Part shown: piece by piece, positions 1-64,000 of the stretch
Position numbering within the stretch: position 1 is the stretch's first letter
How the letters are laid out: each line of letters opens with the position of its first letter
Source: Gallionella sp.
GTDB lineage: Bacteria > Pseudomonadota > Gammaproteobacteria > Burkholderiales > Gallionellaceae
DNA length: 64,000 bases
Direction of reading: 5' to 3'
Assembly: GCA_028710565.1 (NCBI GenBank)
Contig: JAQTTV010000005.1
Coordinates: 1-64,000, forward strand
The notes under the pieces: generated by a model
Database searches by the model: none
Seen by the model: the letters and a program-made list of their open reading frames with translations, nothing else
What the model was told of the DNA's origin: nothing
Position numbers and translations under genes: made by a program

Positions 1-50
1 CCTATTTTAACCGACTCGGTGTTCCCCGACTCTCATAACCTCAACTTCTT

Positions 51-126
51 GAACCGCCCGGTGCGGACCCGCATGCCGGGTGGTGTGGCAGGGGCGCAGC
101 TATAATAGCTGCCCCCTATGCCGATT
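51..126 (+). mobile_element. 3' end of a group II intron (domain V/VI-like hairpins), partial
   Basis: Two consecutive hairpins are visible. The first (51-88) pairs an ACCGCCCGG arm with a CCGGGTGGT arm around an inner TGCG/CGCA stem, the shape and base composition of domain V of a bacterial group II intron with a CGC-type triad. The second (about 91-116) pairs GCAGCTAT with ATAGCTGC plus flanking G/C runs, as expected for domain VI, and is followed by CTATGCCGATT, close to the usual end of this intron class. No reverse transcriptase is in the window, so the body would lie to the left. Recognition is from memory of the family, not a covariance search. Confidence 0.5.
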
Positions 127-281
127 TACCCCGTTCTTTATGCCATCCATGCATACGCCTGTTCTGATGTGCTGCAAATTGCACGGGCGTTCCACACCGG
201 TTACAATTCGCCAGCGCTTGTTCTGACATGCTAAGCAGCTGTCGAGAGGGCAGCTCTCAACTCAGCGGGGAATCAGGATAA

Positions 282-830
282 ATGAACGGCGTAACTTCGG
301 TGCATGACGATGATGACGATGATGGGCCGAAGCACTCATTGCCGACAGGTCTCAAGAATTACATTACACCCGGCGGATATCGGAATTTACAGGCCGAGCT
401 GAATCAACTCTGGAAGGTTGAACGTCCTGTGTTGGTCAACACAATCAGCTGGGCTGCGTCCAATGGCGATCGCTCCGAGAATGGCGATTACATTTATGGC
501 AAGAGGCGTTTGCGGGAAATAGACCGGCGCGTGCGTTTCCTGCATAAACGGCTGGAGCTGGCTGAAGTGGTTGATCCGGGCAGGCGTGGTGTTTGCGATC
601 AGGTTTTTTTTGGTGCGACAGTCACCGTATCTGATGACGATGGTTGTGAGGCAACTTATGTTATCGTGGGCGTGGATGAGGCAGATGTGGCAAGAGGCCA
701 TATCAGCTGGGTATCCCCTCTGGCGCGATGCTTGCTCAAATTGCATGAAGGGGATGTCGCAAGGCTGTCAACTCCGGCAGGACAGGTCGAAATTGAGGTG
801 GTCAAGGTGGATTATGTTTCTTTAGGCTAG
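282..830 (+). CDS. greB: Transcription elongation factor GreB-like
   Basis: A 182-residue GreA/GreB-family protein, which binds the RNA polymerase secondary channel and stimulates cleavage of backtracked RNA. The N-terminal coiled coil (about residues 30-100) carries the acidic-tip region around NGDRSENGDYIYGKRRLREI, and the C-terminal FKBP-like domain has the family pattern ending in a GDVARLSTPAGQVEIEVV strand. An extra acidic N-terminal stretch (DDDDDD, about residues 9-14) precedes the domain and is atypical. The start at 282 has a CAGGA-like ribosome site. It stands as a single gene ahead of the ankyrin gene. GreB rather than GreA is chosen from the YIYGKRRLREID pattern. Confidence 0.85.
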   Translation: MNGVTSVHDDDDDDGPKHSLPTGLKNYITPGGYRNLQAELNQLWKVERPVLVNTISWAASNGDRSENGDYIYGKRRLREIDRRVRFLHKRLELAEVVDPGRRGVCDQVFFGATVTVSDDDGCEATYVIVGVDEADVARGHISWVSPLARCLLKLHEGDVARLSTPAGQVEIEVVKVDYVSLG

Positions 831-870
831 CCGGTGCCTGTTTGTCTTTGCTTGACTCTACTATCAGGGG

Positions 871-1758
871 ATGGTTATGAATGAAAAGATGTTGCGAATT
901 GTAAACAATCGTCCGGGGAATTACCCGTATGCGCTTGACCAGCAGTTTCCCCGCGTGATGGAGAAGATATTGGCAATGTGGGACATGCCGGAAATTGACG
1001 CCTATTTTGTCGAGTTGATGGTCAGCAACAGGGATAAGCGCCAGGGATTTCCCAAGGATGTAGCATCCGACATTGTCTATCTGAGCATGGTGCATTCGCG
1101 GAAAAAACCGACCACCGCTGAAATAAATCCCTGGGAAGAAGTGACCGAAGTTGTTAAGGATAAGATTGAATCGCTGGGTGCGGCCTTTTCAAAGAAGGGA
1201 TTTATCAAGGCCGCCGAGTCGGGAAATCGCGAAGCGATTACACTTTTTGTAAGCTCTGGCTTGGATGTGGATGTCTGTGATGAGCGTCTGTGGACGCCGC
1301 TGATGATTGCAGTATCCAATGGCGATGAAGAAATGGCTGTAACGCTGATTACTGCGGGCGCTAATGTCCATCATGTGGATACGGGCGGTTATACGCCCCT
1401 GCATTGGGCGGCATTCAACGGACATGCCGATGTTGTGGCGTTGCTGCTGGATCGGGGGGCGGATGTAAACGCCCGCAGTCAGCACGGTTGGTCATCGTTG
1501 TTGCAGGCGGTTACGCGGGGTCATCTGGCTGTCAGTGCGACGTTGCTGGATCGTGGGGCGGACGTAAATGCGACTACTTATGACGGCTGGACAGCCTTAC
1601 ACAAGGCCGCTGCCAATGGCCACGCAGAGGAAGTGGCTCTGTTGCTGAGCCGGGGAGCCGACCCGCATGCAAAATACAAGGACGGCACACAGGCTATCGA
1701 TCTTGCCAGAAAGAACAAGCATGAAGAAATTGTTAAGCTGCTGACGAAAAATAGCTGA
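871..1758 (+). CDS. Ankyrin repeat protein
   Basis: A 295-residue soluble protein with a helical N-terminal region (1-105, no recognised domain) followed by five to six ankyrin repeats (about 108-290). The repeats show the usual TPLHWAA / GHADVVALLLDRGADVNA pattern. Ankyrin repeats bind proteins; the partner cannot be inferred. No signal peptide is seen. The second ATG (877) has a better spaced AGGGG ribosome site than the first, so the true start may be two codons in. It lies 40 bp after greB on the same strand, with no sign that it belongs to the mobile element. Confidence 0.8.
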   Translation: MVMNEKMLRIVNNRPGNYPYALDQQFPRVMEKILAMWDMPEIDAYFVELMVSNRDKRQGFPKDVASDIVYLSMVHSRKKPTTAEINPWEEVTEVVKDKIESLGAAFSKKGFIKAAESGNREAITLFVSSGLDVDVCDERLWTPLMIAVSNGDEEMAVTLITAGANVHHVDTGGYTPLHWAAFNGHADVVALLLDRGADVNARSQHGWSSLLQAVTRGHLAVSATLLDRGADVNATTYDGWTALHKAAANGHAEEVALLLSRGADPHAKYKDGTQAIDLARKNKHEEIVKLLTKNS

Positions 1759-1846
1759 GGGAATGGCAAGTCTGGCGATTGTCTTGCTACAATAGACTCA
1801 TTAACGGGCTCTCAGGGTTGGCTCTCAGCTGGCATCGTTATTCTAA

Positions 1847-2203
<357 letters not shown>

Positions 2204-2303
2204 AGTCCATTTTATCCATTAAAGTTGTACCCAAGCGATGCGGGTTCATTTACCCGTAAGCTCGGGATGCGTATAATGCGCGTTTTGCCGAGGCCTGTTC
2301 CCC

Positions 2304-3764
2304 ATGCGCATCATTCAAAAAGCACTAACCTTTGACGACGTTTTACTCGTCCCAGCCTACTCTAACGTCATGCCGCGCGATGTCAGTCTGCGTACGCAAC
2401 TGACACGCAATATCAGCCTGAATATCCCGCTGCTCTCCGCCGCGATGGATACTGTTACCGGTGCGCGTCTCGCGATTGCACTGGCGCAGGAGGGGGGTAT
2501 CGGTATCATCCATAAAAATATGTCTGCCCGCGAGCAGGCAGCTAAAGTGACCAAAGTCAAACGTTTCGAAAGCGGTGTGGTCAAGGATCCGATTACCATT
2601 ACGCCGGATATGACCGTGCGCAATGTTCTGACACTGACCCGCCAATACAAAATATCGGGTTTGCCCGTGGTACAGGGCAAGCTGCTGGTCGGCATTGTCA
2701 CCAATCGCGACTTGCGCTTTGAAAACAATCTGGATCAGCCGGTTCAAAATATCATGACGCCGCGAGATCGTCTGATTACCGTCAAGGAAAACACCAGTCT
2801 GGATGAGGCTCGCAATCTGATGCATCAACACCGTATCGAGCGTGTGTTGGTGGTCAATGATGCGTTTGAGTTGTGCGGCCTGATGACTGTCAAGGATATT
2901 CTCAAATCCAGCGAACACCCACAGGCCAGCAAGGACAGTCGCGGGCGTCTGCGTGCAGGCGCTGCGGTCGGTGTGGGTGAGGGGACTGAGGAGCGCGTGA
3001 CACTGCTGGCAGAAGCCGGCGTGGATGTGATCGTGGTGGATACTGCGCACGGACATTCTCAAGGGGTGCTCGATCGCGTCAGATGGGTAAAAACCAATTT
3101 CCCTCATGTCGAAGTAATAGGCGGGAATATCGCGACGGGTTCTGCCGCACTGGCGCTGATGGATCACGGCGCGGATGCCGTAAAAGTGGGTATAGGTCCA
3201 GGTTCGATTTGCACCACGCGCATTGTCGCCGGGGTCGGTGTGCCACAGATCGCGGCGATTCAGAATGTTGCAAAGGCTTTGCAGGGAACGGGCGTGCCGT
3301 TGATCGCCGACGGCGGAATTCGTTTCTCCGGAGATATTGCCAAAGCCATTGCTGCCGGTGCGAACACCGTCATGCTGGGTGGATTGTTCGCCGGCACTGA
3401 AGAGGCTCCCGGTGAAATCGAATTATTCCAGGGGCGTTCGTACAAGTCATATCGCGGGATGGGTAGTCTGGGAGCGATGCAGCAAGGTTCCAGCGATCGT
3501 TATTTTCAGGAAGGCGAAGCCAACCAGGACAAGCTGGTGCCCGAAGGCGTTGAAGGCCGTGTGCCTTACAAGGGCAGTGTGCTGGCGGTGATTCATCAGC
3601 TGATGGGTGGCCTGCGCGCCAGTATGGGTTACCTGGGTTGTGCCGATATCGCAATCATGCACGCCAAGGCCGAATTTGTTGAAATCAGTTCATCCGGCAT
3701 ACGCGAATCGCATGTGCACGATGTTCAGATCACCAAGGAAGCGCCAAACTATCATATAGATTAA
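2304..3764 (+). CDS. guaB: Inosine-5'-monophosphate dehydrogenase
   Basis: A 486-residue IMP dehydrogenase catalysing the NAD-dependent oxidation of IMP to XMP, the first committed step of GMP synthesis. The N-terminal [13 protein letters not shown] motif, two CBS domains (about 90-205), the catalytic loop [11 protein letters not shown] with its cysteine near residue 303, and the flap region [11 protein letters not shown] with a downstream Arg-Tyr pair are all present. Full length for the bacterial family. It precedes guaA by 104 bp in the standard guaBA order, so the two genes are probably co-transcribed. Confidence 0.97.
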
Positions 3765-3868
3765 CAACTGGTGAAGGGATAAGAGGGAAGGGTGAAAAGT
3801 CCGTCCCTTTTCCCTTGAGCGCCACGGGCGCGTTCCATTCCCCCTTCACTCTTTTCAGGTTTTAAGCC

Positions 3869-5452
3869 ATGTCTCATAAAAAACTCCTCATTCTCGATTT
3901 CGGTTCTCAATACTCGCAACTGATTGCACGTCGCGTAAGGGAGGCGAATGTCTTTTGCGAACTGCATCCCTGGGATATGTCGGAGGCCGATATTCGTGCG
4001 TTCAATCCGGCGGGCATCATCCTGTCGGGCGGGCCGAATTCGGTCACAGAAGGCGATACGCCACGCGCGCCGCAAGTCGTGTTCGAACTGGGCGTGCCGG
4101 TGCTGGGCATCTGCTACGGCATGCAGACCATGGCCGCTCAACTGGGTGGCGCGGTCGAGAACGGGCAGGTGAGGGAATTCGGTTATGCCCAAATCCGCGC
4201 GCAGGGGCATTCAAAACTGTTGAATGATATTCAGGATCGCGTGAATGAGCAGGGGCATGGTCTGATCGACGTGTGGATGAGTCACGGCGACAAGGTGACC
4301 GCGCTGCCTGCAGGTTTCTCCGTAATTGCCAGCAATCCGACGACGCCGATTGCAGGGATGGCCGATGAGGCGCGCCGTTTTTATGCGCTGCAATTTCATC
4401 CCGAAGTCACGCACACTCATCAGGGAAAACGGATGCTGGAGCGTTTCGTGCATGACATCTGCGGTTGCGGTCACGACTGGAATATGCCGGACTACATCGC
4501 CGAGGCAGTCGAGAAAATTCGCGGACAGGTAGGCTGCGATGAAGTGATTCTGGGACTGTCCGGCGGCGTGGATTCATCGGTTGCAGCGGCCTTGTTGCAT
4601 CGCGCCATCGGCGACCAGCTCACCTGCGTGTTTGTCGATAACGGTTTGCTGCGTCTGCATGAAGCCGAACAGGTGATGGAAACCTTCGCGCAGAACCTGG
4701 GCGTGAAGGTGATCCATGTCGATGCCAGCGTGGAATTCCTGCATCATCTGACCGGCGTGACCGATCCTGAACAAAAGCGCAAGATCATCGGCCGTGAATT
4801 CGTCGAAGTATTCCAGCGCGAATCCGCGAAGTTGTCACAGGCAAAATGGCTGGCGCAGGGCACCATTTATCCCGATGTAATCGAGTCTGCAGGCGGCAAG
4901 AACAAGAAGGCGCACACCATCAAGTCGCACCACAACGTGGGTGGCTTGCCGGAGAGTATGCATCTCAAACTGCTGGAGCCGCTGCGCGAGTTGTTCAAGG
5001 ACGAGGTGCGCGAACTGGGCGTGCAACTGGGTTTGCCGCCCGCGATGGTGTATCGTCATCCTTTCCCGGGGCCGGGCCTGGGTGTGCGCATCCTGGGTGA
5101 AGTCAAGAAAGAATACGCAGACCTGTTGCGCCGTGCGGACGCGATCTTCATGGAAGAGTTAAATTCAACCGTCGATGAGAATGGGCTGTCGTGGTATGCG
5201 AAGACCTCTCAGGCCTTCGTCGTATTTCTGCCGGTCAAGAGCGTGGGGGTGATGGGGGATGGACGCACCTATGAATGGGTCGTGGCGCTTCGCGCGGTTC
5301 AGACGCAGGACTTCATGACAGCGCACTGGGCGCATCTGCCTTATGACCTTTTGGGGCGTGTGTCCAATCGCATCATCAATGAAGTGCGCGGCATCAACCG
5401 CGTGGTGTACGACATCTCCGGAAAACCTCCCGCTACCATTGAGTGGGAATGA
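3869..5452 (+). CDS. guaA: GMP synthase (glutamine-hydrolysing)
   Basis: A 527-residue two-domain enzyme converting XMP to GMP with glutamine and ATP. The class I amidotransferase domain has the nucleophile in GICYGMQTM and the His/Glu pair in [10 protein letters not shown]; the ATP pyrophosphatase domain has the P-loop [11 protein letters not shown] (about residue 230); the C-terminal dimerisation domain ends in the conserved PPATIEWE. The reading frame is complete to the normal C-terminus even though an integrase gene follows within 300 bp, as expected when an element integrates in the guaA 3' end and restores the coding sequence. Confidence 0.97.
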
Positions 5453-5470
5453 ATTGATGTCTGGCAACGA
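5420..5470. other. Probable left attachment site (attL) at the guaA 3' end
   Basis: The guaA stop codon is at 5450-5452 and the element's integrase begins at 5749 in the same direction. The 3' end of guaA is a known integration hotspot for tyrosine-recombinase islands. The core cannot be delimited because the right copy is not in the window. Inferred from arrangement. Confidence 0.55.
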
Positions 5471-5560
5471 CCAGTAAATACAAGCAGAGAATAATCATAA
5501 CACCCCGTTTTTACGGGGTTTTTTGTTTTTTGTCTGGCAATATCTGGTAATGACAAGTAG
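5458..5560 (+). repeat. Imperfect 30-bp direct repeat pair flanking the guaA terminator
   Basis: Segments 5458-5487 and 5531-5560 share 22 of 30 bases in an ungapped comparison, beginning with an identical TGTCTGGCAA and ending with ACAAG-AG. They are 73 bp apart and bracket the terminator. They could be recombination-arm sites or a local duplication made during integration. Confidence 0.5.
5502..5530 (+). terminator. guaA: Rho-independent terminator after guaA
   Basis: A short perfect stem (ACCCCGT / ACGGGGT around a TTT loop) is followed at once by a T-rich run interrupted by one G. It lies about 50 bp after the guaA stop and would end guaBA transcription before the element's integrase. 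Confidence 0.85.
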
Positions 5561-5589
5561 CGGCAAGCAAGTTTTTTTCATGGTTTTAT

Positions 5590-5732
5590 CAATGGTATAA
5601 TTTTCTCTTATACCATTCGTCCAGTGCAATACCATTGCAAAAAACACGGTTCGACAATGGTATTAAATAAAATAAAGCTCAATAAATACGTGGGTTGTAG
5701 CGGTTTTTATGAGCTTTTATAATCATGGTATC
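5590..5732. repeat. CAATGGTAT-type repeats ahead of the integrase gene
   Basis: The motif AATGGTAT occurs at 5591-5598, inverted at 5609-5617 and 5628-5637, direct again at 5655-5664, and as CATGGTATC at 5724-5732. The first four form two inverted pairs in an AT-rich 75-bp segment. Spacing and position suit arm-type integrase or excision-factor sites, or an autoregulatory operator on the int promoter. Function inferred. Confidence 0.55.
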
Positions 5733-5748
5733 AAATTGCGGAGTGAGC

Positions 5749-6942
5749 ATGCTGACAGATACAAAATTACGGAATCTCAAGCCAGAAGCCAAGGCGTATA
5801 AGGTCAGTGACCGTGACGGCCTATATGTCACCGTTTTGACCACCGGCACGGTATCGTTCCGCTATAACTACAGCATCAATGGGCGGCAAGAGACGCTTGT
5901 GATCGGGCGCTATGGTGCAGGAGGGCTGACATTGCTGGAAGCCAGGGAGAGGCTTTCATTGGCGAAAAAAGAGCTTGTCGCTGGCAAATCACCATCCAGA
6001 GCCAAGGCGAGAGAAAAGCAAAAATCTAAAGGGGCTGATTCTTTTAGTGAATGGGCGGAGCTATGGCTTAAGAATCACCAGATGGCAGATTCAACCCGCG
6101 ATATGCGGCGATCAGTCTATGAGCGTGACCTCAAGGAGCCGTTCGGCAAGCTCAAGATGGGTGAAGTATCTCATGATGACTTGCGCGCTTTGTGTGAAAA
6201 GATCGTAGCTAGAGGCGCGCCGGCCACGGCGGTACATGCACGTGAGGTTGTGCAGTCGGTTTATCGCTATGCGCTGGAGAAAGGGCACAAACATGACAAT
6301 CCGGCTGATTTGGTGCGGCCAACTTCTATCGCTAGATTTCAACCCAAGGATCGGTCGTTATCGCCAGCAGAGATTGGCGTGATGTATCAGTACCTGGAGC
6401 ACGTTTCTACTGCGCCTACGATCAGGCTTGCGGTAAAACTGTTGCTGTTGACCATGTTGCGCAAGTCAGAGTTGGTTGAGGCTGTATGGACAGAGATCAA
6501 TTTCACTGATGCGCTTTGGACTATCCCAGGTGAGCGAATGAAGCGGCGCAATCCACACAACATTTACCTGTCGAGACAGGCCTTGGATATCTTCGTCGCT
6601 CTTAAGACTTGCGCCGGCGGCTCACGTTACGTTTTGCCATCACGCTACGATCCTGACATACCGATGAGTAAGGCGACCTTGAACCAAGTTACCAAGCTGA
6701 CTTTTATGGCTGCGCAGAAAGATGGTAAAACGCTGGATAAATTTGGGCCGCATGATTTGAGACGGACGGCATCGACGCTGCTGCATGAGGCAGGATACAA
6801 CACGGACTGGATTGAGAAATGCCTGGCTCATGAGCAAAAGGGTGTGCGCGCCGTTTACAACAAGGCCGAGTATGCAGAACAGCGGCGCGTGATGCTGCAA
6901 GACTGGGCGGACATGATAGACATGTTTGCTACACGCCCCTAA
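5749..6942 (+). CDS. int: Tyrosine recombinase / integrase (DUF4102 N-terminus)
   Basis: A 397-residue site-specific recombinase that integrates and excises the element. The N-terminal DUF4102 arm-binding domain (1-90), the core-binding SAM-like domain (about 95-190) and the catalytic domain follow in order. Catalytic residues are visible: Arg238 in LRKSE, His335 and Arg338 in HDLRR, His361 in LAHEQ and the nucleophile Tyr370 in VYNKAEY. The start at 5749 is preferred over an upstream ATG at 5725 because GGAGTGAG precedes it at proper spacing. The family includes guaA- and tRNA-specific island integrases; its position right after guaA supports guaA specificity. Confidence 0.93.
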   Translation: MLTDTKLRNLKPEAKAYKVSDRDGLYVTVLTTGTVSFRYNYSINGRQETLVIGRYGAGGLTLLEARERLSLAKKELVAGKSPSRAKAREKQKSKGADSFSEWAELWLKNHQMADSTRDMRRSVYERDLKEPFGKLKMGEVSHDDLRALCEKIVARGAPATAVHAREVVQSVYRYALEKGHKHDNPADLVRPTSIARFQPKDRSLSPAEIGVMYQYLEHVSTAPTIRLAVKLLLLTMLRKSELVEAVWTEINFTDALWTIPGERMKRRNPHNIYLSRQALDIFVALKTCAGGSRYVLPSRYDPDIPMSKATLNQVTKLTFMAAQKDGKTLDKFGPHDLRRTASTLLHEAGYNTDWIEKCLAHEQKGVRAVYNKAEYAEQRRVMLQDWADMIDMFATRP

Positions 6943-7183
6943 GCCATGGGGCTGGCGGAAGTAATGCTGCGGATTTTCGTTGTTCGATCCAGGCTTCAAT
7001 TTCTTGCAAGTCCCACGCAACCAAACGCGTTGTGATAGAAAATCGCTGTGGAAACTCCCCTCGTTTTTCCATATTGAGAATTGTTCTTTCTGAAAGAGGT
7101 ACGATTTTGAGGAGACGCTTGCGGTTAATCAGTGCCTTCCCCGGTTTTTTCATTTCCTCGAATGTCAGGTCTCGTGCGTTCAT
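6929..7183 (-). CDS. AlpA-family DNA-binding protein, probable excision factor
   Basis: An 84-residue protein with an MerR/AlpA-type winged helix: LINRKRLLKIVPLSERTILN is the helix-turn-helix, followed by the wing and an AWDLQEIEAWIEQR helix typical of AlpA/Xis-like proteins. Such proteins act as recombination directionality factors or integrase regulators. The ATG at 7183 is preferred because AAGGAGAG sits upstream; an ATG seven codons earlier is also open. It is convergent with int and overlaps its last 14 bp, so strong expression of one may interfere with the other. Confidence 0.8.
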   Translation of the reverse strand: MNARDLTFEEMKKPGKALINRKRLLKIVPLSERTILNMEKRGEFPQRFSITTRLVAWDLQEIEAWIEQRKSAALLPPAPWLRGV

Positions 7184-7280
7184 TTTGCCCTCTCCTTGCT
7201 GCATGCTTTTTTCGTATTCATAGTCCAGACTTGCTTAAATCTGCGTATTAGAAAAGCTTGAAATATCTGTTGAGGAGAAA

Positions 7281-8129
7281 TCATCCCAGTCTCCCCGATT
7301 TTGCCTTGAGTGCAATTAACCTGATTTCATCCAGTACCTTATCCGTTTGTTGCATGGCAGATCGCATGGCTACAGCCTCTTCAAATGGTGCGGTGATGTC
7401 GTATCCCTCACTGCACAGTTGATTCAGCAGCAACATGAGCGGCGACTTGAACTGCGTTGGATCAGATAGCATAGACAGCGACAGGCATGCTTTGTCAGCA
7501 TCCGGTGCAACAAAGTGCGCTTGATCTAGCATGGCGCGTGGGTACTGGTATCGTGTACCGGGCAACGTATCGTTCCTGGGCAGCGTGGCAAGAAAGGCTA
7601 CCGCTTCGAGAAAGTGCTCTGCCGGCAACTCACCACAACTGCCAATCTCGAAATGATCGTTGAAGCGACTCCAGATATCGGCGCGAACCACATCGGTGTT
7701 TTCTCCGCGCTGGGAGACGATCTGCTGCAAGGCGTTCTGTTGGACAGGGGAGAGTGCGCGCGCATCATGTGGTGTGGTGTAGCCCCCTGTTTTTCTGATG
7801 GCGGGCAGGATTTCTTTCGTTACCTTGACCTCGAAGGCTTGCGCTTCTTCTTCGTGAGAATTGATGATTAAGCGGTAGAGGTTTCCTTCGTTGATGTAGG
7901 TTAATCCCTGATTTTCACCTTCAGCATGTGAGCCGTGTTTCGCGATCCCCTTTTCACGGCAGTATTTTTTGATGGCATCGCTGTCGTTGCCATAGCCTAG
8001 AACAGCACAAACGTCCTTGGCAGAAAACCACGTCTCACCGTTGTCATCGACGAAGACGTGGATTTGAGCGCCATTAAAACTGAATACGTCGAGTGTGGCA
8101 GGACTTGTCATAGTGCTAACCACCCGCAT
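7281..8129 (-). CDS. BRO-N domain protein (phage antirepressor-like)
   Basis: A 282-residue protein whose N-terminal ~115 residues match the BRO-N fold of phage antirepressors: FSFNGAQIHVFVDDNGETWF, then AKDVCAVLGYGN and VTKEILPAIRKTGGY. The C-terminal half (about 120-282) is not recognised. BRO-N proteins bind DNA and often counteract or replace CI-type repressors. It lies in the minus-strand control module with the AlpA-like gene. The start may instead be the ATG six codons in (8111). Role in element induction is inferred from position. Confidence 0.75.
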   Translation of the reverse strand: MRVVSTMTSPATLDVFSFNGAQIHVFVDDNGETWFSAKDVCAVLGYGNDSDAIKKYCREKGIAKHGSHAEGENQGLTYINEGNLYRLIINSHEEEAQAFEVKVTKEILPAIRKTGGYTTPHDARALSPVQQNALQQIVSQRGENTDVVRADIWSRFNDHFEIGSCGELPAEHFLEAVAFLATLPRNDTLPGTRYQYPRAMLDQAHFVAPDADKACLSLSMLSDPTQFKSPLMLLLNQLCSEGYDITAPFEEAVAMRSAMQQTDKVLDEIRLIALKAKSGRLG

Positions 8130-8246
8130 GGCCCGATTAAATCGTACTTACGTGCTGCCAAACTCGGCTGCGGATATGAACTGGCGTGGTCATTTTGTCC
8201 TTGTATTTTGTTTGTGCCGACTGTACAGCCGAGGTGATCGATAAGC

Positions 8247-8678
8247 TTAACCATTGAGCTTTTTCTCCATATTCCACTGGCTGATAATTCCCTCAAACAC
8301 TTCGCTACCGTTATCTACGAAAGTATGCGGTTCGCGCTGCGTCACGTAACACAGCCGCAATGTATTCATCAGGTGCTCAAAATTTTCTGGATCAAGCGTC
8401 CCTATATCGCTCACGTCTGCCTTGACGCGATAACCGTTGTAGAGTGAGGCGAGAAACTGTGCGAACACGCGCGAACTACCGCAATCGCGCTGTGCCCACA
8501 TAACGCAATGCTTAAGACTCTTTGTGCATTCCTGAATCGACGCATTACGTACCTCCTCAGCTCGTTCCCATGAATCTGCGCTCATAAACGCCATAAGTTT
8601 TGCCTGCTCACCTTCCTCGATGGTGAGGCTGAATGTCACCATCTTGGGTAGCGGTGGAATCAACTTTTGTTCGGTCAT
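8247..8678 (-). CDS. Hypothetical protein
   Basis: A 143-residue protein of unknown function. It is soluble, without a signal peptide or obvious motif; the middle is helical and contains three spaced cysteines (about residues 51-67). A good ribosome site (AAGAGG) precedes the ATG at 8678. It is first in the minus-strand group that continues with the BRO-N gene, and inverted repeats at 8705-8770 occupy its probable promoter, suggesting control by the module's repressor. Confidence 0.6.
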   Translation of the reverse strand: MTEQKLIPPLPKMVTFSLTIEEGEQAKLMAFMSADSWERAEEVRNASIQECTKSLKHCVMWAQRDCGSSRVFAQFLASLYNGYRVKADVSDIGTLDPENFEHLMNTLRLCYVTQREPHTFVDNGSEVFEGIISQWNMEKKLNG

Positions 8679-8704
8679 ATCAAACCTCTTATGCTGGATT
8701 TGTG

Positions 8705-8770
8705 AAAAGTATAGATTTGCTTTACATTAAAAGTCAACTAAAAATATACTTTTTGGAGCTTTAATGTAAA
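8705..8770. promoter_or_regulatory. Two nested inverted repeats upstream of the minus-strand operon
   Basis: AAAAGTATA (8705-8713) is inverted as TATACTTTT (8745-8753), and TTTACATTAAA (8721-8731) is inverted as TTTAATGTAAA (8760-8770). Both lie in AT-rich DNA directly ahead of the 8678 start. The TATACTTT half-site recurs near the CI-like repressor gene, so these are candidate repressor operators. Confidence 0.5.
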
Positions 8771-9285
8771 TGCTAACTAATCACTTGGGATATATGGGTA
8801 TTTTCATGAGGCTGAATTCAATCAAAAAACATTGAGGGTCTCTGTAACGCTCAGGCTAAAACTTGCAGGAAAAAATGTTCTTAAAGTGCGCGCTAGGGTT
8901 TGATGATGGCGGAAATGGCGGCCTCACGCAGGATGCCAGGTAAGCGTTCGCTATGGATATGACGATGGTGAAATTATCGACGGCGGCAAGACAATAATGC
9001 GCTGAATGGCAAGCGGCATCAGCTTAGATAATTGCCATGTGGGGTGATGCGGTATTCGAGAAAGTCGCCGTATGCAGTGATGAATATTTTAGGGCTTTTG
9101 TGCGCAAGTGCGGCAATTTTCGCATGCGGTTAAAGCGTGGATATTTTCTGGCAAAAGTGGTTGAAATCATTGCTAAAGCCAAGGCTACAGCTGAATCCGT
9201 ATGTGGTGTAAGCCTAGGCCGAAAGAAGAGTTTTGGGCTTTCGCTTGATCAAAACAGCTTGAGCTGAATCTGAAGCACGATGACG
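8771..9285. other. 515-bp stretch with no supportable gene
   Basis: Only a 76-codon frame (9037-9267, plus strand) is open. It has no good ribosome site or recognisable motif. The rest is broken in all frames. It may be the remains of a decayed gene. Confidence 0.4.
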
Positions 9286-9636
9286 TTATTTGGTGCCGTT
9301 GAGTAATTTTTCAGGCGAGATGAGTTCAGTATAGAAATCCCCTTCTCGCGTTAGAGCTGCGACGGCGCTATCGGGAAGTGGTTGAGCCACGGCAAGCAAT
9401 TTCTGTATTGATGGTCTGGTAAGTGCAAAGTTGCTGTCAACCTCGCCAGCGATAAGCCAGTCAAAGGAAAACGCCAAGTGTTTCCGGAGCGCTATTAAAC
9501 GATCCGTGGGTGGTGTTGCGATGCCTATTTCCCACTGAGATACAGATGCCTTGCTCACGCCGCACAGTTCACCGAATTTCTCCTGTGAAAGTGTGTTGCG
9601 CTCGCGCAATTGTCTGATTCTGACTCCTATATTCAT
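9286..9636 (-). CDS. CI-like XRE-family repressor
   Basis: A 116-residue DNA-binding protein with a clear N-terminal helix-turn-helix of the Xre/Cro-CI class (IRQLRERNTLSQEKFGELCG, then VSKASVSQWEIG, residues about 5-60). The C-terminal part is short and has no LexA-type peptidase, so it is not self-cleaving. The ATG at 9636 is used; an upstream in-frame TTG (9651) is possible. It is divergent from the replication gene at 9869, the layout of a lysogeny-type switch, and probably holds the replication and transfer genes silent. Confidence 0.85.
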   Translation of the reverse strand: MNIGVRIRQLRERNTLSQEKFGELCGVSKASVSQWEIGIATPPTDRLIALRKHLAFSFDWLIAGEVDSNFALTRPSIQKLLAVAQPLPDSAVAALTREGDFYTELISPEKLLNGTK

Positions 9637-9696
9637 TTTTTCATTGTACAACGATTTTATTCATTAAATATCTAGTAATAATTGACTTTTGTATTT

Positions 9697-9710
9697 AGTA
9701 TAAATATACT
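9697..9710. promoter_or_regulatory. Operator-like inverted repeat in the divergent control region
   Basis: AGTATA-AA-TATACT forms a near-perfect dyad in the 232-bp region between the CI-like repressor (minus) and the replication gene (plus). The same TATACTTT half-site occurs at 8745, ahead of the minus-strand operon. This repetition supports one regulator acting at both places. Confidence 0.55.
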
Positions 9711-9868
9711 TTAGGTGTGAATATGTCAATTATTTCTATATCGACCATTGTTGTCCGGTCTCTTGCGCTCGGTTTATGTCGGGTCGCAGTTCCTCAGCGG
9801 ACGCGTGTGCCAGTAGAGAGCGCTACCGATGGCGAACGATTGACTGGCATTAGCAACGAAAGAAAATC

Positions 9869-10927
9869 ATGAGACAACGCACAATCAGCGATTTTTTCTG
9901 GCGTGATCCAGAAATATCTGACCTAAGCCAGGAAGACAAAGCAACCCTGCTATATTTTTTAACCTCGCCGTCGTCAAATATCATCGGTGCTTACCAGGTA
10001 GTCTGGATGATTGCCGCAGCAGAAATGGGCTGGACGAAGGATCAGTTATTAGTGGTCGTCAAAAGACTCAAAGCCAAAGGGTTAATTGATTTCAACGACA
10101 CAGGTTGGGTTTGGGTTAAGACGTGGTGGAAGCACAACTCCGCCAAGGGCGCATTCTCTCCAAAGCTACTAGAAAATGCCAAAAAACAATGCGCTGCAAT
10201 ACCTTCCGAATGGCGAAATGATTTCGTCGAATCATTGGAATCCGTTGGAATAAATAGGGTATCTATAGGGTATCCATACGCTACCCAATACCCGATAGAT
10301 AGCCTATCCATAGGGCATGAATACCCTACCGATACCCTATCAGACCCCGCAAATTCGGGGGGGAATACCCCACCGATACCTTATTCATACCCTATCGATA
10401 GGGTATCCCATACCGTACCCCATACCCCGCCCCCTAACACTACAATATTCAATATTCAATCTACAACCACCACCACAACTACCGGTGACCCGGAATACGA
10501 TGCGTCACCCCAAGCTCCAAAAACAGTGGTGGTGAATGATTTAATTTTCCCACCTGGAATAACCCCAGAACAATGCAGCGCCATCCAGACGCTGCTCGCC
10601 AGCAGCGGGGTAGCACCTGGTCATTGGCAGTCCATCCTCGATGAAATGCACGGTGCACAACTCGTCGTCCCCATCGGAAACCCTGTGGGGTACGTTCGAG
10701 GCATCGCCAAGCGAGCTTCAGAAGGCTCTTTTGCCCCCGAACGGGGATTGGCGGTAGCGAACCAGCGGGAAATGCGCAGAAACCTGGAGCGGCAAGACGC
10801 TTTGCGGATTAGCGCACAGCACAAAACTCAAGCCGTCGAAATTCAACTTGACCAGTTACCAGACCATCTTCGTAAATCTTTAAGCCGGATTTTAGCCAGC
10901 AAAGCCAAAGAGGCCGCAGGTGCATAA
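9869..10927 (+). CDS. Phage-type replication initiator (lambda O / DnaD-like role)
   Basis: A 352-residue protein. The N-terminal ~110 residues form a winged-helix region (SDLSQEDKATLLYFLTSP, then VVVKRLKAKGLIDF) seen in phage and plasmid replication organisers. The middle (about 125-205) is low complexity, built of Y-P-I/T-D-S/T-L-S units encoded by the iteron array, and is followed by a Thr-rich linker. The C-terminal part (about 220-352) is helical. The gene product is expected to bind repeats within its own gene and recruit the host helicase. It is divergent from the CI-like repressor and overlaps the next gene by 8 bp, so it probably heads the operon. Exact family not identified. Confidence 0.7.
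   Translation: MRQRTISDFFWRDPEISDLSQEDKATLLYFLTSPSSNIIGAYQVVWMIAAAEMGWTKDQLLVVVKRLKAKGLIDFNDTGWVWVKTWWKHNSAKGAFSPKLLENAKKQCAAIPSEWRNDFVESLESVGINRVSIGYPYATQYPIDSLSIGHEYPTDTLSDPANSGGNTPPIPYSYPIDRVSHTVPHTPPPNTTIFNIQSTTTTTTTGDPEYDASPQAPKTVVVNDLIFPPGITPEQCSAIQTLLASSGVAPGHWQSILDEMHGAQLVVPIGNPVGYVRGIAKRASEGSFAPERGLAVANQREMRRNLERQDALRISAQHKTQAVEIQLDQLPDHLRKSLSRILASKAKEAAGA
10254..10406. repeat. Intragenic iteron array, candidate replication origin
   Basis: The 10-mer ATAGGGTATC occurs at 10254-10263 and 10265-10274 (11 bp apart, one helical turn). Its exact complement GATACCCTAT is at 10331-10340. A perfect 20-bp palindrome made of two facing copies lies at 10387-10406. Degenerate copies are at about 10288-10296, 10309-10318, 10321-10328 and 10375-10384. 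An AT-rich stretch (10441-10466, with ATATTCAATATTCAAT) follows at once and could be the unwinding element. This is the layout of lambdoid origins, where iterons lie inside the O gene. Confidence 0.7.
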
Positions 10928-11228
10928 CTCGCTCCAAAAAGACATCGTTACACTCAACCGACGATACCTCTTGCTCGTCAAGCAAATGGCATCCGCAAAG
11001 CATCCGTTGCTTTGCGTCAGTGTTCCAAAGTTTCTCGCCAAAAAAGTGAACGACATGACGCTTGAGGAGATAGATCAACTGGCGGAAGACATGATTGCAC
11101 CGTGCTTTTACATGAATCTGGACGAGACTACTTTCAACCAAATGGAAGCGAAAATTCCCGGCGTGCACCGCAAAGCCTACATGACAAACGTTTTAGTTAC
11201 CCGACTACAAACCGATGAGCAACGATAA
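10920..11228 (+). CDS. FlhD-like transcriptional activator subunit (SetD/AcaD type)
   Basis: A 102-residue protein resembling FlhD over its length: the N-terminal LNRRYLLLVKQMAS matches the FlhD segment INLSYLLLAQRLI, and MTLEEIDQLAEDM matches LTLPQMVKLAETN. FlhD-like subunits pair with an FlhC-like zinc protein to form an activator; on SXT/R391 ICEs and IncA/C plasmids this pair (SetCD, AcaCD) turns on transfer genes. The GTG start at 10920 overlaps the end of the replication gene by 8 bp, and its 3' end overlaps the FlhC-like gene by 14 bp, indicating translational coupling. Identification is by recalled similarity. Confidence 0.75.
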   Translation: MHNSLQKDIVTLNRRYLLLVKQMASAKHPLLCVSVPKFLAKKVNDMTLEEIDQLAEDMIAPCFYMNLDETTFNQMEAKIPGVHRKAYMTNVLVTRLQTDEQR

Positions 11229-11718
11229 CCAATTCATCAAAACCCGAATCCTCGCGGCATCCCTAATCAAAGACGGGATGCGCATTGCCCTTGCGCATTC
11301 AATCACGGGCCTGTCTTGGAGAACGCTCCGCGAGCTATGGGAGGAAATCCATGGGGCAGATGTCCCGCCGCCAGGCCGAATGCCTTGCGACACACTGGCT
11401 TATATCAAAAATGGTCAGTCGTCTCTTTCACTCTCTACGGTGGTCTCCGTCTATTTGTCCGCAGAAAAAGAACATCGAACACCCACGGATGCTTTTTCTC
11501 AAGCATGGGAAATAGCCAAGCTGTTCTCGGTTGACGGTAAAAAAATTGACATCAATGCCGCGTGGTACGCAATCCGGGACGTTAAAGCAGGACTGCTGTC
11601 TTGGAGTAAGTGCAGAAATTGCAAAGCAGAACATATTTTTGATACAGGAACCAAAAAACCCAGCAAATGCCCTTATTGTGGAACGACAGGCAGCAAGATG
11701 CTGGAGGTGGCTCAATGA
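11215..11718 (+). CDS. FlhC-like transcriptional activator subunit (SetC/AcaC type)
   Basis: A 167-residue FlhC-family protein. The LSWRTLRELWEEIHGADVPP segment parallels FlhC LSRGRLIKLYKELRGSPPP, and four cysteines (133, 136, 152, 155) form two CxxC pairs matching the FlhC zinc site. With the preceding gene it would form a heteromeric activator of the tra operon and possibly of int/xis. It overlaps the FlhD-like gene at the start and the transglycosylase gene by 4 bp at the end, so activator and first transfer gene are coupled. Confidence 0.82.
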   Translation: MSNDNQFIKTRILAASLIKDGMRIALAHSITGLSWRTLRELWEEIHGADVPPPGRMPCDTLAYIKNGQSSLSLSTVVSVYLSAEKEHRTPTDAFSQAWEIAKLFSVDGKKIDINAAWYAIRDVKAGLLSWSKCRNCKAEHIFDTGTKKPSKCPYCGTTGSKMLEVAQ

Positions 11719-12818
11719 CGTTTCGCACTCGCACCATTGTCTTCACCAGCGCAATGCTGCTCTCACAACTCGCGCAACTTGCCAGTGCTGCCGACCTTGG
11801 ATGTTTTGCGCAAGCATCATCGCGCTATAGCATTCCAGAGGAGCTCCTTCGAGCAATTTCCAGAGTTGAATCTGGCGGCAACCCTGTGGCCATAAACAAA
11901 AACAAAAATGGCACTTTCGATATTGGTCACATGCAAATTAACTCCGCATGGCTGCCAACCCTCGCTAAATACGGGATCACCAGAGACCGCTTAACAGACT
12001 CGTGCGTCAACACTCATGTTGGAGCCTGGATATTGGCTGGCAATTTTCACCGCATGGGGTACGGGTGGAAAGCGGTTGGCGCGTACAACGCAAAATCGCC
12101 GGTCAAAGCCGCCGCCTACGCCAGACAAGTAGCGGACATTCTTCGTTATGAAACAAACAAGGAAATCAAATTGACTAAGCACCGCGCCGTCATCGCGATC
12201 TTATTGACATCGTGCGCGATGTTATCGGGCTGCGGGAATCTATTTAAGAGCAGCCTGAATGGCATTGCGGCGATCAGCCAGCCGAGCATCGGCTACCTTG
12301 ACGGAAAATACAGAATTTGCCGTGAAAACTGTCCCAAACGCACACCCAAGGAATTGGATGATTCGGATTCCTTGCCAAACTCAACCTTATTGGTTGCCAA
12401 CAAACAGGCGACCACAAATCCGCCTCAAGCTCCGCAGCAATCAACTGAAACGCCAGCCAATGCAACAGACAAGACTACCGAAACCTTTGAGGTGTATTTC
12501 GATTTTGGTATGAGCAAGCCAAACCGCAACGGGCAAAAAGAACTAGATCGCTTTGTGCTGCTTGCATCCAAACAAAGCATCGGCCTTATTGAATTGACCG
12601 GGCAAACCGATGATATCGGCACTCGAAATTACAACAACAGGCTGGCGTTGAAGCGTGTTCAGTTTGTTACTAGCTGGCTCAAGTCACACGGCATAAATAC
12701 GACGATTTCCGCTTCATCCAAGGGGGATTGCTGTCACCCCGCGCCATACAACAAAGAGGAATTGGTACTCAAAGAAAAGCGGCGAGTGTCAATCAAGGCG
12801 CAGCAAAATCAACAATAA
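11715..12818 (+). CDS. Lytic transglycosylase fused in frame to an OmpA-like lipoprotein
   Basis: A 367-codon frame. Residues 1-27 are a signal peptide; 30-150 are an SLT lysozyme-like domain with the catalytic Glu in SRVESGGNPVAI and GHMQINSAW, the size of F-plasmid Orf169/VirB1, which opens peptidoglycan for the secretion channel. From codon 153 a second, lipoprotein-type signal (LTKHRAVIAILL, lipobox LSGC) appears, then a linker and an OmpA/MotB-type domain (about 255-365: FEVYFDFGMSKPNRNG, GQTDDIGTRNYNNRLALKR) that binds peptidoglycan. A TTG codon at 12171 behind AAGGAA would start the lipoprotein separately. Either a real fusion or two proteins from one frame. The first ATG after the FlhC-like gene (11715) is used. 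Confidence 0.75.
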   Translation: MTFRTRTIVFTSAMLLSQLAQLASAADLGCFAQASSRYSIPEELLRAISRVESGGNPVAINKNKNGTFDIGHMQINSAWLPTLAKYGITRDRLTDSCVNTHVGAWILAGNFHRMGYGWKAVGAYNAKSPVKAAAYARQVADILRYETNKEIKLTKHRAVIAILLTSCAMLSGCGNLFKSSLNGIAAISQPSIGYLDGKYRICRENCPKRTPKELDDSDSLPNSTLLVANKQATTNPPQAPQQSTETPANATDKTTETFEVYFDFGMSKPNRNGQKELDRFVLLASKQSIGLIELTGQTDDIGTRNYNNRLALKRVQFVTSWLKSHGINTTISASSKGDCCHPAPYNKEELVLKEKRRVSIKAQQNQQ

Positions 12819-12923
12819 AGAACGGGGGTGCAATAAGAGCGTGACGATAAATTAAATAAACAAAAACAGCTCTGGCAATTTATAACCAGATGAAAGTTAA
12901 GGTTCACCCAAGGAGAAACTATA

Positions 12924-13133
12924 TTGATTAAATCAAAAAAATTCATCTTTGATCTCGTCGCAGCAGGCGGCTTCATCGCGCTGGGCATGTTTGTGCCGGG
13001 TTCGACTTTGACTGACGCAAACGGATTCGCCGCCAATATCGCCGGTATTTCGACTGGCTTAGGTATTGGTTGGCTCATCAAAACATTTATTGATTACACA
13101 AAGGAAGTAAAAAATGAAAGCAAAAGCAATTGA
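12924..13133 (+). CDS. Small membrane protein ahead of the pilin gene
   Basis: A 69-residue protein with two hydrophobic segments (about 8-25 and 36-54) and a charged tail. It starts with TTG at 12924, preceded by a strong AAGGAGAAA ribosome site. It overlaps the pilin gene by 20 bp and is the first gene after a 105-bp gap, so the structural tra operon may have its own promoter there. Not recognised as a known Tra protein; could be a regulator or processing partner of pilin. Confidence 0.6.
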   Translation: MIKSKKFIFDLVAAGGFIALGMFVPGSTLTDANGFAANIAGISTGLGIGWLIKTFIDYTKEVKNESKSN

Positions 13134-13407
13134 TCTGCGCATCCTCGCCTTGCTGGGTGCGATGTTTCTACCCACTTTCGCTGTAGCCGGTACGACAGGA
13201 ACGGAATTCTTGACCTTGTACACATGGATCAACGGTGTGGCGACTGGCTATGCTGGCCGCGCAATCGCCATTGCAGCCGTGGTGATTGGTGCCTTGCTGT
13301 CTGTCGCAAAAGGCAATCCAATCCCTATTCTCGTGGGTGTCGGTTTTGCGATTTTCTTGCAATACACGCCGACGATTGTTAACGGAATTATGACCGCTAC
13401 GATCTAG
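13114..13407 (+). CDS. traA: TraA-like conjugative pilin
   Basis: A 97-residue pilin precursor. The long leader (1-25) ends in FAVAG, and the mature ~70 residues hold two hydrophobic helices (IAIAAVVIGALLSVA and IPILVGVGFAIFLQ) separated by a short KGNP loop, the standard F-type/VirB2 pilin layout. It forms the conjugative pilus. The next gene is traL, as in F and SXT clusters. A hairpin follows the stop codon. Confidence 0.8.
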   Translation: MKAKAIDLRILALLGAMFLPTFAVAGTTGTEFLTLYTWINGVATGYAGRAIAIAAVVIGALLSVAKGNPIPILVGVGFAIFLQYTPTIVNGIMTATI

Positions 13408-13420
13408 TGATGTTTGATTT

Positions 13421-13450
13421 CTGTTGCCCGTGTTTTATTGCGGGCAACAG
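13421..13450 (+). promoter_or_regulatory. Perfect 10-bp hairpin between pilin and traL
   Basis: CTGTTGCCCG (13421-13430) pairs perfectly with CGGGCAACAG (13441-13450) around a 10-nt loop. No T-run follows, so it is not a simple terminator. Its place just after the pilin stop suits an mRNA-stabilising or attenuating element that lets pilin be made in excess. Role inferred. Confidence 0.6.
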
Positions 13451-13470
13451 CCCACGAAAGGAAGTAATCA

Positions 13471-13758
13471 GTGAAAGCAGGATACATACCTCGCACACTC
13501 GATCAGCAGGAGAAATTCCTGCTGTGGGACATTGACCAATTCATTATTGCCATCCTGATTATGGGTACAGGGGTGTCGCTTGGCATGATGATTGGCGGCA
13601 TTGTGGCGGGCAGCGTATCCGCATGGCAGTACGGAAAATTCAAAGCCGGTAAGCACCAAAAGTTTGCGGTTCATGCGATGTACTGGTGGTTACCCAGCAG
13701 TCTGTTTGTTAAAACGCGCACAACTCCATCATCAGACCAGCGATATTTTTTAGGCTAA
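13471..13758 (+). CDS. traL: TraL, pilus assembly (VirB3-like)
   Basis: A 95-residue inner-membrane protein starting with GTG behind GGAAG. The N-terminal YIPRTLDQQEKFLLWDIDQF motif and the double hydrophobic segment (25-50) are typical of F-type TraL. TraL works with TraE and the TraC ATPase at the base of the channel. It lies in the standard traA-L-E-K-B order. Confidence 0.88.
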   Translation: MKAGYIPRTLDQQEKFLLWDIDQFIIAILIMGTGVSLGMMIGGIVAGSVSAWQYGKFKAGKHQKFAVHAMYWWLPSSLFVKTRTTPSSDQRYFLG

Positions 13759-13761
13759 ACA

Positions 13762-14352
13762 GTGACACCAGAAAAATTTATTACAACAAGCAGCAACAAA
13801 GCCAGAGAGATTACTTTTCTTCGATTAGTAGTTGGCGCGCTTATTGTCATTATTGTGATTGAAGGCGCGACGCTATTCAGAACATTGGGCATGGAACGAA
13901 CCGTACTCGTGCCGCCGACGATTGAGAAGAGCTTTTGGGTATCGGGCGAGGGCGTATCAAAAAGCTACCTTGAGCAGATGGCGTACTGGTACGCCGGACT
14001 CGCATTGAACGTTACTCAGACCACAGGCAATTACCAAAAAGACCTTTTCTTGCGTTATTCAACGCCGGCAGGCGCGGGACAACTAGCGGCAGAAATGACA
14101 GCCAGACTGGATTTTCTTGCCAAAAATAACGCTGCCACCCTATTTACAGCGCAGACATTAAACACCGACGAAAAACTAATGAAGGTTGCGATCACCGGCG
14201 ACTTGGACACCTTCGTAGGAGACAAGCGCATCTCGACCAGGCGCACTATTTATGTGATTGGTTTCAGGTACATAAACGGGAGACTTTTTGTTAATGAGTT
14301 CAAGGAAACAAATGAAAAAGATATTTTTGGTGTCAGCACTCCTGGCAAGTAG
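13762..14352 (+). CDS. traE: TraE, pilus assembly (VirB5/VirB8-like role)
   Basis: A 196-residue protein with one N-terminal membrane helix (about 21-43, LRLVVGALIVIIVIEGATLF) and a periplasmic domain, the TraE family layout and length. GTG start three bases after traL. It overlaps the start of traK by 41 bp. TraE is an inner-membrane channel component. Confidence 0.88.
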   Translation: MTPEKFITTSSNKAREITFLRLVVGALIVIIVIEGATLFRTLGMERTVLVPPTIEKSFWVSGEGVSKSYLEQMAYWYAGLALNVTQTTGNYQKDLFLRYSTPAGAGQLAAEMTARLDFLAKNNAATLFTAQTLNTDEKLMKVAITGDLDTFVGDKRISTRRTIYVIGFRYINGRLFVNEFKETNEKDIFGVSTPGK

Positions 14353-14983
14353 CTTTCAGTGCCTGGCCGCTCAGATTTTGTATCAAGGCTCACCCACAGA
14401 GTCAACAACGGCCACCGTGTCGCGCAACGAACCTAATCTAATCACGGTGGACGGTCGCAAAATCAAGCGTATCTATGGTGCGGAAGGCTTGTTTACGGTC
14501 ACACCAGAACCAGAAACGGGCGCGGCTTGGCTAAAACCAACCGCCGACAAGCCAATGATGAGCGTCTTCATTACCGATGAAGAAGGCCAGCATTACAAGC
14601 TGCTGCTAAAGGTGGAAGATATTCCTGCGGAAACAATTATCGTGAAAGGCGGAAACAAGCAACCCGGCCTCGTAATAAGCAAAAGAAACGAGCCGCGCAA
14701 TGATGACATCTTGAACACGGTCATCGCGCTTTTCAATGGCGATGGCGATACAAAAAACGAAACCATCTCGCTATGGAAAGGCACCCGCTTCGAGTTAATA
14801 AGAACGCTCGATTTAAGGGGGATTCGTGGTGAGTCCTACCTGCTCACCAACACATCCAACAAGCCCATTATTATGGACGAACGGGAGTTCTACCGCGCCG
14901 GTGTGCAGGCCGTGTCGATAGAAAATCCGACACTCGAAGCCGGGCAGACCACACAAGTCTTTATTGTTAGCGAGGCTGAATAA
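14312..14983 (+). CDS. traK: TraK, secretin-like outer-membrane channel protein (VirB9-like)
   Basis: A 223-residue exported protein: signal peptide MKKIFLVSALLASSFQCLAA, then a beta-rich domain with the TraK pattern EPNLITVDGRKIKRIYGAEG. The ATG at 14312 is chosen because AAGGAAAC precedes it and the signal peptide begins there, though the frame is open 24 bases further upstream. With TraB and TraV it forms the core complex spanning the envelope. Its stop overlaps the traB start. Confidence 0.9.
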   Translation: MKKIFLVSALLASSFQCLAAQILYQGSPTESTTATVSRNEPNLITVDGRKIKRIYGAEGLFTVTPEPETGAAWLKPTADKPMMSVFITDEEGQHYKLLLKVEDIPAETIIVKGGNKQPGLVISKRNEPRNDDILNTVIALFNGDGDTKNETISLWKGTRFELIRTLDLRGIRGESYLLTNTSNKPIIMDEREFYRAGVQAVSIENPTLEAGQTTQVFIVSEAE

Positions 14984-16209
14984 TGGCCTCCCTATCAGAA
15001 AAATTTGCCGACATGACTCCCAAAACTCGCCAATACATCATGCTGGGAGGTGCAGGTGCGGGGTTAATGGCCTTGGTTCTCGGCAGCGTATCTCTTATGG
15101 ATAGTCAGCCTTCGGTCACGCCCGCTCCGACCACATCAGCCGAACAGCAAGCCACCAACATCTCAACGCCTGGGGCCGCCGCAGACCCAAAGGAGGTGTG
15201 GATGACGCAATCTGCCGCACAAATGAAACAGATGGATGATGTCGTCAAAGAGCTGAAGCAGCAAATGGCAGCAATGGAAGCAAAATCAGGAGTAATGCAG
15301 ACCGGACAACCCGAGTCATTGTTGCCACCACTGCCGCCTATCCCGCCGCCGGTAGCACCAATAACACAGCTACCTTTAGCGACTGGCGAGCCACCCAGAG
15401 TTTTGTCAGAACCCGCTCAGCCTAAAGAGCCGGGTATCGCGTCGTTTGAGGTGAGCCAGACCGCCAAACCCACCACACCCGCACAGCAAGACACAAATGC
15501 CGGTTATGTACCAGCCGGATCGTTTGTGCGTGTTGCACTCTTGGGAGGCCTCGACGCACCAACAGGTGGGCAGGCGCAAACCAACCCCCATCCAATCCTG
15601 ATGCGCGCTCAGGACAATGCATTTTTGCCAAACCGCTACCGATTTGAAATCAAGGAATGCTTCATTCTGGCATCGAGTTACGGAGACATCAGTTCGGAAA
15701 GAGCGTTTGGCCGACTCGAAAATTTGTCGTGCGTTCGCCGCGATGGTAGGGCCGTGGATATTCCGGTTAAGGGATATGTCGTGGGCGAAGATGGAAAAGC
15801 CGGGATGCGGGGGCGGCTTATCAGCAAGCAAGGGCAGGTGCTCGCCAACGCATTGTTGGCGGGCATAGGCTCAGGGATTGGTCAGGCCTTTCAGAATAGC
15901 TCATCTACGCAATCAATCAGCCCGCTTGGAACAACCTCAACGGTCAACCAGGGGCAGCAATTACAAAACGGCATCAGCTCTGGCGTAGGCAAAGCCTTGG
16001 ACAGACTGAGCAAGTATTACATCGACCTCGCAGAAAAATTGTTCCCTGTAATTGAAATTGATGCAGGGCGAACGGTTGAGGTGGTCTTCACCAAAGGCTT
16101 CTCAATGGACGATTTAAGCCAGGACCCGTCAATCGGGACGTATAGCGACATTTGGCAGCGCGGACGAAAAGTGATGGGTAAGGCACTTGATCCTTCCGAA
16201 CCTCAATAA
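14983..16209 (+). CDS. traB: TraB, core-complex scaffold (VirB10-like)
   Basis: A 408-residue protein with an N-terminal membrane helix (about 16-34), a coiled coil (about 70-100), a Pro-rich linker (about 110-170) and the VirB10/TraB beta-barrel domain (VPAGSFVRVALLGGLDAPT, then ILASSYGDISSERAFGRL and AGRTVEVVFTKG). It links inner and outer membranes and passes energy to the channel. It starts on the last base of the traK stop codon. Confidence 0.93.
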   Translation: MASLSEKFADMTPKTRQYIMLGGAGAGLMALVLGSVSLMDSQPSVTPAPTTSAEQQATNISTPGAAADPKEVWMTQSAAQMKQMDDVVKELKQQMAAMEAKSGVMQTGQPESLLPPLPPIPPPVAPITQLPLATGEPPRVLSEPAQPKEPGIASFEVSQTAKPTTPAQQDTNAGYVPAGSFVRVALLGGLDAPTGGQAQTNPHPILMRAQDNAFLPNRYRFEIKECFILASSYGDISSERAFGRLENLSCVRRDGRAVDIPVKGYVVGEDGKAGMRGRLISKQGQVLANALLAGIGSGIGQAFQNSSSTQSISPLGTTSTVNQGQQLQNGISSGVGKALDRLSKYYIDLAEKLFPVIEIDAGRTVEVVFTKGFSMDDLSQDPSIGTYSDIWQRGRKVMGKALDPSEPQ

Positions 16210-16223
16210 AAAGGAGACTATCC

Positions 16224-16958
16224 ATGAAATACAAAGCCAGGCTACTTGCCATGTTGTTATTGATTTGCGTGACCGCAGCCCACGCTGGCAACGGGAGGGA
16301 TAGCAGCGCAGAAAAGGACGTTGCAAATACGTTGCGCGATCTCTACCCGTCAACGCAGATCAGCGATGTGCGCAAAACCGGTATTGAAGGGATTTACGAA
16401 GTGGCTATGGGCAAAAATATTGGCTACACAAATAGCGAGGGGCGTTACTTTCTGTTTGGTCATATTTTTGACATGAAGACCCAGCAAGACTTAACAGCCC
16501 AACGTCTTGACGAGCTAAACGTAGTGAATTTTTCGGAGTTGCCTCTTAAGGATGCCATTAAGACTGTGCGCGGCAAGGGCGAGCGGGTACTGGTGATTTT
16601 TTCCGACCCGGACTGCCCTTATTGCAAGAAGCTGGAGCAAGAGCTACTTAAACTGAACAATGTGACGATCTACACCTTCCTGATGCCCTTGGATGGGCTG
16701 CATCCAGAGGCATCCAAAAAAGCAAAGGGGATATGGTGTTCAACCGACAAGTCAGCCGCGTGGCGCGACTACATGCTGCACGACAAAGCACCTGTGACAG
16801 ACAAGCACTGCGATAGCCCGATTGATCGCAATGTTCAGCTCGGCCAAAAGTTCAACATCAATGGCACGCCCACACTGATCGCCGCTGACGGTCGCGTATT
16901 GCCAGGGATGGCGGCAGCAGAGCAAATCGAGAAATGGCTAAACAAGGAGCAAAAATAA
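16224..16958 (+). CDS. dsbC: DsbC-family disulfide isomerase of the transfer cluster
   Basis: A 244-residue periplasmic protein: signal peptide (1-21), dimerisation domain (about 25-95) and thioredoxin domain with the active site CPYC at residues 131-134 and cis-Pro loop GTPTLI. DsbC homologues are common in F-type, SXT and IncA/C clusters, where they fold cysteine-rich Tra proteins. Here it lies between traB and traV. Strong AAAGGAG ribosome site. Its TAA overlaps the traV start. Confidence 0.93.
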   Translation: MKYKARLLAMLLLICVTAAHAGNGRDSSAEKDVANTLRDLYPSTQISDVRKTGIEGIYEVAMGKNIGYTNSEGRYFLFGHIFDMKTQQDLTAQRLDELNVVNFSELPLKDAIKTVRGKGERVLVIFSDPDCPYCKKLEQELLKLNNVTIYTFLMPLDGLHPEASKKAKGIWCSTDKSAAWRDYMLHDKAPVTDKHCDSPIDRNVQLGQKFNINGTPTLIAADGRVLPGMAAAEQIEKWLNKEQK

Positions 16959-17479
16959 TGCGTGTTGGGATTTTAGCAATGGTGGCTTGCTTGAGCATCA
17001 CCGGATGCAGCATGGTAGGACTTGATGCCCAAAAGTCGTTCACCTGCAAAGCACCACCGGGCATCAACTGTTCATCACTATCGGGGGTCTATGCCAATGC
17101 TGTTGCCGACAATCTGCCCGGTTCGGCAGCAAAACCAACCTCCACGTACAGCAAGGAAAATCAAGCCAAGGTAGCCGAGAGGGTCGTTGGTGACGCTCCT
17201 CAAACGGGTACGCCCGTATTGAGTGCGCCAAGCGTATTGCGCGTGTGGGTTGCGCCGTGGGAAGACGGCAGGAAAGTGTTGCACGATCAGGCATTCCTGT
17301 ATGCCGTTGCCGATTCGGGGCATTGGCAAGTGGCTCATAGCACCCAAAAAATTGCCAACCAATATCGTGTCATGGCACCGACTGCAAAGCCACAATCCGC
17401 ATCATCGCAACCGGCGGTACCGCAATCAATGTTGCCACAAAGCCAGTTTGGGCAAGAGCAATCACAAGGGTCAAATTAG
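16958..17479 (+). CDS. traV: TraV, outer-membrane lipoprotein of the channel (VirB7-like)
   Basis: A 173-residue lipoprotein: signal with lipobox SITGC (cysteine about residue 17), then a TraV-type segment with paired cysteines (FTCKAPPGINCSSLSGVY) and the later LRVWVAPWEDGRKVLHDQAF motif. The C-terminal tail is rich in Gln, Pro and Ser. The ATG at 16958 overlaps the dsbC stop. TraV anchors TraK and TraB at the outer membrane. Confidence 0.88.
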   Translation: MRVGILAMVACLSITGCSMVGLDAQKSFTCKAPPGINCSSLSGVYANAVADNLPGSAAKPTSTYSKENQAKVAERVVGDAPQTGTPVLSAPSVLRVWVAPWEDGRKVLHDQAFLYAVADSGHWQVAHSTQKIANQYRVMAPTAKPQSASSQPAVPQSMLPQSQFGQEQSQGSN

Positions 17480-17480
17480 C

Positions 17481-20066
17481 ATGTCTTTCACAAGCGCACT
17501 CAAAAATATCTTTCTGCATGAGAGATATGGTCGTGCCGATGCGATTCCACGTCATTTGATCGAGCAATTCACCAGCACCCCCAGACTGGCCGGTTTGTTG
17601 CCCTACGTTGGCTGGATTCCAACCGAACGGTTGTTTATCCTGGATCAAGGCGGCTTCGGCAAAAAAGAGCAGTTTTCAATTGGCTTTGCCATCGAGATTG
17701 ACCCACAGACCGGTGCAACTGATGAAATGGAGAAAATACTGTCCAGCCTGTTCGATTCGTGCATGGCTAAAACAGGCATCCAGATTTCACTGTACGCATC
17801 ACCAGATATCGCACCTATGTTGAAAAAACAAAAAGACACGGTGCGAGTAAGCGAGCTGGCTGGGATAACGACGCGACGCAATGAATACTACATGGGGGGT
17901 ACGTCCAAATCACTGCTAGCCAACAGGGTGTATTGGTTGCGCAATTTCAGGTGTGTTATTTCGATCACGTTACCACTTTCCCCTTTTGAAGTGGGGGATG
18001 TAGAAGAGGCGATCAGGACGCGTGAGAGTGTCCGTGCAACACTCAGGTCGGCGAACTTGGATGGGTTTGACTGGACCCCGGATCACCTGCTGGATTTTGT
18101 GGGCGATTTCTTCGATCACGAGCGGGTGTTTTGTCCTGAGAAGCGCAGCGAGTTGTCCTTGAGTTACAACCCAAACCAAATAATTCGCGAACAATTGTCC
18201 AACCGCGAAATTGCATCCTGCGTTAGCGATGAAGGCATCCGGTCTTGCAAGAGCGGCGGCCAAGAAACGGTTATGCAGTTTTTCTCGGTCAGGAACTACC
18301 CGAAATATAGCCGCTTGAATCACATGAGCAGCGTAATTGGCGACCCATACCAAGCTGCCCTGGCAATGCCATGCCCATTCTTGATCACCATGGGTGCGGT
18401 TGTGCAAGATTACGAATCCGCACGCACTTATGCGCAACTGAAAAGTGCTCGCGCCACACAGAACGCGGCCTCGTACATGGCAAGATTTCAGCCAGACTTA
18501 CAAGATCGCAAGCGTGACTGGGATGCTGTGCTGGGTGCTTTTGATGAAGGCAAGGGGACGTTGCGCATGTACCACCAAATCTGCCTGCTATCGACAAAAG
18601 CCGATGCATCCCGTGCTGAGCACGCGGTTAGATCGGTGTGGCGTGCGAGAGGTTTTGATCTGTCGCGCGACTATTATTTGCAGCACCAAGCATTTGTCGC
18701 ATCGCTACCAATGACGCTAGGACAACCATTGCAAGAAGACTTGGTTGCATTCGGGCGGTCGTACACCAAGACACTCGACAACGCAGTGATGACATCGCCG
18801 TTGATTGCCGAGTGGAAGGGAACCAAGACTCCGCTGATTACCCTGTTCGGGCGGCGCGGACAACCGATGGGGTTCGATCTGTTTGACAACACGGGTGGCA
18901 ACTACAATTTTGCGGTGGCCGCGTTATCCGGGTCTGGCAAGTCGGTGTTCGTGAATGAAATGGCGTACCGCTATCGTGCAGCCGATGCCAAAGTCTGGAT
19001 TATTGACGTAGGCCGCAGTTACAAAAATTTGTGCGAATTGATGGGCGGCGAATTCATTGAGTTTACTGACGAGCGTGACAATACGCTGTGCCTCAATCCA
19101 TTCTCGATGGTCAGGGACATCAACAACGACATGGAAATGTTGCTTCCTCTCCTGGCTGAAATGGCGAGTCCGCGTGAGCCACTGAACAACTTTTGCTATA
19201 CCGCACTTGCTTCCGCTATCAAGCAGGTATGGGGAGTGAAGGGGAGCGACACCACCATCACGGACATTTACGAACTGCTACGCATTGGCAAAATCAATGA
19301 GAGTTCTGATAGCGAAACGGAGTTGATGCACATGGCCGTCGCACTTGAACCCTACACAAAATACGGCGTATATGCGAGCTACTTTGAAGGTCCTGCAACA
19401 ATTGAATTTAACAATGACTTTATCGTGCTTGAGCTTGAGGAACTCAAGAGTAAAAGAGACCTTCAGGCAGTGGTTATGCAGATCATCATGTATCGCATCA
19501 CCCAGGAAATGTATCTGGATCGCTCACGGCGCAAGATCGTGATTATTGATGAGGCGTGGGACTTGATGGGGAGCGGCAGCAGCGGACACTTCATCGAAGC
19601 CGGTTATCGCAGGGCAAGAAAGTACGGCGGTGCATTCGGCACGATCACCCAAAGCGTGGATGACTACTACAAGACGGAAGCAACCAAAGCAACCATCAAT
19701 AATGCGGACTGGCTGTTCTTACTGCGGCAGAAGCCGGAAAACATTGACCGTCTAGGCAAAGAAGGCAAGCTCACCATCGATGAGTGGATGAAACGCCAGC
19801 TTTCCTCTATCACCACCGATCATGGCAATTACTCGGAAATCTTTGTGCATAGCCCGATGGGATCCGGGATTGGTCGCTTACTGCTTGATCCGTTCTCAAT
19901 GATGCTGTTCTCCACACGCGCTGAAGATTTCGAGCGGATAAAGACCATGCGCGAGCAAAACAACATGACGACCGAACAGGCTATCGAGGTACTGCTTAAC
20001 GAAAGAATCAAAAATGACAGGCGCAAAGGAACGCGCGAGGACAGACGAAAAATGGGACTTTTTTAA
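17481..20066 (+). CDS. traC: TraC, VirB4-family secretion ATPase
   Basis: An 861-residue ATPase driving pilus assembly. Walker A is LSGSGKSV (Lys487), Walker B is KIVIIDEAWDLM (Asp690-Glu691), with a conserved Gln-containing ITQSVDDYYK motif following. The start at 17481 (ATG two bases after the traV stop) is preferred over the 86-codon upstream extension, which only shadows traV. Length matches TraC of F-type systems. Confidence 0.95.
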   Translation: MSFTSALKNIFLHERYGRADAIPRHLIEQFTSTPRLAGLLPYVGWIPTERLFILDQGGFGKKEQFSIGFAIEIDPQTGATDEMEKILSSLFDSCMAKTGIQISLYASPDIAPMLKKQKDTVRVSELAGITTRRNEYYMGGTSKSLLANRVYWLRNFRCVISITLPLSPFEVGDVEEAIRTRESVRATLRSANLDGFDWTPDHLLDFVGDFFDHERVFCPEKRSELSLSYNPNQIIREQLSNREIASCVSDEGIRSCKSGGQETVMQFFSVRNYPKYSRLNHMSSVIGDPYQAALAMPCPFLITMGAVVQDYESARTYAQLKSARATQNAASYMARFQPDLQDRKRDWDAVLGAFDEGKGTLRMYHQICLLSTKADASRAEHAVRSVWRARGFDLSRDYYLQHQAFVASLPMTLGQPLQEDLVAFGRSYTKTLDNAVMTSPLIAEWKGTKTPLITLFGRRGQPMGFDLFDNTGGNYNFAVAALSGSGKSVFVNEMAYRYRAADAKVWIIDVGRSYKNLCELMGGEFIEFTDERDNTLCLNPFSMVRDINNDMEMLLPLLAEMASPREPLNNFCYTALASAIKQVWGVKGSDTTITDIYELLRIGKINESSDSETELMHMAVALEPYTKYGVYASYFEGPATIEFNNDFIVLELEELKSKRDLQAVVMQIIMYRITQEMYLDRSRRKIVIIDEAWDLMGSGSSGHFIEAGYRRARKYGGAFGTITQSVDDYYKTEATKATINNADWLFLLRQKPENIDRLGKEGKLTIDEWMKRQLSSITTDHGNYSEIFVHSPMGSGIGRLLLDPFSMMLFSTRAEDFERIKTMREQNNMTTEQAIEVLLNERIKNDRRKGTREDRRKMGLF

Positions 20067-20112
20067 CACGAAGATCGAGTCGAAAACTTTATTCACATAA
20101 GGAAACTAAAAA

Positions 20113-20307
20113 ATGGCAAACAACATGAAACGCAAAGTCGTCCGTCGCATCATTGAACGCTGCAAGACCGAAGAAAAGCGGGCAAGGGACATTGCTGGCG
20201 AGCTAAAAAATGCGGGCTACAAGGTATTTACTGCGTCTTTCTGCCTGTGTGAGGACGTGGTGTTTTTTGATACTCATGCAGGCTTGCAGATTCGCATCAT
20301 CGCTTAA
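20113..20307 (+). CDS. Small basic hypothetical protein between traC and trbI
   Basis: A 64-residue protein with a basic helical N-terminal half (KRKVVRRIIERCKTEEKRA) and a hydrophobic beta-like C-terminal half. Ribosome site AAGGAAA precedes the ATG. It is co-oriented in the tra operon, 46 bp after traC. No family recognised. Confidence 0.55.
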   Translation: MANNMKRKVVRRIIERCKTEEKRARDIAGELKNAGYKVFTASFCLCEDVVFFDTHAGLQIRIIA

Positions 20308-20319
20308 TCGGGAAACAAA

Positions 20320-20682
20320 ATGTCCACTCTCGCTCACCTCACCACTGGCGTTGTCTCGGCAACGGTCACTATCGCAGTCTTGGCCGGATGGCAACATTTT
20401 CACCCCGCGCCCGCAATGGCGAAGGTGGACATTATCGGCATTGTCACTTCGCAACAAAAGAGATTGGCCGCGCAAATGAAGCCCGGCATGGATCAGACCG
20501 CCCAAACGGAAATCATTGAGTCCGCTTCGCGCTTTGGCAAACAGCTTGATGCCGCGCTTACCCAGGTGGCAGGCGAGTGCAGATGTACGCTCATCAACTC
20601 GGCTGCGATTATCAAAGATTCACCTGGCACCAACTACGATTACACACAGCGCGTCACTGAGCTGGCCTTGGGCAAGAAGTAA
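20320..20682 (+). CDS. trbI: TrbI-like F-type transfer protein
   Basis: A 120-residue protein with an N-terminal membrane anchor (about 7-25) and a small periplasmic domain with the VDIIGIVTSQQKRLAAQM and CTLINSAAIIKDSPGTNYD pattern seen in F-type TrbI. TrbI affects pilus length and retraction. It follows traC as in F, but the next gene is traF, not traW. Confidence 0.65.
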   Translation: MSTLAHLTTGVVSATVTIAVLAGWQHFHPAPAMAKVDIIGIVTSQQKRLAAQMKPGMDQTAQTEIIESASRFGKQLDAALTQVAGECRCTLINSAAIIKDSPGTNYDYTQRVTELALGKK

Positions 20683-20685
20683 TCC

Positions 20686-21507
20686 ATGCGCCTGGCTATC
20701 CCAACTTTGCTTGCTTTGATGACCGCGTTAGTGCCGACCTCATCGTTCGCACTGGAAGGACGAGATTATCCATCAGGCATGGAATATTCATCTGCATGGG
20801 CGTGTCATGGTCAGGAAAAGTTTAACTGGTACTGCGAAGAAACAGCACGGCCAGCCAAGAAGCCCAAAGAAATCAGCGCATCTGAAAAATCGGAAAAGAC
20901 TAAAGAAGAGCTCGCTGTCGAAGAGCTGGAGAAAATACGCAAAGACCTTGATGCCAAGCGCGCGCTGGCCGTGGTGCATCCCACCGCAGAAAACATCAAA
21001 TCGTACATGGCCGCGCAGAAGGTTGAAATCCACCGGGCCAGCTATTTTGCGGATATATGGCGGCGTGTCCTGTGGCAAAACGCCGAGCTGAACTTTGAAC
21101 TTAAAAATCCAATGAATAACTCCGCCATCAAGGTGGCAACGCGAGACCGGGATGCCAGGCAAAACAACACGATGGCCGACCTTGCCAAAGAGTGGGGGAT
21201 ATTCTTCTTCTTTCGGGGTGATTGCCCCTATTGCAAGCACATGGTGCCGACCTTGCAATGGATTACCCGCCAATACGATATGACAATTTTACCGATCAGT
21301 TTGGATGGATCAACGATTGACGGGTTGCCTCCCTCGGTTAAAGACAACGGTCTATCCGCAAAGCTGGGGGTAGATGCCGTGCCGCTGTTTGTGCTCGGTA
21401 ATGTCAAAACACACAAAATGGTCATTCTTGGTTCGGGCGTGTTGTCGTTGCAGGACTTCGTTGAGCGGATTTATGTGTTGACTCAAACCAAACCCGGCGA
21501 TCTCTAA
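20686..21507 (+). CDS. traF: TraF-like thioredoxin-fold pilus assembly protein
   Basis: A 273-residue exported protein: signal peptide (1-22), a Lys/Glu-rich helical stretch (about 50-95) and a thioredoxin-like domain with an intact CPYC at 180-183 and a cis-Pro in VDAVPLFVLG. F TraF lacks the CxxC, which is instead on TrbB; this protein seems to combine the roles. It would help fold the outer-membrane complex with DsbC. Confidence 0.85.
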   Translation: MRLAIPTLLALMTALVPTSSFALEGRDYPSGMEYSSAWACHGQEKFNWYCEETARPAKKPKEISASEKSEKTKEELAVEELEKIRKDLDAKRALAVVHPTAENIKSYMAAQKVEIHRASYFADIWRRVLWQNAELNFELKNPMNNSAIKVATRDRDARQNNTMADLAKEWGIFFFFRGDCPYCKHMVPTLQWITRQYDMTILPISLDGSTIDGLPPSVKDNGLSAKLGVDAVPLFVLGNVKTHKMVILGSGVLSLQDFVERIYVLTQTKPGDL

Positions 21508-21519
21508 AAGGATTTCATC

Positions 21520-22938
21520 ATGCGCTACAACAAACTGCTCATTTCCGTGCTTGCTGCCGCCTGTTTCATCTCCGCGCCTGCCAACGCTAACGTGGGAACA
21601 GGAATGCAGAGTTGGTTCGACAGTATGGGTGGGTACTCAAATGCCACACCGCCGTCGTCTTACAAGGGGCAGACGATGAACGGATACTCGGCGGGCGGCT
21701 TTTACGCCAGATCACCCGTAAAGAGCTACCAGCTCGTTCAGATGACACCGCCATCGCTGAATATCGGCTGCGGTGGGATTGACCTGACAGCAGGTTCGTT
21801 TTCATTTATCAACAAAGCTGCGATTACCGCGCTTTTCCAGAACATCGGCACTTCAATCAGCTACGCATTCCTGCTGGCCATCAAGTCGTCCATGCCTGAA
21901 ATGGCAAGTCTGTTCGAGTATTTGCAGGATGTTGCCAACAAGGTCAACGGAATGAATGTCAACTCCTGCAAGATGGCGGAAGGTATCCCCGCGCTATTTG
22001 GTTCTGATCTATCCAAAAGTTCATCGGATATGTTTGGTCATGTGGCGGGAGCTGTTTCAAATATGCTGCCGGATTCATACGATGCATGGAAGACCTCACG
22101 AGATAGCGCAGCAGCAAAGCGACTCGCGGAGGATGCGGCCATTGCACTAGACCCCTCCAAAAAAGATCAATACAGACCAGGTAATGTGGTTTGGATGGCC
22201 TTGAGCAAAAGCACCGGATTGGATAATGAAGACAAACTTTTCATTATGAGCATGACGGGAACAATCATTATTGATCCGCCAAATCCAGCAGTAAACGCCG
22301 CGAATGGTGGTACAAGCGCAAGCTGGCATTACGTTGATCCAACGGGCGTGGAGATAAATGACTTTATCGGTTACAACGATGGCGTAACCTCGCCAATCAA
22401 CCTGTTCACTTGCGACACAGCGGTGGATTGCCTTCATCCTACCGTTGGTAGTATCGCGGTCACGCCGTTTATCAATCGAATTGCGACCAAGCTGGATAAT
22501 TTGAGAAACAACGTGATTAGTCGCGGTTCGCAAACGATCAGCGATTTTAAACTGGTCGATGCTTCCGCAATTCCTGTTTGGAAAATGATCTCCACCAGCG
22601 CGTCCGTTAATCCCGGATTTATTGATGCGTACAAAAGACTGATTGCTGTGGACGTTGCCTATGCCTACATCAATAACATCCTCAAAACGGCAGCGCAAAT
22701 CATGGCTAATTCACAGAACGGCTCTGCTCCAAAAGACGCGCAAGACGCACTGCAAAAACTGAATGATAGGCTCACACTACTGAACGGCAATCTTCAAACA
22801 TCACGTCTCGCGGAATACGCAAAGGTGCAACAGGAAGCGCAACTGGAAAGACAAATACAGCTCATGCACCAGGCAATGGTTGCCGGTATCCCTGCACAAG
22901 CCTTTACTTCGATGACCGTGTTTGGGAATGAACGTTAA
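21520..22938 (+). CDS. traH: TraH, pilus assembly / mating pair formation
   Basis: A 472-residue exported protein: signal peptide (1-23), the TraH N-terminal region with YSAGGFYARSPVKSYQLVQM, the cysteine motif NIGCGGIDLTAGSFSFI, and C-terminal coiled-coil segments. TraH works with TraF, TraU, TraW and TrbC in pilus extension. Ribosome site AAAGGA. Its TAA overlaps the traG start. Confidence 0.93.
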   Translation: MRYNKLLISVLAAACFISAPANANVGTGMQSWFDSMGGYSNATPPSSYKGQTMNGYSAGGFYARSPVKSYQLVQMTPPSLNIGCGGIDLTAGSFSFINKAAITALFQNIGTSISYAFLLAIKSSMPEMASLFEYLQDVANKVNGMNVNSCKMAEGIPALFGSDLSKSSSDMFGHVAGAVSNMLPDSYDAWKTSRDSAAAKRLAEDAAIALDPSKKDQYRPGNVVWMALSKSTGLDNEDKLFIMSMTGTIIIDPPNPAVNAANGGTSASWHYVDPTGVEINDFIGYNDGVTSPINLFTCDTAVDCLHPTVGSIAVTPFINRIATKLDNLRNNVISRGSQTISDFKLVDASAIPVWKMISTSASVNPGFIDAYKRLIAVDVAYAYINNILKTAAQIMANSQNGSAPKDAQDALQKLNDRLTLLNGNLQTSRLAEYAKVQQEAQLERQIQLMHQAMVAGIPAQAFTSMTVFGNER

Positions 22939-25900
22939 TGTTTACGTTTGAGATATTTTCCTACTGGAACGTCAGGGAACTACAGCTGGTGTTCAACGCA
23001 GTGGCTGCAATTGTGGGTAGCAGCGATTATCTTGGCCTCATGCGCACCATTGCTTTGGTAGGTCTGCTTTCAATGGCAATGGCCGTGCTTGCAGGATTCA
23101 GTCAGCTACCCGACTTTGGGCGGTGGGTCATTATGCTGGCCGTATTCAATGGAATGCTGCTCGTCCCTAAAGTCAGCGTGGTGATAACCGACCGAACCGG
23201 GAACCAGCCCTCCGTTACTGTGGCCAACGTGCCCATTGGTCTTGCCTCTTTTGCACACTCGGTTAGTCATGTCGGGGATTGGTTAACCCGAACGTTTGAG
23301 ACAACCTTTTCACTACCAGCCGACATCCAGTTCCGCAGCAACGGCACACTGTGGGGGCATCGCGTTCAGCAAGAAATACTGCACACCAAGTTCGATAATT
23401 CGATTTTGACCAGCAATCTCATGGAGTTTTATCGGGAATGCGTGGTGCCAGAATATGCTACTGGCTACATCGTCGCCTCAGATATGGCAAAAACGAACGA
23501 CATCTGGACTTACCTCAACGGCAGAACCAATCCGGGTAGGCTCGTCACAATTCGTGCTGTTCCAGGTTCAACACCCGTTGCAGGAACGTATGGCTGCGAT
23601 GGGGCATACGGATTTTTGACCACGCAAATCCTCGCGGTTAATACGCAGCAAATGAATAGGCTGGGCAATCGGCTTTATCCGGGATTACCAACCGCTGCCG
23701 CCAATGCTGCCGTGCAAAGCGCGATTCAAACCAGCACCAACTACATGCTGGGTATCTCTAAAACCGCAATGGATACGGTTAAACAAACAGCTATGAGCAA
23801 TTTTATGATTGATGCCCAGTACCTGCTGCCAGCACAGATCGGCGATGCGGCAGGTGCGGCGGCAAACTTGGCTCAGGCGCAAGCCATCCGTTCAACCTCC
23901 GACAGCTACAAAATGATGTCCAAGCTATCGGAAAGCACTATGCCTAAGGTCAAGAACATCGTGGAGATTGTGCAGTATTCGGTTTTCCCGATCATCATGT
24001 TGCTGGTATTGCTGGCGGGGCATAAAGGTGGGTTGGTATTGAAGGGCTATGTAATGAGCCTCGTGTGGGTGCAATTATGGCCACCGCTTTATGCTGTCAT
24101 GCACCTTGTGATGACAATGCACGCGCAAGATCTGGCGGCAATGACCAGCGGGCTTGGTTTGTCCATGTCGCAATACAGCATGGTGAACAACGCTTACATT
24201 AGCGATGAGGCCATCGCCGGCATGATCGCCGCCACGGCGATACCCGCCATCGCAGCAGCAATCGTAAAGGGCGGGGATGTCGGCGCACAGGCAATTGCGG
24301 GGATGACTACGCCAGCGCGTGAAGCCGAGAGAATTGCCTCTGGCATGTCGGCAGGGAATACGCAGATGGGTAATGCCTCTCTGGGTAATCAGTCAGCCGA
24401 TAATTTAAGCATGATGCAATACAGTGCAAGTCCAACGATCCGTCAAGGTGGATTTAGCTCTACTGGCGCGGACAATGTAGGTAACTTCTACGGTATGGAA
24501 AATGGCAAAGCAACCCATCTGGTTAACAATACCGCCGCATTTCAAAATATCGGGGCTAAGGTTGGTCTGAGCGGGAGAACATCTGGTTCGCTTCAAACCG
24601 CTTCAGAAAATTCGGAAAGAGCTGCACTTGCCGATACAACAACCGCCTCCAACAGCATGACCGCAGCCCGTAGTGCCACTTCTTCTTTTGAAAGAGGTCA
24701 CGGGAAAAGTATCAATGCTTCAACCGGTGACACATTAACAAGTGCAGCGCAGTTTATGACCTCGTTTGGACAGGAACAGGCATTGACAGATAAGTTTGCC
24801 AAGGAGCATGGCTTAAACCAAACGCAGATGGCACAAGTATCGGCCTTCGCCAGAGCCGAGGCATCGGGTGGGCTGAATACTCCGTTTGGCGGCGCAACCG
24901 TGTCGGGCGGTGTTGAAACCAAAGGAACAAGTAGTTCGGCAACATCACAAACACAAAAATTAGCCCACGAATTGGCAAGTAAAAAGGACTACAAAGAGGC
25001 GGTCACCAAGACCAATACCGCAGCGCATAGCTCCAGTTTTACGCAGGGTGACGAGTCAACCGTGAGAGCAGCGACAGGGGTTAGAAGCAGTCTTGATAAC
25101 AGTTTGTCGAATGTGCAATCTGCCCAAGCCAGCCATGAAAAAGCAGTTGCTTTCAAAGAGGCCGCGACCCGCACCAAGGAAATGGGGGCGAGCTACGATA
25201 CAAATCACATGAACGAGTTCATGGATTGGATGAGAGGACAAAACAATCCGACATCCGGGAAAACTTTCACAGCCAACGATGTTGAAGCGATGTCTCGTTA
25301 TGCTCCAGAAAGCTTGAGCCAGTACGCTCAAAAATTCTCGGATGAAAAGTTAGTCCCAGAGATCGAAAAAACCATGCCAGCACCAACCAACGGTGTAGCA
25401 GCCCAGCACGAACAAAACCAAGCCACTGTGCCTGGCATTCAAGCAGTTTCAGCTTTTGACGCGAAAAATAACAAGGAAGTAGTGGGGCTACAAGCAACTG
25501 CCGGCGTTATCCCCGGCACTGCGCCAGCCAACAATGTGACAGGTCAAGTGCAGGCGATGACAGGGCAAGCCACTGCCGCAATCGGCGCAGGCAAAGGGGA
25601 GGTTCATAAAGATGGTGAGCCGATCAGGACCAATGCAGAAAATTCCACCGACCCAACCAAGGGAAGCAATCTTGGGCGGGCTGCCGCGAATGCATTGCCG
25701 GTCGCGCTTGGGTCAGACGCAACTAAACTTGCTGATAGGGCAGGGCTGATTCCAGACGATGCCGGTGTAGCGAAGCCAGTTGCGGATCAGAATACAGGAA
25801 CGCTCACTGAGAATATCGTGGGGACTGCGGTTGCTGTTGGTTTGACGGTTGGGGGCGGGGCTTTGGGCAAGGTGGGCGGGAAGCTTGTGGGTGTGGCTGC

Positions 25901-26348
25901 TGGCGATGCCGCTGGAAATGTTGCACAGGCAACTGCGCTGAAAGTTGCCGCCAAAACGGAAGAGCGCGTAGCATCTCAGGCAACCAAAGCAGAAGGCGGT
26001 GTGCTCAAAGCCGAAACAGCAGCACCTGAAGCAACAGCCACATCCAAAGTAGCAGCCGATAAAGCCAAAGAAAATATCGAAAGGAGCGCTGCGCGCAAAG
26101 GAGCTGAGGGCGATGTTGGAACTGCCAGTACCGTACAAGGGACTGGCCTGATCGGTGGCGCAATAGTGGGTGGCGTAGCCGCTAAATTGTTATCAGGCGA
26201 CGAAGGTGTGGCGCACAATCCAGCAGTTCAGTTTGTGGTTCAAGCGGTAGAGAATATCAACAACGCTACGCTTGAAGCTGCATCTGATGTCGCAAACAAA
26301 GCCAACAACCTTGGTAACCAGATTGCGGACACGATAATCAAGAAATAA
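22938..26348 (+). CDS. traG: TraG, mating-pair stabilisation and pilus assembly
   Basis: A 1136-residue inner-membrane protein. The first ~500 residues hold several hydrophobic segments (about 30-75 and 350-400) and the TraG_N pattern. The remainder is a long low-complexity periplasmic region rich in Ala, Thr, Ser and Asn, with a glycine-rich hydrophobic stretch near 965-985. In SXT and IncA/C-type elements the TraG region contacts the exclusion protein of the partner cell. It closes the tra operon and is followed by a terminator on the opposite strand. Confidence 0.92.
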   Translation: MFTFEIFSYWNVRELQLVFNAVAAIVGSSDYLGLMRTIALVGLLSMAMAVLAGFSQLPDFGRWVIMLAVFNGMLLVPKVSVVITDRTGNQPSVTVANVPIGLASFAHSVSHVGDWLTRTFETTFSLPADIQFRSNGTLWGHRVQQEILHTKFDNSILTSNLMEFYRECVVPEYATGYIVASDMAKTNDIWTYLNGRTNPGRLVTIRAVPGSTPVAGTYGCDGAYGFLTTQILAVNTQQMNRLGNRLYPGLPTAAANAAVQSAIQTSTNYMLGISKTAMDTVKQTAMSNFMIDAQYLLPAQIGDAAGAAANLAQAQAIRSTSDSYKMMSKLSESTMPKVKNIVEIVQYSVFPIIMLLVLLAGHKGGLVLKGYVMSLVWVQLWPPLYAVMHLVMTMHAQDLAAMTSGLGLSMSQYSMVNNAYISDEAIAGMIAATAIPAIAAAIVKGGDVGAQAIAGMTTPAREAERIASGMSAGNTQMGNASLGNQSADNLSMMQYSASPTIRQGGFSSTGADNVGNFYGMENGKATHLVNNTAAFQNIGAKVGLSGRTSGSLQTASENSERAALADTTTASNSMTAARSATSSFERGHGKSINASTGDTLTSAAQFMTSFGQEQALTDKFAKEHGLNQTQMAQVSAFARAEASGGLNTPFGGATVSGGVETKGTSSSATSQTQKLAHELASKKDYKEAVTKTNTAAHSSSFTQGDESTVRAATGVRSSLDNSLSNVQSAQASHEKAVAFKEAATRTKEMGASYDTNHMNEFMDWMRGQNNPTSGKTFTANDVEAMSRYAPESLSQYAQKFSDEKLVPEIEKTMPAPTNGVAAQHEQNQATVPGIQAVSAFDAKNNKEVVGLQATAGVIPGTAPANNVTGQVQAMTGQATAAIGAGKGEVHKDGEPIRTNAENSTDPTKGSNLGRAAANALPVALGSDATKLADRAGLIPDDAGVAKPVADQNTGTLTENIVGTAVAVGLTVGGGALGKVGGKLVGVAAGDAAGNVAQATALKVAAKTEERVASQATKAEGGVLKAETAAPEATATSKVAADKAKENIERSAARKGAEGDVGTASTVQGTGLIGGAIVGGVAAKLLSGDEGVAHNPAVQFVVQAVENINNATLEAASDVANKANNLGNQIADTIIKK

Positions 26349-26373
26349 AAAAGGGCGGCATCATTTGCCGCCC
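26343..26373 (-). terminator. Rho-independent terminator between traG and the convergent gene
   Basis: GGGCGGCA (26353-26360) pairs with TGCCGCCC (26366-26373) around a 5-nt loop. On the minus strand the stem is followed by six T residues, so it efficiently ends the minus-strand gene; it may partly stop traG transcription too. Confidence 0.88.
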
Positions 26374-26393
26374 CAACCCATTCATCTTGCGCA

Positions 26394-26975
26394 TTACCAG
26401 CGATGGCCGATGCCGCTTCGCCTAAACGCTCTTGTCATTTCATCTTCGCGTTCTTTTGACTTATCCAGTTCACGGTACACTTGCCGCCAATCATCAGCGG
26501 TGAGATTTTTTGACATTTCTGCATTTTCTCTTATTGCCCTCATTGCGAAGGGAGTCATCCGAAAAACAAACCATAAAGTAAAAATTCCGACCAATAAACC
26601 CAAAAATGGATGAATTAGTGACAAACATCCACCAAAGAACACGGGAACAACCAACAAAACCCACCGCTCACCACTATCTCCAATCCTCTTCCACCCAGCC
26701 ATCAAGTCATAGAAATACTGTTTAACCGGGCTGTCCATGTAAACAACTGTTGCGTAGTGATGCTTGTCTGGCACGATCACATCACGGTATTTCGGAAGAC
26801 CAAACCATCCTGTTTCGCCAGATCCGTCTTGCGCCGCAAAGCTATTAGTCTGCATCGGCTCAACACCCTTCTGTAATCCAAAAGCTTTACGATATAACCC
26901 AACAGCGCCCTTGCCGAAGTAGTAAATAATGGTGCCAGCACCAATAGCGAACACCAATAAAATCAAGATTCCCAT
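26394..26975 (-). CDS. Membrane protein, possible entry-exclusion protein
   Basis: A 193-residue protein with an N-terminal membrane segment (1-22), a soluble stretch, two more hydrophobic segments (about 105-142) and a charged C-terminus (DDWRQVYRELDKSKERED). Ribosome site GAAGGAG. It is adjacent to and convergent with traG. In SXT/R391 the exclusion gene eex also lies beside traG, so exclusion is a reasonable guess, but no sequence similarity can be claimed. It may be co-transcribed with vapBC, 36 bp upstream. Confidence 0.55.
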   Translation of the reverse strand: MGILILLVFAIGAGTIIYYFGKGAVGLYRKAFGLQKGVEPMQTNSFAAQDGSGETGWFGLPKYRDVIVPDKHHYATVVYMDSPVKQYFYDLMAGWKRIGDSGERWVLLVVPVFFGGCLSLIHPFLGLLVGIFTLWFVFRMTPFAMRAIRENAEMSKNLTADDWRQVYRELDKSKEREDEMTRAFRRSGIGHRW

Positions 26976-27011
26976 TTTTTATCTCCTTCGTACCAATAGC
27001 ATTTTGGAAAT

Positions 27012-27407
27012 TTAGTCGATTAACCTCATCCCGCAATTCTTGACGGCACCCCGGTCAAATGTTGCTGTATAGCCACATCCTGCATCGCTGGCAGAACGCT
27101 CAATCAAGCAGTCCGCAAAATCAGCGTTATTAGTCTTGAAAAGTCGCACAGCTTTCCAAACAACATCGGCATTCGCCACGATAATCTCTTTGGTGCGCAA
27201 TAACGTTTCCAGCATCACACAAATCTCAGCCTTGGATGATGAATAGCATCCCATCAACACCCAAACCAATTCCACCACCGAAACAAGGCTAACGTAGCCC
27301 GGATCATCCGCAGTTAACGACTCGATCAGTCGTGTTGCTTTGGGCGACTGCACCGGGTCGTCCTGAGCAATATAGCGAACGAGAACATTGGTATCCAAAC
27401 CGATCAT
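27012..27407 (-). CDS. vapC: VapC-type PIN-domain toxin
   Basis: A 131-residue PIN ribonuclease. The acidic residues are visible: Asp in IGLDTNVLVRY, Glu in VELVWVL, and the pair in NNADFADCLIE, followed by FDRGAVK. VapC toxins cleave tRNA or rRNA when the antitoxin is degraded. Its ATG overlaps the antitoxin stop by 4 bp. Expected role: stabilising the element by post-segregational killing. Confidence 0.93.
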   Translation of the reverse strand: MIGLDTNVLVRYIAQDDPVQSPKATRLIESLTADDPGYVSLVSVVELVWVLMGCYSSSKAEICVMLETLLRTKEIIVANADVVWKAVRLFKTNNADFADCLIERSASDAGCGYTATFDRGAVKNCGMRLID

Positions 27408-27652
27408 TTTGATGATGCGCCGCGCTTTGCGATTGTCTCATTCATTATTTCAACCGTTACTGGCGTGGTCGGTTTCCGCACCAAGCCTTTCAAGGTACTC
27501 ACAGGCTGCGTAGATGCAAATAACTCAAATCGCCCAGGCTCAACTTGAACAAACTCGACCCGATCACCGACTTCTACGCCAAGCGCAACGCGCACGATGG
27601 CGGGGATAGTAATTTGACCTTTACTGGTGATAGTTGCAGTTGACATATTCAC
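27404..27652 (-). CDS. vapB: VapB/AbrB-type antitoxin
   Basis: An 82-residue antitoxin with a SpoVT/AbrB swapped-hairpin domain (ATITSKGQITIPAIVRVALG, then GDRVEFVQVEPGRFEL) and a C-terminal tail for toxin binding. Ribosome site AGGAGG. It precedes vapC in the same operon and probably autoregulates through the palindrome just upstream. Confidence 0.93.
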   Translation of the reverse strand: MNMSTATITSKGQITIPAIVRVALGVEVGDRVEFVQVEPGRFELFASTQPVSTLKGLVRKPTTPVTVEIMNETIAKRGASSK

Positions 27653-27666
27653 CTCCTATTTTTACA

Positions 27667-27686
27667 GCCTTACTATAAAGTAAGGC
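27667..27686 (-). promoter_or_regulatory. vapBC operator palindrome
   Basis: GCCTTAC-TATAAA-GTAAGGC is a perfect inverted repeat with a 6-bp spacer, 14 bp upstream of the vapB start and overlapping a TATAGT -10-like element on the minus strand. This is the usual architecture for VapB autorepression. Confidence 0.7.
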
Positions 27687-28238
27687 AAGTAAAAAGGCAA
27701 GATTATGGAATCGTAAGAGTGTTCAGGCATGTGGTAATTGATCTGAGATTTTGCAACGCAGCAAGCCGATTTTTTGTACCTGTCCTGTGGAGTGTCTGCG
27801 GCACGCCTGGATATTTGTATTCACCAAAAAATCGTTTTCTACGATGCATTTTATGCTCCAAACCCACCTATAATGCTTCAAAAGCACCACCTGCAATGCT
27901 CGCAAACCCGCCATCCAAAATGCTTCAAATCCTCCACCCTATAAAAAATTAAGCCGACACCACTTTCGGTTAGCGTCGGTTCTTCGCTGAATTTGGAAAT
28001 GTTGTCGGTTTACTTGCGCAGTTTTCGCATTGACTCACCTCGCAACGGAATACGCAATGACCCGCTGATTATTCGATCTAACGCACAAGTGCTGATTGGC
28101 TGGTATCAGATAGCAAGCGTTCATAGAATTAGAAATAAATCTATCGGAATAATGTGTCATTACCCGCCCTTGGCATGAAGTTTCTATTTTGTATGTTTTT
28201 ATCTTGACATTAGCTCCTGCATCTGAAAAGATCAGCGC
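27687..28238. other. Gene-free stretch between vapBC and the copper island
   Basis: About 550 bp without a supportable gene. It contains the left 23-bp repeat array (27853-27940) and a hairpin near 27953-27983 (CCGAC/GTCGG arms). Short open frames lack ribosome sites and motifs. Confidence 0.5.
27853..27940 (-). repeat. Left tandem array of ~23-bp units flanking the copper island
   Basis: Four units begin ATGCTTC/ATGCTCC/ATGCTCG at 27853, 27873, 27896 and 27920 (spacing 20, 23, 24) with the common form ATGCTTCAAAxCCxCCACCT. On the minus strand this reads as AGGTGG-GG-TTTG-GAGCAT, the same family and direction as the plus-strand array at 43.6 kb; a 26-bp segment matches that array at 24 positions. 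Confidence 0.7.
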
Positions 28239-28610
28239 ATGTCCAGTTTCGTCCGAAAATTTATCGCTGTGCTTTTAGCCATCTGGCTGCCACTGTTTAG
28301 CGGTGGAGCGCTGGCGGCTAGCGTATCCATGCAAATACAGAATGGCTCGTGCCATGAAGCTGGCATGGATACGATGCAAGATATGGATGAACATCAACAC
28401 GCGATGTCGCATGATCAGTCACCCACCAACGATCAGGACGGAATATCCTGCACCGCCTGTGTTCTCTGCCATCTGGCATGCAGCGGCTATTTGGGTGTGA
28501 AGGCAATCAAGAACCTAGAAGTTCTGCAATCGGCCATTTCGGTCACGCCCTATTTATTCTCGTATCATTCCATCACCTCCACACCTGTCGTTCCTCCACC
28601 TCTCGCTTAG
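28239..28610 (+). CDS. DUF2946-like exported metal-associated protein
   Basis: A 123-residue exported protein with a signal peptide (1-27), a His/Met-rich stretch (DMDEHQHAMSHDQS) and a cysteine cluster CTACVLCHLAC, typical of small periplasmic proteins next to copper efflux genes. It is first in the island, 217 bp before the CusC-like gene. A metal-binding or sensing role is inferred from composition. Confidence 0.65.
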   Translation: MSSFVRKFIAVLLAIWLPLFSGGALAASVSMQIQNGSCHEAGMDTMQDMDEHQHAMSHDQSPTNDQDGISCTACVLCHLACSGYLGVKAIKNLEVLQSAISVTPYLFSYHSITSTPVVPPPLA

Positions 28611-28826
28611 TGCTCTACAGGACGACTCCGTCTACCAGTTTCGTAAATTGATCTGACTCTAGCTCGTCCTTAGTCTTTAAGCGTCTGCGTTCGCCCTTGT
28701 TTTACCGGTTTGACGCACGCACACATTTTGTTAATACCAATGCTCGTGGTTTGCTGATCATTCTCACTGGTGCAATAACAAAGACGGATTTGCAGCGTAA
28801 CTCGTTACGAGTCCGTGAGGAATAAT

Positions 28827-30080
28827 ATGAAAAATCTGATTTCAATGCTGTTTGGCTGCGCCTCAAGCTTTGCGGCAATAGCTGCAGAGCCACCTTTAGG
28901 TGCAGACTTACAGGGTTTATTGAGTTATGCGCGCGAACACAATCCGGCTCTGACTGCGATGCGATATGAGGCCGAGGCCGCCTCGCTGCGCGTGCAACCC
29001 GCCGGTGCATTGCCTGATCCGGTGCTGCGTACCGAGTTGATGGACATTACTAATCAAGGCACGAATAAACCGCCGAGCTTGTTGCCGTCACAGGTAAGCG
29101 GTACGCGTTATTTGCTGATGCAAAGCGTTCCGTGGTTCGGCAAGCTCGATTTACAGAGAGGAATAGCCGAAGCACAAGTTGCCGGGGCGCGCGGACAAAC
29201 TGCCGTTACATGGGCGGACTTGAGTGGACAAATTAAAACTGCCTATGCGATGGATTACTACCTGTCAGACAATATCAGGTTGACCCGTAAAACATTGGAT
29301 CTAACTAAGGGCTTGGAAAAGATCGCTCAAACTCGTTATGCAAATGGATTAGCTACACAACAGGAAGTAATACGCGCGCAAATCGAACAGACAGATTTAC
29401 AGAGCATGCTGATTGAATTGGAAAATGAGCGGCATCATGTACATTCTAGGTTGAACAATTTGCTGTCGCGTCCTGCTAATGCAAGTCTGGCGGAACCGAT
29501 GGAATTGCGTCCGACACCCGCCTCAGTACGACCAACATCATTGGAAGATAAGCTGCGCGCGCACAATCCACAGTTGCAGGTGGCTGATGCAAATGTCAAC
29601 GAAGCTTCGGTGAGCCGTGATCTGACCTATAAAAATCGTTATCCCGGATTTACCCTTGGTGTCGCCCCGACGCAGAGCGGCAGTACTGTAAAAAGCTGGG
29701 ATCTGATGGTTGAATTCAATATTCCGTTGCAACAGGAATCGCGCCGTTCTCAGGAGCATGAAGCGGAAGCGAAGATGGCCGCATCCGCTGCGCGTCAAGC
29801 ATCTCTGCTCAATCAAGTGTTGTCGGAATTATCGGAAAGTGTATCCGGTCTTGAGACCGCGCAGCGTACCGAGACACTCATCGCTACGCGTTTTCTACCT
29901 CAAGCTGAGCTGAGTTTTCAATCTGCGCTGAGTGGGTATGAGACTGGCAAACTTGATTTTTCCACACTGCTCGATGCGCAGCGTCAAATACTGAAAGCGC
30001 GCCAACAACGCCTCAAAGCGCAGTATGACGCGCAATTGCGCCTAGCTGAAATAGAACGCCTGATTGGAGAAGAGTTATGA
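28827..30080 (+). CDS. cusC: CusC-like outer-membrane efflux protein
   Basis: A 417-residue TolC-family protein: signal peptide (1-19) and two repeats of the outer-membrane efflux domain (about 30-210 and 220-415) with long alpha-helical segments. It forms the outer-membrane duct of the tripartite Cus-type pump. The ATG at 28827 is preferred over an upstream GTG (28815) because of GTGAGGA spacing. Its stop overlaps the adaptor gene start (ATGA). Confidence 0.87.
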   Translation: MKNLISMLFGCASSFAAIAAEPPLGADLQGLLSYAREHNPALTAMRYEAEAASLRVQPAGALPDPVLRTELMDITNQGTNKPPSLLPSQVSGTRYLLMQSVPWFGKLDLQRGIAEAQVAGARGQTAVTWADLSGQIKTAYAMDYYLSDNIRLTRKTLDLTKGLEKIAQTRYANGLATQQEVIRAQIEQTDLQSMLIELENERHHVHSRLNNLLSRPANASLAEPMELRPTPASVRPTSLEDKLRAHNPQLQVADANVNEASVSRDLTYKNRYPGFTLGVAPTQSGSTVKSWDLMVEFNIPLQQESRRSQEHEAEAKMAASAARQASLLNQVLSELSESVSGLETAQRTETLIATRFLPQAELSFQSALSGYETGKLDFSTLLDAQRQILKARQQRLKAQYDAQLRLAEIERLIGEEL

Positions 30081-31660
30081 AAAAAATCATAGTATTAGTG
30101 TCAATTATCGTCGTCGTTTCGATTATTTCGGCTGGCAGCTATAGCTTGGGAAAGCGCTTCTCCGGGGTGACAGCGCCGGCTACAGCCGATGCCGTAAAGG
30201 TGGAACGCAAGATTCTTTATTACCGCAATCCGATGGGCTTGCCGGATACCTCACCGGTACCCAAAAAAGATGCGATGGGGATGGATTACGTACCGGTGTA
30301 TGACGGTGATGCTGTTCAGGAGGAGGGTGGTGTCAATATTAGTGTTGAAAAAGTGCAAAAACTCGGCGTAAAAAGCGAAGCAGCCACGCTACGCGGTTTA
30401 AACAAAACCATACAGGCCACTGGACGCGTTGAAATCGACGAACGCCGTACCTATACCATCGCGCCGAAATTTGAGGGCTGGGTGGAACACCTTTATGTAA
30501 ACAGCACCGGAGAGACTGTTAACCGTGGACAGGCGTTGTTTGATGTGTACAGCCCCGAACTGGTGTCGGCGCAGCGCGAATACGCGATTGCCGCACAAGG
30601 CGAAGCAAAACTTGAGAATGCAGATGAAGAAACTAAAGCGGGCATGAAGCAACTGGCTGATGCCAGTCTGGCACGCCTGAAAAACTGGGATATTACGCCG
30701 GGAGAAATAAAGCAATTAACCACTGGAAAATCCAGACGCAGCCTGACCTATTACGCGCCGGTATCGGGCATCGTACTGGAAAAGAAGGCCGTACAGGGCA
30801 TGCGCTTCATGCCGGGAGAGACGTTGTATCAGATCGCCGACTTGTCTCAAGTGTGGGTGCTGGCAGACATCAATGAGCAGGATATCGGGCAGGTAAAGGC
30901 AGGTAGTGACGCACAGGTCAGCATCGGTGCATACCCGGATAAGTTGTTCAAGGGAAAAGTCGCCTTCGTCTATCCGACTTTGAATTCCGCGACGCGCACC
31001 GTGCAAGTACGCGTGGAGATTGCCAATCCACAAGGTTTGCTTAAGCCATCCATGTTTGCCAACGTGACGTTGCCCGTAGGCAGTAATACTCGGATGCTGA
31101 CGGTGCCAACTTCGGCGGTGATAGACAGTGGCATGCGTCAGGTGGTGCTGGTGCAATTAGCACAAGGCCGCTTTGCGCCGCGCACTGTCAAATTGGGTAG
31201 CCGCAGCAACGATTATGTCGAGATACTGGATGGCCTTGTAGAGGGGGAGCAGGTAGTTACTTCGGCCTTGTTCCTGATCGATGCGGAAAGTAACCTCAAA
31301 GCGGCGTTGGGTGGTCTTGGTGGTCATGCATCACATGGCGGGGCTACACCCGTCGCAGAAGATCACTCAGCGCATGCAACTCCTGCAGCGCCAAAGAAAA
31401 ATTCCGCAACAATCGGTCATCAGGCAGCAGGCACCCTGAACGGCATCAATGAGGATGGTTCTGTGAGCATCACCCATGAGCCGATCAAATCACTGGGCTG
31501 GCCCGGCATGACTATGGACTTCGCTTTGACTAATTCCTCATTGGCCGCCGGTATCAAAGCAGGTAGCAAGATCACCTTCGAACTCGTCGAGCGAAAACCC
31601 GATGAATGGGTGATTACCAAGTTGCAAGCGCTCGCACAGCAGCAACACGAGGGACATTAA
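30077..31660 (+). CDS. cusB: CusB-like periplasmic adaptor with CusF-like C-terminal domain
   Basis: A 527-residue RND adaptor. After an N-terminal membrane anchor comes a heavy-metal-binding motif (YYRNPMGLPDTSPVPKKDAM, about 48-75), then the barrel-sandwich and beta-barrel domains, a His-rich linker (about 415-440), and a CusF-like domain (about 450-525) with the W-x-M-x-M pattern (LGWPGMTMDF). In E. coli CusF is a separate chaperone; here it is fused, as in several SilB/CusB relatives. It hands Cu(I)/Ag(I) to the pump. Confidence 0.92.
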   Translation: MKKIIVLVSIIVVVSIISAGSYSLGKRFSGVTAPATADAVKVERKILYYRNPMGLPDTSPVPKKDAMGMDYVPVYDGDAVQEEGGVNISVEKVQKLGVKSEAATLRGLNKTIQATGRVEIDERRTYTIAPKFEGWVEHLYVNSTGETVNRGQALFDVYSPELVSAQREYAIAAQGEAKLENADEETKAGMKQLADASLARLKNWDITPGEIKQLTTGKSRRSLTYYAPVSGIVLEKKAVQGMRFMPGETLYQIADLSQVWVLADINEQDIGQVKAGSDAQVSIGAYPDKLFKGKVAFVYPTLNSATRTVQVRVEIANPQGLLKPSMFANVTLPVGSNTRMLTVPTSAVIDSGMRQVVLVQLAQGRFAPRTVKLGSRSNDYVEILDGLVEGEQVVTSALFLIDAESNLKAALGGLGGHASHGGATPVAEDHSAHATPAAPKKNSATIGHQAAGTLNGINEDGSVSITHEPIKSLGWPGMTMDFALTNSSLAAGIKAGSKITFELVERKPDEWVITKLQALAQQQHEGH

Positions 31661-31661
31661 G

Positions 31662-34600
31662 ATGCTAAATTCCATCATCGATTGGTCTGCTCGAAACCGT
31701 TTTCTGGTTATTCTGGCAACCTTGTTTGTCACATTGGCGGGCATTTATGCAGTGCTCAAAACGCCGCTGGACGCTCTGCCTGATTTATCCGATGTGCAGG
31801 TAATTGTTTATACTGAGTATTCTGGTCAGGCACCGCAGGTGGTTGAGGATCAGGTTACCTATCCGCTCACCACCGCGATGCTGGCCGTGCCGAAATCCAA
31901 AGTGGTGCGTGGCTTTTCGTTCTTCGGCGCATCGTTCGTGTATGTGATCTTCGAAGATGGCACCGACATCTACTGGGCGCGTTCGCGTGTGCTGGAATAT
32001 CTCAATAGCATTGCGGGACGTTTGCCTAAAAATGTCGCGCCGCAACTGGGGCCGGATGCGACCGGAGTGGGCTGGGTGTATCAGTACGCGGTGTTGAGCG
32101 AGAAACATAATCTCGCCCAACTGCGCACCATGCAAGACTGGTATTTACGCTACCAGCTTACCAAGGCACACGGTGTTGCGGAAGTCGCCTCCATCGGTGG
32201 TTTTGTACAGCAGTATCAGGTGACGGTTGATCCCATTAAGCTGCGCGCTTATGGTATTCCTTTGAGCAAAGTGTCACAGATTATCCGTGACTCGAACCGC
32301 GATGTTGGCGGGCGCGTGGTGGAGATGGCCGAGACAGAGTATATGGTGCGCGGGCGTGGCTATCTGCGCGGCAAGAGTGACATCGAGAGTCTGGTCGTCA
32401 AAGCCGAGCGAGGCACCCCTGTGCTGCTGCGCGACATTGCCCGTGTCGAACTGGGGCCGGATGAACGGCGCGGACTGACTGAGTTAAATGGCGAGGGTGA
32501 AGTCGTATCAGGCATCGTCATGGCGCGCTATGGGCAGAACGCATTAGAAGTCATCCACAACATCAAGGAAAAGATCGCTGAAATCGCTCCCGGTTTGCCG
32601 GAAGGCGTAAAGATTGTTTCAGTATATGACCGTTCCGATCTGATCCATCGCGCCATTGAAACGTTAAAAGGCACACTGCTGGAAGAAAGTTTAATTGTCG
32701 CGCTGGTGTGTATGGTGTTCTTGATGCATGCACGCAGTGCGTTGGTTGCCATCGTGATGCTGCCTGTCGGTGTTTTAATTTCTTTCATTGCGATGCGCGT
32801 GTTGGGACTGAACTCTAATATCATGAGTCTGGGCGGTATTGCGATTGCCATCGGCGCGATGGTAGATGCGGCTATCGTGATGATCGAGAATGCACACAAA
32901 CACCTGGAGCGGGTAAAAGAAGGTGAATCGCGCACAGAAGCGATGATTGCGGCGTGTAAGGAAGTCGGACCGGCACTGTTCTTTTCGCTGCTCATCATCA
33001 CGGTATCGTTCTTGCCGGTATTCACGCTGGAATCGCAAGAGGGACGGATGTTCTCTCCACTGGCTTTCACCAAGACTTTTTCCATGGCGGGCGCAGCCTT
33101 ACTCTCGCTCACACTGGTGCCTGTGCTGATGTTGCTGTTCATACGTGGCAACATCAAACCAGAGGCGAAAAATCCGCTAAACCGTTTGTTAATTACGGCC
33201 TATCGTCCGCTGATTAGTGCTGTGCTGAAATACAAGAAAATGACCATCGTCGTTGCTGCACTGGTGTTGATATTGTCAGCCTATCCCGCTAGCCGATTGG
33301 GTAGCGAGTTCATGCCAACGCTCAATGAGGGCACGTTGTTATTTATGCCTGCTTCCTTGCCCGGCATGTCGGTGACCAAGGCGGTGGAATTGTTGCAGAC
33401 ACAGAACAAGATTATCAAGAGCTTTCCTGAAGTAACATCCGTATATGGCAAGGCTGGGCGCGCGCAGTCGGCAACCGATCCTGCACCATTGGAGATGTTT
33501 GAGACGGTCATCAACTTAAAGCCGCAGGAGGAGTGGCGATCTGGAATGACGATCGACAAACTGATCGGCGAGATGAACAAAGCACTGCAATTTCCCGGTG
33601 TGGCAAATTCGTGGACGATGCCGATCAAGGCGCGTCTCGATATGCTGGCAACCGGTATTCGCACGCCGATAGGCATCAAGGTGTTTGGTAAAAATCTGGA
33701 TGAAATGGAGCGGCTCGCCAAGGAAATTGAAGCTGTGGTTAGGAAGGTTCCGGGTACCACCAGTGCTTTTGCCGAACGATTAACGGGCGGCTTCTACCTT
33801 GACATCGAACCGGATCGCATTGCACTGGCGCGCTACGGGATCGGTGTCGGAGATTTACAGGAAGTCATTTCTACCGCCCTAGGTGGTGAGATGGTCACGA
33901 CGACGGTTGAGGGACGGGAACGTTTTGGAGTGACGGTACGTTACCCGCGCGAATTGCGCAGCGATCCGCAACAGATTGCCCACGAAGTCCTGGTGCCAAC
34001 CATGGAGGGTGCTCAGATTCCATTCGGACAACTTGCCAAGGTCAGTCTTAGCAAAGGTGCACCTGCTATCCGCACCGAGAATGCGCTGCTTTCCGCTTAT
34101 ATTTTTGTGGATATACGTGATCGTGACATCGGCTCTTACGTGGCAGATGCGCGCAAAGCAGTTGCCGCACAGGTGAAATTCCCACCCGGTTATTACGCGA
34201 CCTGGAGCGGGCAATTCGAATACATGGAACGTGCTGCCGCGAAAATGAAGATCGTCATTCCGATCACCTTATTGCTGATCTTCCTGTTGCTGTATTTCAA
34301 TTTTAAACGCGTCACCGAATCTTTGGTGGTGATGCTGTCCGTCCCTTTCGCACTGGTCGGCGGCGTGTGGCTGCTGTGGCTGCTTGATTACAACTTGAGT
34401 GTTGCTGTGGCGGTTGGCTTTATCGCACTGGCGGGCGTGGCAGCAGAAACCGGGGTGGTGATGTTGATCTACTTGGAACAGGCGTGGCAGGACGTTCAGT
34501 CAGGTTGTTCTGATGAAGGCCGTAAACCGAACGCCGTCGATCTGCACACAGCTATCATGCACGGCGCTGTAGAACGGGTACGTCCCAAGATGATGACCGT

Positions 34601-34820
34601 GGTGGCGATCATGGCCGGACTATTGCCTATCCTCTGGAGCAGCGGCACCGGTTCCGAAGTGATGCGTCGCATCGCCGCCCCAATGGTCGGCGGCATGATT
34701 TCATCCGCAATCTTGACGCTGCTGGTGATTCCGGTGATCTACGCACTGATCAAGCAACGTCATGTTGCGCGCATAACAACCATCAATAATGAGCCAAAGG
34801 AACAATATGAAAATGCTTAA
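31662..34820 (+). CDS. cusA: CusA/SilA-like heavy-metal RND permease
   Basis: A 1052-residue inner-membrane pump with 12 membrane helices and two large periplasmic loops. The proton-relay region GGIAIAIGAMVDAAIVMIEN matches the monovalent-cation (Cu/Ag) class. Methionines in LEMFETVINLKPQEEW and KARLDMLATGIRTP correspond to the CusA methionine pathway. It forms a complete three-gene pump with the two preceding genes. Confidence 0.94.
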   Translation: MLNSIIDWSARNRFLVILATLFVTLAGIYAVLKTPLDALPDLSDVQVIVYTEYSGQAPQVVEDQVTYPLTTAMLAVPKSKVVRGFSFFGASFVYVIFEDGTDIYWARSRVLEYLNSIAGRLPKNVAPQLGPDATGVGWVYQYAVLSEKHNLAQLRTMQDWYLRYQLTKAHGVAEVASIGGFVQQYQVTVDPIKLRAYGIPLSKVSQIIRDSNRDVGGRVVEMAETEYMVRGRGYLRGKSDIESLVVKAERGTPVLLRDIARVELGPDERRGLTELNGEGEVVSGIVMARYGQNALEVIHNIKEKIAEIAPGLPEGVKIVSVYDRSDLIHRAIETLKGTLLEESLIVALVCMVFLMHARSALVAIVMLPVGVLISFIAMRVLGLNSNIMSLGGIAIAIGAMVDAAIVMIENAHKHLERVKEGESRTEAMIAACKEVGPALFFSLLIITVSFLPVFTLESQEGRMFSPLAFTKTFSMAGAALLSLTLVPVLMLLFIRGNIKPEAKNPLNRLLITAYRPLISAVLKYKKMTIVVAALVLILSAYPASRLGSEFMPTLNEGTLLFMPASLPGMSVTKAVELLQTQNKIIKSFPEVTSVYGKAGRAQSATDPAPLEMFETVINLKPQEEWRSGMTIDKLIGEMNKALQFPGVANSWTMPIKARLDMLATGIRTPIGIKVFGKNLDEMERLAKEIEAVVRKVPGTTSAFAERLTGGFYLDIEPDRIALARYGIGVGDLQEVISTALGGEMVTTTVEGRERFGVTVRYPRELRSDPQQIAHEVLVPTMEGAQIPFGQLAKVSLSKGAPAIRTENALLSAYIFVDIRDRDIGSYVADARKAVAAQVKFPPGYYATWSGQFEYMERAAAKMKIVIPITLLLIFLLLYFNFKRVTESLVVMLSVPFALVGGVWLLWLLDYNLSVAVAVGFIALAGVAAETGVVMLIYLEQAWQDVQSGCSDEGRKPNAVDLHTAIMHGAVERVRPKMMTVVAIMAGLLPILWSSGTGSEVMRRIAAPMVGGMISSAILTLLVIPVIYALIKQRHVARITTINNEPKEQYENA

Positions 34821-35244
34821 ACAACTAATGATTTCCCTGATACTCGTACTCACAAGTATGAGTACCGTACAAGCTGCAATGGCGATGACAGTTTACAAAA
34901 GTCCAACATGTGGCTGTTGCGAAAAGTATGTGGACTATCTGCGCGAAAACGGTTTTACGGTGAAAACTGAAAACGAATCAAATATGGATGCCATCAAGAA
35001 GCGTTATGGCATGTCACATGCCGCTAGTTGTCATACGGCGTTGGTGAATGGCTATGTCATTGAGGGGCATGTTCCAGTCAATGCCATTCGTAAACTGCTC
35101 AAGGAGAAGCCTGCCATCATTGGCATCAGTGTGCCCGGTATGAAGATGAATTCACCGGGGATGGGAGAGACAAAGAAGGGAACGCTGACCGTCTATGCTG
35201 TGCCACAAGATGGGAAAGAACCATATGTGTTTTCAGTCGAATAA
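34807..35244 (+). CDS. DUF411 exported metal-binding protein
   Basis: A 145-residue protein: signal peptide (1-24) then the DUF411 pattern MTVYKSPTCGCCEKYVDYLR with a CGCC site and later SCHTALVNGYVIEGHVP. Such proteins accompany copper resistance operons and are thought to carry Cu in the periplasm. Start at 34807 (not 34789) because AAAGGAAC precedes it. It overlaps the end of cusA by 14 bp. Confidence 0.88.
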   Translation: MKMLKQLMISLILVLTSMSTVQAAMAMTVYKSPTCGCCEKYVDYLRENGFTVKTENESNMDAIKKRYGMSHAASCHTALVNGYVIEGHVPVNAIRKLLKEKPAIIGISVPGMKMNSPGMGETKKGTLTVYAVPQDGKEPYVFSVE

Positions 35245-35277
35245 CGAATCTATTAGCAGGAGTTTAAAAGGACCGTA

Positions 35278-35964
35278 ATGATTGAAATTATTCCAAACTG
35301 GCATCCGGTATTAGTACATTTCCCGATTGCCTTTTCTACGGCTGCAGTTGCTTTTATTGGCGCTGGTACGATATTTAAAAACCACTCATTGACGGCGCAA
35401 TGCCTGATGACGGGACGCTGGATGTTGTGGGCGGCAGTTATCTTTGCCTGTATCGCAGCGGTGTTCGGCTGGCTGGCTTACAACAGTGTTGAACATGACG
35501 AAGCGGGGCATCTGGCCATGACGATCCATCGTAATTGGGCACTTGTCGCTCTTGGCGCGCTGGCGCTGCTTGCCGCTTGGGATGTGTGGCGCGGTCGTTC
35601 TGGTACAGCGCCATCACCAAGCTTTTTGGTTTTACTGGTCGCGGCGTGGTGGTTAGTGGTCAGCGCTGCCTGGCATGGTGGTGAGGTGGTCTATCGGCAT
35701 GGCTTGGGTGTGATGTCCTTGCCTGCGCCTGTGGAGCATGCCCATGAACACGGCGAAGGCCATGACCATGGCGACATACCAGTGCAAGGTGAAGCTACGC
35801 TTCATGAGGATGGTCATGCCCATAGCCATGATGATACTGCGAATGGCGAGCATCCACATAATGCGGAACCAGCTAGCAAAACACCTGCTACGGACAGCGT
35901 AGGCACGGCATCCAGAAAGGCCGGGCATACCCATGCACCGGGAACGCCGCCGCACAAGGATTAG
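35278..35964 (+). CDS. DUF2231 membrane protein with His-rich tail
   Basis: A 228-residue protein with four hydrophobic segments (about 15-35, 48-66, 86-101, 114-131) and the DUF2231 start WHPVLVHFPIAF. The C-terminal ~75 residues are rich in histidine (HAHEHGEGHDHGD and similar), suggesting metal binding at the membrane surface. It follows the DUF411 gene in the same direction. Confidence 0.8.
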   Translation: MIEIIPNWHPVLVHFPIAFSTAAVAFIGAGTIFKNHSLTAQCLMTGRWMLWAAVIFACIAAVFGWLAYNSVEHDEAGHLAMTIHRNWALVALGALALLAAWDVWRGRSGTAPSPSFLVLLVAAWWLVVSAAWHGGEVVYRHGLGVMSLPAPVEHAHEHGEGHDHGDIPVQGEATLHEDGHAHSHDDTANGEHPHNAEPASKTPATDSVGTASRKAGHTHAPGTPPHKD

Positions 35965-35972
35965 AGGGGGCA

Positions 35973-36068
35973 ATGAAAAAGTGGATTGGACTAAGCGTGT
36001 TACCGCACCGCATGATGCGGGTGGGCATGAACATGATCACATGCATTAAATTTTGTCGTTGTCATTAA
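35973..36068 (+). pseudogene. Remnant of a small His-rich secreted protein gene
   Basis: An ATG with a good ribosome site begins MKKWIGLS; in another frame the same stretch continues as TAPHDAGGHEHDHMH and stops at 36047-36049. The two halves look like the start and end of one small protein joined out of frame. The in-frame reading is 31 codons and ends without features. Low confidence. Confidence 0.35.
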
Positions 36069-36088
36069 CTTGGTGAAAGGAGACGTGG

Positions 36089-36208
36089 ATGTGTCGAACG
36101 ATCATATTGGCAGTAGCTATATTGGCATTGAACGGTTGTATGGGACTGCATAGCGGCATGGGACATGGTGACGACCAAGAGAGCAGCAGTAGTTCTCATC
36201 AACATTAG
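36089..36208 (+). CDS. Very small lipoprotein with His/Ser-rich tail
   Basis: A 39-residue frame with a strong ribosome site (GAAAGGAGA). It encodes a lipoprotein-like signal (IILAVAILALNGC) and a short tail rich in Gly, His and Ser (HSGMGHGDDQ, SSSSSHQH). Size and composition fit small periplasmic metal-island lipoproteins. Confidence 0.55.
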   Translation: MCRTIILAVAILALNGCMGLHSGMGHGDDQESSSSSHQH

Positions 36209-36309
36209 GCTGGCAATGCAGTGCAATCGAATCTCAGTCTGGCCGTACTGAGTCTGTACAGAATTGACCGATAGCCATCGAATCAACTTTTATACGAAGG
36301 AGATAAATC

Positions 36310-36510
36310 ATGAGTAACAAAATCAAGAGCAGCAAAGCTGAAACCGAAACGAATCTGTCCGAAGAGCAACGGCGGCGATATGTTGAGGTTGCTGCTTATC
36401 ACCTCGCCGAGAAAGGTGGCTTCAAATGCGGTTGTGATTTAGAAAACTGGTTGGCTGCGGAAGCGGAAATTGATCAGTTAGCGGCTGAAAACAGCTGTCC
36501 AGTGACTTAA
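36310..36510 (+). CDS. DUF2934-like small protein
   Basis: A 66-residue soluble protein with the pattern RRRYVEVAAYHLAEKGGF and LENWLAAEAEID typical of DUF2934, a short helical domain of unknown function common on islands and in gene clusters for stress. Strong ribosome site (GAAGGAG). Two cysteines (KCGCD) interrupt the usual loop. Confidence 0.7.
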   Translation: MSNKIKSSKAETETNLSEEQRRRYVEVAAYHLAEKGGFKCGCDLENWLAAEAEIDQLAAENSCPVT

Positions 36511-36591
36511 TTATTGAGAGGAGGTGTCGATGCGCGTTTAAATAATTTTTGTTACAGCATATTTTTTAACCACCACCATTCGGAGAATAAA

Positions 36592-36867
36592 ATGAAACTT
36601 AAATCTACATTGCTTGCTGCCACTTTGGTTATATTTTCTGTTTTCAATGTAACGGCATTTGCCGTTGATGTTCACGACACCAACACCGGAACGGAAAAAA
36701 CTGAGACAGTTAAGACTGAAAAGGCAGAGGCAAAAAAGCCTGTGAAAAGACACAATCATATGGAAGAGAAAACCGGCATGCCTGTCGGAAGCACTGCGAG
36801 CGGTAAGAGTCATCGTGAATCCATGCCTAAAGACATGCCTATGCATGACCACCTGAGAGATAGGTAG
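36592..36867 (+). CDS. Small exported charged protein
   Basis: A 91-residue protein: signal peptide (1-22) then a Lys/Glu/Thr-rich stretch (EKTETVKTEKAEAKKPVKR) and a His/Met-containing C-terminus (MPKDMPMHDHLR). Start at 36592 chosen by the signal peptide and CGGAG ribosome site. No family recognised; likely a periplasmic metal-island accessory. Confidence 0.6.
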   Translation: MKLKSTLLAATLVIFSVFNVTAFAVDVHDTNTGTEKTETVKTEKAEAKKPVKRHNHMEEKTGMPVGSTASGKSHRESMPKDMPMHDHLRDR

Positions 36868-36961
36868 TAAGTCACGTATATCGGTGTGCGCCAGGACGCA
36901 CGATGTCTTGTCGCATACCGCTTGTTTGAAATGAGGATTCGGTTTTCATATAAATTAATTT

Positions 36962-38254
36962 TTGAATAAAGCATTGCAGAAAATTATGTTTACAGCCATT
37001 CCCAATAATTCCCGAGAACTCCACCGTTATCTGATAACAAGATTCCTTGTCTCAGGAGTAGCGATCAGCGTGTTGGTCGGCGCACTTGTGTATTATCTGG
37101 AAAACTGGCGAGTCGAAAAGATGGCCTTTGAACAAGCGGCGACTAGCGCCAGACATTTTGATTTACCTGAAATGCGCAAACTGCTTGCGGCAGATATTCA
37201 AATGAGTCAGCCTGAACTGGTAAAACTGTTGGAGAATTCCCGCTTTTCGGGCATTCGTATTTTCGATCCTTCCGGAAAATCGCTGATGGAGGCATGGGGG
37301 CGTGAGGCAACAAACCTTCGATCTTCTGTACAAGCGCACCAGCATGATTTTCCAAAGCCCGGCAAGCAACACTATAACTGGCTTGCGAACGAGGGGGAGG
37401 ATTTCGTGCAAGTGCTTATACCGTTGCTCGATTCGAGGCGTATGACCGAAATGTATTTTGAAGGCGTCTATCGTCTTGATGTTGGAACGCAATATGCAAG
37501 GAAACATCAGGCGCGCAATGCAACACTGACTTCTTTCGTTGCGGTGATTTTGATTTTAATCTTGCTCTACCCCGTTTTACTTGGATTGACGCGGCGTTCC
37601 GAGTCCCTGTCTCAATCGCTTTTGGATTCGAACCTTGAATTATTGCAATCATTGGGTAGCGCTATAGCAAAAAGAGATGCCGATACCGATACGCATAATT
37701 ACCGGGTGACGCTGTATTCGGTCAGGCTTGCCGAAACAATGAACCTGAATCGAGATAGCATTGAATCGCTGATTGTTGGTGCTTTTCTGCACGATGTCGG
37801 AAAAATTGGAGTTCCGGATCAGATACTACTCAAACCGGGGCGACTGACTGCGGATGAGTTTGAGATTATGAAACGCCATGTTGTATTTGGCGGGGAGATT
37901 ATTCAGGATTCAACTTGGTTGAAGCGTGCCCGGGACGTGGTGCTTTTTCACCATGAGAAATTTGATGGCAGCGGCTACCCACACGGCATTTATGGCAAGG
38001 ATATTCCTCTTTCGGCACGATTGTTTGCTGTGGTTGATGTGTTCGATGCTTTGATGTCAAAACGGCCCTATAAGGAGTCCTTATTGATTGATGACGCATT
38101 AAAAATTTTGCAGGATGGAGCTGGGGGACATTTTGATCCTGAAGTAGTCAGTATCTTCATAACTGTCGCCGCCACGTTATATGGCGAGATTGGACAATCC
38201 GATCGAGGATATTTGCAGAAAACACTAAAAGTGATAATCAAAAAATATTTCTAG
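36962..38254 (+). CDS. HD-GYP domain protein (probable c-di-GMP phosphodiesterase)
   Basis: A 430-residue membrane sensor. Two hydrophobic segments (about 24-43 and 185-203) frame a ~140-residue periplasmic domain; the C-terminal HD-GYP domain (about 230-415) has the metal site HDVGKIGVP (His277-Asp278), HHEKFDGSGYP and DVFDALMSKRPYK. It hydrolyses cyclic di-GMP in response to an unknown periplasmic signal. TTG start at 36962, or the ATG eight codons later. It lies between metal genes, suggesting metal-dependent control of attachment or biofilm. Confidence 0.88.
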   Translation: MNKALQKIMFTAIPNNSRELHRYLITRFLVSGVAISVLVGALVYYLENWRVEKMAFEQAATSARHFDLPEMRKLLAADIQMSQPELVKLLENSRFSGIRIFDPSGKSLMEAWGREATNLRSSVQAHQHDFPKPGKQHYNWLANEGEDFVQVLIPLLDSRRMTEMYFEGVYRLDVGTQYARKHQARNATLTSFVAVILILILLYPVLLGLTRRSESLSQSLLDSNLELLQSLGSAIAKRDADTDTHNYRVTLYSVRLAETMNLNRDSIESLIVGAFLHDVGKIGVPDQILLKPGRLTADEFEIMKRHVVFGGEIIQDSTWLKRARDVVLFHHEKFDGSGYPHGIYGKDIPLSARLFAVVDVFDALMSKRPYKESLLIDDALKILQDGAGGHFDPEVVSIFITVAATLYGEIGQSDRGYLQKTLKVIIKKYF

Positions 38255-38281
38255 TGGATTTCAATAACGATAGGGGAATTT

Positions 38282-38509
38282 ATGGAAAACTCGCATGGAG
38301 ATAAATGTAGCTGTCAAACGTTAAGCTTGGCCGTTACGAGTAAACTTGGTACGTGCCGCTATGATTATTGCAAAAATGTCCTGCAGCGTCGTTGGAGAAT
38401 GACCTGTAATCATGGGCAATCACCTTCGACAGAAAAGCCACCTGTGTATGAACCTGTTGTGATGCATGAGGATGGTATGTTGAATTTATTAAAGAAGACA
38501 TTAGGGTAA
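38282..38509 (+). CDS. Small cysteine-containing hypothetical protein
   Basis: A 75-residue soluble protein with cysteines at the N-terminal end (KCSCQ, then CRYDYC) and a His/Cys pair (TCNHG). The spacing hints at metal binding. Family not recognised. The ATG lies 28 bp after the HD-GYP gene. Moderate support only. Confidence 0.45.
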   Translation: MENSHGDKCSCQTLSLAVTSKLGTCRYDYCKNVLQRRWRMTCNHGQSPSTEKPPVYEPVVMHEDGMLNLLKKTLG

Positions 38510-38627
38510 GCACCGAATGAGCGGATGAGTCGGGTGACATGTCAGTAATGCATGGACACACTGGAATTTAATCATTAGACTGAATTCGACTGAACGCCTT
38601 GAATATTCGACTGAATGTGAGGTCAGC

Positions 38628-39095
38628 ATGACGCAGCAACAATCTGAGACGGCTCTATCCATAAGACCCATCCAATTTGGAGCGGGTGCATTTGTGTTAT
38701 TGCTCGCCATTTATTTTGTGGTGGTCAGTCTGATTTCCGGGGTGGATTTCACACTCGAACAGTTTACAAAGTTCTGGTATTTCTTCGTGTCCCTTGCGTT
38801 GGGATTCGGCATTCAGGTCGGTCTCTACACCTACCTCAAGCAACTTGTCGGGCAACCTGGCGCATCAGGCAAGGTGGTAGCGGTGTCCGGCACGACCTCC
38901 ACTGCGGCAATGGTTTCCTGTTGCGCACATTATCTGGTCAATATCTTGCCTGTTCTGGGCGTCACCGGCTTTCTCACCATCGTTGCAGAATATCAAATCG
39001 AGTTGTTCTGGGTCGGTCTTGCCTTTAACGTGGCCGGTATTCTCTATATCGTACCTAAAGTCATCAACGCTACGCGGGAGCATAAAAAATGCTGA
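38628..39095 (+). CDS. Four-helix membrane protein of unknown function
   Basis: A 155-residue protein with four hydrophobic segments (about 18-36, 46-66, 84-106, 112-144) and a conserved-looking SCCAHYLVNILPVLG motif that could bind metal in the membrane. Similar proteins accompany copper P-type ATPases. It overlaps the next gene by 7 bp, indicating co-translation. Confidence 0.65.
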   Translation: MTQQQSETALSIRPIQFGAGAFVLLLAIYFVVVSLISGVDFTLEQFTKFWYFFVSLALGFGIQVGLYTYLKQLVGQPGASGKVVAVSGTTSTAAMVSCCAHYLVNILPVLGVTGFLTIVAEYQIELFWVGLAFNVAGILYIVPKVINATREHKKC

Positions 39096-39505
39096 AAAAA
39101 TATTTGAGCAGTTTGGCATTCGCAACGTTGATTGCCTTTGTGCATAACGGCCTCATTACGACATGCGATGCGGCGGAGATTGCGCCGCAAATAAGCAATG
39201 ACCGGGGCATCAAGGTAACCACTGCGCTGCAAGCTATTCCTGCGGATGCGAAAACATGGACTTTTGAGGTGACGCTGGAAACCCATACGCAGGCCTTGAG
39301 CGATGATTTGACCAAGTCTGCAACGCTGATTGTTGATGGCAAGCAATACCTGCCGCTGGCCTGGGACGGCGCGCCGCCCGGAGGCCATCACCGCAAGGGC
39401 TTGTTGCGCTTCAGGGCGGTTGTCCCGCAGCCACGATCAATGGAACTGCAAATACGTCTGGCAGGCGACAAGTCTCCCAGAAGCTTCAAATGGTTGATCA
39501 AATGA
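39089..39505 (+). CDS. Exported hypothetical protein of the copper island
   Basis: A 138-residue protein with a signal peptide (1-29) and a single beta-rich domain (ATLIVDGKQYLPLAWDGAPPGGHHRKG). No cysteine pair or His-rich stretch. It is translationally linked to the preceding membrane protein and precedes the P-type ATPase gene by 40 bp. Not recognised. Confidence 0.6.
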   Translation: MLKKYLSSLAFATLIAFVHNGLITTCDAAEIAPQISNDRGIKVTTALQAIPADAKTWTFEVTLETHTQALSDDLTKSATLIVDGKQYLPLAWDGAPPGGHHRKGLLRFRAVVPQPRSMELQIRLAGDKSPRSFKWLIK

Positions 39506-39544
39506 TTCACTGAGGCAATTTCCACCACCGGAAAGGGGCATGCA

Positions 39545-41935
<2,391 letters not shown>

Positions 41936-41981
41936 CAAGGTTTTTTTGTAGACGTAAACTTTTTCCTGAAAGGAGAGCGTG

Positions 41982-42200
41982 ATGAAGCAGGACGAACCTG
42001 ACGGGCGCAGTTGTGCGCCAAAGGGATACAACTGGATTCTCGTTGCATTTCTGGCGATCGCTGCATTTTTTCTGTTTACCGAACACCGTGCTCATCTGCT
42101 GGGCGCGTTGCCATTTCTGTTGCTGCTGGCCTGTCCGTTGATGCATCTGTTCATGCATGGCGGACACGGCGGGCATGATACTGATAGGAGCGAAAAATGA
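41982..42200 (+). CDS. DUF2933 small membrane protein
   Basis: A 72-residue protein with two hydrophobic segments (about 17-32 and 37-55) and a His/Gly-rich end (MHLFMHGGHGGHDTD), matching DUF2933, often found beside copper ATPases. AAGGAGAG ribosome site; a GTG one codon upstream (41979) is also possible. It overlaps the next gene by 4 bp (ATGA). Confidence 0.8.
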   Translation: MKQDEPDGRSCAPKGYNWILVAFLAIAAFFLFTEHRAHLLGALPFLLLLACPLMHLFMHGGHGGHDTDRSEK

Positions 42201-42820
42201 ACTTCACGGAAAACGCTTATGGCCTGTGGTCGCTGGTCATCATCAACTCGCTGGTGTTCATCATTTTTGCATTCAGCTTCACCAAGCCAAAAACGCCGCG
42301 CGACTGGCGCTCGTTCAGTGCGTTCTCGGCCTTCATCGTGGCGCTGTTCGCCGAGATGTACGGTTTTCCGCTGACGATTTATCTGCTTGCCGGCTGGTTG
42401 CAAACCCGTTATCCCGGTGTTGATATTTCTTCCCATAATAGCGGTCATCTCTGGCATACACTGCTCGGCTGGAGGGGCGATCCGCACACCGATCCGTTGC
42501 ACATGCTCAGTTTTTTATTTATCGGAGTCGGATTCATCCTGCTTGCATCTGCATGGAAAATTCTCTATCAGGCGCAGCGCAATCATCAACTGGCGATTAC
42601 CGGGCCTTATGCCAAAATCCGCCATCCCCAGTACGATGCTTTCGTACTCATCATGTTTGGCTTCTTGTTGCAATGGCCAACGCTGCTGACCCTGTTGATG
42701 TTCCCTGTGCTGGTGTGGATGTATGTGCGACTGGCGCGTTCCGAGGAGAGGGAAGCAGAGACTAGTTTCGGCGAGCAATGGCGCGAGTATGCTGCCAGTA
42801 CGCCAAGATTCATTCCATAA
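42197..42820 (+). CDS. Isoprenylcysteine methyltransferase-like membrane protein
   Basis: A 207-residue protein with five to six hydrophobic segments and the ICMT/phospholipid-methyltransferase C-terminal pattern: GPYAKIRHPQYDAFVLIMFG, then RLARSEEREAETSFGEQWREY. Such proteins use S-adenosylmethionine; in metal clusters (e.g. CzcN-like) their substrate is unknown. Coupled to the DUF2933 gene. Confidence 0.8.
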   Translation: MNFTENAYGLWSLVIINSLVFIIFAFSFTKPKTPRDWRSFSAFSAFIVALFAEMYGFPLTIYLLAGWLQTRYPGVDISSHNSGHLWHTLLGWRGDPHTDPLHMLSFLFIGVGFILLASAWKILYQAQRNHQLAITGPYAKIRHPQYDAFVLIMFGFLLQWPTLLTLLMFPVLVWMYVRLARSEEREAETSFGEQWREYAASTPRFIP

Positions 42821-42903
42821 TGGCTTCGTGCTGTTTCGCAACGAAGTGATGTGATTGATTGCAGGTAAAGCTAATACGTCTGGTTAATTACAGAAGAGAT
42901 ATC

Positions 42904-43461
42904 ATGAATGAAACAGTCGAAGACTATGTTTGCCATATGCAGGTTCCCGCTACATCATTTTCCACAGAATACGCAGGCAGTCACTACGCATTTTGTTCGG
43001 CCCAGTGCAGGGAGCGATTTTTAGCGAACCCACGTTTATACATCGGATTCCCCGGACGCCATGCACCTGCGCAGGAGGGAAAACAAGTCATCAAGTGTCG
43101 TCGTCTTTTGCTTTCAGATCGATTGGATACGACACGGGCCGAACAAGTAAAACAGGCATTGCTTGAGATGATGGGGATACTTGAGATTTGCATTGAGGGT
43201 GACAAACTCGAAATCAAGTATGACCTAATACAAGTCACCGCTGAACAGATTGCAGACAAGTTGGGATTGATAGGGGCCAATCTCGGAGGGGGATGGATAG
43301 ACCGCCTCAAATTGGCGTTTATCAATAACCTAGAAGAAATCGAAATCAACAGCCTTGAAGTTGAAAAAAGAAGTGTTGCCACTAATTTCCTAAAGCAGCG
43401 GCCACAAACCTCAGCTCCATATGAGGCTGAGGGACTCATTCAGATGCGCCACAACAGATAG
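42904..43461 (+). CDS. YHS-domain protein with an HMA-like domain lacking CxxC
   Basis: A 185-residue protein. N-terminal YHS-like motif (DYVCHMQVPATSFSTEYAGS, then FCSAQCRERFLANP) binds metal; the middle (about 58-120) has the beta-alpha-beta pattern of a heavy-metal-associated domain (GILEICIEGDKLEIKYD, TAEQIADKLG) but no CxxC. The C-terminus is not recognised. Start at 42904 chosen by context. Last gene of the copper island before the right repeat array. Confidence 0.65.
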   Translation: MNETVEDYVCHMQVPATSFSTEYAGSHYAFCSAQCRERFLANPRLYIGFPGRHAPAQEGKQVIKCRRLLLSDRLDTTRAEQVKQALLEMMGILEICIEGDKLEIKYDLIQVTAEQIADKLGLIGANLGGGWIDRLKLAFINNLEEIEINSLEVEKRSVATNFLKQRPQTSAPYEAEGLIQMRHNR

Positions 43462-44030
43462 AAACCAAGCAGGATAAGCAGGCTACCCACATTCACACAA
43501 CATCGAGATAACTTCTGCTATCCAATCAGACGTTCCAAAATATCCAAACAGCAGGTGGCGCTATTACACCATTTTCGGTGGCGGAATTGTGGGCATTATG
43601 GGTGGGGGGGTGAAGCATTTCAGGGGGCGGGTTTGCGAGCATTATAGGTGGCGGTTTTAACCAGAATACGCACAAACCCGGCGAAACCAATCGCAAACCT
43701 GCTACACGTTATGATACCAAGTTGGACAGTAATATTCATCTCAATTACTACGATTCCGATTGGCAGCAATTAGTTCATAAGCAGACGTGCAAACAATGGT
43801 AAAATCACCCGATTCATGGACTTCAGTGTGTCACTTGCTGCAAGTTGAGGTGTAAAAAATTCAGAAAAAGCTGCTGTTCGCAAACTGATTTGACCGGAAT
43901 ATTGCTAGGTAAATGGCTCGCCGTATTGGGAGGTAAATGCAAAAGTTCTCAATCATCAGTCTGAGGTAATGTCATGCTCATTAAATTTTTTGGTGACGTT
44001 AAACCGTTGATCGAATAGAATCGTTCGCAA
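43462..44030. other. Gene-free junction between the two metal islands
   Basis: 569 bp with no supportable gene. It holds the right repeat array (43554-43654), then a 50-codon open stretch (about 43660-43802) that continues from the repeats and ends in TAA, without a start signal. This could be the tail of a decayed gene cut by the island insertion. A short frame at 43974 (14 codons) is probably chance. Confidence 0.45.
43554..43654 (+). repeat. Right tandem array of ~23-bp units flanking the copper island
   Basis: Five units with GGTGGCGG-type starts lie at 43554, 43577, 43601, 43623 and 43647 (spacing 22-24). The typical unit is GGTGGCGGGTTTGCGAGCAT plus TATA. The reverse complement of the left array (27853-27940) is the same family: 24 of 26 bases agree in one segment. 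The two arrays face opposite ways around ~15.6 kb. Confidence 0.7.
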
Positions 44031-44402
44031 ATGACCGCAAGATTGATTACATCCACTTTACGCTTCCTGCTTGTCGTGCTGATCAGCACCTTCATGTCGC
44101 CCAGCTTTTCCTGGGAGATGATGGATAGTCACAGCGAGGAGACAAACCTGTCGGTGATGGGCGACACAGCCCATTCTGAGGTAATTGAAGCGCACCACCA
44201 CCATCATCATGGTGGCGAAGACGATGCAGCACACAGTCAGATCGGTCATTTATTGAGCCACATGCCAGCCGTGATGCATCGCATCGAAGTGACCAACGTA
44301 TCCGTATCGACATCAACTGTTATTCCAATCGAAGCCTGCCCGTTTGTTCAGGCAGATACTATCCCTCCCTATAAACCTCCCCGAAACTTCCTTTTCGTCT
44401 GA
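44031..44402 (+). CDS. czcI: CzcI-like exported protein
   Basis: A 123-residue exported protein: signal peptide (1-27), a run of six histidines (HHHHHHGGEDDA) and a conserved-looking C-terminal half. Position immediately before the czcCBA-type genes matches czcI, a small periplasmic protein thought to modulate induction. Similar size to known CzcI. Confidence 0.75.
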   Translation: MTARLITSTLRFLLVVLISTFMSPSFSWEMMDSHSEETNLSVMGDTAHSEVIEAHHHHHHGGEDDAAHSQIGHLLSHMPAVMHRIEVTNVSVSTSTVIPIEACPFVQADTIPPYKPPRNFLFV

Positions 44403-44466
44403 CCCGTTTTTGCTGCGCAGGCATTATTGTCGGCGTTCTGTTGTACCGGACTGAAAAGGAATCATC

Positions 44467-45777
44467 ATGTCGAGAGACGTTTTTCGAATCGGGATGGCGT
44501 TACTGCCAGCCCCGGTTTATCGACCGATAGCACTCGCCCCACTCATGGCGCTGATGCTGTCGCTCGCCTGTATTGGATTATCTCAAGCGGAAAACTTGCC
44601 GCAGCCTGAAACGCCGACCTTAACTGAACGCGAGGCTGTGAGCAGCGCATTACTGCGTCCTGCCTGGGTGGATGCGGAAACAGGCAGGGTAGCGCAGGCG
44701 GAGAGCGTCGTGACTGAAGCATCGGCATTGCCCAACCCGGTTTTCTCCATCAGCCGTGACCGCCTTGCCATGCTCGGTGGCGACATCACCGAACGCTCTG
44801 TGCAAATTTCGCAGACGATTGATCTCTCCGGGCGTCGTTCGCTGCGGGTGGATGCTGCTACCCGGCGCTTGGATGCCGAAAAACTGGACGGACGAACTCG
44901 ACGCTTCAACACCATCACCGACGTACGCCGAATCTTTGCCGAAACGCTGCATCGGAATCAAATTCAGTCAGCACTTGGATTATGGCTGACAAGAATCGAA
45001 AATGCGTCCAGGATAACGGCACAACTTGCCAAGGCAGGTGAAGTGTCAGGTTATGACCGCCGCCGCATTCAGCGCGAAGCACAAACCACTCGAGCGCGAC
45101 TGTCTGTGGCTCAGGCGGACGCGGCGCGCAGTCGTGAAGCACTCGCTGTACTGACGGGCAAGAGGCCGGATGAAGTGATGCACCTGCTCGGCAATTTGCT
45201 TCCCGATGCCACACCTGCACTTGACGAGTTGCAAACAAGGTTGCGCCAACGCCCTGATCTGGAAAGCCTGCTACTTCAAACCAAAGCCTTCGAACAAGAA
45301 CATCAGGCAGCACAACGCTTTTGGATTCCTGATCTGACGGTGGGTGTCGGCCAAAAAACACTGGAAGAACCCACTCGCCGTGGCAGCGGAGCAATCGTTG
45401 GCGTGTCGTTTTCCATCCCCTTGTTTGATCGTAGTGAGGCGGCACAACAACGCAGCCAGGCCAAAGCGCAGACTCTTCGCTCCGAGCAGGCTCTAGCACT
45501 AAATAAGGCGGAAGCCGAACTGCGCGGCGCGTGGCACTTGGCAGATGAATTACGCAAAACGGTATTGGCTTACCGCCATGACGTGTCGAACGACTCACAG
45601 AACTTGTCCGGCATAGCCGAAGCGGCCTATCGTTCAGGTGAGGCCAGCTTGCTTGAACTGCTTGACGCTTACCGCACCGAATTGGATTTTTCGACCACCG
45701 AACTCGATCTGGCTTTACGCGCTCGCTTGGCCCATATTGATCTTGAAACCTTGTCAGGAGCATCGACCTATGAATAA
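44467..45777 (+). CDS. czcC: CzcC-like outer-membrane efflux protein
   Basis: A 436-residue TolC-family protein with a signal region (about 20-40, MALMLSLACIGLSQAE) and two efflux-domain repeats. It forms the outer-membrane duct of the second RND pump. It lies 64 bp after the czcI-like gene and overlaps czcB by 8 bp. Confidence 0.87.
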   Translation: MSRDVFRIGMALLPAPVYRPIALAPLMALMLSLACIGLSQAENLPQPETPTLTEREAVSSALLRPAWVDAETGRVAQAESVVTEASALPNPVFSISRDRLAMLGGDITERSVQISQTIDLSGRRSLRVDAATRRLDAEKLDGRTRRFNTITDVRRIFAETLHRNQIQSALGLWLTRIENASRITAQLAKAGEVSGYDRRRIQREAQTTRARLSVAQADAARSREALAVLTGKRPDEVMHLLGNLLPDATPALDELQTRLRQRPDLESLLLQTKAFEQEHQAAQRFWIPDLTVGVGQKTLEEPTRRGSGAIVGVSFSIPLFDRSEAAQQRSQAKAQTLRSEQALALNKAEAELRGAWHLADELRKTVLAYRHDVSNDSQNLSGIAEAAYRSGEASLLELLDAYRTELDFSTTELDLALRARLAHIDLETLSGASTYE

Positions 45778-47308
45778 GCTCAAACTGTTTTTTATTGCGC
45801 TGGCCGCGTTCGCGCTGACTGCCTGCTCCCCCAAGGCTGATCCTGCCATGACCAAGTCGGATGCTCACGCAGGCATGTCCATCACCCATTACACCGACAC
45901 GACCGAGCTGTTCGTCGAATTTCAGAAGCTGGTCAAAGGCGAACAGACAGCCTTTGCGGCACACACGACGCTGATTATTCCAGCGGGTTTTCAGGCTGTG
46001 ACGACAGGAAAAATGACCGTCGTGTTATCAGGCGGCGGTCAGCCGGAAGAACGTGCAGAAGGCGGCATGAGTGCTACACCCGGCATCTTCCGCATTGTCA
46101 TTACGCCGCAATTTACCGGGAAGCGTCACCTGACTTTTCAGCTGCTCAGCGCCAAGGCTAATGTCACGCATGATCTGGGCGAGATAGAGGTTTACGCTAA
46201 TCGCAGGGCGGCCAATGCGGTAGCGCATGAATCGGCTACTGCGGGGAATATTGGTTTCAGTAAAGAACAACAATGGAAAATATCTTTTGCAAACATGCCG
46301 GTGGTTGAACAAGTCCTGCATGAATCTCTAACTGCATCCGCCACAATCAAGCCGCGAGCGGGCGGCGAAGCTGTCATCTCCGCTCCCGGTGTCGGTTTGT
46401 TGCGTGCCGGATCAACGGGATTTCCGCAGATCGGCATGCCGGTCAAAGTCGGGCAGGTGTTGGCTTATTTTTCCCCCAGACTGGGAGGTGAAACCGATGC
46501 GGCGATGCTGGAACTTGCAGTCAAACGCAGCAGCATCGAAGCCGAAGAAGCAAATCAGGCGCTGATACGCATGGAAGGATTATTCAAGGCTGAAGCCATC
46601 CCTGAGAAAAAATTAAGGGAGACCCGTACACGCGCACATCTCGCGGCTGCGGAGCTTGACGCGGCACAACATCGGCTGAATACCTATTCGGGCGGCAACG
46701 GTGGCATTCCTCTTAAATCGCCGATTAACGGTACGGTCGTTGCCGTGGGCGGCGCAGCCGGTGCGGCGGTAGCGGACGGGCAAATGCTGGTTCACATTGC
46801 CGATCTCGACAAGCTGTGGCTGGAAGTGCGCATACCGGAGAGTGATCTGGGCAGGTTCACCCAGCCCTCTGGTGCTTTCTTCCGTCTGGAGGGTGAAGAA
46901 CAGGCGCGCGTGCTTGAAGTAGATCGCAATACTCGTCTTATTGCTTTTGGTGGTCTGGTAGATAAGGATAGCCGCACCGTGCCCGCCATCTTTGAGTTCG
47001 ACAACACCAAGGGGCGTTTGCGCGCCGGAATGAACCTGCGTGTTGGGATTTACGCTGGACGCACGGAAAAAGTGCTGGCCGTTCCCGCATCGGCAGTGAT
47101 TGATGACAACGGCATGGCCGTGGTTTATGTGCAGAAAGAGGGGGAATCGTTCGAGCGACGCGTCATCGAACCCGGCATTAAAGAGGGGGACTGGGTCGGA
47201 ATACGTTCGGGAGTCGCTGCGGGTGAGCGAGTGGTGTCGAAGGGGGCTTTCCAGGTCAGACTGGCAGCCACTTCTCCGGCGACGCTCGGTCACGGCCACG
47301 CGCATTAG
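45770..47308 (+). CDS. czcB: CzcB-like membrane-fusion protein (lipoprotein)
   Basis: A 512-residue adaptor with a lipoprotein signal (ALTACSP), an extra N-terminal beta domain (about 25-145), and the hairpin, barrel-sandwich and beta-barrel domains (GMPVKVGQVLAYFSP, then LKSPINGTVVAVGGAAGAAV). It has no CusF-like domain, unlike the copper adaptor. ATG at 45770 is used, not the upstream extension that shadows czcC. Confidence 0.9.
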   Translation: MNKLKLFFIALAAFALTACSPKADPAMTKSDAHAGMSITHYTDTTELFVEFQKLVKGEQTAFAAHTTLIIPAGFQAVTTGKMTVVLSGGGQPEERAEGGMSATPGIFRIVITPQFTGKRHLTFQLLSAKANVTHDLGEIEVYANRRAANAVAHESATAGNIGFSKEQQWKISFANMPVVEQVLHESLTASATIKPRAGGEAVISAPGVGLLRAGSTGFPQIGMPVKVGQVLAYFSPRLGGETDAAMLELAVKRSSIEAEEANQALIRMEGLFKAEAIPEKKLRETRTRAHLAAAELDAAQHRLNTYSGGNGGIPLKSPINGTVVAVGGAAGAAVADGQMLVHIADLDKLWLEVRIPESDLGRFTQPSGAFFRLEGEEQARVLEVDRNTRLIAFGGLVDKDSRTVPAIFEFDNTKGRLRAGMNLRVGIYAGRTEKVLAVPASAVIDDNGMAVVYVQKEGESFERRVIEPGIKEGDWVGIRSGVAAGERVVSKGAFQVRLAATSPATLGHGHAH

Positions 47309-47319
47309 GGAGAAATAAT

Positions 47320-50300
47320 ATGATCGCTGCCATCATTCGTAACTCCTTGTCTAATCGCCTGGTCGTTCTCGTTACTGCCGCACTGCTGCTGGCATGGGGT
47401 GGCTGGCAAACCGCCCGCATGCCGGTGGATATTTTTCCTGACCTGACTGCGCCCACTGTTACGATTTTGACCGAAGCGCACGGCATGTCGCCGACCGAAG
47501 TCGAGAATCTGGTCACCTTTCCGATTGAAACGGCAATCAATGGCTCGCCCGGAGTCCGCCGCGTGCGTTCCAATTCCACGGTGGGTCTGTCGGTGGTGAT
47601 CGTCGAATTCGACTGGGGGACTGACATCCTGAAGGCGCGGCAGATCGTTTCCGAAAAACTGCAGGTTGCCCGTGCCAGCTTGCCGCCGGATTTGCCGCCG
47701 CCGCAGATGGTTCCCGCCGCATCCATCATGGGCGAGATCATGTTCGTTGCGCTGACATCCGATGTGCATAGCGGCACCGAGTTGAAGAGTACCGCTGACT
47801 GGGTGTTGCGTCGCCGCATCCTTGCCGTGCCGGGCGTGGCCGAAGTCATCACCATCGGCGGTGATGAAAAGCAGTATCAGGTAACGCTCGTACCGGAACG
47901 ATTGGCGAGTTACAAGGTGACGGTGGACGAAGTGGTGCGCAGTCTGCGCGCTACCAACCAGAATGCTTCCGCCGGATTTTACAAGGAAGGCGGACAGGAA
48001 TATCTGATTCAAGGCGTGGGCAGAATCCAGAAAACAGAGGACATCGGCGATACGGTTGTGGTGATGCGCGCAGGTCAGCCGGTACTGGTTCGTCATCTGG
48101 GCGAGGTCGCAATCGGCACAGCGCTTAAACGCGGCGCGGCTGCGCACAATGGCAAACCGGCCATCATTCTGGCGATTCAGAAACAGCCGATGGCGAATAC
48201 CCTTGAACTGACCCGGCGGCTGGATGAAACTTTTTCTACGCTGCAGGCCAGTCTGCCGCAAGGCATGGAAATAGATAGTCACATTTTTCGGCAAGCGGAT
48301 TTCATCGAGCGATCCATATCCAACTTGCTGGAGACCTTGCGCGACGGCGCGATTCTAGTGATCGCCATCGTTTTTGTTTTTCTGCTGTCTGTTCGTGCCA
48401 CCGCGATCACGCTGATCGCGCTGCCTCTGTCGCTGGTCACGGCGATTCTTATCATGCAGGCGATGGGTGCCACGCTCAATACCATGACCTTGGGCGGGCT
48501 GGCTATCGCGCTGGGCGCATTGGTTGATGATGCCATCGTGGTGGTTGAGAACATCACGCGCCGACTCAAAGAAAATATCGTCCGCCCCGCGAACGAGCGG
48601 CATACCAGCCGCGAGGTGGTGTTCGCTGCGACGCGCGAGATTCAGGGTTCCATTGTTTTTGCCACGCTCATCATCATGTTGGTATTTGTGCCGATCTTTT
48701 TCCTGGAAGGTGTGGAAGGCAGGATGTTGGCACCGTTAGGTCAGGCTTATGTGGTGGCGCTGGCGGCATCCTTACTGATGGCGGTCACGGTCACTCCGGT
48801 GCTGGCGGTGCTGTTTCTGCCACAGTCCAAGGGAGTCACTTTGCATCAGGAGCCTAAATGGCTGGTGACGATGAAAGCGTATTACAGTGCGGCTTTGAGC
48901 CGGGTGGTGGCGCATTGGAAACCGGTCACGCTGCTTGCCGGCACGGGGTTTTTGCTTGCCCTTATCGCCTTGAGTTTTGCCGGGCGCGCTTTCTTGCCTG
49001 ACTTCAATGAAGGCAGCTTGACGGTGAGTATCTCCACCCTGCCGGGCACTTCACTGGAAGAATCGGATCAATTGGGGCAGCGCGTCGAAGCGGCTATGCT
49101 GCACCATCCCGAGGTTGTTACCACTGCGCGGCGTACCGGACGTTCGCCCGGCGATCCTCATGCGATGGAAGTTCATGCTTCGGAGATCGAGGCAAGCCTG
49201 GAGATAAAAGATCGCAGCAAGGAAGCGTTTCTTGCCGCACTGCGCGCTGATCTGTCTGCCATTCCCGGTCTGAATGTCGTGATTGGACAGCCTATTTCGC
49301 ATCGCATCGATCACATGCTTTCGGGAACCCGTGCCAATATTGCCGTGAAGATATTCGGCCCCGACCTCTATGAATTAAGGCGTATCGGGGAACAGGTAAA
49401 AACTCAGGCCAAAGAGGTACAGGGAGCGGTGGATGTGGCGATGGAACAGCAGGCGGACATCCCGTTTGTCTTGGTGAAGTTCCGGCGTGATGCCATTGCA
49501 CAGTATGGACTGTCCGTCCGCGAGGTCTCCGACGCGATCGAAACCGCTTTTGCCGGGCTGGAAGTGTCGCGAGTGATGGAAGGTCAGGCCTCTTTCCATC
49601 TGGTGCTGCGTTTTGATCCTGCCGTTCGGGAATCGATGGAAGCGATTTCCAGCACCTTGATCACCACGGCGAGCGGTGCGCGATTGCCGCTCTCGGCACT
49701 GGCTGAAGTCAGAAAGGACAGGGGGCCAAATCTGGTCAGCCGCGAATCCGTACAGCGCAAGATCGTGGTGATGGCCAACGTGGCCGGACGCGATCTGGCC
49801 GGAGTGGTGGAAGATATTCGCAGCCGTGTCGCGGCGAATGTGAAACTGCCCGCCGGGTATCACATCGAGTATGGCGGACAGTTTGAGAGTGCTGCCGAAG
49901 CCACACGGGTACTGGGTATTTTAAGTGCGCTGGTGCTGGTGGGCGTATTTATGCTGCTCTATCTGGCCTTTCATTCAGTACGAGATGCGGCCGTGGTGAT
50001 GCTCAATCTTCCGCTGGCGCTGATCGGCGGGGTATTCGGCATGTTCGTATCCGGCGGGGTGTTGTCAGTCGCCACGCTGATCGGTTTTATCGCGCTGTTT
50101 GGCATCGCGGCGCGCAATGGCGTAATGATGATTGCACATATTTGTCACCTGAGCGAAACGGAGGCAACCTTGAAACCGTTGGAACTGGTGGTGCGTGGCG
50201 CGACTGAGCGGCTCGTTCCTATCATGATGACCGCGCTGGCTGCTGGTTTGGCACTTGTGCCACTGGCGCTCGCCTCCGGTCAGCCAGGTAGTGAAATCCA

Positions 50301-50454
50301 GGCTCCAATGGCAATCGTTATTTTGTTTGGCCTTGTTTCTTCAAGCATACTCAACATGTTCGTGGTGCCGTCTCTGTACTTGAGGTTCGGTTCTATCCGG
50401 CATACGTTCAATGACGATTTAACCTTGCGTCACCGTGCCAGAGATGTTGAATAA
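47320..50454 (+). CDS. czcA: CzcA-family heavy-metal RND permease (substrate uncertain)
   Basis: A 1044-residue RND pump with two periplasmic loops. The helix IV region reads GGLAIALGALVDDAIVVVEN rather than the DFG..VDGAVV pattern of Zn/Co/Cd-type CzcA, and differs from the CusA form as well, so the exported ion is not certain. Methionines of the CusA pathway are not obvious. It completes an operon with the three preceding genes. Confidence 0.88.
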   Translation: MIAAIIRNSLSNRLVVLVTAALLLAWGGWQTARMPVDIFPDLTAPTVTILTEAHGMSPTEVENLVTFPIETAINGSPGVRRVRSNSTVGLSVVIVEFDWGTDILKARQIVSEKLQVARASLPPDLPPPQMVPAASIMGEIMFVALTSDVHSGTELKSTADWVLRRRILAVPGVAEVITIGGDEKQYQVTLVPERLASYKVTVDEVVRSLRATNQNASAGFYKEGGQEYLIQGVGRIQKTEDIGDTVVVMRAGQPVLVRHLGEVAIGTALKRGAAAHNGKPAIILAIQKQPMANTLELTRRLDETFSTLQASLPQGMEIDSHIFRQADFIERSISNLLETLRDGAILVIAIVFVFLLSVRATAITLIALPLSLVTAILIMQAMGATLNTMTLGGLAIALGALVDDAIVVVENITRRLKENIVRPANERHTSREVVFAATREIQGSIVFATLIIMLVFVPIFFLEGVEGRMLAPLGQAYVVALAASLLMAVTVTPVLAVLFLPQSKGVTLHQEPKWLVTMKAYYSAALSRVVAHWKPVTLLAGTGFLLALIALSFAGRAFLPDFNEGSLTVSISTLPGTSLEESDQLGQRVEAAMLHHPEVVTTARRTGRSPGDPHAMEVHASEIEASLEIKDRSKEAFLAALRADLSAIPGLNVVIGQPISHRIDHMLSGTRANIAVKIFGPDLYELRRIGEQVKTQAKEVQGAVDVAMEQQADIPFVLVKFRRDAIAQYGLSVREVSDAIETAFAGLEVSRVMEGQASFHLVLRFDPAVRESMEAISSTLITTASGARLPLSALAEVRKDRGPNLVSRESVQRKIVVMANVAGRDLAGVVEDIRSRVAANVKLPAGYHIEYGGQFESAAEATRVLGILSALVLVGVFMLLYLAFHSVRDAAVVMLNLPLALIGGVFGMFVSGGVLSVATLIGFIALFGIAARNGVMMIAHICHLSETEATLKPLELVVRGATERLVPIMMTALAAGLALVPLALASGQPGSEIQAPMAIVILFGLVSSSILNMFVVPSLYLRFGSIRHTFNDDLTLRHRARDVE

Positions 50455-50486
50455 TAAAACGAAATACAGCGAGAATCTTAGTCATA

Positions 50487-51215
50487 TCATGGCTGACGGG
50501 TTCGCTGGCGATCCTGATGAGATGGAATATCCGGGGTTCCTGAATTGTCCATGATTCTGCTGTGTGTGAATGCTCGGTTGGGGAAAATCGTGCTTTCATT
50601 GATTCGCGATATAAGCGAAATCTTATTGCTCTCGATGCTGAGTGTGCCCTGATTGCTAAGTCGCTTTAAGGTGCGATAAAGCGATTCATGGCTTAACCCT
50701 AGCTCAGATGCCCACGCTTTGCGCGGTTGGTTTAAAGTGAAGGTATCATTTATGCCTTCGGACTCAATGTAATGAATGATCCTGTCTGCTGCACCGTTCA
50801 GACTTAGCCGCTCACATTGGGCGCGCAGTTTTCGCACTTCACGGGCAAGCTGCTCAATCCAAACATTGCGAAAAGCTGCATTTTGATCCAGCGAGGCACG
50901 GAATGCCGCAAGCGGGAAACACAGCAGAACGCCTGTTTCGGCTGCCAGCCCGTCACAATGGTACGCTGTACTGCCAAGACTAGCCTCGGCGAAGAACCCG
51001 CTACGTGAGCGTTGCAGAATGACTTTTGTGCCGCGTACGTCGTGACGAATCAGTTGCACCTCACCCTTTACGACGCAAAATAAGTTGCGCACGAAGTCGC
51101 CAATTCTGAACAGGCTATCACCCGCCGTCATATTTCTGCATTGAGTTACCTGACGAAGCTCATTTGGTAGATGTTTCAGGAATGGTTGGGATTCAATCAG
51201 TAGTGTCCAGTCCAT
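50487..51215 (-). CDS. Crp/Fnr-family transcription regulator
   Basis: A 242-residue regulator: a cyclic-nucleotide-type sensor domain (about 15-120), a long dimer helix, and a C-terminal winged helix (NQPRKAWASELGLSHESLYR TLKRL region, about 168-195). It lacks the N-terminal cysteine set of Fnr. It is convergent with the czcA-like gene and divergent from the cytochrome c'-like gene, sharing a 123-bp promoter region that contains an Fnr-type site. Probably responds to redox, NO or metal stress. Confidence 0.88.
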   Translation of the reverse strand: MDWTLLIESQPFLKHLPNELRQVTQCRNMTAGDSLFRIGDFVRNLFCVVKGEVQLIRHDVRGTKVILQRSRSGFFAEASLGSTAYHCDGLAAETGVLLCFPLAAFRASLDQNAAFRNVWIEQLAREVRKLRAQCERLSLNGAADRIIHYIESEGINDTFTLNQPRKAWASELGLSHESLYRTLKRLSNQGTLSIESNKISLISRINESTIFPNRAFTHSRIMDNSGTPDIPSHQDRQRTRQP

Positions 51216-51238
51216 GTGATGTGATCGGGAAAATTGAT

Positions 51239-51252
51239 ATGATCTGAATCAT
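51239..51252. promoter_or_regulatory. Fnr-type binding site in the divergent promoter
   Basis: ATGAT-CTGA-ATCAT is a perfect inverted repeat around a 4-bp spacer, the TGAT-N4-ATCA core of Fnr/Dnr sites. It lies 24 bp from the regulator start and 87 bp from the cytochrome gene, so the regulator probably controls both. Confidence 0.65.
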
Positions 51253-51338
51253 AACAGGTGGATAGCCTGCTACCCAATAATACAGTCCGCCGCAAAAATG
51301 CGGGATTTGCCGTACATCACTTTTGAGGGAATAATTAA

Positions 51339-51806
51339 ATGAAAAAAATTTCTGCGCTGTTTGCAATCTTGTTTTGCGGCCATCTGACCATGAGTCAGTC
51401 TATCGCTGATGAAGGCGCTGCTATGGATCATCATGCCATGCACCACCAACACATCATGGATGAACGTCTTTCTCTTGGCCTGTCACCGGAAATGAAACAG
51501 CATCAATTGAAAAACATGCGCTCACATGTGGTTGCTATTCAGTCGATTGTTGGGCATCTGGCGAACAATGAGTTCGATCAAGCTGCACAAGTCGCGCATT
51601 CTGAACTCGGGCTGACAGAAGAGATGCGAAAAATGTGCTCGACTATGTCGGACAATGAAAAATTCAGGCAACTCGGTTTAGCGTTCCACCAGAGCGGCGA
51701 TGATCTGGGTGATACCTTAAAAAAGAAGGATATGAAAAAATCGCTGGAAGCACTGCAAACCACTATGGGCTATTGCGTGCAGTGTCATGCGACATTCCGC
51801 CAATAA
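51339..51806 (+). CDS. Cytochrome c'-like exported haem protein
   Basis: A 155-residue protein: signal peptide (1-23), a His/Met-rich stretch (MDHHAMHHQHIMDE), a four-helix body and a single haem motif CVQCH at residues 146-150 close to the C-terminus, the placement seen in cytochrome c'/c556. These proteins bind NO or accept electrons. The divergent Crp/Fnr-type gene suggests induction under low oxygen or nitrosative stress. Confidence 0.8.
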   Translation: MKKISALFAILFCGHLTMSQSIADEGAAMDHHAMHHQHIMDERLSLGLSPEMKQHQLKNMRSHVVAIQSIVGHLANNEFDQAAQVAHSELGLTEEMRKMCSTMSDNEKFRQLGLAFHQSGDDLGDTLKKKDMKKSLEALQTTMGYCVQCHATFRQ

Positions 51807-51826
51807 TGTCTTTGTATATGGCTCAA

Positions 51827-52486
51827 CTATGCGAGTGGCTGATCTATAGATGTTGATGGGGGAGATTTGGCATGCTGCATCAACTCCTGATTTGCATGCC
51901 GAATCACCGCAACCCCGGAAGACAGCGCCAGCCACGCCATGATAGCGGCCACGAGCAGATCAGGCCAGTTGCTTCCGGTACCGAACACGCCAGCGGCGGC
52001 CAACATTACCGCGACATTGCCTATTGCATCGTTACGGCTGCACAGCCAGACAGAACGCATGTTGGCATCGCCATCGCGGAAGGTGTAAAGCATCAGGGCG
52101 ACACCGCCGTTAGCGAACAATGCCAGCACCGCGATGGCACCCATGGTCATGGGTTCTGGCGGGATGCCGTTGATTGCAGCCCACCCAGCTTTACCCAGCA
52201 CGAACAAGCCGAATGCCGCCATTGACAGACCTTTCACCATCGCGGCGCGTGATCGCCACGCCAGCCCCATGGACAGCACTGTCAACGTGATTCCGTAATT
52301 GGCGGCATCACCAGCAAAGTCCACTGCATCCGCTAACAACGATACCGAACCTGACTGTAAGCCTCCGACAATTTCGACGGCAAACATCGCGGCATTGATA
52401 ATCAGCGCAATCCATAGTGCCTTACGGTAGCGGGGGCTGACGCTGGTTTGTGCGGAGCAGACCGAATCGCAGCAACTGACTGACAT
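51827..52486 (-). CDS. Cation diffusion facilitator-type transporter
   Basis: A 219-residue membrane protein with six hydrophobic segments and the CDF pattern: SLLADAVDFAGDAANYG in helix II and SRNDAIGNVAVM in helix V. It lacks the usual C-terminal cytoplasmic domain, so it is a short CDF. An N-terminal Cys stretch (SCCDSVC) may bind metal. It probably exports Zn, Cd or Co. Controlled by the divergent MerR regulator through a 19-bp-spacer promoter. Confidence 0.85.
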   Translation of the reverse strand: MSVSCCDSVCSAQTSVSPRYRKALWIALIINAAMFAVEIVGGLQSGSVSLLADAVDFAGDAANYGITLTVLSMGLAWRSRAAMVKGLSMAAFGLFVLGKAGWAAINGIPPEPMTMGAIAVLALFANGGVALMLYTFRDGDANMRSVWLCSRNDAIGNVAVMLAAAGVFGTGSNWPDLLVAAIMAWLALSSGVAVIRHANQELMQHAKSPPSTSIDQPLA

Positions 52487-52518
52487 AATCCACTCCTTGA
52501 AATTTTTTGTCAGTTTGC

Positions 52519-52549
52519 ATTACACACCCTGTAGCCACTTCAGTGTCAA
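52519..52549 (-). promoter_or_regulatory. MerR-type promoter of the CDF gene
   Basis: On the minus strand TTGACA (52544-52549) and TGTAAT (52519-52524) are separated by exactly 19 bp, the stretched spacer that MerR activators correct by distorting DNA. The spacer carries an imperfect dyad with a CTACAGGGT half, close to known CadR/PbrR operators. Confidence 0.82.
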
Positions 52550-52591
52550 GCAGGTACTATGAACCATCAGTAATTATTTTATGAGAGTGTC

Positions 52592-53053
52592 ATGGATACC
52601 ATCATGCGTATTGGCGAGTTGGGTCGGGCTATTGGTGTCGATGTCGAAACGATTCGCTACTATGAGAAGGCTGGCTTGTTACCCAACCCTGCGAGAAGTC
52701 AAAACGGTTATCGCGCCTACGGCTCAGCACATCTTGAACGGCTTGCATTTATCCGCCATTGCCGTGCGCTGGATATTTCACTTGCCGACGTGAAGCGGTT
52801 GCTGGATTTTGTTGAACATCCGAATGCAGCCTGCGAAGGCATTGACCTTTTAATCGACGCGCAACTGGATCGGGTACGGGCGCGACTGAAGAGTATGCAG
52901 GCACTGGAGCAGCAACTGGCCGCTTTGCGTGGCCGGTGCGGTGAAAGACACTCGGCAGGAGAATGTGGCATCCTTCATGAACTGGTTGCCGCAGCACATG
53001 GTGAAGCCTGTGCCTGTCATTCAACGCAACAGTACGATCAATCCACCTGCTAA
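52592..53053 (+). CDS. MerR-family metal regulator (CadR/PbrR type)
   Basis: A 153-residue MerR activator: winged helix (MRIGELGRAIGVDVETIRYY, about 5-24 onward), a long dimer helix, and metal-site cysteines in AACEGIDLLID and RCGERHSAGECGIL, the spacing of Cd/Pb/Zn sensors. The C-terminal CACH motif adds ligands. The start may be 52592 or the in-frame ATG at 52604. Divergent from the CDF gene. Confidence 0.9.
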   Translation: MDTIMRIGELGRAIGVDVETIRYYEKAGLLPNPARSQNGYRAYGSAHLERLAFIRHCRALDISLADVKRLLDFVEHPNAACEGIDLLIDAQLDRVRARLKSMQALEQQLAALRGRCGERHSAGECGILHELVAAAHGEACACHSTQQYDQSTC

Positions 53054-53127
53054 CGGATCAAGCAGATACCCACGTGCCAGCATACGTTGCATAATGCACA
53101 AACTTCATTGATTGCGAGCATATTACG

Positions 53128-53478
53128 GTGGCTTGGTTGATTATCAAATACTCGCTGACAGCGGCCATCATTGTGCTGGTGTCGGAATTTGCCAAGCGTA
53201 GTGACAAGCTGGGCGCGTTCGTTGCCGCACTCCCGATGGTCACGTTGCTTGCGTTAATCTGGCTTTACATTGAAAATCAGCCGGAAGCTAAAATCGCCAA
53301 TCATGCCTGGTACACATTTTGGTATGTCGTGCCTACATTGCCGATGTTTTTGATTTTTCCACTGTTGTTACCACGGGTAGGATTTTGGCCGAGCTTGCTG
53401 GTATGCGTTGTTTTTACTGTTATTTGTTTTGGTCTGTTCGGCTTGTTATTGCGTCGCTTTGGGATAGAGCTGCTCTAA
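53128..53478 (+). CDS. DUF3147-like membrane protein
   Basis: A 116-residue protein with four hydrophobic segments (about 5-20, 30-48, 65-84, 90-110), matching DUF3147 in length and start (WLIIKYSLTAAIIVLVSEFAKR). GTG start at 53128. Function unknown; it often accompanies metal-resistance genes. Confidence 0.75.
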   Translation: MAWLIIKYSLTAAIIVLVSEFAKRSDKLGAFVAALPMVTLLALIWLYIENQPEAKIANHAWYTFWYVVPTLPMFLIFPLLLPRVGFWPSLLVCVVFTVICFGLFGLLLRRFGIELL

Positions 53479-53515
53479 CGCTGTTGCCACGAACTAATTG
53501 ATGGGGAGGAGGATA

Positions 53516-53836
53516 ATGAAACTTGGTATTGTGATCTACTCGAATGATCCCGAAACTGTCTGGAACGCATTCCGCTTGGGGGTGTTTTCTTTGAAGCAAG
53601 GTGATGCAGTTTCAGTATTTTTGTTGGGCAAAGGTGTGGAAGCTGAATTGCTAGCCACTGAAAAATTCGATGTCCCCGGTCAGATGCGAAATTTTGTAGA
53701 GCTAGGTGGTGCAATTCTGGCTTGTGGTACGTGCCTGAAACTACGCCAGTCAGCGGCTTCTGATATTTGTCCTATGTCCACAATGCAGGATTTGCATGCG
53801 CTGATCCGTGATTCGGACAAGGTGCTGAGTTTTTAA
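53516..53836 (+). CDS. DsrE-family sulfur-relay-like protein
   Basis: A 106-residue protein with the DsrE/F fold pattern (KLGIVIYSNDPETVWNAFRL, then FLLGKGVEAE) and a candidate active cysteine pair in ILACGTCLKLR. DsrE-type proteins carry sulfane sulfur. ATG at 53516 chosen because of GGAGGAGG upstream. Followed after 11 bp by a methyltransferase, suggesting a joint role in thiol or metalloid chemistry. Confidence 0.78.
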   Translation: MKLGIVIYSNDPETVWNAFRLGVFSLKQGDAVSVFLLGKGVEAELLATEKFDVPGQMRNFVELGGAILACGTCLKLRQSAASDICPMSTMQDLHALIRDSDKVLSF

Positions 53837-53847
53837 GGAGGTTGCAA

Positions 53848-54468
53848 ATGAACAGCAAGCAACATTGGGAGCAGGTTTATGCGACCAAGTCATCTGATTC
53901 GGTTAGCTGGTTTCAGGAGCATGCCGATCAATCGCTTCGGTTAATTCACAACACGGGGTTGGGTAAGGAGGCCGCGATTATCGACGTTGGCGGTGGAGCT
54001 TCTACACTGGTTGATGATCTTGCCGCAGAGGGTTTCAACGACTTGACTGTACTTGATCTGTCTGGAGCTGCACTTACCGTTGCCAGGCAACGTTTGGGAA
54101 AGCGTGCGGATGCTGTGCACTGGACGGAAGGTGATATTACTCGTGCGGAATTTCCTGTGCATCGTTTCGACATCTGGCATGATCGTGCGGTATTCCATTT
54201 TCTGACTACCCCTGCTGACCGCCAAGCTTATGTTGAGCGGGTGATGCGTTCAGTTCGTCCAGGCGGACATGTAATCGTTGCCACTTTTGCAGAGGATGGC
54301 CCGGAAAAATGCAGCGGCCTGCCTGTGATGCGATACCAGCCTGAAAGTTTACATGCGGAATTTGGTGATGCGTTCTTACTGGTCGCACACGAAAAGGAGG
54401 TGCATCACACCCCGTTTGGCACAGATCAGCAATTTGTCTATTGTTATTGCCGCAAAGGGAATAGTTAA
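53848..54468 (+). CDS. Class I SAM-dependent methyltransferase
   Basis: A 206-residue methyltransferase with motif I IIDVGGGASTLVDDL (about 44-58), acidic motif LTVLDLSGAALTVARQR, and motif HDRAVFHFL. The HWEQVYATKSSDSVSWFQEH start is typical of a family found beside metal and metalloid genes. Ribosome site GGAGG precedes the ATG at 53848. The substrate is unknown; it may act on a metalloid or small thiol. Confidence 0.82.
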   Translation: MNSKQHWEQVYATKSSDSVSWFQEHADQSLRLIHNTGLGKEAAIIDVGGGASTLVDDLAAEGFNDLTVLDLSGAALTVARQRLGKRADAVHWTEGDITRAEFPVHRFDIWHDRAVFHFLTTPADRQAYVERVMRSVRPGGHVIVATFAEDGPEKCSGLPVMRYQPESLHAEFGDAFLLVAHEKEVHHTPFGTDQQFVYCYCRKGNS

Positions 54469-54996
54469 CGCATCAAGTTTGATTGCGACCATCACTTATG
54501 TTTGGTTAGGAGGTATTTTCCCTGCTGAATTGACAGACAGAAAGCTGCCCGTCGCGAACTTTGGCTCAGTCTCGAAACCGGATGGATGACAACCGCCGTG
54601 CAATTCGACCGCTATATGTTCGACAGCGGTTGTTCCCATCTCGACACGACTCGATCACCTTTCAGAACGTAGCAACATGATTGGCGGATTTCGTTGGAAT
54701 ATGCAGCGCTTCTTGGAATTCAAGGTGGCAACGCAATAAACCTTCATGCTCTGTAGTACATCTCCAGCACGTCTGGGAATTCCAGCCGCACAGCTCAAAA
54801 ATCCGAGTACGTCTGTGGCACGTCTAGGAATTCAGGATGCACCGCGAAAAACTCCTACACGCTCTGTGGCACGCCTATAAATCGTCATATAAAGCCCCCT
54901 GCGAAATACGCTGCAAATTAGACGAGTAGTTCGCAGATTTTTCTTGCAAACAAAACTAGACTTTGCAGCACATCTAATCAACCACCATGGAAACAC
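54469..54996. other. Gene-free stretch ahead of the replication initiator
   Basis: 528 bp with no supportable gene. The right part carries the 51-bp repeat array and probably the rep promoter; the left part (54469-54700) shows only short frames and may be junction debris between the metal cargo and the plasmid-like core. Confidence 0.5.
54715..54884 (+). repeat. Array of ~51-bp direct repeats upstream of rep
   Basis: CACGTCTGGGAATTC (54768), CACGTCTAGGAATTC (54819) and CACGCCTATAAATCG (54870) start units exactly 51 bp apart, each followed by a CGCTCTGTGG/CGTCTGTGG-type end. A more diverged first unit has its GGAATTC at 54715, 61 bp before the next. Candidate initiator or partition sites. Confidence 0.65.
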
Positions 54997-55914
54997 ATGG
55001 AAGATCACAGAATTACCAGGATCAATAGCGCTGCATTCAAACACCTCATTTTTTTGGATATCTGCATCGAGTCATTTCTCAGGGACGTGGACTTGTTCTG
55101 CACGGATGATGATATAACGGAAGACGCGAAAGCAGTGTATCTGGAAAAGCGGAAGGAGCTTATTGAAAACCTGCCATACCGCACCACTTTCGCACTAACC
55201 CCAGGCGATATGAATGCCCGGCGAATTGAGTACAAGGGCAAGTTTATTGAGTTTTCCCCAAGCTCTGCCGGGCTTCCCACCCTGCGTGATCTCGACATCC
55301 TGCTGTATTGCGAATCGTGGATCGGCAACGCTCCAGTCGAAGACAGAGACAACGACATCTACCGTGTGTTTCAGTTTGAAGTGGAGGATTTTCTGGAATT
55401 CTCAGGGCGCAGCATGGGGGGTGATCGAGACGACAGATTGATTCAAGCGCTTGATCGCCTTGCTGGTAGCAAAATTACCACCAACACCATTCCTTTTGGA
55501 CAGAATTACAACACCTCATTCAGTTACATTCCGAAATATCGACTGGAGCGCGATGTCAGTGGAAAAATAAAGACGGTTACGCTCAAGATAACGTACCGCA
55601 TTTTTTACCTTATCCAAAATGACATTTTTGACTACTACCATCCAGATTTCTTGCGCCTCTCTCCAATACGCAGGGCGATCTACATGGTCGCCATGTGCCA
55701 CAAAGATGAATTGTTCTCGCCAGCAACCTTATCCTTTGCCCAGCTGCATCAAATGACTGGCGCAACGTCGCCAGTCAGAAAACTCAAACAAACCCTACGC
55801 GATTTAATGGACAACCCTATTCCCGGTCACTCGTTTGAGATTAACGAGGCAGACGAAACAGTAACTTTTACCCAGATAAGGGATGCCGATGTAGAGGCCA
55901 AGTATGTCGGGTAG
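54997..55914 (+). CDS. Plasmid-type replication initiator (RPA family)
   Basis: A 305-residue initiator. The central pattern GLPTLRDLDILLYCESWI, FEVEDFLEFSGRSMGGDRDD and LDRLAGSKITTNT matches the replication initiator protein A family found on broad-host plasmids, with two winged helices. It is flanked by direct repeats on both sides, as expected for an iteron-regulated replicon. It indicates that a plasmid replicon is part of this element, or that the element replicates after excision. Confidence 0.8.
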   Translation: MEDHRITRINSAAFKHLIFLDICIESFLRDVDLFCTDDDITEDAKAVYLEKRKELIENLPYRTTFALTPGDMNARRIEYKGKFIEFSPSSAGLPTLRDLDILLYCESWIGNAPVEDRDNDIYRVFQFEVEDFLEFSGRSMGGDRDDRLIQALDRLAGSKITTNTIPFGQNYNTSFSYIPKYRLERDVSGKIKTVTLKITYRIFYLIQNDIFDYYHPDFLRLSPIRRAIYMVAMCHKDELFSPATLSFAQLHQMTGATSPVRKLKQTLRDLMDNPIPGHSFEINEADETVTFTQIRDADVEAKYVG

Positions 55915-55930
55915 AGTGAAAAGCATCGTT

Positions 55931-56055
55931 GCCAAACATTCCGCTCGCCGAATCGCCCGCCAAACATTTTACCCGACTGCTGCCAAACGTTCCGCCCGTA
56001 ACTATATGATTATATTGAAGACAAATGTTCCGTTTTTGTCTGCTAACCGTTCCGC
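55931..56055 (+). repeat. Five GCCAAACRTTCCGC iterons downstream of rep
   Basis: Copies at 55931-55944 and 55982-55995 (best), 55959-55972, 56020-56033 and 56042-56055 (diverged), all in one direction, spaced 28, 23, 38 and 22 bp. They lie between rep and a MobI-like gene, so they may be the replication origin, or part of the transfer origin, or both. Confidence 0.75.
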
Positions 56056-56195
56056 TTACATGTATTTAGATGGTTTTGCAGGATATGTTTTACCGCGCGA
56101 ATTCAGTCTGTCCGCGTAGATGTAAAGTTGCGCTGAATCGATAGATTCCGCACTGGGCAAATCAGCGGTGTTTTTCATCTACAGAGAGGGCAGAT

Positions 56196-56642
56196 TTGAC
56201 TGCATCTACCGAAATAACCAGCGTTACACCCGCAATCGAATTGCTGTACGGGCGACTTAGTACGCTCGACGCGCAAGCAACAGATCTGTGCAGACAGCAC
56301 TTTACTTTTGTCATGGCCGGAAACAAAAGCAGAGATTGGGCGCAAAAGAGCGTCTTGTTTGCTCAGGCCAGAATGCGGGATAACAGCCTGACGGTGAACT
56401 GGTATGAAATTCAGTGGTATGGCTCAAAAGCAGCAAAAACCCGCCGCATGACCAAAAAACTTATCAGGAAACAAAAAAGTGATTATGGCTATAACTTGGC
56501 GGCGCTATTCAAGTTGACCCAGCCGTGGGAGGAAGACATGGTGCGGGAGGTTGAGCTGGCGCTAAGAGACATTCGTAGAGAGGTGGCCTTCATAAGTAAA
56601 GCCATCGGACTTCTCAATCACCTCGTCAAAGAATGCAAATGA
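56196..56642 (+). CDS. MobI-like transfer accessory protein (tentative)
   Basis: A 148-residue soluble, helical, basic protein: a central VNWYEIQWYGSKAAKTRRMTKK segment and a C-terminal helix (WEEDMVREVELALRDIRREV). This shape and length resemble MobI of SXT and IncA/C, which acts at oriT next to its own gene. Similarity is from memory and weak. It is the first gene after the iterons and starts an overlapping string of genes leading to traD. Confidence 0.5.
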   Translation: MTASTEITSVTPAIELLYGRLSTLDAQATDLCRQHFTFVMAGNKSRDWAQKSVLFAQARMRDNSLTVNWYEIQWYGSKAAKTRRMTKKLIRKQKSDYGYNLAALFKLTQPWEEDMVREVELALRDIRREVAFISKAIGLLNHLVKECK

Positions 56643-56743
56643 ACGAATTCAAAACATTGGTTGGCGCCTTGGCAGCGCAGTCTTTCCGCTACAACACTTT
56701 TCGCGGTAAATGGACGGATATGCCGGAAGCGACTGGGCTATGA
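56639..56743 (+). CDS. 34-residue protein overlapping its neighbours
   Basis: ATG at 56639 overlaps the stop of the MobI-like gene (ATGA), and its own stop TGA overlaps the next ATG (56740). The chain of 4-bp overlaps argues that it is translated. The sequence (NEFKTLVGALAAQSFRYN start) has no recognised domain. Confidence 0.5.
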   Translation: MNEFKTLVGALAAQSFRYNTFRGKWTDMPEATGL

Positions 56744-56931
56744 TCCTGTCGTTTTCAAGCTGCACCCTTGCAATCTACGTTGAGTACAACATCGAAATGG
56801 CGCTTGCGATTCCTGTGGTATGGCTATCGGCGGTCTGGTTATTGGCAGCCGAGGAGGTTCATGGCAAATCAACAAGCGACTTCTATCGGCCTTATCTCTG
56901 CTTGCGATTCCAATGGGGCTTCTCCTGGTGA
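56740..56931 (+). CDS. Small membrane protein upstream of traD
   Basis: A 63-residue protein with two hydrophobic segments (about 2-15 and 18-38) and a polar, aromatic C-terminus. ATG overlaps the previous stop. The C-terminal part overlaps another hydrophobic frame (56820-57017), so one of the two may be a frame-shifted half of a longer membrane protein. Confidence 0.5.
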   Translation: MILSFSSCTLAIYVEYNIEMALAIPVVWLSAVWLLAAEEVHGKSTSDFYRPYLCLRFQWGFSW

Positions 56932-57017
56932 TGCTCGGTAGCGGTCACGAATTCCTCGAAGTGACAATGGGGATGTATATGTCGGCAGCCATGTTAACGC
57001 TCAAAGCGAGAGAGTAA
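56820..57017 (+). CDS. Overlapping small membrane frame ending at traD
   Basis: A 65-codon frame with hydrophobic segments (about 25-40 and 48-58) ending three bases before traD. It has no ribosome site at its first ATG. A TGATG overlap at 56929-56933 allows a shorter start at 56931. It could be the second half of the 56740 gene after a frameshift, natural or sequencing. Confidence 0.4.
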   Translation: MAIGGLVIGSRGGSWQINKRLLSALSLLAIPMGLLLVMLGSGHEFLEVTMGMYMSAAMLTLKARE

Positions 57018-57020
57018 TCA

Positions 57021-58838
57021 ATGAAAGCCTTTTACGAATGGGAATCACCGTGGCGACCCAACATAGAAGCAAAGATGGCCGCATCCTGGGGGCTGGCAGC
57101 AACAGCAACCTTGGTTGTCGGGAAATACATGCCTGTGCCGCTCCCGTCAAAATTCAGTGCCATTGCCATGTCTGTATGCACGGCGATGGCTGTGTATCGT
57201 GGGACGCAGGCTTGGCATCGCTATGTTGATCAGACTCGCATGGGAAATTACGGCATGGAGTTCATCACCATTCCTGAGTTGATGGACAAGACAGTGTTGG
57301 CGACCAAGAAATCATCCGTGTGGCTTGGCACGGGTTTTGACTGGACGGATGTTGAAGCACAAAAGATGCACGCGATGCTTGCCCAAGGCGTTGCTCAGAC
57401 TATTGGCAAAATCACCAACGAGCATCACTTGAACGGTGAATACTGGATACACGGGCTTGATAAAGAGACTGATCGGTTTATGGAAGTGGCCAATCTGGTC
57501 GGACATACCTTGCTGGTCGGAACGACGCGGGTGGGTAAAACCAGAATGATGGAGCTACTGATTGGTCAGGCGATCATGCGTGGCGAAACCGTCATCATCA
57601 TCGACCCGAAAGGGGATCATGCCTTGGCGGAAAATGCCAGGAAGATATGTGCGGCAATGGGATGCCCGGAGCGTTTCGTGTATTTCCATCCCGCCCACCC
57701 GGAGAAGTCCACGCCCATTGACCCGATGCGCAACTGGAATCGCCGAACTGAACTTGCCAGCCGGGTTGCTGCCCTGATTCCATCGGAAACGGGCGCAGAC
57801 CCGTTTGCGGCGTTTGGCTGGAAAGTACTGAACGATATTGTGAATGGTCTGGTGGCAACCGGCGAAAGCCCCAATCTGGTGCACTTGAAGCGTTACATAG
57901 AAGGTGGCGCGGACAACCTGTTGCTAAACACATTGCGCCATCACTTCATCGACAAGGTGGCGGATTGGGAATCGCGCTCCAGCGGGTTTGTGAAAAAAAA
58001 TCGTGACCGGATACTGGAAGCCTATATCGAATTCTACAAGCAGATCGTCATCCATGAAGCACAGTCATCAGACTTGGATGGGCTGATTTCCACCTTCGAG
58101 CACAATCGTGACCACTTCCAAAAGATGGTTGCATCGCTCATTCCGATTCTGTCCATGTTGACCTCCGATCCGCTGTCAGAGCTTTTGTCGCCCGAAGCCA
58201 AAATTGGCGATCAGAAACACGCGACCGACATGGCGAAGATCATCAACAACAACCAAGTGCTTTATCTCGGCCTCGATAGTTTGGCGGATGGCACGGTCGG
58301 GAGTGCTATAGGTTCAATTATGCTGGCTGACCTGACCGCCGTGGCCGGTGATCGCTATAACTACGGCATCAACTCAAACAAGCCGGTTAATCTCTTCATC
58401 GACGAAGCCGCAGAGGTCATCAATCAACCCACCATCCAGCTTATGAACAAAGGGGGCGGAGCGCTGTTTCGAGTGACGATTGCAACGCAGACCTTCGCGG
58501 ACTTTCCTGCGCGGCTCGGTGATGAGAACAAGGCGCGCCAGGTACTCGCCAACGTCAACAATCAGATTATTTTGCGCGTGATCGACGCGGAGACGCAACA
58601 ATACATCGCTGACAGCCTGCCCAAAATCAAAGCGAAGTCACTCAACCTGCGCTACGGTCACGGCGTTGACGCGCATGTGCAAGATGAATACCAAGCCTCG
58701 TACCAGGAATCCGTTATCGAAGAGGAGGCTGAAATTTTTCCAGCGGCCATGCTGGGGCGTCTTCCTCCACTGCACTTCATCGCAAAGATGTCTGGCGGGC
58801 GAATCATCAAAGGCAGAATTCCGATACTCAAGGATTAA
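57021..58838 (+). CDS. traD: TraD-type coupling protein (VirD4/TraG ATPase)
   Basis: A 605-residue type IV coupling protein that brings the relaxase-DNA complex to the channel. N-terminal hydrophobic region (about 20-60), Walker A GTTRVGKTR (Lys173), Walker B NLFIDEAAEV (Asp461-Glu462), and the downstream motif RVTIATQTFADF. The length and TTRVGKTR motif match the SXT/R391 and related ICE TraD proteins. It is separated from the rest of tra by the metal cargo. Confidence 0.93.
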   Translation: MKAFYEWESPWRPNIEAKMAASWGLAATATLVVGKYMPVPLPSKFSAIAMSVCTAMAVYRGTQAWHRYVDQTRMGNYGMEFITIPELMDKTVLATKKSSVWLGTGFDWTDVEAQKMHAMLAQGVAQTIGKITNEHHLNGEYWIHGLDKETDRFMEVANLVGHTLLVGTTRVGKTRMMELLIGQAIMRGETVIIIDPKGDHALAENARKICAAMGCPERFVYFHPAHPEKSTPIDPMRNWNRRTELASRVAALIPSETGADPFAAFGWKVLNDIVNGLVATGESPNLVHLKRYIEGGADNLLLNTLRHHFIDKVADWESRSSGFVKKNRDRILEAYIEFYKQIVIHEAQSSDLDGLISTFEHNRDHFQKMVASLIPILSMLTSDPLSELLSPEAKIGDQKHATDMAKIINNNQVLYLGLDSLADGTVGSAIGSIMLADLTAVAGDRYNYGINSNKPVNLFIDEAAEVINQPTIQLMNKGGGALFRVTIATQTFADFPARLGDENKARQVLANVNNQIILRVIDAETQQYIADSLPKIKAKSLNLRYGHGVDAHVQDEYQASYQESVIEEEAEIFPAAMLGRLPPLHFIAKMSGGRIIKGRIPILKD

Positions 58839-58841
58839 GGC

Positions 58842-59441
58842 ATGGCAGCCAAAAAAGAAGAGGGTGGCTTTGGCACGTTACTGGCCGTCATTGCCATTGT
58901 GGCGGCACTGGGTACATGGATGGTGATTTCCCCTGGCTACCTTATGAAGGCGCTGACGGCGGAGCGCGAGTTCTCATCGCAGCTCGGCGGACATGCTGCT
59001 GACCAGTGGATATACAGCAAGATGCTGTCTACCAGCATTGGTCAGGTAAAGGGCATTGCATCCTCCATCAAGGAAACGCAAACCATGCCGAGCATGCTAA
59101 AGAGCTGGGCGCAAGAACGTATTATTACAACGTGGTTGTGGGGTTCGCTCATCGTCTATCGTGCCAATATGCTCGTTCTGTACTGGTTTATCTTGATGCC
59201 CTTCACGATTGCGGCGACCACAGATGGATTTTGGGTAAGGGAGATCAGCACCTTTCGTTTTTCTTCTCAGTCACCGATACGGCACAGGTTTGGTGTGCTC
59301 ATCTCCACAATGACACTCGTAAGCGTGTGCGTCTGGGTGGTATTGCCAATACCGATTCCTTCGGTCGTTGCACCTTTGGCGATTGTTGCCATTGGCTTTG
59401 CGACCTGGATGTGGCTGAGTAATATGCAGAAGCGGATTTAG
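58842..59441 (+). CDS. DUF4400 / TraJ-like membrane protein
   Basis: A 199-residue protein with an N-terminal membrane helix (about 10-32) and two to three C-terminal ones (about 103-125, 148-195). It fits DUF4400, which follows traD in SXT and IncA/C elements (there called TraJ). It starts four bases after the traD stop. Role in coupling or exclusion is unknown. Confidence 0.78.
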   Translation: MAAKKEEGGFGTLLAVIAIVAALGTWMVISPGYLMKALTAEREFSSQLGGHAADQWIYSKMLSTSIGQVKGIASSIKETQTMPSMLKSWAQERIITTWLWGSLIVYRANMLVLYWFILMPFTIAATTDGFWVREISTFRFSSQSPIRHRFGVLISTMTLVSVCVWVVLPIPIPSVVAPLAIVAIGFATWMWLSNMQKRI

Positions 59442-59447
59442 CTGAAG

Positions 59448-59954
59448 ATGCTCGCCTTTACCCATGTGGCCGCAGGCTGTGCATCTTCGTTGCTCGTAGC
59501 TGAATATATGCATGCGACACCCGTGCAAACCGTACTGATTATGGCTGGCGGAATCATTGGCAGCCACTTGCCTGACATCGATCACCCTAAAAGCGCGTTC
59601 GGAAGCCGCGTTCTTCCGCTCTCTATCCCGATCTCAACCGTGTTTGGTCATCGTGGTGTCACGCATAGCCTGCTCGCTGTTGCGGGTATGTCGTGGTTGA
59701 TCTGGTGGTCGCTGTATCATTTGCACTGGCATCAAGGCTATGCCGTGCCGGTGGTGGTAGGCGTCGCGACGGGCTACTTGTCGCATCTTGCCGGGGACTG
59801 GCTAACCAACTCCGGTGTGCCGCTGCTGTGGCCAAGCAAAAGACGCTTCGTGTCGCCGCTGAAGCTATGCACGGGTGATCTGCGCGAGTACCTGTTGGCG
59901 TTTGCGATGTATGGATGGGTGATTTTTGAGTGTACGAGGGTGTTTGCGCCATGA
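59448..59954 (+). CDS. YdjM-like membrane-bound metal-dependent hydrolase
   Basis: A 168-residue membrane protein with the YdjM/DUF457 pattern: GSHLPDIDHPKSAFGSR, FGHRGVTHSLL and YLSHLAGDWLTNSGVPLLWP, supplying His/Asp metal ligands. Four hydrophobic segments. Biological substrate unknown. Its stop overlaps the next start (ATGA). Confidence 0.85.
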   Translation: MLAFTHVAAGCASSLLVAEYMHATPVQTVLIMAGGIIGSHLPDIDHPKSAFGSRVLPLSIPISTVFGHRGVTHSLLAVAGMSWLIWWSLYHLHWHQGYAVPVVVGVATGYLSHLAGDWLTNSGVPLLWPSKRRFVSPLKLCTGDLREYLLAFAMYGWVIFECTRVFAP

Positions 59955-60451
59955 TGGGTATTGCAAAACAATTTGTCGCATTGCCAATCGTGGATCATCT
60001 GCTGATCGGAATCGTTTTGGTATTCGATCTTGTCGCAGCACCAAGGCTGGGGATGTGGGCGTACAGCCTGTTCTCCTTGCCTGGCACAGCGGCGCATGAA
60101 TTTTGTCATTGGCTGATTGCGCTGTTGCTAGGCGCGAAGCCTTCATTGCCAAACTTCATCCCATCCCGCGACGGCAATGCCTGGCGGCTTGGCTCAGTCC
60201 GATCATCACCCAACCTCATCACTCTCATTCCAATTGCTTTAGCTCCATTCGCGTTGTTCCCGGTGGGCATCTGGTATGCGGTCTTTGTCATGCACCCCGC
60301 AACAGGATGGTGGTATCTGGCTCATGTATGGATTGCCAGCACTATGCTGGCCGCCAGCCTGCCATCGAAACAGGACTGGTTTGTTGCCATGCCCGCAATC
60401 GTTATTGCGCTCGTGTTGTTTTTTGCGCTGCGTGAATTGGGTCACGTTTAG
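59951..60451 (+). CDS. Membrane protein with HExxH motif (metalloprotease-like)
   Basis: A 166-residue protein with four to five hydrophobic segments and HEFCH (His49, Glu50, His53) in a membrane-proximal helix, followed by a KPSLPNFIP loop. The motif and topology resemble small M50-like site-2 proteases, but the second metal motif (NPxxD) is not seen. The ATG at 59951 overlaps the preceding stop. Confidence 0.6.
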   Translation: MMGIAKQFVALPIVDHLLIGIVLVFDLVAAPRLGMWAYSLFSLPGTAAHEFCHWLIALLLGAKPSLPNFIPSRDGNAWRLGSVRSSPNLITLIPIALAPFALFPVGIWYAVFVMHPATGWWYLAHVWIASTMLAASLPSKQDWFVAMPAIVIALVLFFALRELGHV

Positions 60452-60454
60452 AGT

Positions 60455-61888
60455 ATGCTCTTCAACTCGGCGATCTTTCTGTATGGTTTTTTGCCCGGTG
60501 CGCTACTGGCTTTCGTTATCGCGCACCAACGATACAGCGTGCGTGCGGCGCAATGGGTATTGCTGGTGGCATCCTGTGTGTTTTATGGCGCATGGGACTT
60601 GCGTTACCTCGTCATGCTGTTGCTACTGTTGTCCATCAACTTCCATCTGGGCGGATTGCTGGCACGTCGTCCGTCTGTGGCTTTGCTGTCTGGTGGGATT
60701 GCCCTTAACCTGCTGGTACTCGGTTATTTCAAGTATGCCGATTTTTTCATTGGCAATTTGAATGCGGTGGCTGGGACGCAATACCCGCTGCTGCGTGTGA
60801 TTTTGCCGCTCGGCATATCCTTTTTCATCTTCCAGAAAATCGCCTACTTGGTGGATTGTCACAAAGGGCTGGTGGCCGACCGTGATCCGCTGCGCTTCGC
60901 TATTTTCGTGATGTTTTTTCCGCAACTGATCGCCGGGCCGATTGTGCATCACGCCCAGATCATCCCTCAGTTGCAAAAAGATCGGCTGCTGCCCGATGCG
61001 CGTCGAGTGTCCGCCGGGTTGTTTTTGCTGGCAGTCGGGTTATTCAAGAAGGTGGTGATTGCCGACTGGCTGGGTGAATATGTGAACGAGCCGTTTGCGC
61101 ATGTCGCGGAGCTTCAAATCCTCGATGCCTGGACAGCGGCACTGGCTTACTCGCTCCAACTGTATTTCGATTTCTCTGCTTATTCGGAAATGGCGATGGG
61201 ATTGGCCTTGCTGTTCGGCGTGGTGCTACCGGTCAACTTCAATTCGCCCTATAAAGCTGCCAGCATCGCGGAATTTTGGCGGCGCTGGCACATCACGCTG
61301 GGGCGGTTTTTGCGTGATTATCTGTATATCCCGCTGGGTGGCAACCAGCACGGGCAGGGCAGGGCGGTCTTGGCGGCTTTGACGGTCATGGTGTTGGGCG
61401 GTCTGTGGCATGGTGCGGGCTGGACGTTCGTAGTCTGGGGCGCGATGCACGGCGTGTATTTGGCTATTCATCGAGTATGGAAATGGAGTGGGCGATTCAC
61501 GCTGCCACAACCGTTGGGCATGGCAATCACCTTCCTTGCGGTGTTGTTCGCGTGGGTGATGTTTCGCGCCGCGTCGGTAGCCGACGCAATCACGATCTGG
61601 AAAACCATGTTGGGTATGAACGGCATCGTGTTGCCATCCACCTATTTGGCATGGCTGGATGGGAGCGGCTTGAAGTTCCAACAATCGTCGTTCATCAATG
61701 GCATCGAGGTTTGGGGCATGGCGTGTCTGCTCGCGTTTGCGATGTATGCCAAAAACACTCACGAAACACTCGCCACATTTGCCAGTACCGCGCCGAGTCG
61801 CCGTTCCGCCTTCTACATATCCGCGATGATTGTGGTGTGTGTTCTGGCTTTTGGTCGCCCCACCACGTTCCTGTATTTTCAGTTCTGA
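60455..61888 (+). CDS. MBOAT-family O-acyltransferase (AlgI/DltB-like)
   Basis: A 477-residue protein with about 11 hydrophobic segments. MBOAT hallmarks are present: FGVVLPVNFNSPYKAASIAE, FWRRWHITLGRFLRDYLYIP and the catalytic histidine in GGLWHGAG (His319). Such enzymes move acyl (usually acetyl) groups across the membrane for polysaccharide or cell-wall modification. Its TGA overlaps the start of a partner gene. Confidence 0.93.
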   Translation: MLFNSAIFLYGFLPGALLAFVIAHQRYSVRAAQWVLLVASCVFYGAWDLRYLVMLLLLLSINFHLGGLLARRPSVALLSGGIALNLLVLGYFKYADFFIGNLNAVAGTQYPLLRVILPLGISFFIFQKIAYLVDCHKGLVADRDPLRFAIFVMFFPQLIAGPIVHHAQIIPQLQKDRLLPDARRVSAGLFLLAVGLFKKVVIADWLGEYVNEPFAHVAELQILDAWTAALAYSLQLYFDFSAYSEMAMGLALLFGVVLPVNFNSPYKAASIAEFWRRWHITLGRFLRDYLYIPLGGNQHGQGRAVLAALTVMVLGGLWHGAGWTFVVWGAMHGVYLAIHRVWKWSGRFTLPQPLGMAITFLAVLFAWVMFRAASVADAITIWKTMLGMNGIVLPSTYLAWLDGSGLKFQQSSFINGIEVWGMACLLAFAMYAKNTHETLATFASTAPSRRSAFYISAMIVVCVLAFGRPTTFLYFQF

Positions 61889-62886
61889 TGATGAGCAATC
61901 GTGCGTGGAATTATTGGGTTGCCGCAGCCTTTCTGTTTGGCGGACTGGTCGTGGTGATGTTCAACTACCTTGTCGATCCATACGAGGTGTTTGGACACCA
62001 TTATTTGCGCAGTGGCTACGCGGTAAACGAGCGATTCCGCAAAGTGAATCACCTGCTTCGCGGCGATGTACAGAACGATTCGTATATCCTTGGCTCATCG
62101 GTTATGGGTGTTTTCGACCCGGACGAGGCTAGCCGAATCACCGGCCATTCGTTTTACAACCTGTCCTTTTTGGCCGGCACGCCACAAGAGGCATTTGACA
62201 CGCTGCGCGCGCTTAAGCGGCATGGCAAGCCGATCAAAGAGGTGTTGATTGGCATAGATTTTTACCAGTTCTATGAGCGTCCGCACATAATGCCAACCAA
62301 CCGTCCGCATCCCGCCGTGAGTGGCGAATCCTGGCTGTCGTTCTACAGCTCATACCTGTTTGCCTCAGGGCTGTGGCAAGGGCTGACGCGCATTGCACAT
62401 CATTTACAGAGCCAACCTTCCATCTTTTTTGATGTCGATGGCACGGGGATGTATCACTTGTACGAATACGACCGCAGTCGGGTATCCAACCCCGAACAAT
62501 ACAACCGCGATCATTTTCAGCTAAACGCATGGAACGGGGCGGATATCCGCTGGGTGGAGGAGCGATTTGTTGAATTCGCGGCACTGTGTAAATGGCTGGA
62601 TGAGAACCAGATCGATGCAAAACTATTCATCCACCCGTTTTATCGGGATACGCTTGTGACGATCTCCGAGCAGTCCTACCTTGAATTCAAGGCTCGGTTG
62701 CTGAAAATACGGCCAGATATTGTAGATTTTTCGGTGGCGCGAGATATTATCCAAGACAAGCCTTGGTACTACGACAAGCGGCATTACCGGGCTGTGGTGG
62801 CAGATATGATTATGGCGGTTATGTTTCAAAATGGGGACACGTTCGTTGTGCCTGGGAGGTTAACGGCCCAGTGCTGCCGCCAGTAG
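61888..62886 (+). CDS. SGNH-like partner of the MBOAT acyltransferase
   Basis: A 332-residue protein with one N-terminal membrane helix (about 8-28) and a periplasmic domain. YILGSSVMGVF supplies the nucleophile serine (about 70-71) and YDKRHYRAV the Asp296/His299 pair, the SGNH arrangement also seen in DltD/AlgX-type partners. It would transfer the acyl group to the final acceptor. Start at 61888 overlaps the MBOAT stop. The acceptor is unknown. Confidence 0.78.
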   Translation: MMSNRAWNYWVAAAFLFGGLVVVMFNYLVDPYEVFGHHYLRSGYAVNERFRKVNHLLRGDVQNDSYILGSSVMGVFDPDEASRITGHSFYNLSFLAGTPQEAFDTLRALKRHGKPIKEVLIGIDFYQFYERPHIMPTNRPHPAVSGESWLSFYSSYLFASGLWQGLTRIAHHLQSQPSIFFDVDGTGMYHLYEYDRSRVSNPEQYNRDHFQLNAWNGADIRWVEERFVEFAALCKWLDENQIDAKLFIHPFYRDTLVTISEQSYLEFKARLLKIRPDIVDFSVARDIIQDKPWYYDKRHYRAVVADMIMAVMFQNGDTFVVPGRLTAQCCRQ

Positions 62887-62980
62887 TATGTAACATTGAT
62901 ATTGCACGATAACGTCGGCAGTGTTTTTGTGCGAATACCAAGTTATTGATTCTTTTGGATGGTGGATTCAATTCGACTTA

Positions 62981-63223
62981 TCACATCGTCTTTTTGCCAG
63001 GTGCAACTTTAGGTATATGCCCAACTAACCGACAGGTGATCCCCTCAATTTTCTCGCCTTCAACAAAACGGGTGATGTGGCAGGACATCACTTTCCCCTT
63101 TGCGGTAAGCTCTTTCAGATGTAGGTGCGCCACGGACAGAGGTATGCCGATGGCGTGTGCAATTTCTGAATCGAGTCGTTCACCGTGTTTAGTCAGGTGC
63201 TGGATGATTTGATCTGTTGGCAT
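62981..63223 (-). CDS. Small winged-helix DNA-binding protein
   Basis: An 80-residue protein with a winged-helix pattern (DQIIQHLTKHGERLDSEIAH, then IGIPLSVAHLHLKELTAKG, wing with KVMSCHITRF). It resembles FaeA/ArsR-like short regulators. It lies 55 bp downstream of the HU gene on the same strand. Target unknown. Confidence 0.65.
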   Translation of the reverse strand: MPTDQIIQHLTKHGERLDSEIAHAIGIPLSVAHLHLKELTAKGKVMSCHITRFVEGEKIEGITCRLVGHIPKVAPGKKTM

Positions 63224-63277
63224 ATATGTGGTGTGCGACCACTAGGTCACCGGCAGTCGCTTTTTCAGTTGTAATTC

Positions 63278-63559
63278 CTATTTTGAACCGTTGACGGCAG
63301 CCTTCAGCGTTGCACCAGCCTTGAATGCGGCCTGCTTGGATGCTGCAATCTTCAGTTCAGCACCTGTGGCTGGATTGCGACCGGTACGAGCAGCACGTTC
63401 GCGTACTTCAAATGTGCCAAAGCCAACCAAGGCAATGTCATCCCCAGCAGCCAAAGTTTCTGTCACTACTTCGATGAATGCTGCGATATTTCGTTCAGCT
63501 TCAGTCTTGGTGCTGCCGGTTTTTGCTGCCAGTGCGTCAATCAGTTCTTTGCGGTTCAT
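63278..63559 (-). CDS. HU-family nucleoid protein
   Basis: A 93-residue HU/IHF-type protein: MNRKELIDALAAKTGSTKTE start, GFGTFEVRERAARTGRNPATG arm with the intercalating proline, and a Lys-rich C-terminus. ATG at 63559 with AAGGATAA ribosome site; the upstream open extension is not used. On mobile elements HU-like proteins assist recombination, relaxosome or silencing. Confidence 0.93.
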   Translation of the reverse strand: MNRKELIDALAAKTGSTKTEAERNIAAFIEVVTETLAAGDDIALVGFGTFEVRERAARTGRNPATGAELKIAASKQAAFKAGATLKAAVNGSK

Positions 63560-63985
63560 TTGTTTATCCTTGTTGGTGTGGTTAAAAGCGGGGCGGATTG
63601 TTGCGGATATTGGGCTGGGTGGCAAGTGGGGGAAGATGCTCGCAGGCGAACTGCGTATGATTTTTCGGGCTGAAATATGATTGATTCCGATAAACTCATC
63701 GTTATCGCGACTCAAAATGTCGCATGTATGTGAAAGAATGCCTGCTTCAATTTTTTGATAGTACTCAACTTTGAATGTTCTAACTGCAAGTAATACAGAA
63801 CCTAGACATCGGCTTGATTAGTATAAACTCGGTTATAACGGCAAACTATCCGTTGACATGTCGTCCTCCGACACGTACTCTCATGCCAAATAGGTGCGAT
63901 CAAATGTTCGAGAGTGGCGATCTGTCACCAAGCCTTATAAGTTTTGCTTAGCCCCTCGTTTAAACAGGTGGCAATTCCCGGAGTG
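63560..63985. other. 426-bp intergenic region at the window end
   Basis: No gene is supported. It contains the HU promoter side and, near 63853-63881, a promoter facing right. Possible place for transfer-origin or regulatory sequences, but no clear nic-type motif was recognised. Confidence 0.45.
63853..63881 (+). promoter_or_regulatory. Sigma-70-type promoter with a dyad in the spacer
   Basis: TTGACA (63853-63858) and TACTCT (63876-63881) are separated by 17 bp; the spacer contains TGTCG-TCCTC-CGACA, a 5-bp-arm inverted repeat that could be a repressor site. It points to the gene entering at 63986. Confidence 0.6.
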
Positions 63986-64000
63986 ATGACGATGGAAGAC
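63986..64000 (+). CDS. Start of a truncated gene at the window end
   Basis: ATG at 63986 (or GTG at 63983) with CCCGGAG upstream starts MTMED and is cut by the window edge. Too short to identify. Given the missing relaxase and pilus genes it is a candidate for one of them, but nothing in the sequence shows this. Confidence 0.35.

Follow-up and report, generated by a model that had tools for sequence, protein, structure and literature searches.

FlhDC-type regulators of conjugative transfer have been described for several mobile elements. SetCD and AcaCD are both required activators of transfer (PMC4542580 and PMC4207636, respectively), and in Rts1 the loss of either orf246 or orf247 brings transfer to under 0.0001 of the wild-type level (PMC10838148; this and the other papers are cited here for those parts of them that were available). 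In the known relatives the activator acts on several separate operons (PMC4207636, PMC4344509). The SetCD pair of SXT/R391 lies behind a sigma-70 early promoter and a CI-like repressor, SetR, which carries a LexA-like S24 domain and answers to RecA (PMC4542580). Finally, the FlhDC-like activator BisDC runs the transfer competence of ICEclc (PMC7423338).

We analyzed a comparable locus in a stretch of 64,000 nucleotides of Gallionella DNA, referred to as the window (Table 1). An earlier note on this DNA had recognized two overlapping genes resembling flhD and flhC, the four zinc cysteines included, and both genes were recovered where it had placed them. The FlhC-like protein passes the Pfam threshold of PF05280 (38.8 bits, cut-off 27, E 1e-9), all 11 sequences of its alignment, that of the window included, match this family at E 0.1 or better, and the profile made from the alignment matches FlhC in the PDB (2avu_E, E 8e-16). 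The four cysteines, by which the protein would bind zinc, were indeed invariant in the alignment and the CxxC...CxxC pattern was present in 46/46 FlhC rows examined. The FlhD-like protein remained below the cut-off of PF05247 (17.7 bits, cut-off 27, E 0.0044), which is not significant by itself, so that the Pfam search proposed in the note succeeded for one partner and fell short for the other. Nevertheless, 7 of the 12 sequences in the FlhD alignment reach PF05247 with E-values of 0.1 or lower, down to 2.6e-8, and with the 12-sequence profile the solved FlhD structures took ranks 1-3 in the PDB (E 3.4e-7 to 2.2e-6), the next other match being at 0.056. Single-sequence AlphaFold prediction of FlhD was poor (pLDDT 65.6) and therefore a model based on a 36-row alignment was used (pLDDT 85.4). 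Foldseek ranked 2avu_B first with this model (TM 0.76/0.74) and FlhD entries occupied ranks 1-10 of 24, at E-values of just 0.012-0.38. The profile and fold similarity on which the note had let its claim depend was thus found, which ties the partner that is weak by Pfam to FlhD. Based on profile and predicted fold for FlhD and on Pfam for FlhC, the pair is confirmed as real and as a member of the FlhDC family. The low Pfam score of FlhD could also be read as the mark of a decayed remnant without function. We consider this highly improbable, as the frames are open in the relatives read, the zinc cysteines and the gene overlaps are kept, and dN was smaller than dS in every non-identical pair among the eight sequences compared (no significance test).

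Table 1. Features of the window around the flhD-flhC pair and the transfer genes
Feature	Position	Strand	Remarks
Tyrosine integrase gene (int), just downstream of guaA (3869-5452)	5725..6942	+	PF00589 E 5.7e-22
AlpA/excisionase-like gene	6929..7204	-	PF05930 E 8.7e-9; phrog_2790 excisionase
BRO-N / phage anti-repressor-like gene	7281..8129	-	PF02498 E 1.1e-19; phrog_130 anti-repressor E 1.5e-37
CI/Cro-type HTH repressor gene	9286..9651	-	121 aa as listed; HTH_3 E 1.5e-13
rep-flhD-flhC promoter TTGACT-17-TATACT (9682-9710) inside inverted repeat AATTGAC...GTCAATT	9679..9732		putative repressor operator
DnaD-like helicase loader / replication protein gene, first of the operon	9869..10927	+	352 aa; phrog_1701 E 5.1e-16
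flhD-like gene	10920..11228	+	102 aa; GTG start; 8 nt overlap with upstream gene
flhC-like gene	11215..11718	+	167 aa; 14 nt overlap with flhD
FlhC zinc-site codons C133, C136, C152, C155 (CxxC...CPxC)	11611..11679	+	invariant in 11-sequence alignment A2
Lytic transglycosylase (SLT) and OmpA domains, one ORF	11715..12818	+	SLT E 2e-18, OmpA E 4e-7 (computed for the ORF from 11667)
Small hydrophobic ORF preceding the pilin gene	12924..13133	+	in 11/20 class A loci
TraA-family pilin gene	13114..13407	+	NF041281 69.1 bits, cut-off 50
Mating-pair formation genes traL, E, K, B, dsbC, traV, C, F, H, G	13471..26348	+	Pfam TraL, TraE, TraK, TrbI, DsbC_N, TraV, TraC_F_IV, TraF, TraH, TraG_N
RPA-type replication initiator gene, repeats on flanks	54997..55914	+	PF10134 E 8.3e-32
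mobI	56196..56642	+	PF19456 E 9.2e-30
traD, coupling protein, SXT type	57021..58838	+	TIGR03743 (model named SXT_TraD) 614.9 bits, cut-off 366

A search of genome contigs yielded 44 relatives (L050-L053 duplicate L063, L070, L069 and L076 and were counted once), while a scan of viral contigs gave one locus, identical in sequence to L080. In 43 of the 44, flhD lies upstream of flhC, overlapping it or within about 250 nt, and in the remaining one the contig starts inside flhC; the pairing is therefore not a matter of chance. Basically two classes were discerned. The 20 close relatives of class A (FlhC 51-100% identical) keep the order rep-flhD-flhC-slt-pilin-traL as far as their contigs reach, and in class B MobH comes after the pair in 9 of the 24 loci (the slt query with which the loci of both classes and pSTJ2, discussed below, were read is an arbitrary cut of a longer ORF). 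In the FlhC tree, for which 11/20 class A loci plus the window and 14/24 class B loci plus three plasmid rows were sampled, a split supported at 100/99 sets 14 flagellar-labelled rows apart from the 32 element rows, and the latter carry CPxC where the former have C[GA]xC. The label 'flagellar' was assigned by sequence and not from neighbour genes, and the 14 rows are those left of 21 loci (L029-L049) after removal of six without a tblastn match and of L044. The window FlhC shares the non-flagellar side of the tree with AcaC (pRA1) and with a SetC-like protein from Rts1, and to that extent the proposed kinship is supported. Given the homology to FlhDC, one may ask whether the pair cross-talks with the host as a substitute flagellar regulator or another host master regulator. 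The 3.27 Mb host assembly yielded no match to flagellin, no PF05280 match besides the window FlhC and no other FlhD match. We therefore rejected the possibility that the pair is a flagellar switch, and considering also the separation of the element rows in the tree and their distinct cysteine motif, any such host role seems very unlikely.

The pair resides in an integrated element that follows guaA and carries MobI, a MobH relaxase, an SXT-type TraD and F-type pilus genes; TraW, TraU, TraN and TrbC were matched farther along the contig. Judged by these sequence matches, the transfer machinery is of the SXT/IncA-C type, and the 'different backbone' that had been ascribed to the element is not borne out. 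SXT inserts at prfC, unlike the window element, where int follows guaA, and unlike the relatives read, which have the 3' end of guaA left of int in 8/8 cases. A right attachment site on contig C36 was considered and rejected, since the stretch there that matches the 3' end of guaA at 86% terminates another guaA gene (81% identical across 528 columns). Other right-end matches to the guaA 3' end on the element's own contig were not convincing. The MobH operon, beyond which contig C33 ends, probably belongs to the same element, judging from plasmid pSTJ2 and from two genomes (G115 and G071) that have flhC, mobI and MobH on one contig; in G154 and G273 flhC and MobH are on different contigs.

The position of the pair directly downstream of a replication gene, as claimed earlier, was confirmed, but the product of this gene looks like a phage DnaD-like helicase loader, and a separate RPA-type initiator is encoded elsewhere in the window. 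The loader gene is present in 18/20 class A loci; in the two exceptions the contig starts at flhD or inside flhC. On the other side, an ATGA at 11715-11718 closes flhC and can open the SLT/OmpA gene (the first possible start in the ORF list is 11667; 11715 was chosen here). The proposed translational coupling to the transfer operon is thus supported, although the coupled gene, which had been called the first transfer gene, encodes a transglycosylase. This neighbour is no special feature of the locus either, since acaD of pRA1 and setD of Rts1 also have a transglycosylase gene next to them.

As with transfer activators of the SetCD/AcaCD type, the FlhD- and FlhC-like genes found here lie side by side on a conjugative element, and the likeness to individual systems goes further. 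AcaCD of the IncA/C plasmid pRA1 (L057 and L059; the names acr1 and acaD were assigned here from position and Pfam) shares with the window the FlhC and FlhD domains, the adjacent and overlapping genes, the adjoining transglycosylase gene, a module that also includes an HTH repressor gene, and MobI, MobH and an F-type Mpf (the record's typing). It differs in the order HTH(acr1)-slt-acaD-acaC, all in one direction, in that the pair is not at the head of the pilus operon, and in the size of AcaD (202 aa versus 102 aa for the window FlhD). SXT/R391, for which SetC and SetD were likened by published description, likewise places an activator of FlhDC type after a CI-like repressor and a sigma-70 early promoter (PMC4542580), and it shares with the window SXT-type TraD, MobI, MobH relaxase and F-type Mpf. 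In Rts1 (IncT; read as L058) the pair orf246/orf247, both needed, is accompanied by slt orf248 and mobI orf252 (PMC10838148), but the FlhD-like partner has no Pfam match at E 0.1 and the order is slt-setD-setC, at a distance of over 30 kb from traB. BisDC is more different, as BisD has a ParB and BisC a DUF2857 domain (PMC7423338), neither of which was found by Pfam in the window pair at E up to 1. The plasmid pSTJ2 of Sulfuricystis multivorans has the same backbone, with SLT, OmpA, pilin, traL-C, traF, MobI and TraD matched by window proteins, TraH and TraG annotated, and a MobH that is 46% identical. However, it is not integrated, its FlhC is 37% identical and precedes S26-MobH, and its flhD and flhC, which overlap in the window, are separated by roughly 5.6 kb that contain an insert.

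The CI-like repressor that had been noted upstream was recovered with its HTH_3 match. Its gene diverges from the rep operon across a conserved sigma-70 promoter, and it is found at 86-98% identity in 14/20 class A loci. The promoter was conserved in 13/13 aligned rows (the window and 12 of these 14 loci). In a promoter scan it gave 10/12 matches, while the region as a whole showed no excess (4 found, shuffle mean 5.2). The comparison with SetR, in contrast, is not supported: the 121-aa protein shows HTH-type families and no S24 domain among the eight Pfam families listed, unlike SetR as described in the available part of PMC4542580, and RecA-induced self-cleavage is therefore not expected. 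The nearby BRO-N gene is a candidate antagonist of the repressor.

From the evidence given above and the co-occurrence with MobI reported below, FlhD and FlhC very probably constitute a heteromeric, zinc-containing activator of the FlhDC/SetCD/AcaCD family that switches on the transfer of the element, a role in which we infer complex formation, DNA binding and targets, as well as repression and the release from it. In the quiet state, the CI-like repressor would occupy the inverted repeat that encloses the rep promoter, and the operon would be blocked. Once repression was lifted, possibly by the nearby BRO/Ant-type anti-repressor, one message could yield the helicase loader together with FlhD and FlhC and the transglycosylase/OmpA protein, perhaps also the downstream pilus genes, after which the activator would turn on the distant operons, i.e. 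mobI-traD, MobH-traWUN and excision. As a whole, such a switch, in which a single CI-repressed sigma-70 promoter drives a coupled message for loader, activator and head of the pilus operon and is released by a phage-type anti-repressor instead of SOS self-cleavage, is a tentative proposal, possible rather than probable. If true, excised copies would multiply and the amount of activator would go up along with that of the transfer machinery. No wiring of this kind was found described for SetCD/AcaCD elements in the available parts of PMC4207636, PMC10838148, PMC4344509 and PMC4542580.

The distant operons are also where a different reading comes in, according to which the pair is mainly a feed-forward co-activator in cis of its own operon and the pilus genes, with the mob operons controlled otherwise, e.g. 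by the repressor or constitutively. It is in line with the place of the pair as second and third gene of an operon that runs into the pilus genes, and with the outcome of our search for a shared box, which also counts against the main reading, as do the FlhD score below the family cut-off and the best Foldseek E-value of 0.012. An operator common to the regions upstream of 12924, 56196, 54997 and int had been suggested, but nothing convincing emerged from dyads, Gibbs sampling or orthologous regions. Among dyads of the form 4-N(0..16)-4 over 12 upstream regions, any one dyad occurred in at most 4 regions, and 10 shuffled sets gave 4 or 5. Gibbs searches over seven window regions gave a 16-mer with an information content of 11.89 (largest of eight controls 11.40) and a 19-mer of 13.11 (largest control 12.89), slightly above all of the controls. 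The motif stood out, meaning that 5 or fewer of 100 shuffles were as good, in 3/12 orthologous regions (pilin of L069, alpA of L073 and cI/rep of L071), and we regard it as a hint, not as evidence. The cI/rep site of L071 falls within sequence whose conservation the promoter already accounts for. The AcaCD core GCCCAAAATGGGC, taken from the available part of PMC5058578, had no match in the window at up to 2 mismatches (3.0 expected by chance), unlike in AcaCD elements, and the 25 matches with exactly 3 mismatches on the contig's plus strand were judged no more than noise. Nevertheless, activators of the known relatives act on several separate operons, as the papers cited above report, and the MobH genes that follow the pair in 9/24 class B loci show that it is not always linked to the pilus operon. 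Action mainly in cis is thus rather unlikely, and a pair that activates transfer as a whole is preferred.

The activator family was already known; what is new is the wiring, with the activator inside the operon it serves, and the lineage. Transfer activators of FlhDC type have been studied best in resistance elements of gammaproteobacteria and are hereby extended to elements of Gallionella, Sideroxydans, Nitrotoga and Rhodocyclales. The Gallionella host is a bacterium of the iron-oxidizer group. The comparison suggests a pair that is retained together with the MobI/MobH/F-type machinery, whereas its position and its repressor get exchanged, and with the pair before the pilus genes in class A and before MobH, where the locus shows it, in class B, the evolution of the switch becomes testable. 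A class-wide FlhC profile search at E 1e-15 recovered 4/369 genomes, the own genome included, and as one of these (G093) is flagellar-labelled the threshold mixes the groups and the result was not used. An association of the pair with this transfer type was seen in 300 genomes of the order, treated as independent, where the cut for element-type FlhC was set between E 2.8e-23 and 2.0e-9, a range with no matches: 9 had element-type FlhC and 12 had MobI, and 8 had both, as against an expectation of 0.36 (P 3e-12). When the own genome and its near-twin are left out, 6 were shared versus 0.23 expected (P 1.6e-9).

The observation of an FlhD/FlhC-like pair in the earlier note is confirmed, FlhD being the weak half. 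The window FlhC matches the Pfam FlhC family at E 1e-9 (38.8 bits, cut-off 27), and E. coli FlhC in the PDB is reached at 1.7e-5 by the single protein and at 8e-16 by a profile of 11 sequences, the window's included. The four presumed zinc cysteines (C133, C136, C152, C155) stand as residues, being invariant across that alignment. The window FlhD scores E 0.0044 in Pfam (17.7 bits, under the cut-off of 27) and E 0.032 against the NCBIfam FlhD model, and alone it found no PDB sequence at E up to 10. A 12-sequence profile including it, whose members were identified through tblastn searches using the window protein and through their location next to flhC, and of which one member (Methylomonas plasmid) carried an FlhD annotation beforehand, has the PDB's three FlhD sequences as its top three matches (3.4e-7, 1.5e-6, 2.2e-6; next 0.056); a wider profile of 36 sequences reaches FlhD at 9.1e-6 to 2e-5 (next 0.11). 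The AlphaFold model built from the 36-row alignment has a pLDDT of 85.4, and the first ten of its 24 Foldseek matches are chains of FlhD-compatible length from FlhD-bearing entries, led by 2avu_B (TM 0.76/0.74, probability 1.00, E only 0.012); none of the E-values is below 0.001. The FlhD assignment is thus upheld by family profiles and predicted fold, but not by the single-protein Pfam score.

Features around the pair (window positions; strand where recorded)
Feature	Position	Strand	Remark
guaA	3' end at 5452		
Tyrosine-type integrase gene (int)	from 5725		next after guaA
Repressor gene	9286-9651	-	121 aa
Promoter scan match	9682-9710		10/12 matches
rep (gene upstream of pair)	9869-10927	+	352 aa; resembles phage DnaD-like helicase loaders (phrog_1701, E 5.1e-16)
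flhD	10920-11228		
flhC	11215-11718		
Transglycosylase/OmpA ORF	11715-12818		

The window constitutes the first 64000 of the 148,999 bases of its contig. In all eight relatives with the flank read, int has the guaA 3' end on its left, which, going by gene order, makes guaA the insertion site of the element. A second guaA gene is found on another contig of the same genome (C36, near 31662, locus L005), with 81% identity to the window copy over 528 columns. As claimed before, the pair is located downstream of a replication gene, given the helicase loader resemblance of rep, and is coupled to the transfer operon, since the terminal ATGA of flhC can start the transglycosylase/OmpA gene; 105 nt past the latter a small ORF is followed by the TraA pilin gene and then by traL onward. 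The 'different backbone' of the earlier note was not recovered. MobI (E 9.2e-30, in the window), MobH (337 bits, cut-off 200), TraD (614.9 bits, cut-off 366, model named SXT_TraD) and TraN, TrbC, TraU and TraW assign the transfer machinery to the SXT/IncA-C type, with cargo interposed. The last four, MobH and S26 are encoded outside the window (contig 140.5-148.3 kb), traW, traU, trbC and traN being grouped with MobH on the opposite strand (140.5-147.7 kb); a scan of the ORFs that separate traC from traF (window 20067-20685) showed none of these four. MobI and MobH homologs occurred in all five genomes searched, including the element's own, and shared a contig with flhC in three (G000, its own, G115 and G071).

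Cargo of the metal-efflux type occupies window 28-53 kb, with two pumps of the RND class and one heavy-metal P-type ATPase. Beyond the window, BREX (BrxA, BrxB, BrxC, PglX), GajA-GajB (Gabija) and PtuA (Septu) genes follow in a row (L002 4071-17580, contig 64.07-77.58 kb) as defence-type cargo. Repeats around 51-61 nt apart lie on both sides of an RPA initiator gene (window 54706-54856 and 55929-56055), of GGAATTC type before and CCAAACGTTCCGC type after the gene; they are iteron-like and possibly an origin; TTCCGC-type repeats also occur upstream of mobI in relatives.

A flagellar role of the pair was rejected: a search of the host genome yielded no flagellin, and PF05280 and PF05247 were each matched once there (the latter weakly), in both cases by the window pair. 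Moreover, the FlhC tree (46 rows) separates the 14 rows labelled flagellar (100/99) from the element rows, 32 in total. The latter comprise 12 of class A (close relatives including the window, with the pair before pilus genes), 17 of class B (distant ones, with the pair before MobH where shown), AcaC of the IncA/C plasmid pRA1, the SetC-like protein of the IncT plasmid Rts1 and one Methylomonas plasmid. Class A forms a single clade (100/99) and is united with class B at 100/97; the tree program flagged long branches, AcaC and Rts1 among them, which makes the precise position of these rows uncertain. The CxxC...CxxC element is present in 46/46 rows, its second half being CPxC in every element row versus C[GA]xC in all 14 others.

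Within the order, 98 of 300 genomes gave FlhC matches at E 0.001, and nine stood apart (2.8e-23 or better, with a gap down to 2.0e-9). MobI (PF19456) was detected in 12 of the 300 (11 above cut-off), and eight of these belonged to the nine against 0.36 expected (P 3e-12, with the cut placed once the gap was seen and genomes treated as independent); without the own genome and its 99% twin, six were shared against 0.23 expected (P 1.6e-9). A scan of genome contigs yielded 44 loci. The 20 class A loci (FlhC identity 51-100%), whose titles name Gallionella, Sideroxydans, Candidatus Nitrotoga and further MAGs, most of them betaproteobacterial, contain flhD (19), rep (18), slt (20), pilin (19) and traL (18), genes being missed where contigs begin or end. 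The 24 class B loci (28-37%) all have flhD, 12 a divergent HTH gene and nine MobH within the locus. The flhD-flhC spacing is around 250 nt in five loci (L095, L096, L097, L099, L100) and, through an insert, around 5.6 kb in the Sulfuricystis multivorans plasmid pSTJ2. There (L012 14134-14406 and 19980-20435) flhD is annotated as hypothetical, and the genes separating it from flhC include those of a RAMP CRISPR-associated protein and a helicase. Five of nine homologs in the plasmid collection are named 'FlhC family transcriptional regulator'.

The proposed SetR-SetCD-like switch holds in that an HTH repressor (HTH_3, E 1.5e-13) diverges from rep across a conserved promoter, but not in domain composition, as the family search gave no S24 match in the repressor. 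In 13/13 aligned rows from two clades the interval retains AATTGAC, a TTGAC[TA]/TATACT promoter with 17-nt spacing and GTCAATTA, while the flanking bases differ between the clades; an inverted repeat is present at this promoter. Promoter-like matches over the whole region showed no excess (4 versus 5.2 in shuffles). Beyond the repressor, with one listed ORF intervening, lies a BRO-N gene that strongly matches phage anti-repressors (phrog_130, E 1.5e-37) and co-occurs with this repressor, both being present in an identical set of 14 among the 20 class A loci; its product might release the repressor. The shared operator suggested earlier did not emerge: neither a dyad search nor Gibbs sampling nor the AcaCD core produced a convincing candidate. 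The boxes of SetCD and AcaCD are reported to be unlike those of FlhDC and unlike one another (PMC4207636, PMC4344509), so a missing box is no argument against the presumed activator role.

In pRA1 the order is HTH-slt-acaD-acaC, with AcaD, like the window FlhD, scoring low for FlhD (only 27.4 bits), and in Rts1 it is slt-setD-setC, near mobI; an activator pair accompanied by transglycosylase and MobI is therefore a known kind of arrangement. In Rts1, deleting either activator gene reportedly lowered transfer to < 0.0001 of wild type (PMC10838148). Unlike in both plasmids, the pair described here sits behind a replication gene and leads into pilus genes, and the repressor lacks S24 and has an anti-repressor gene nearby. 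The interpretation in the earlier note was therefore partly right. Among the matches listed for Gallionella elements, FlhC/Nitrosomonadales conjugation, FlhC/mobI/MobH relaxase and betaproteobacterial FlhDC plasmids, in literature mostly outside subscription journals, no description of this element was found.

Of the 12 FlhD proteins from elements, six match DUF2857 (PF11198), the best at E 1.6e-4. In PMC7423338, the only paper with both terms found in the partly covered literature, this domain is ascribed to BisC of ICEclc, which is yet likened to FlhC; the two subunits of the activator BisDC may thus deserve a new look. Finally, the transglycosylase and OmpA domains, a single ORF in the window, are encoded by two overlapping ORFs in the eight nearest relatives (L060-L067), which makes the single ORF either a fusion peculiar to the window copy or a sequence error.
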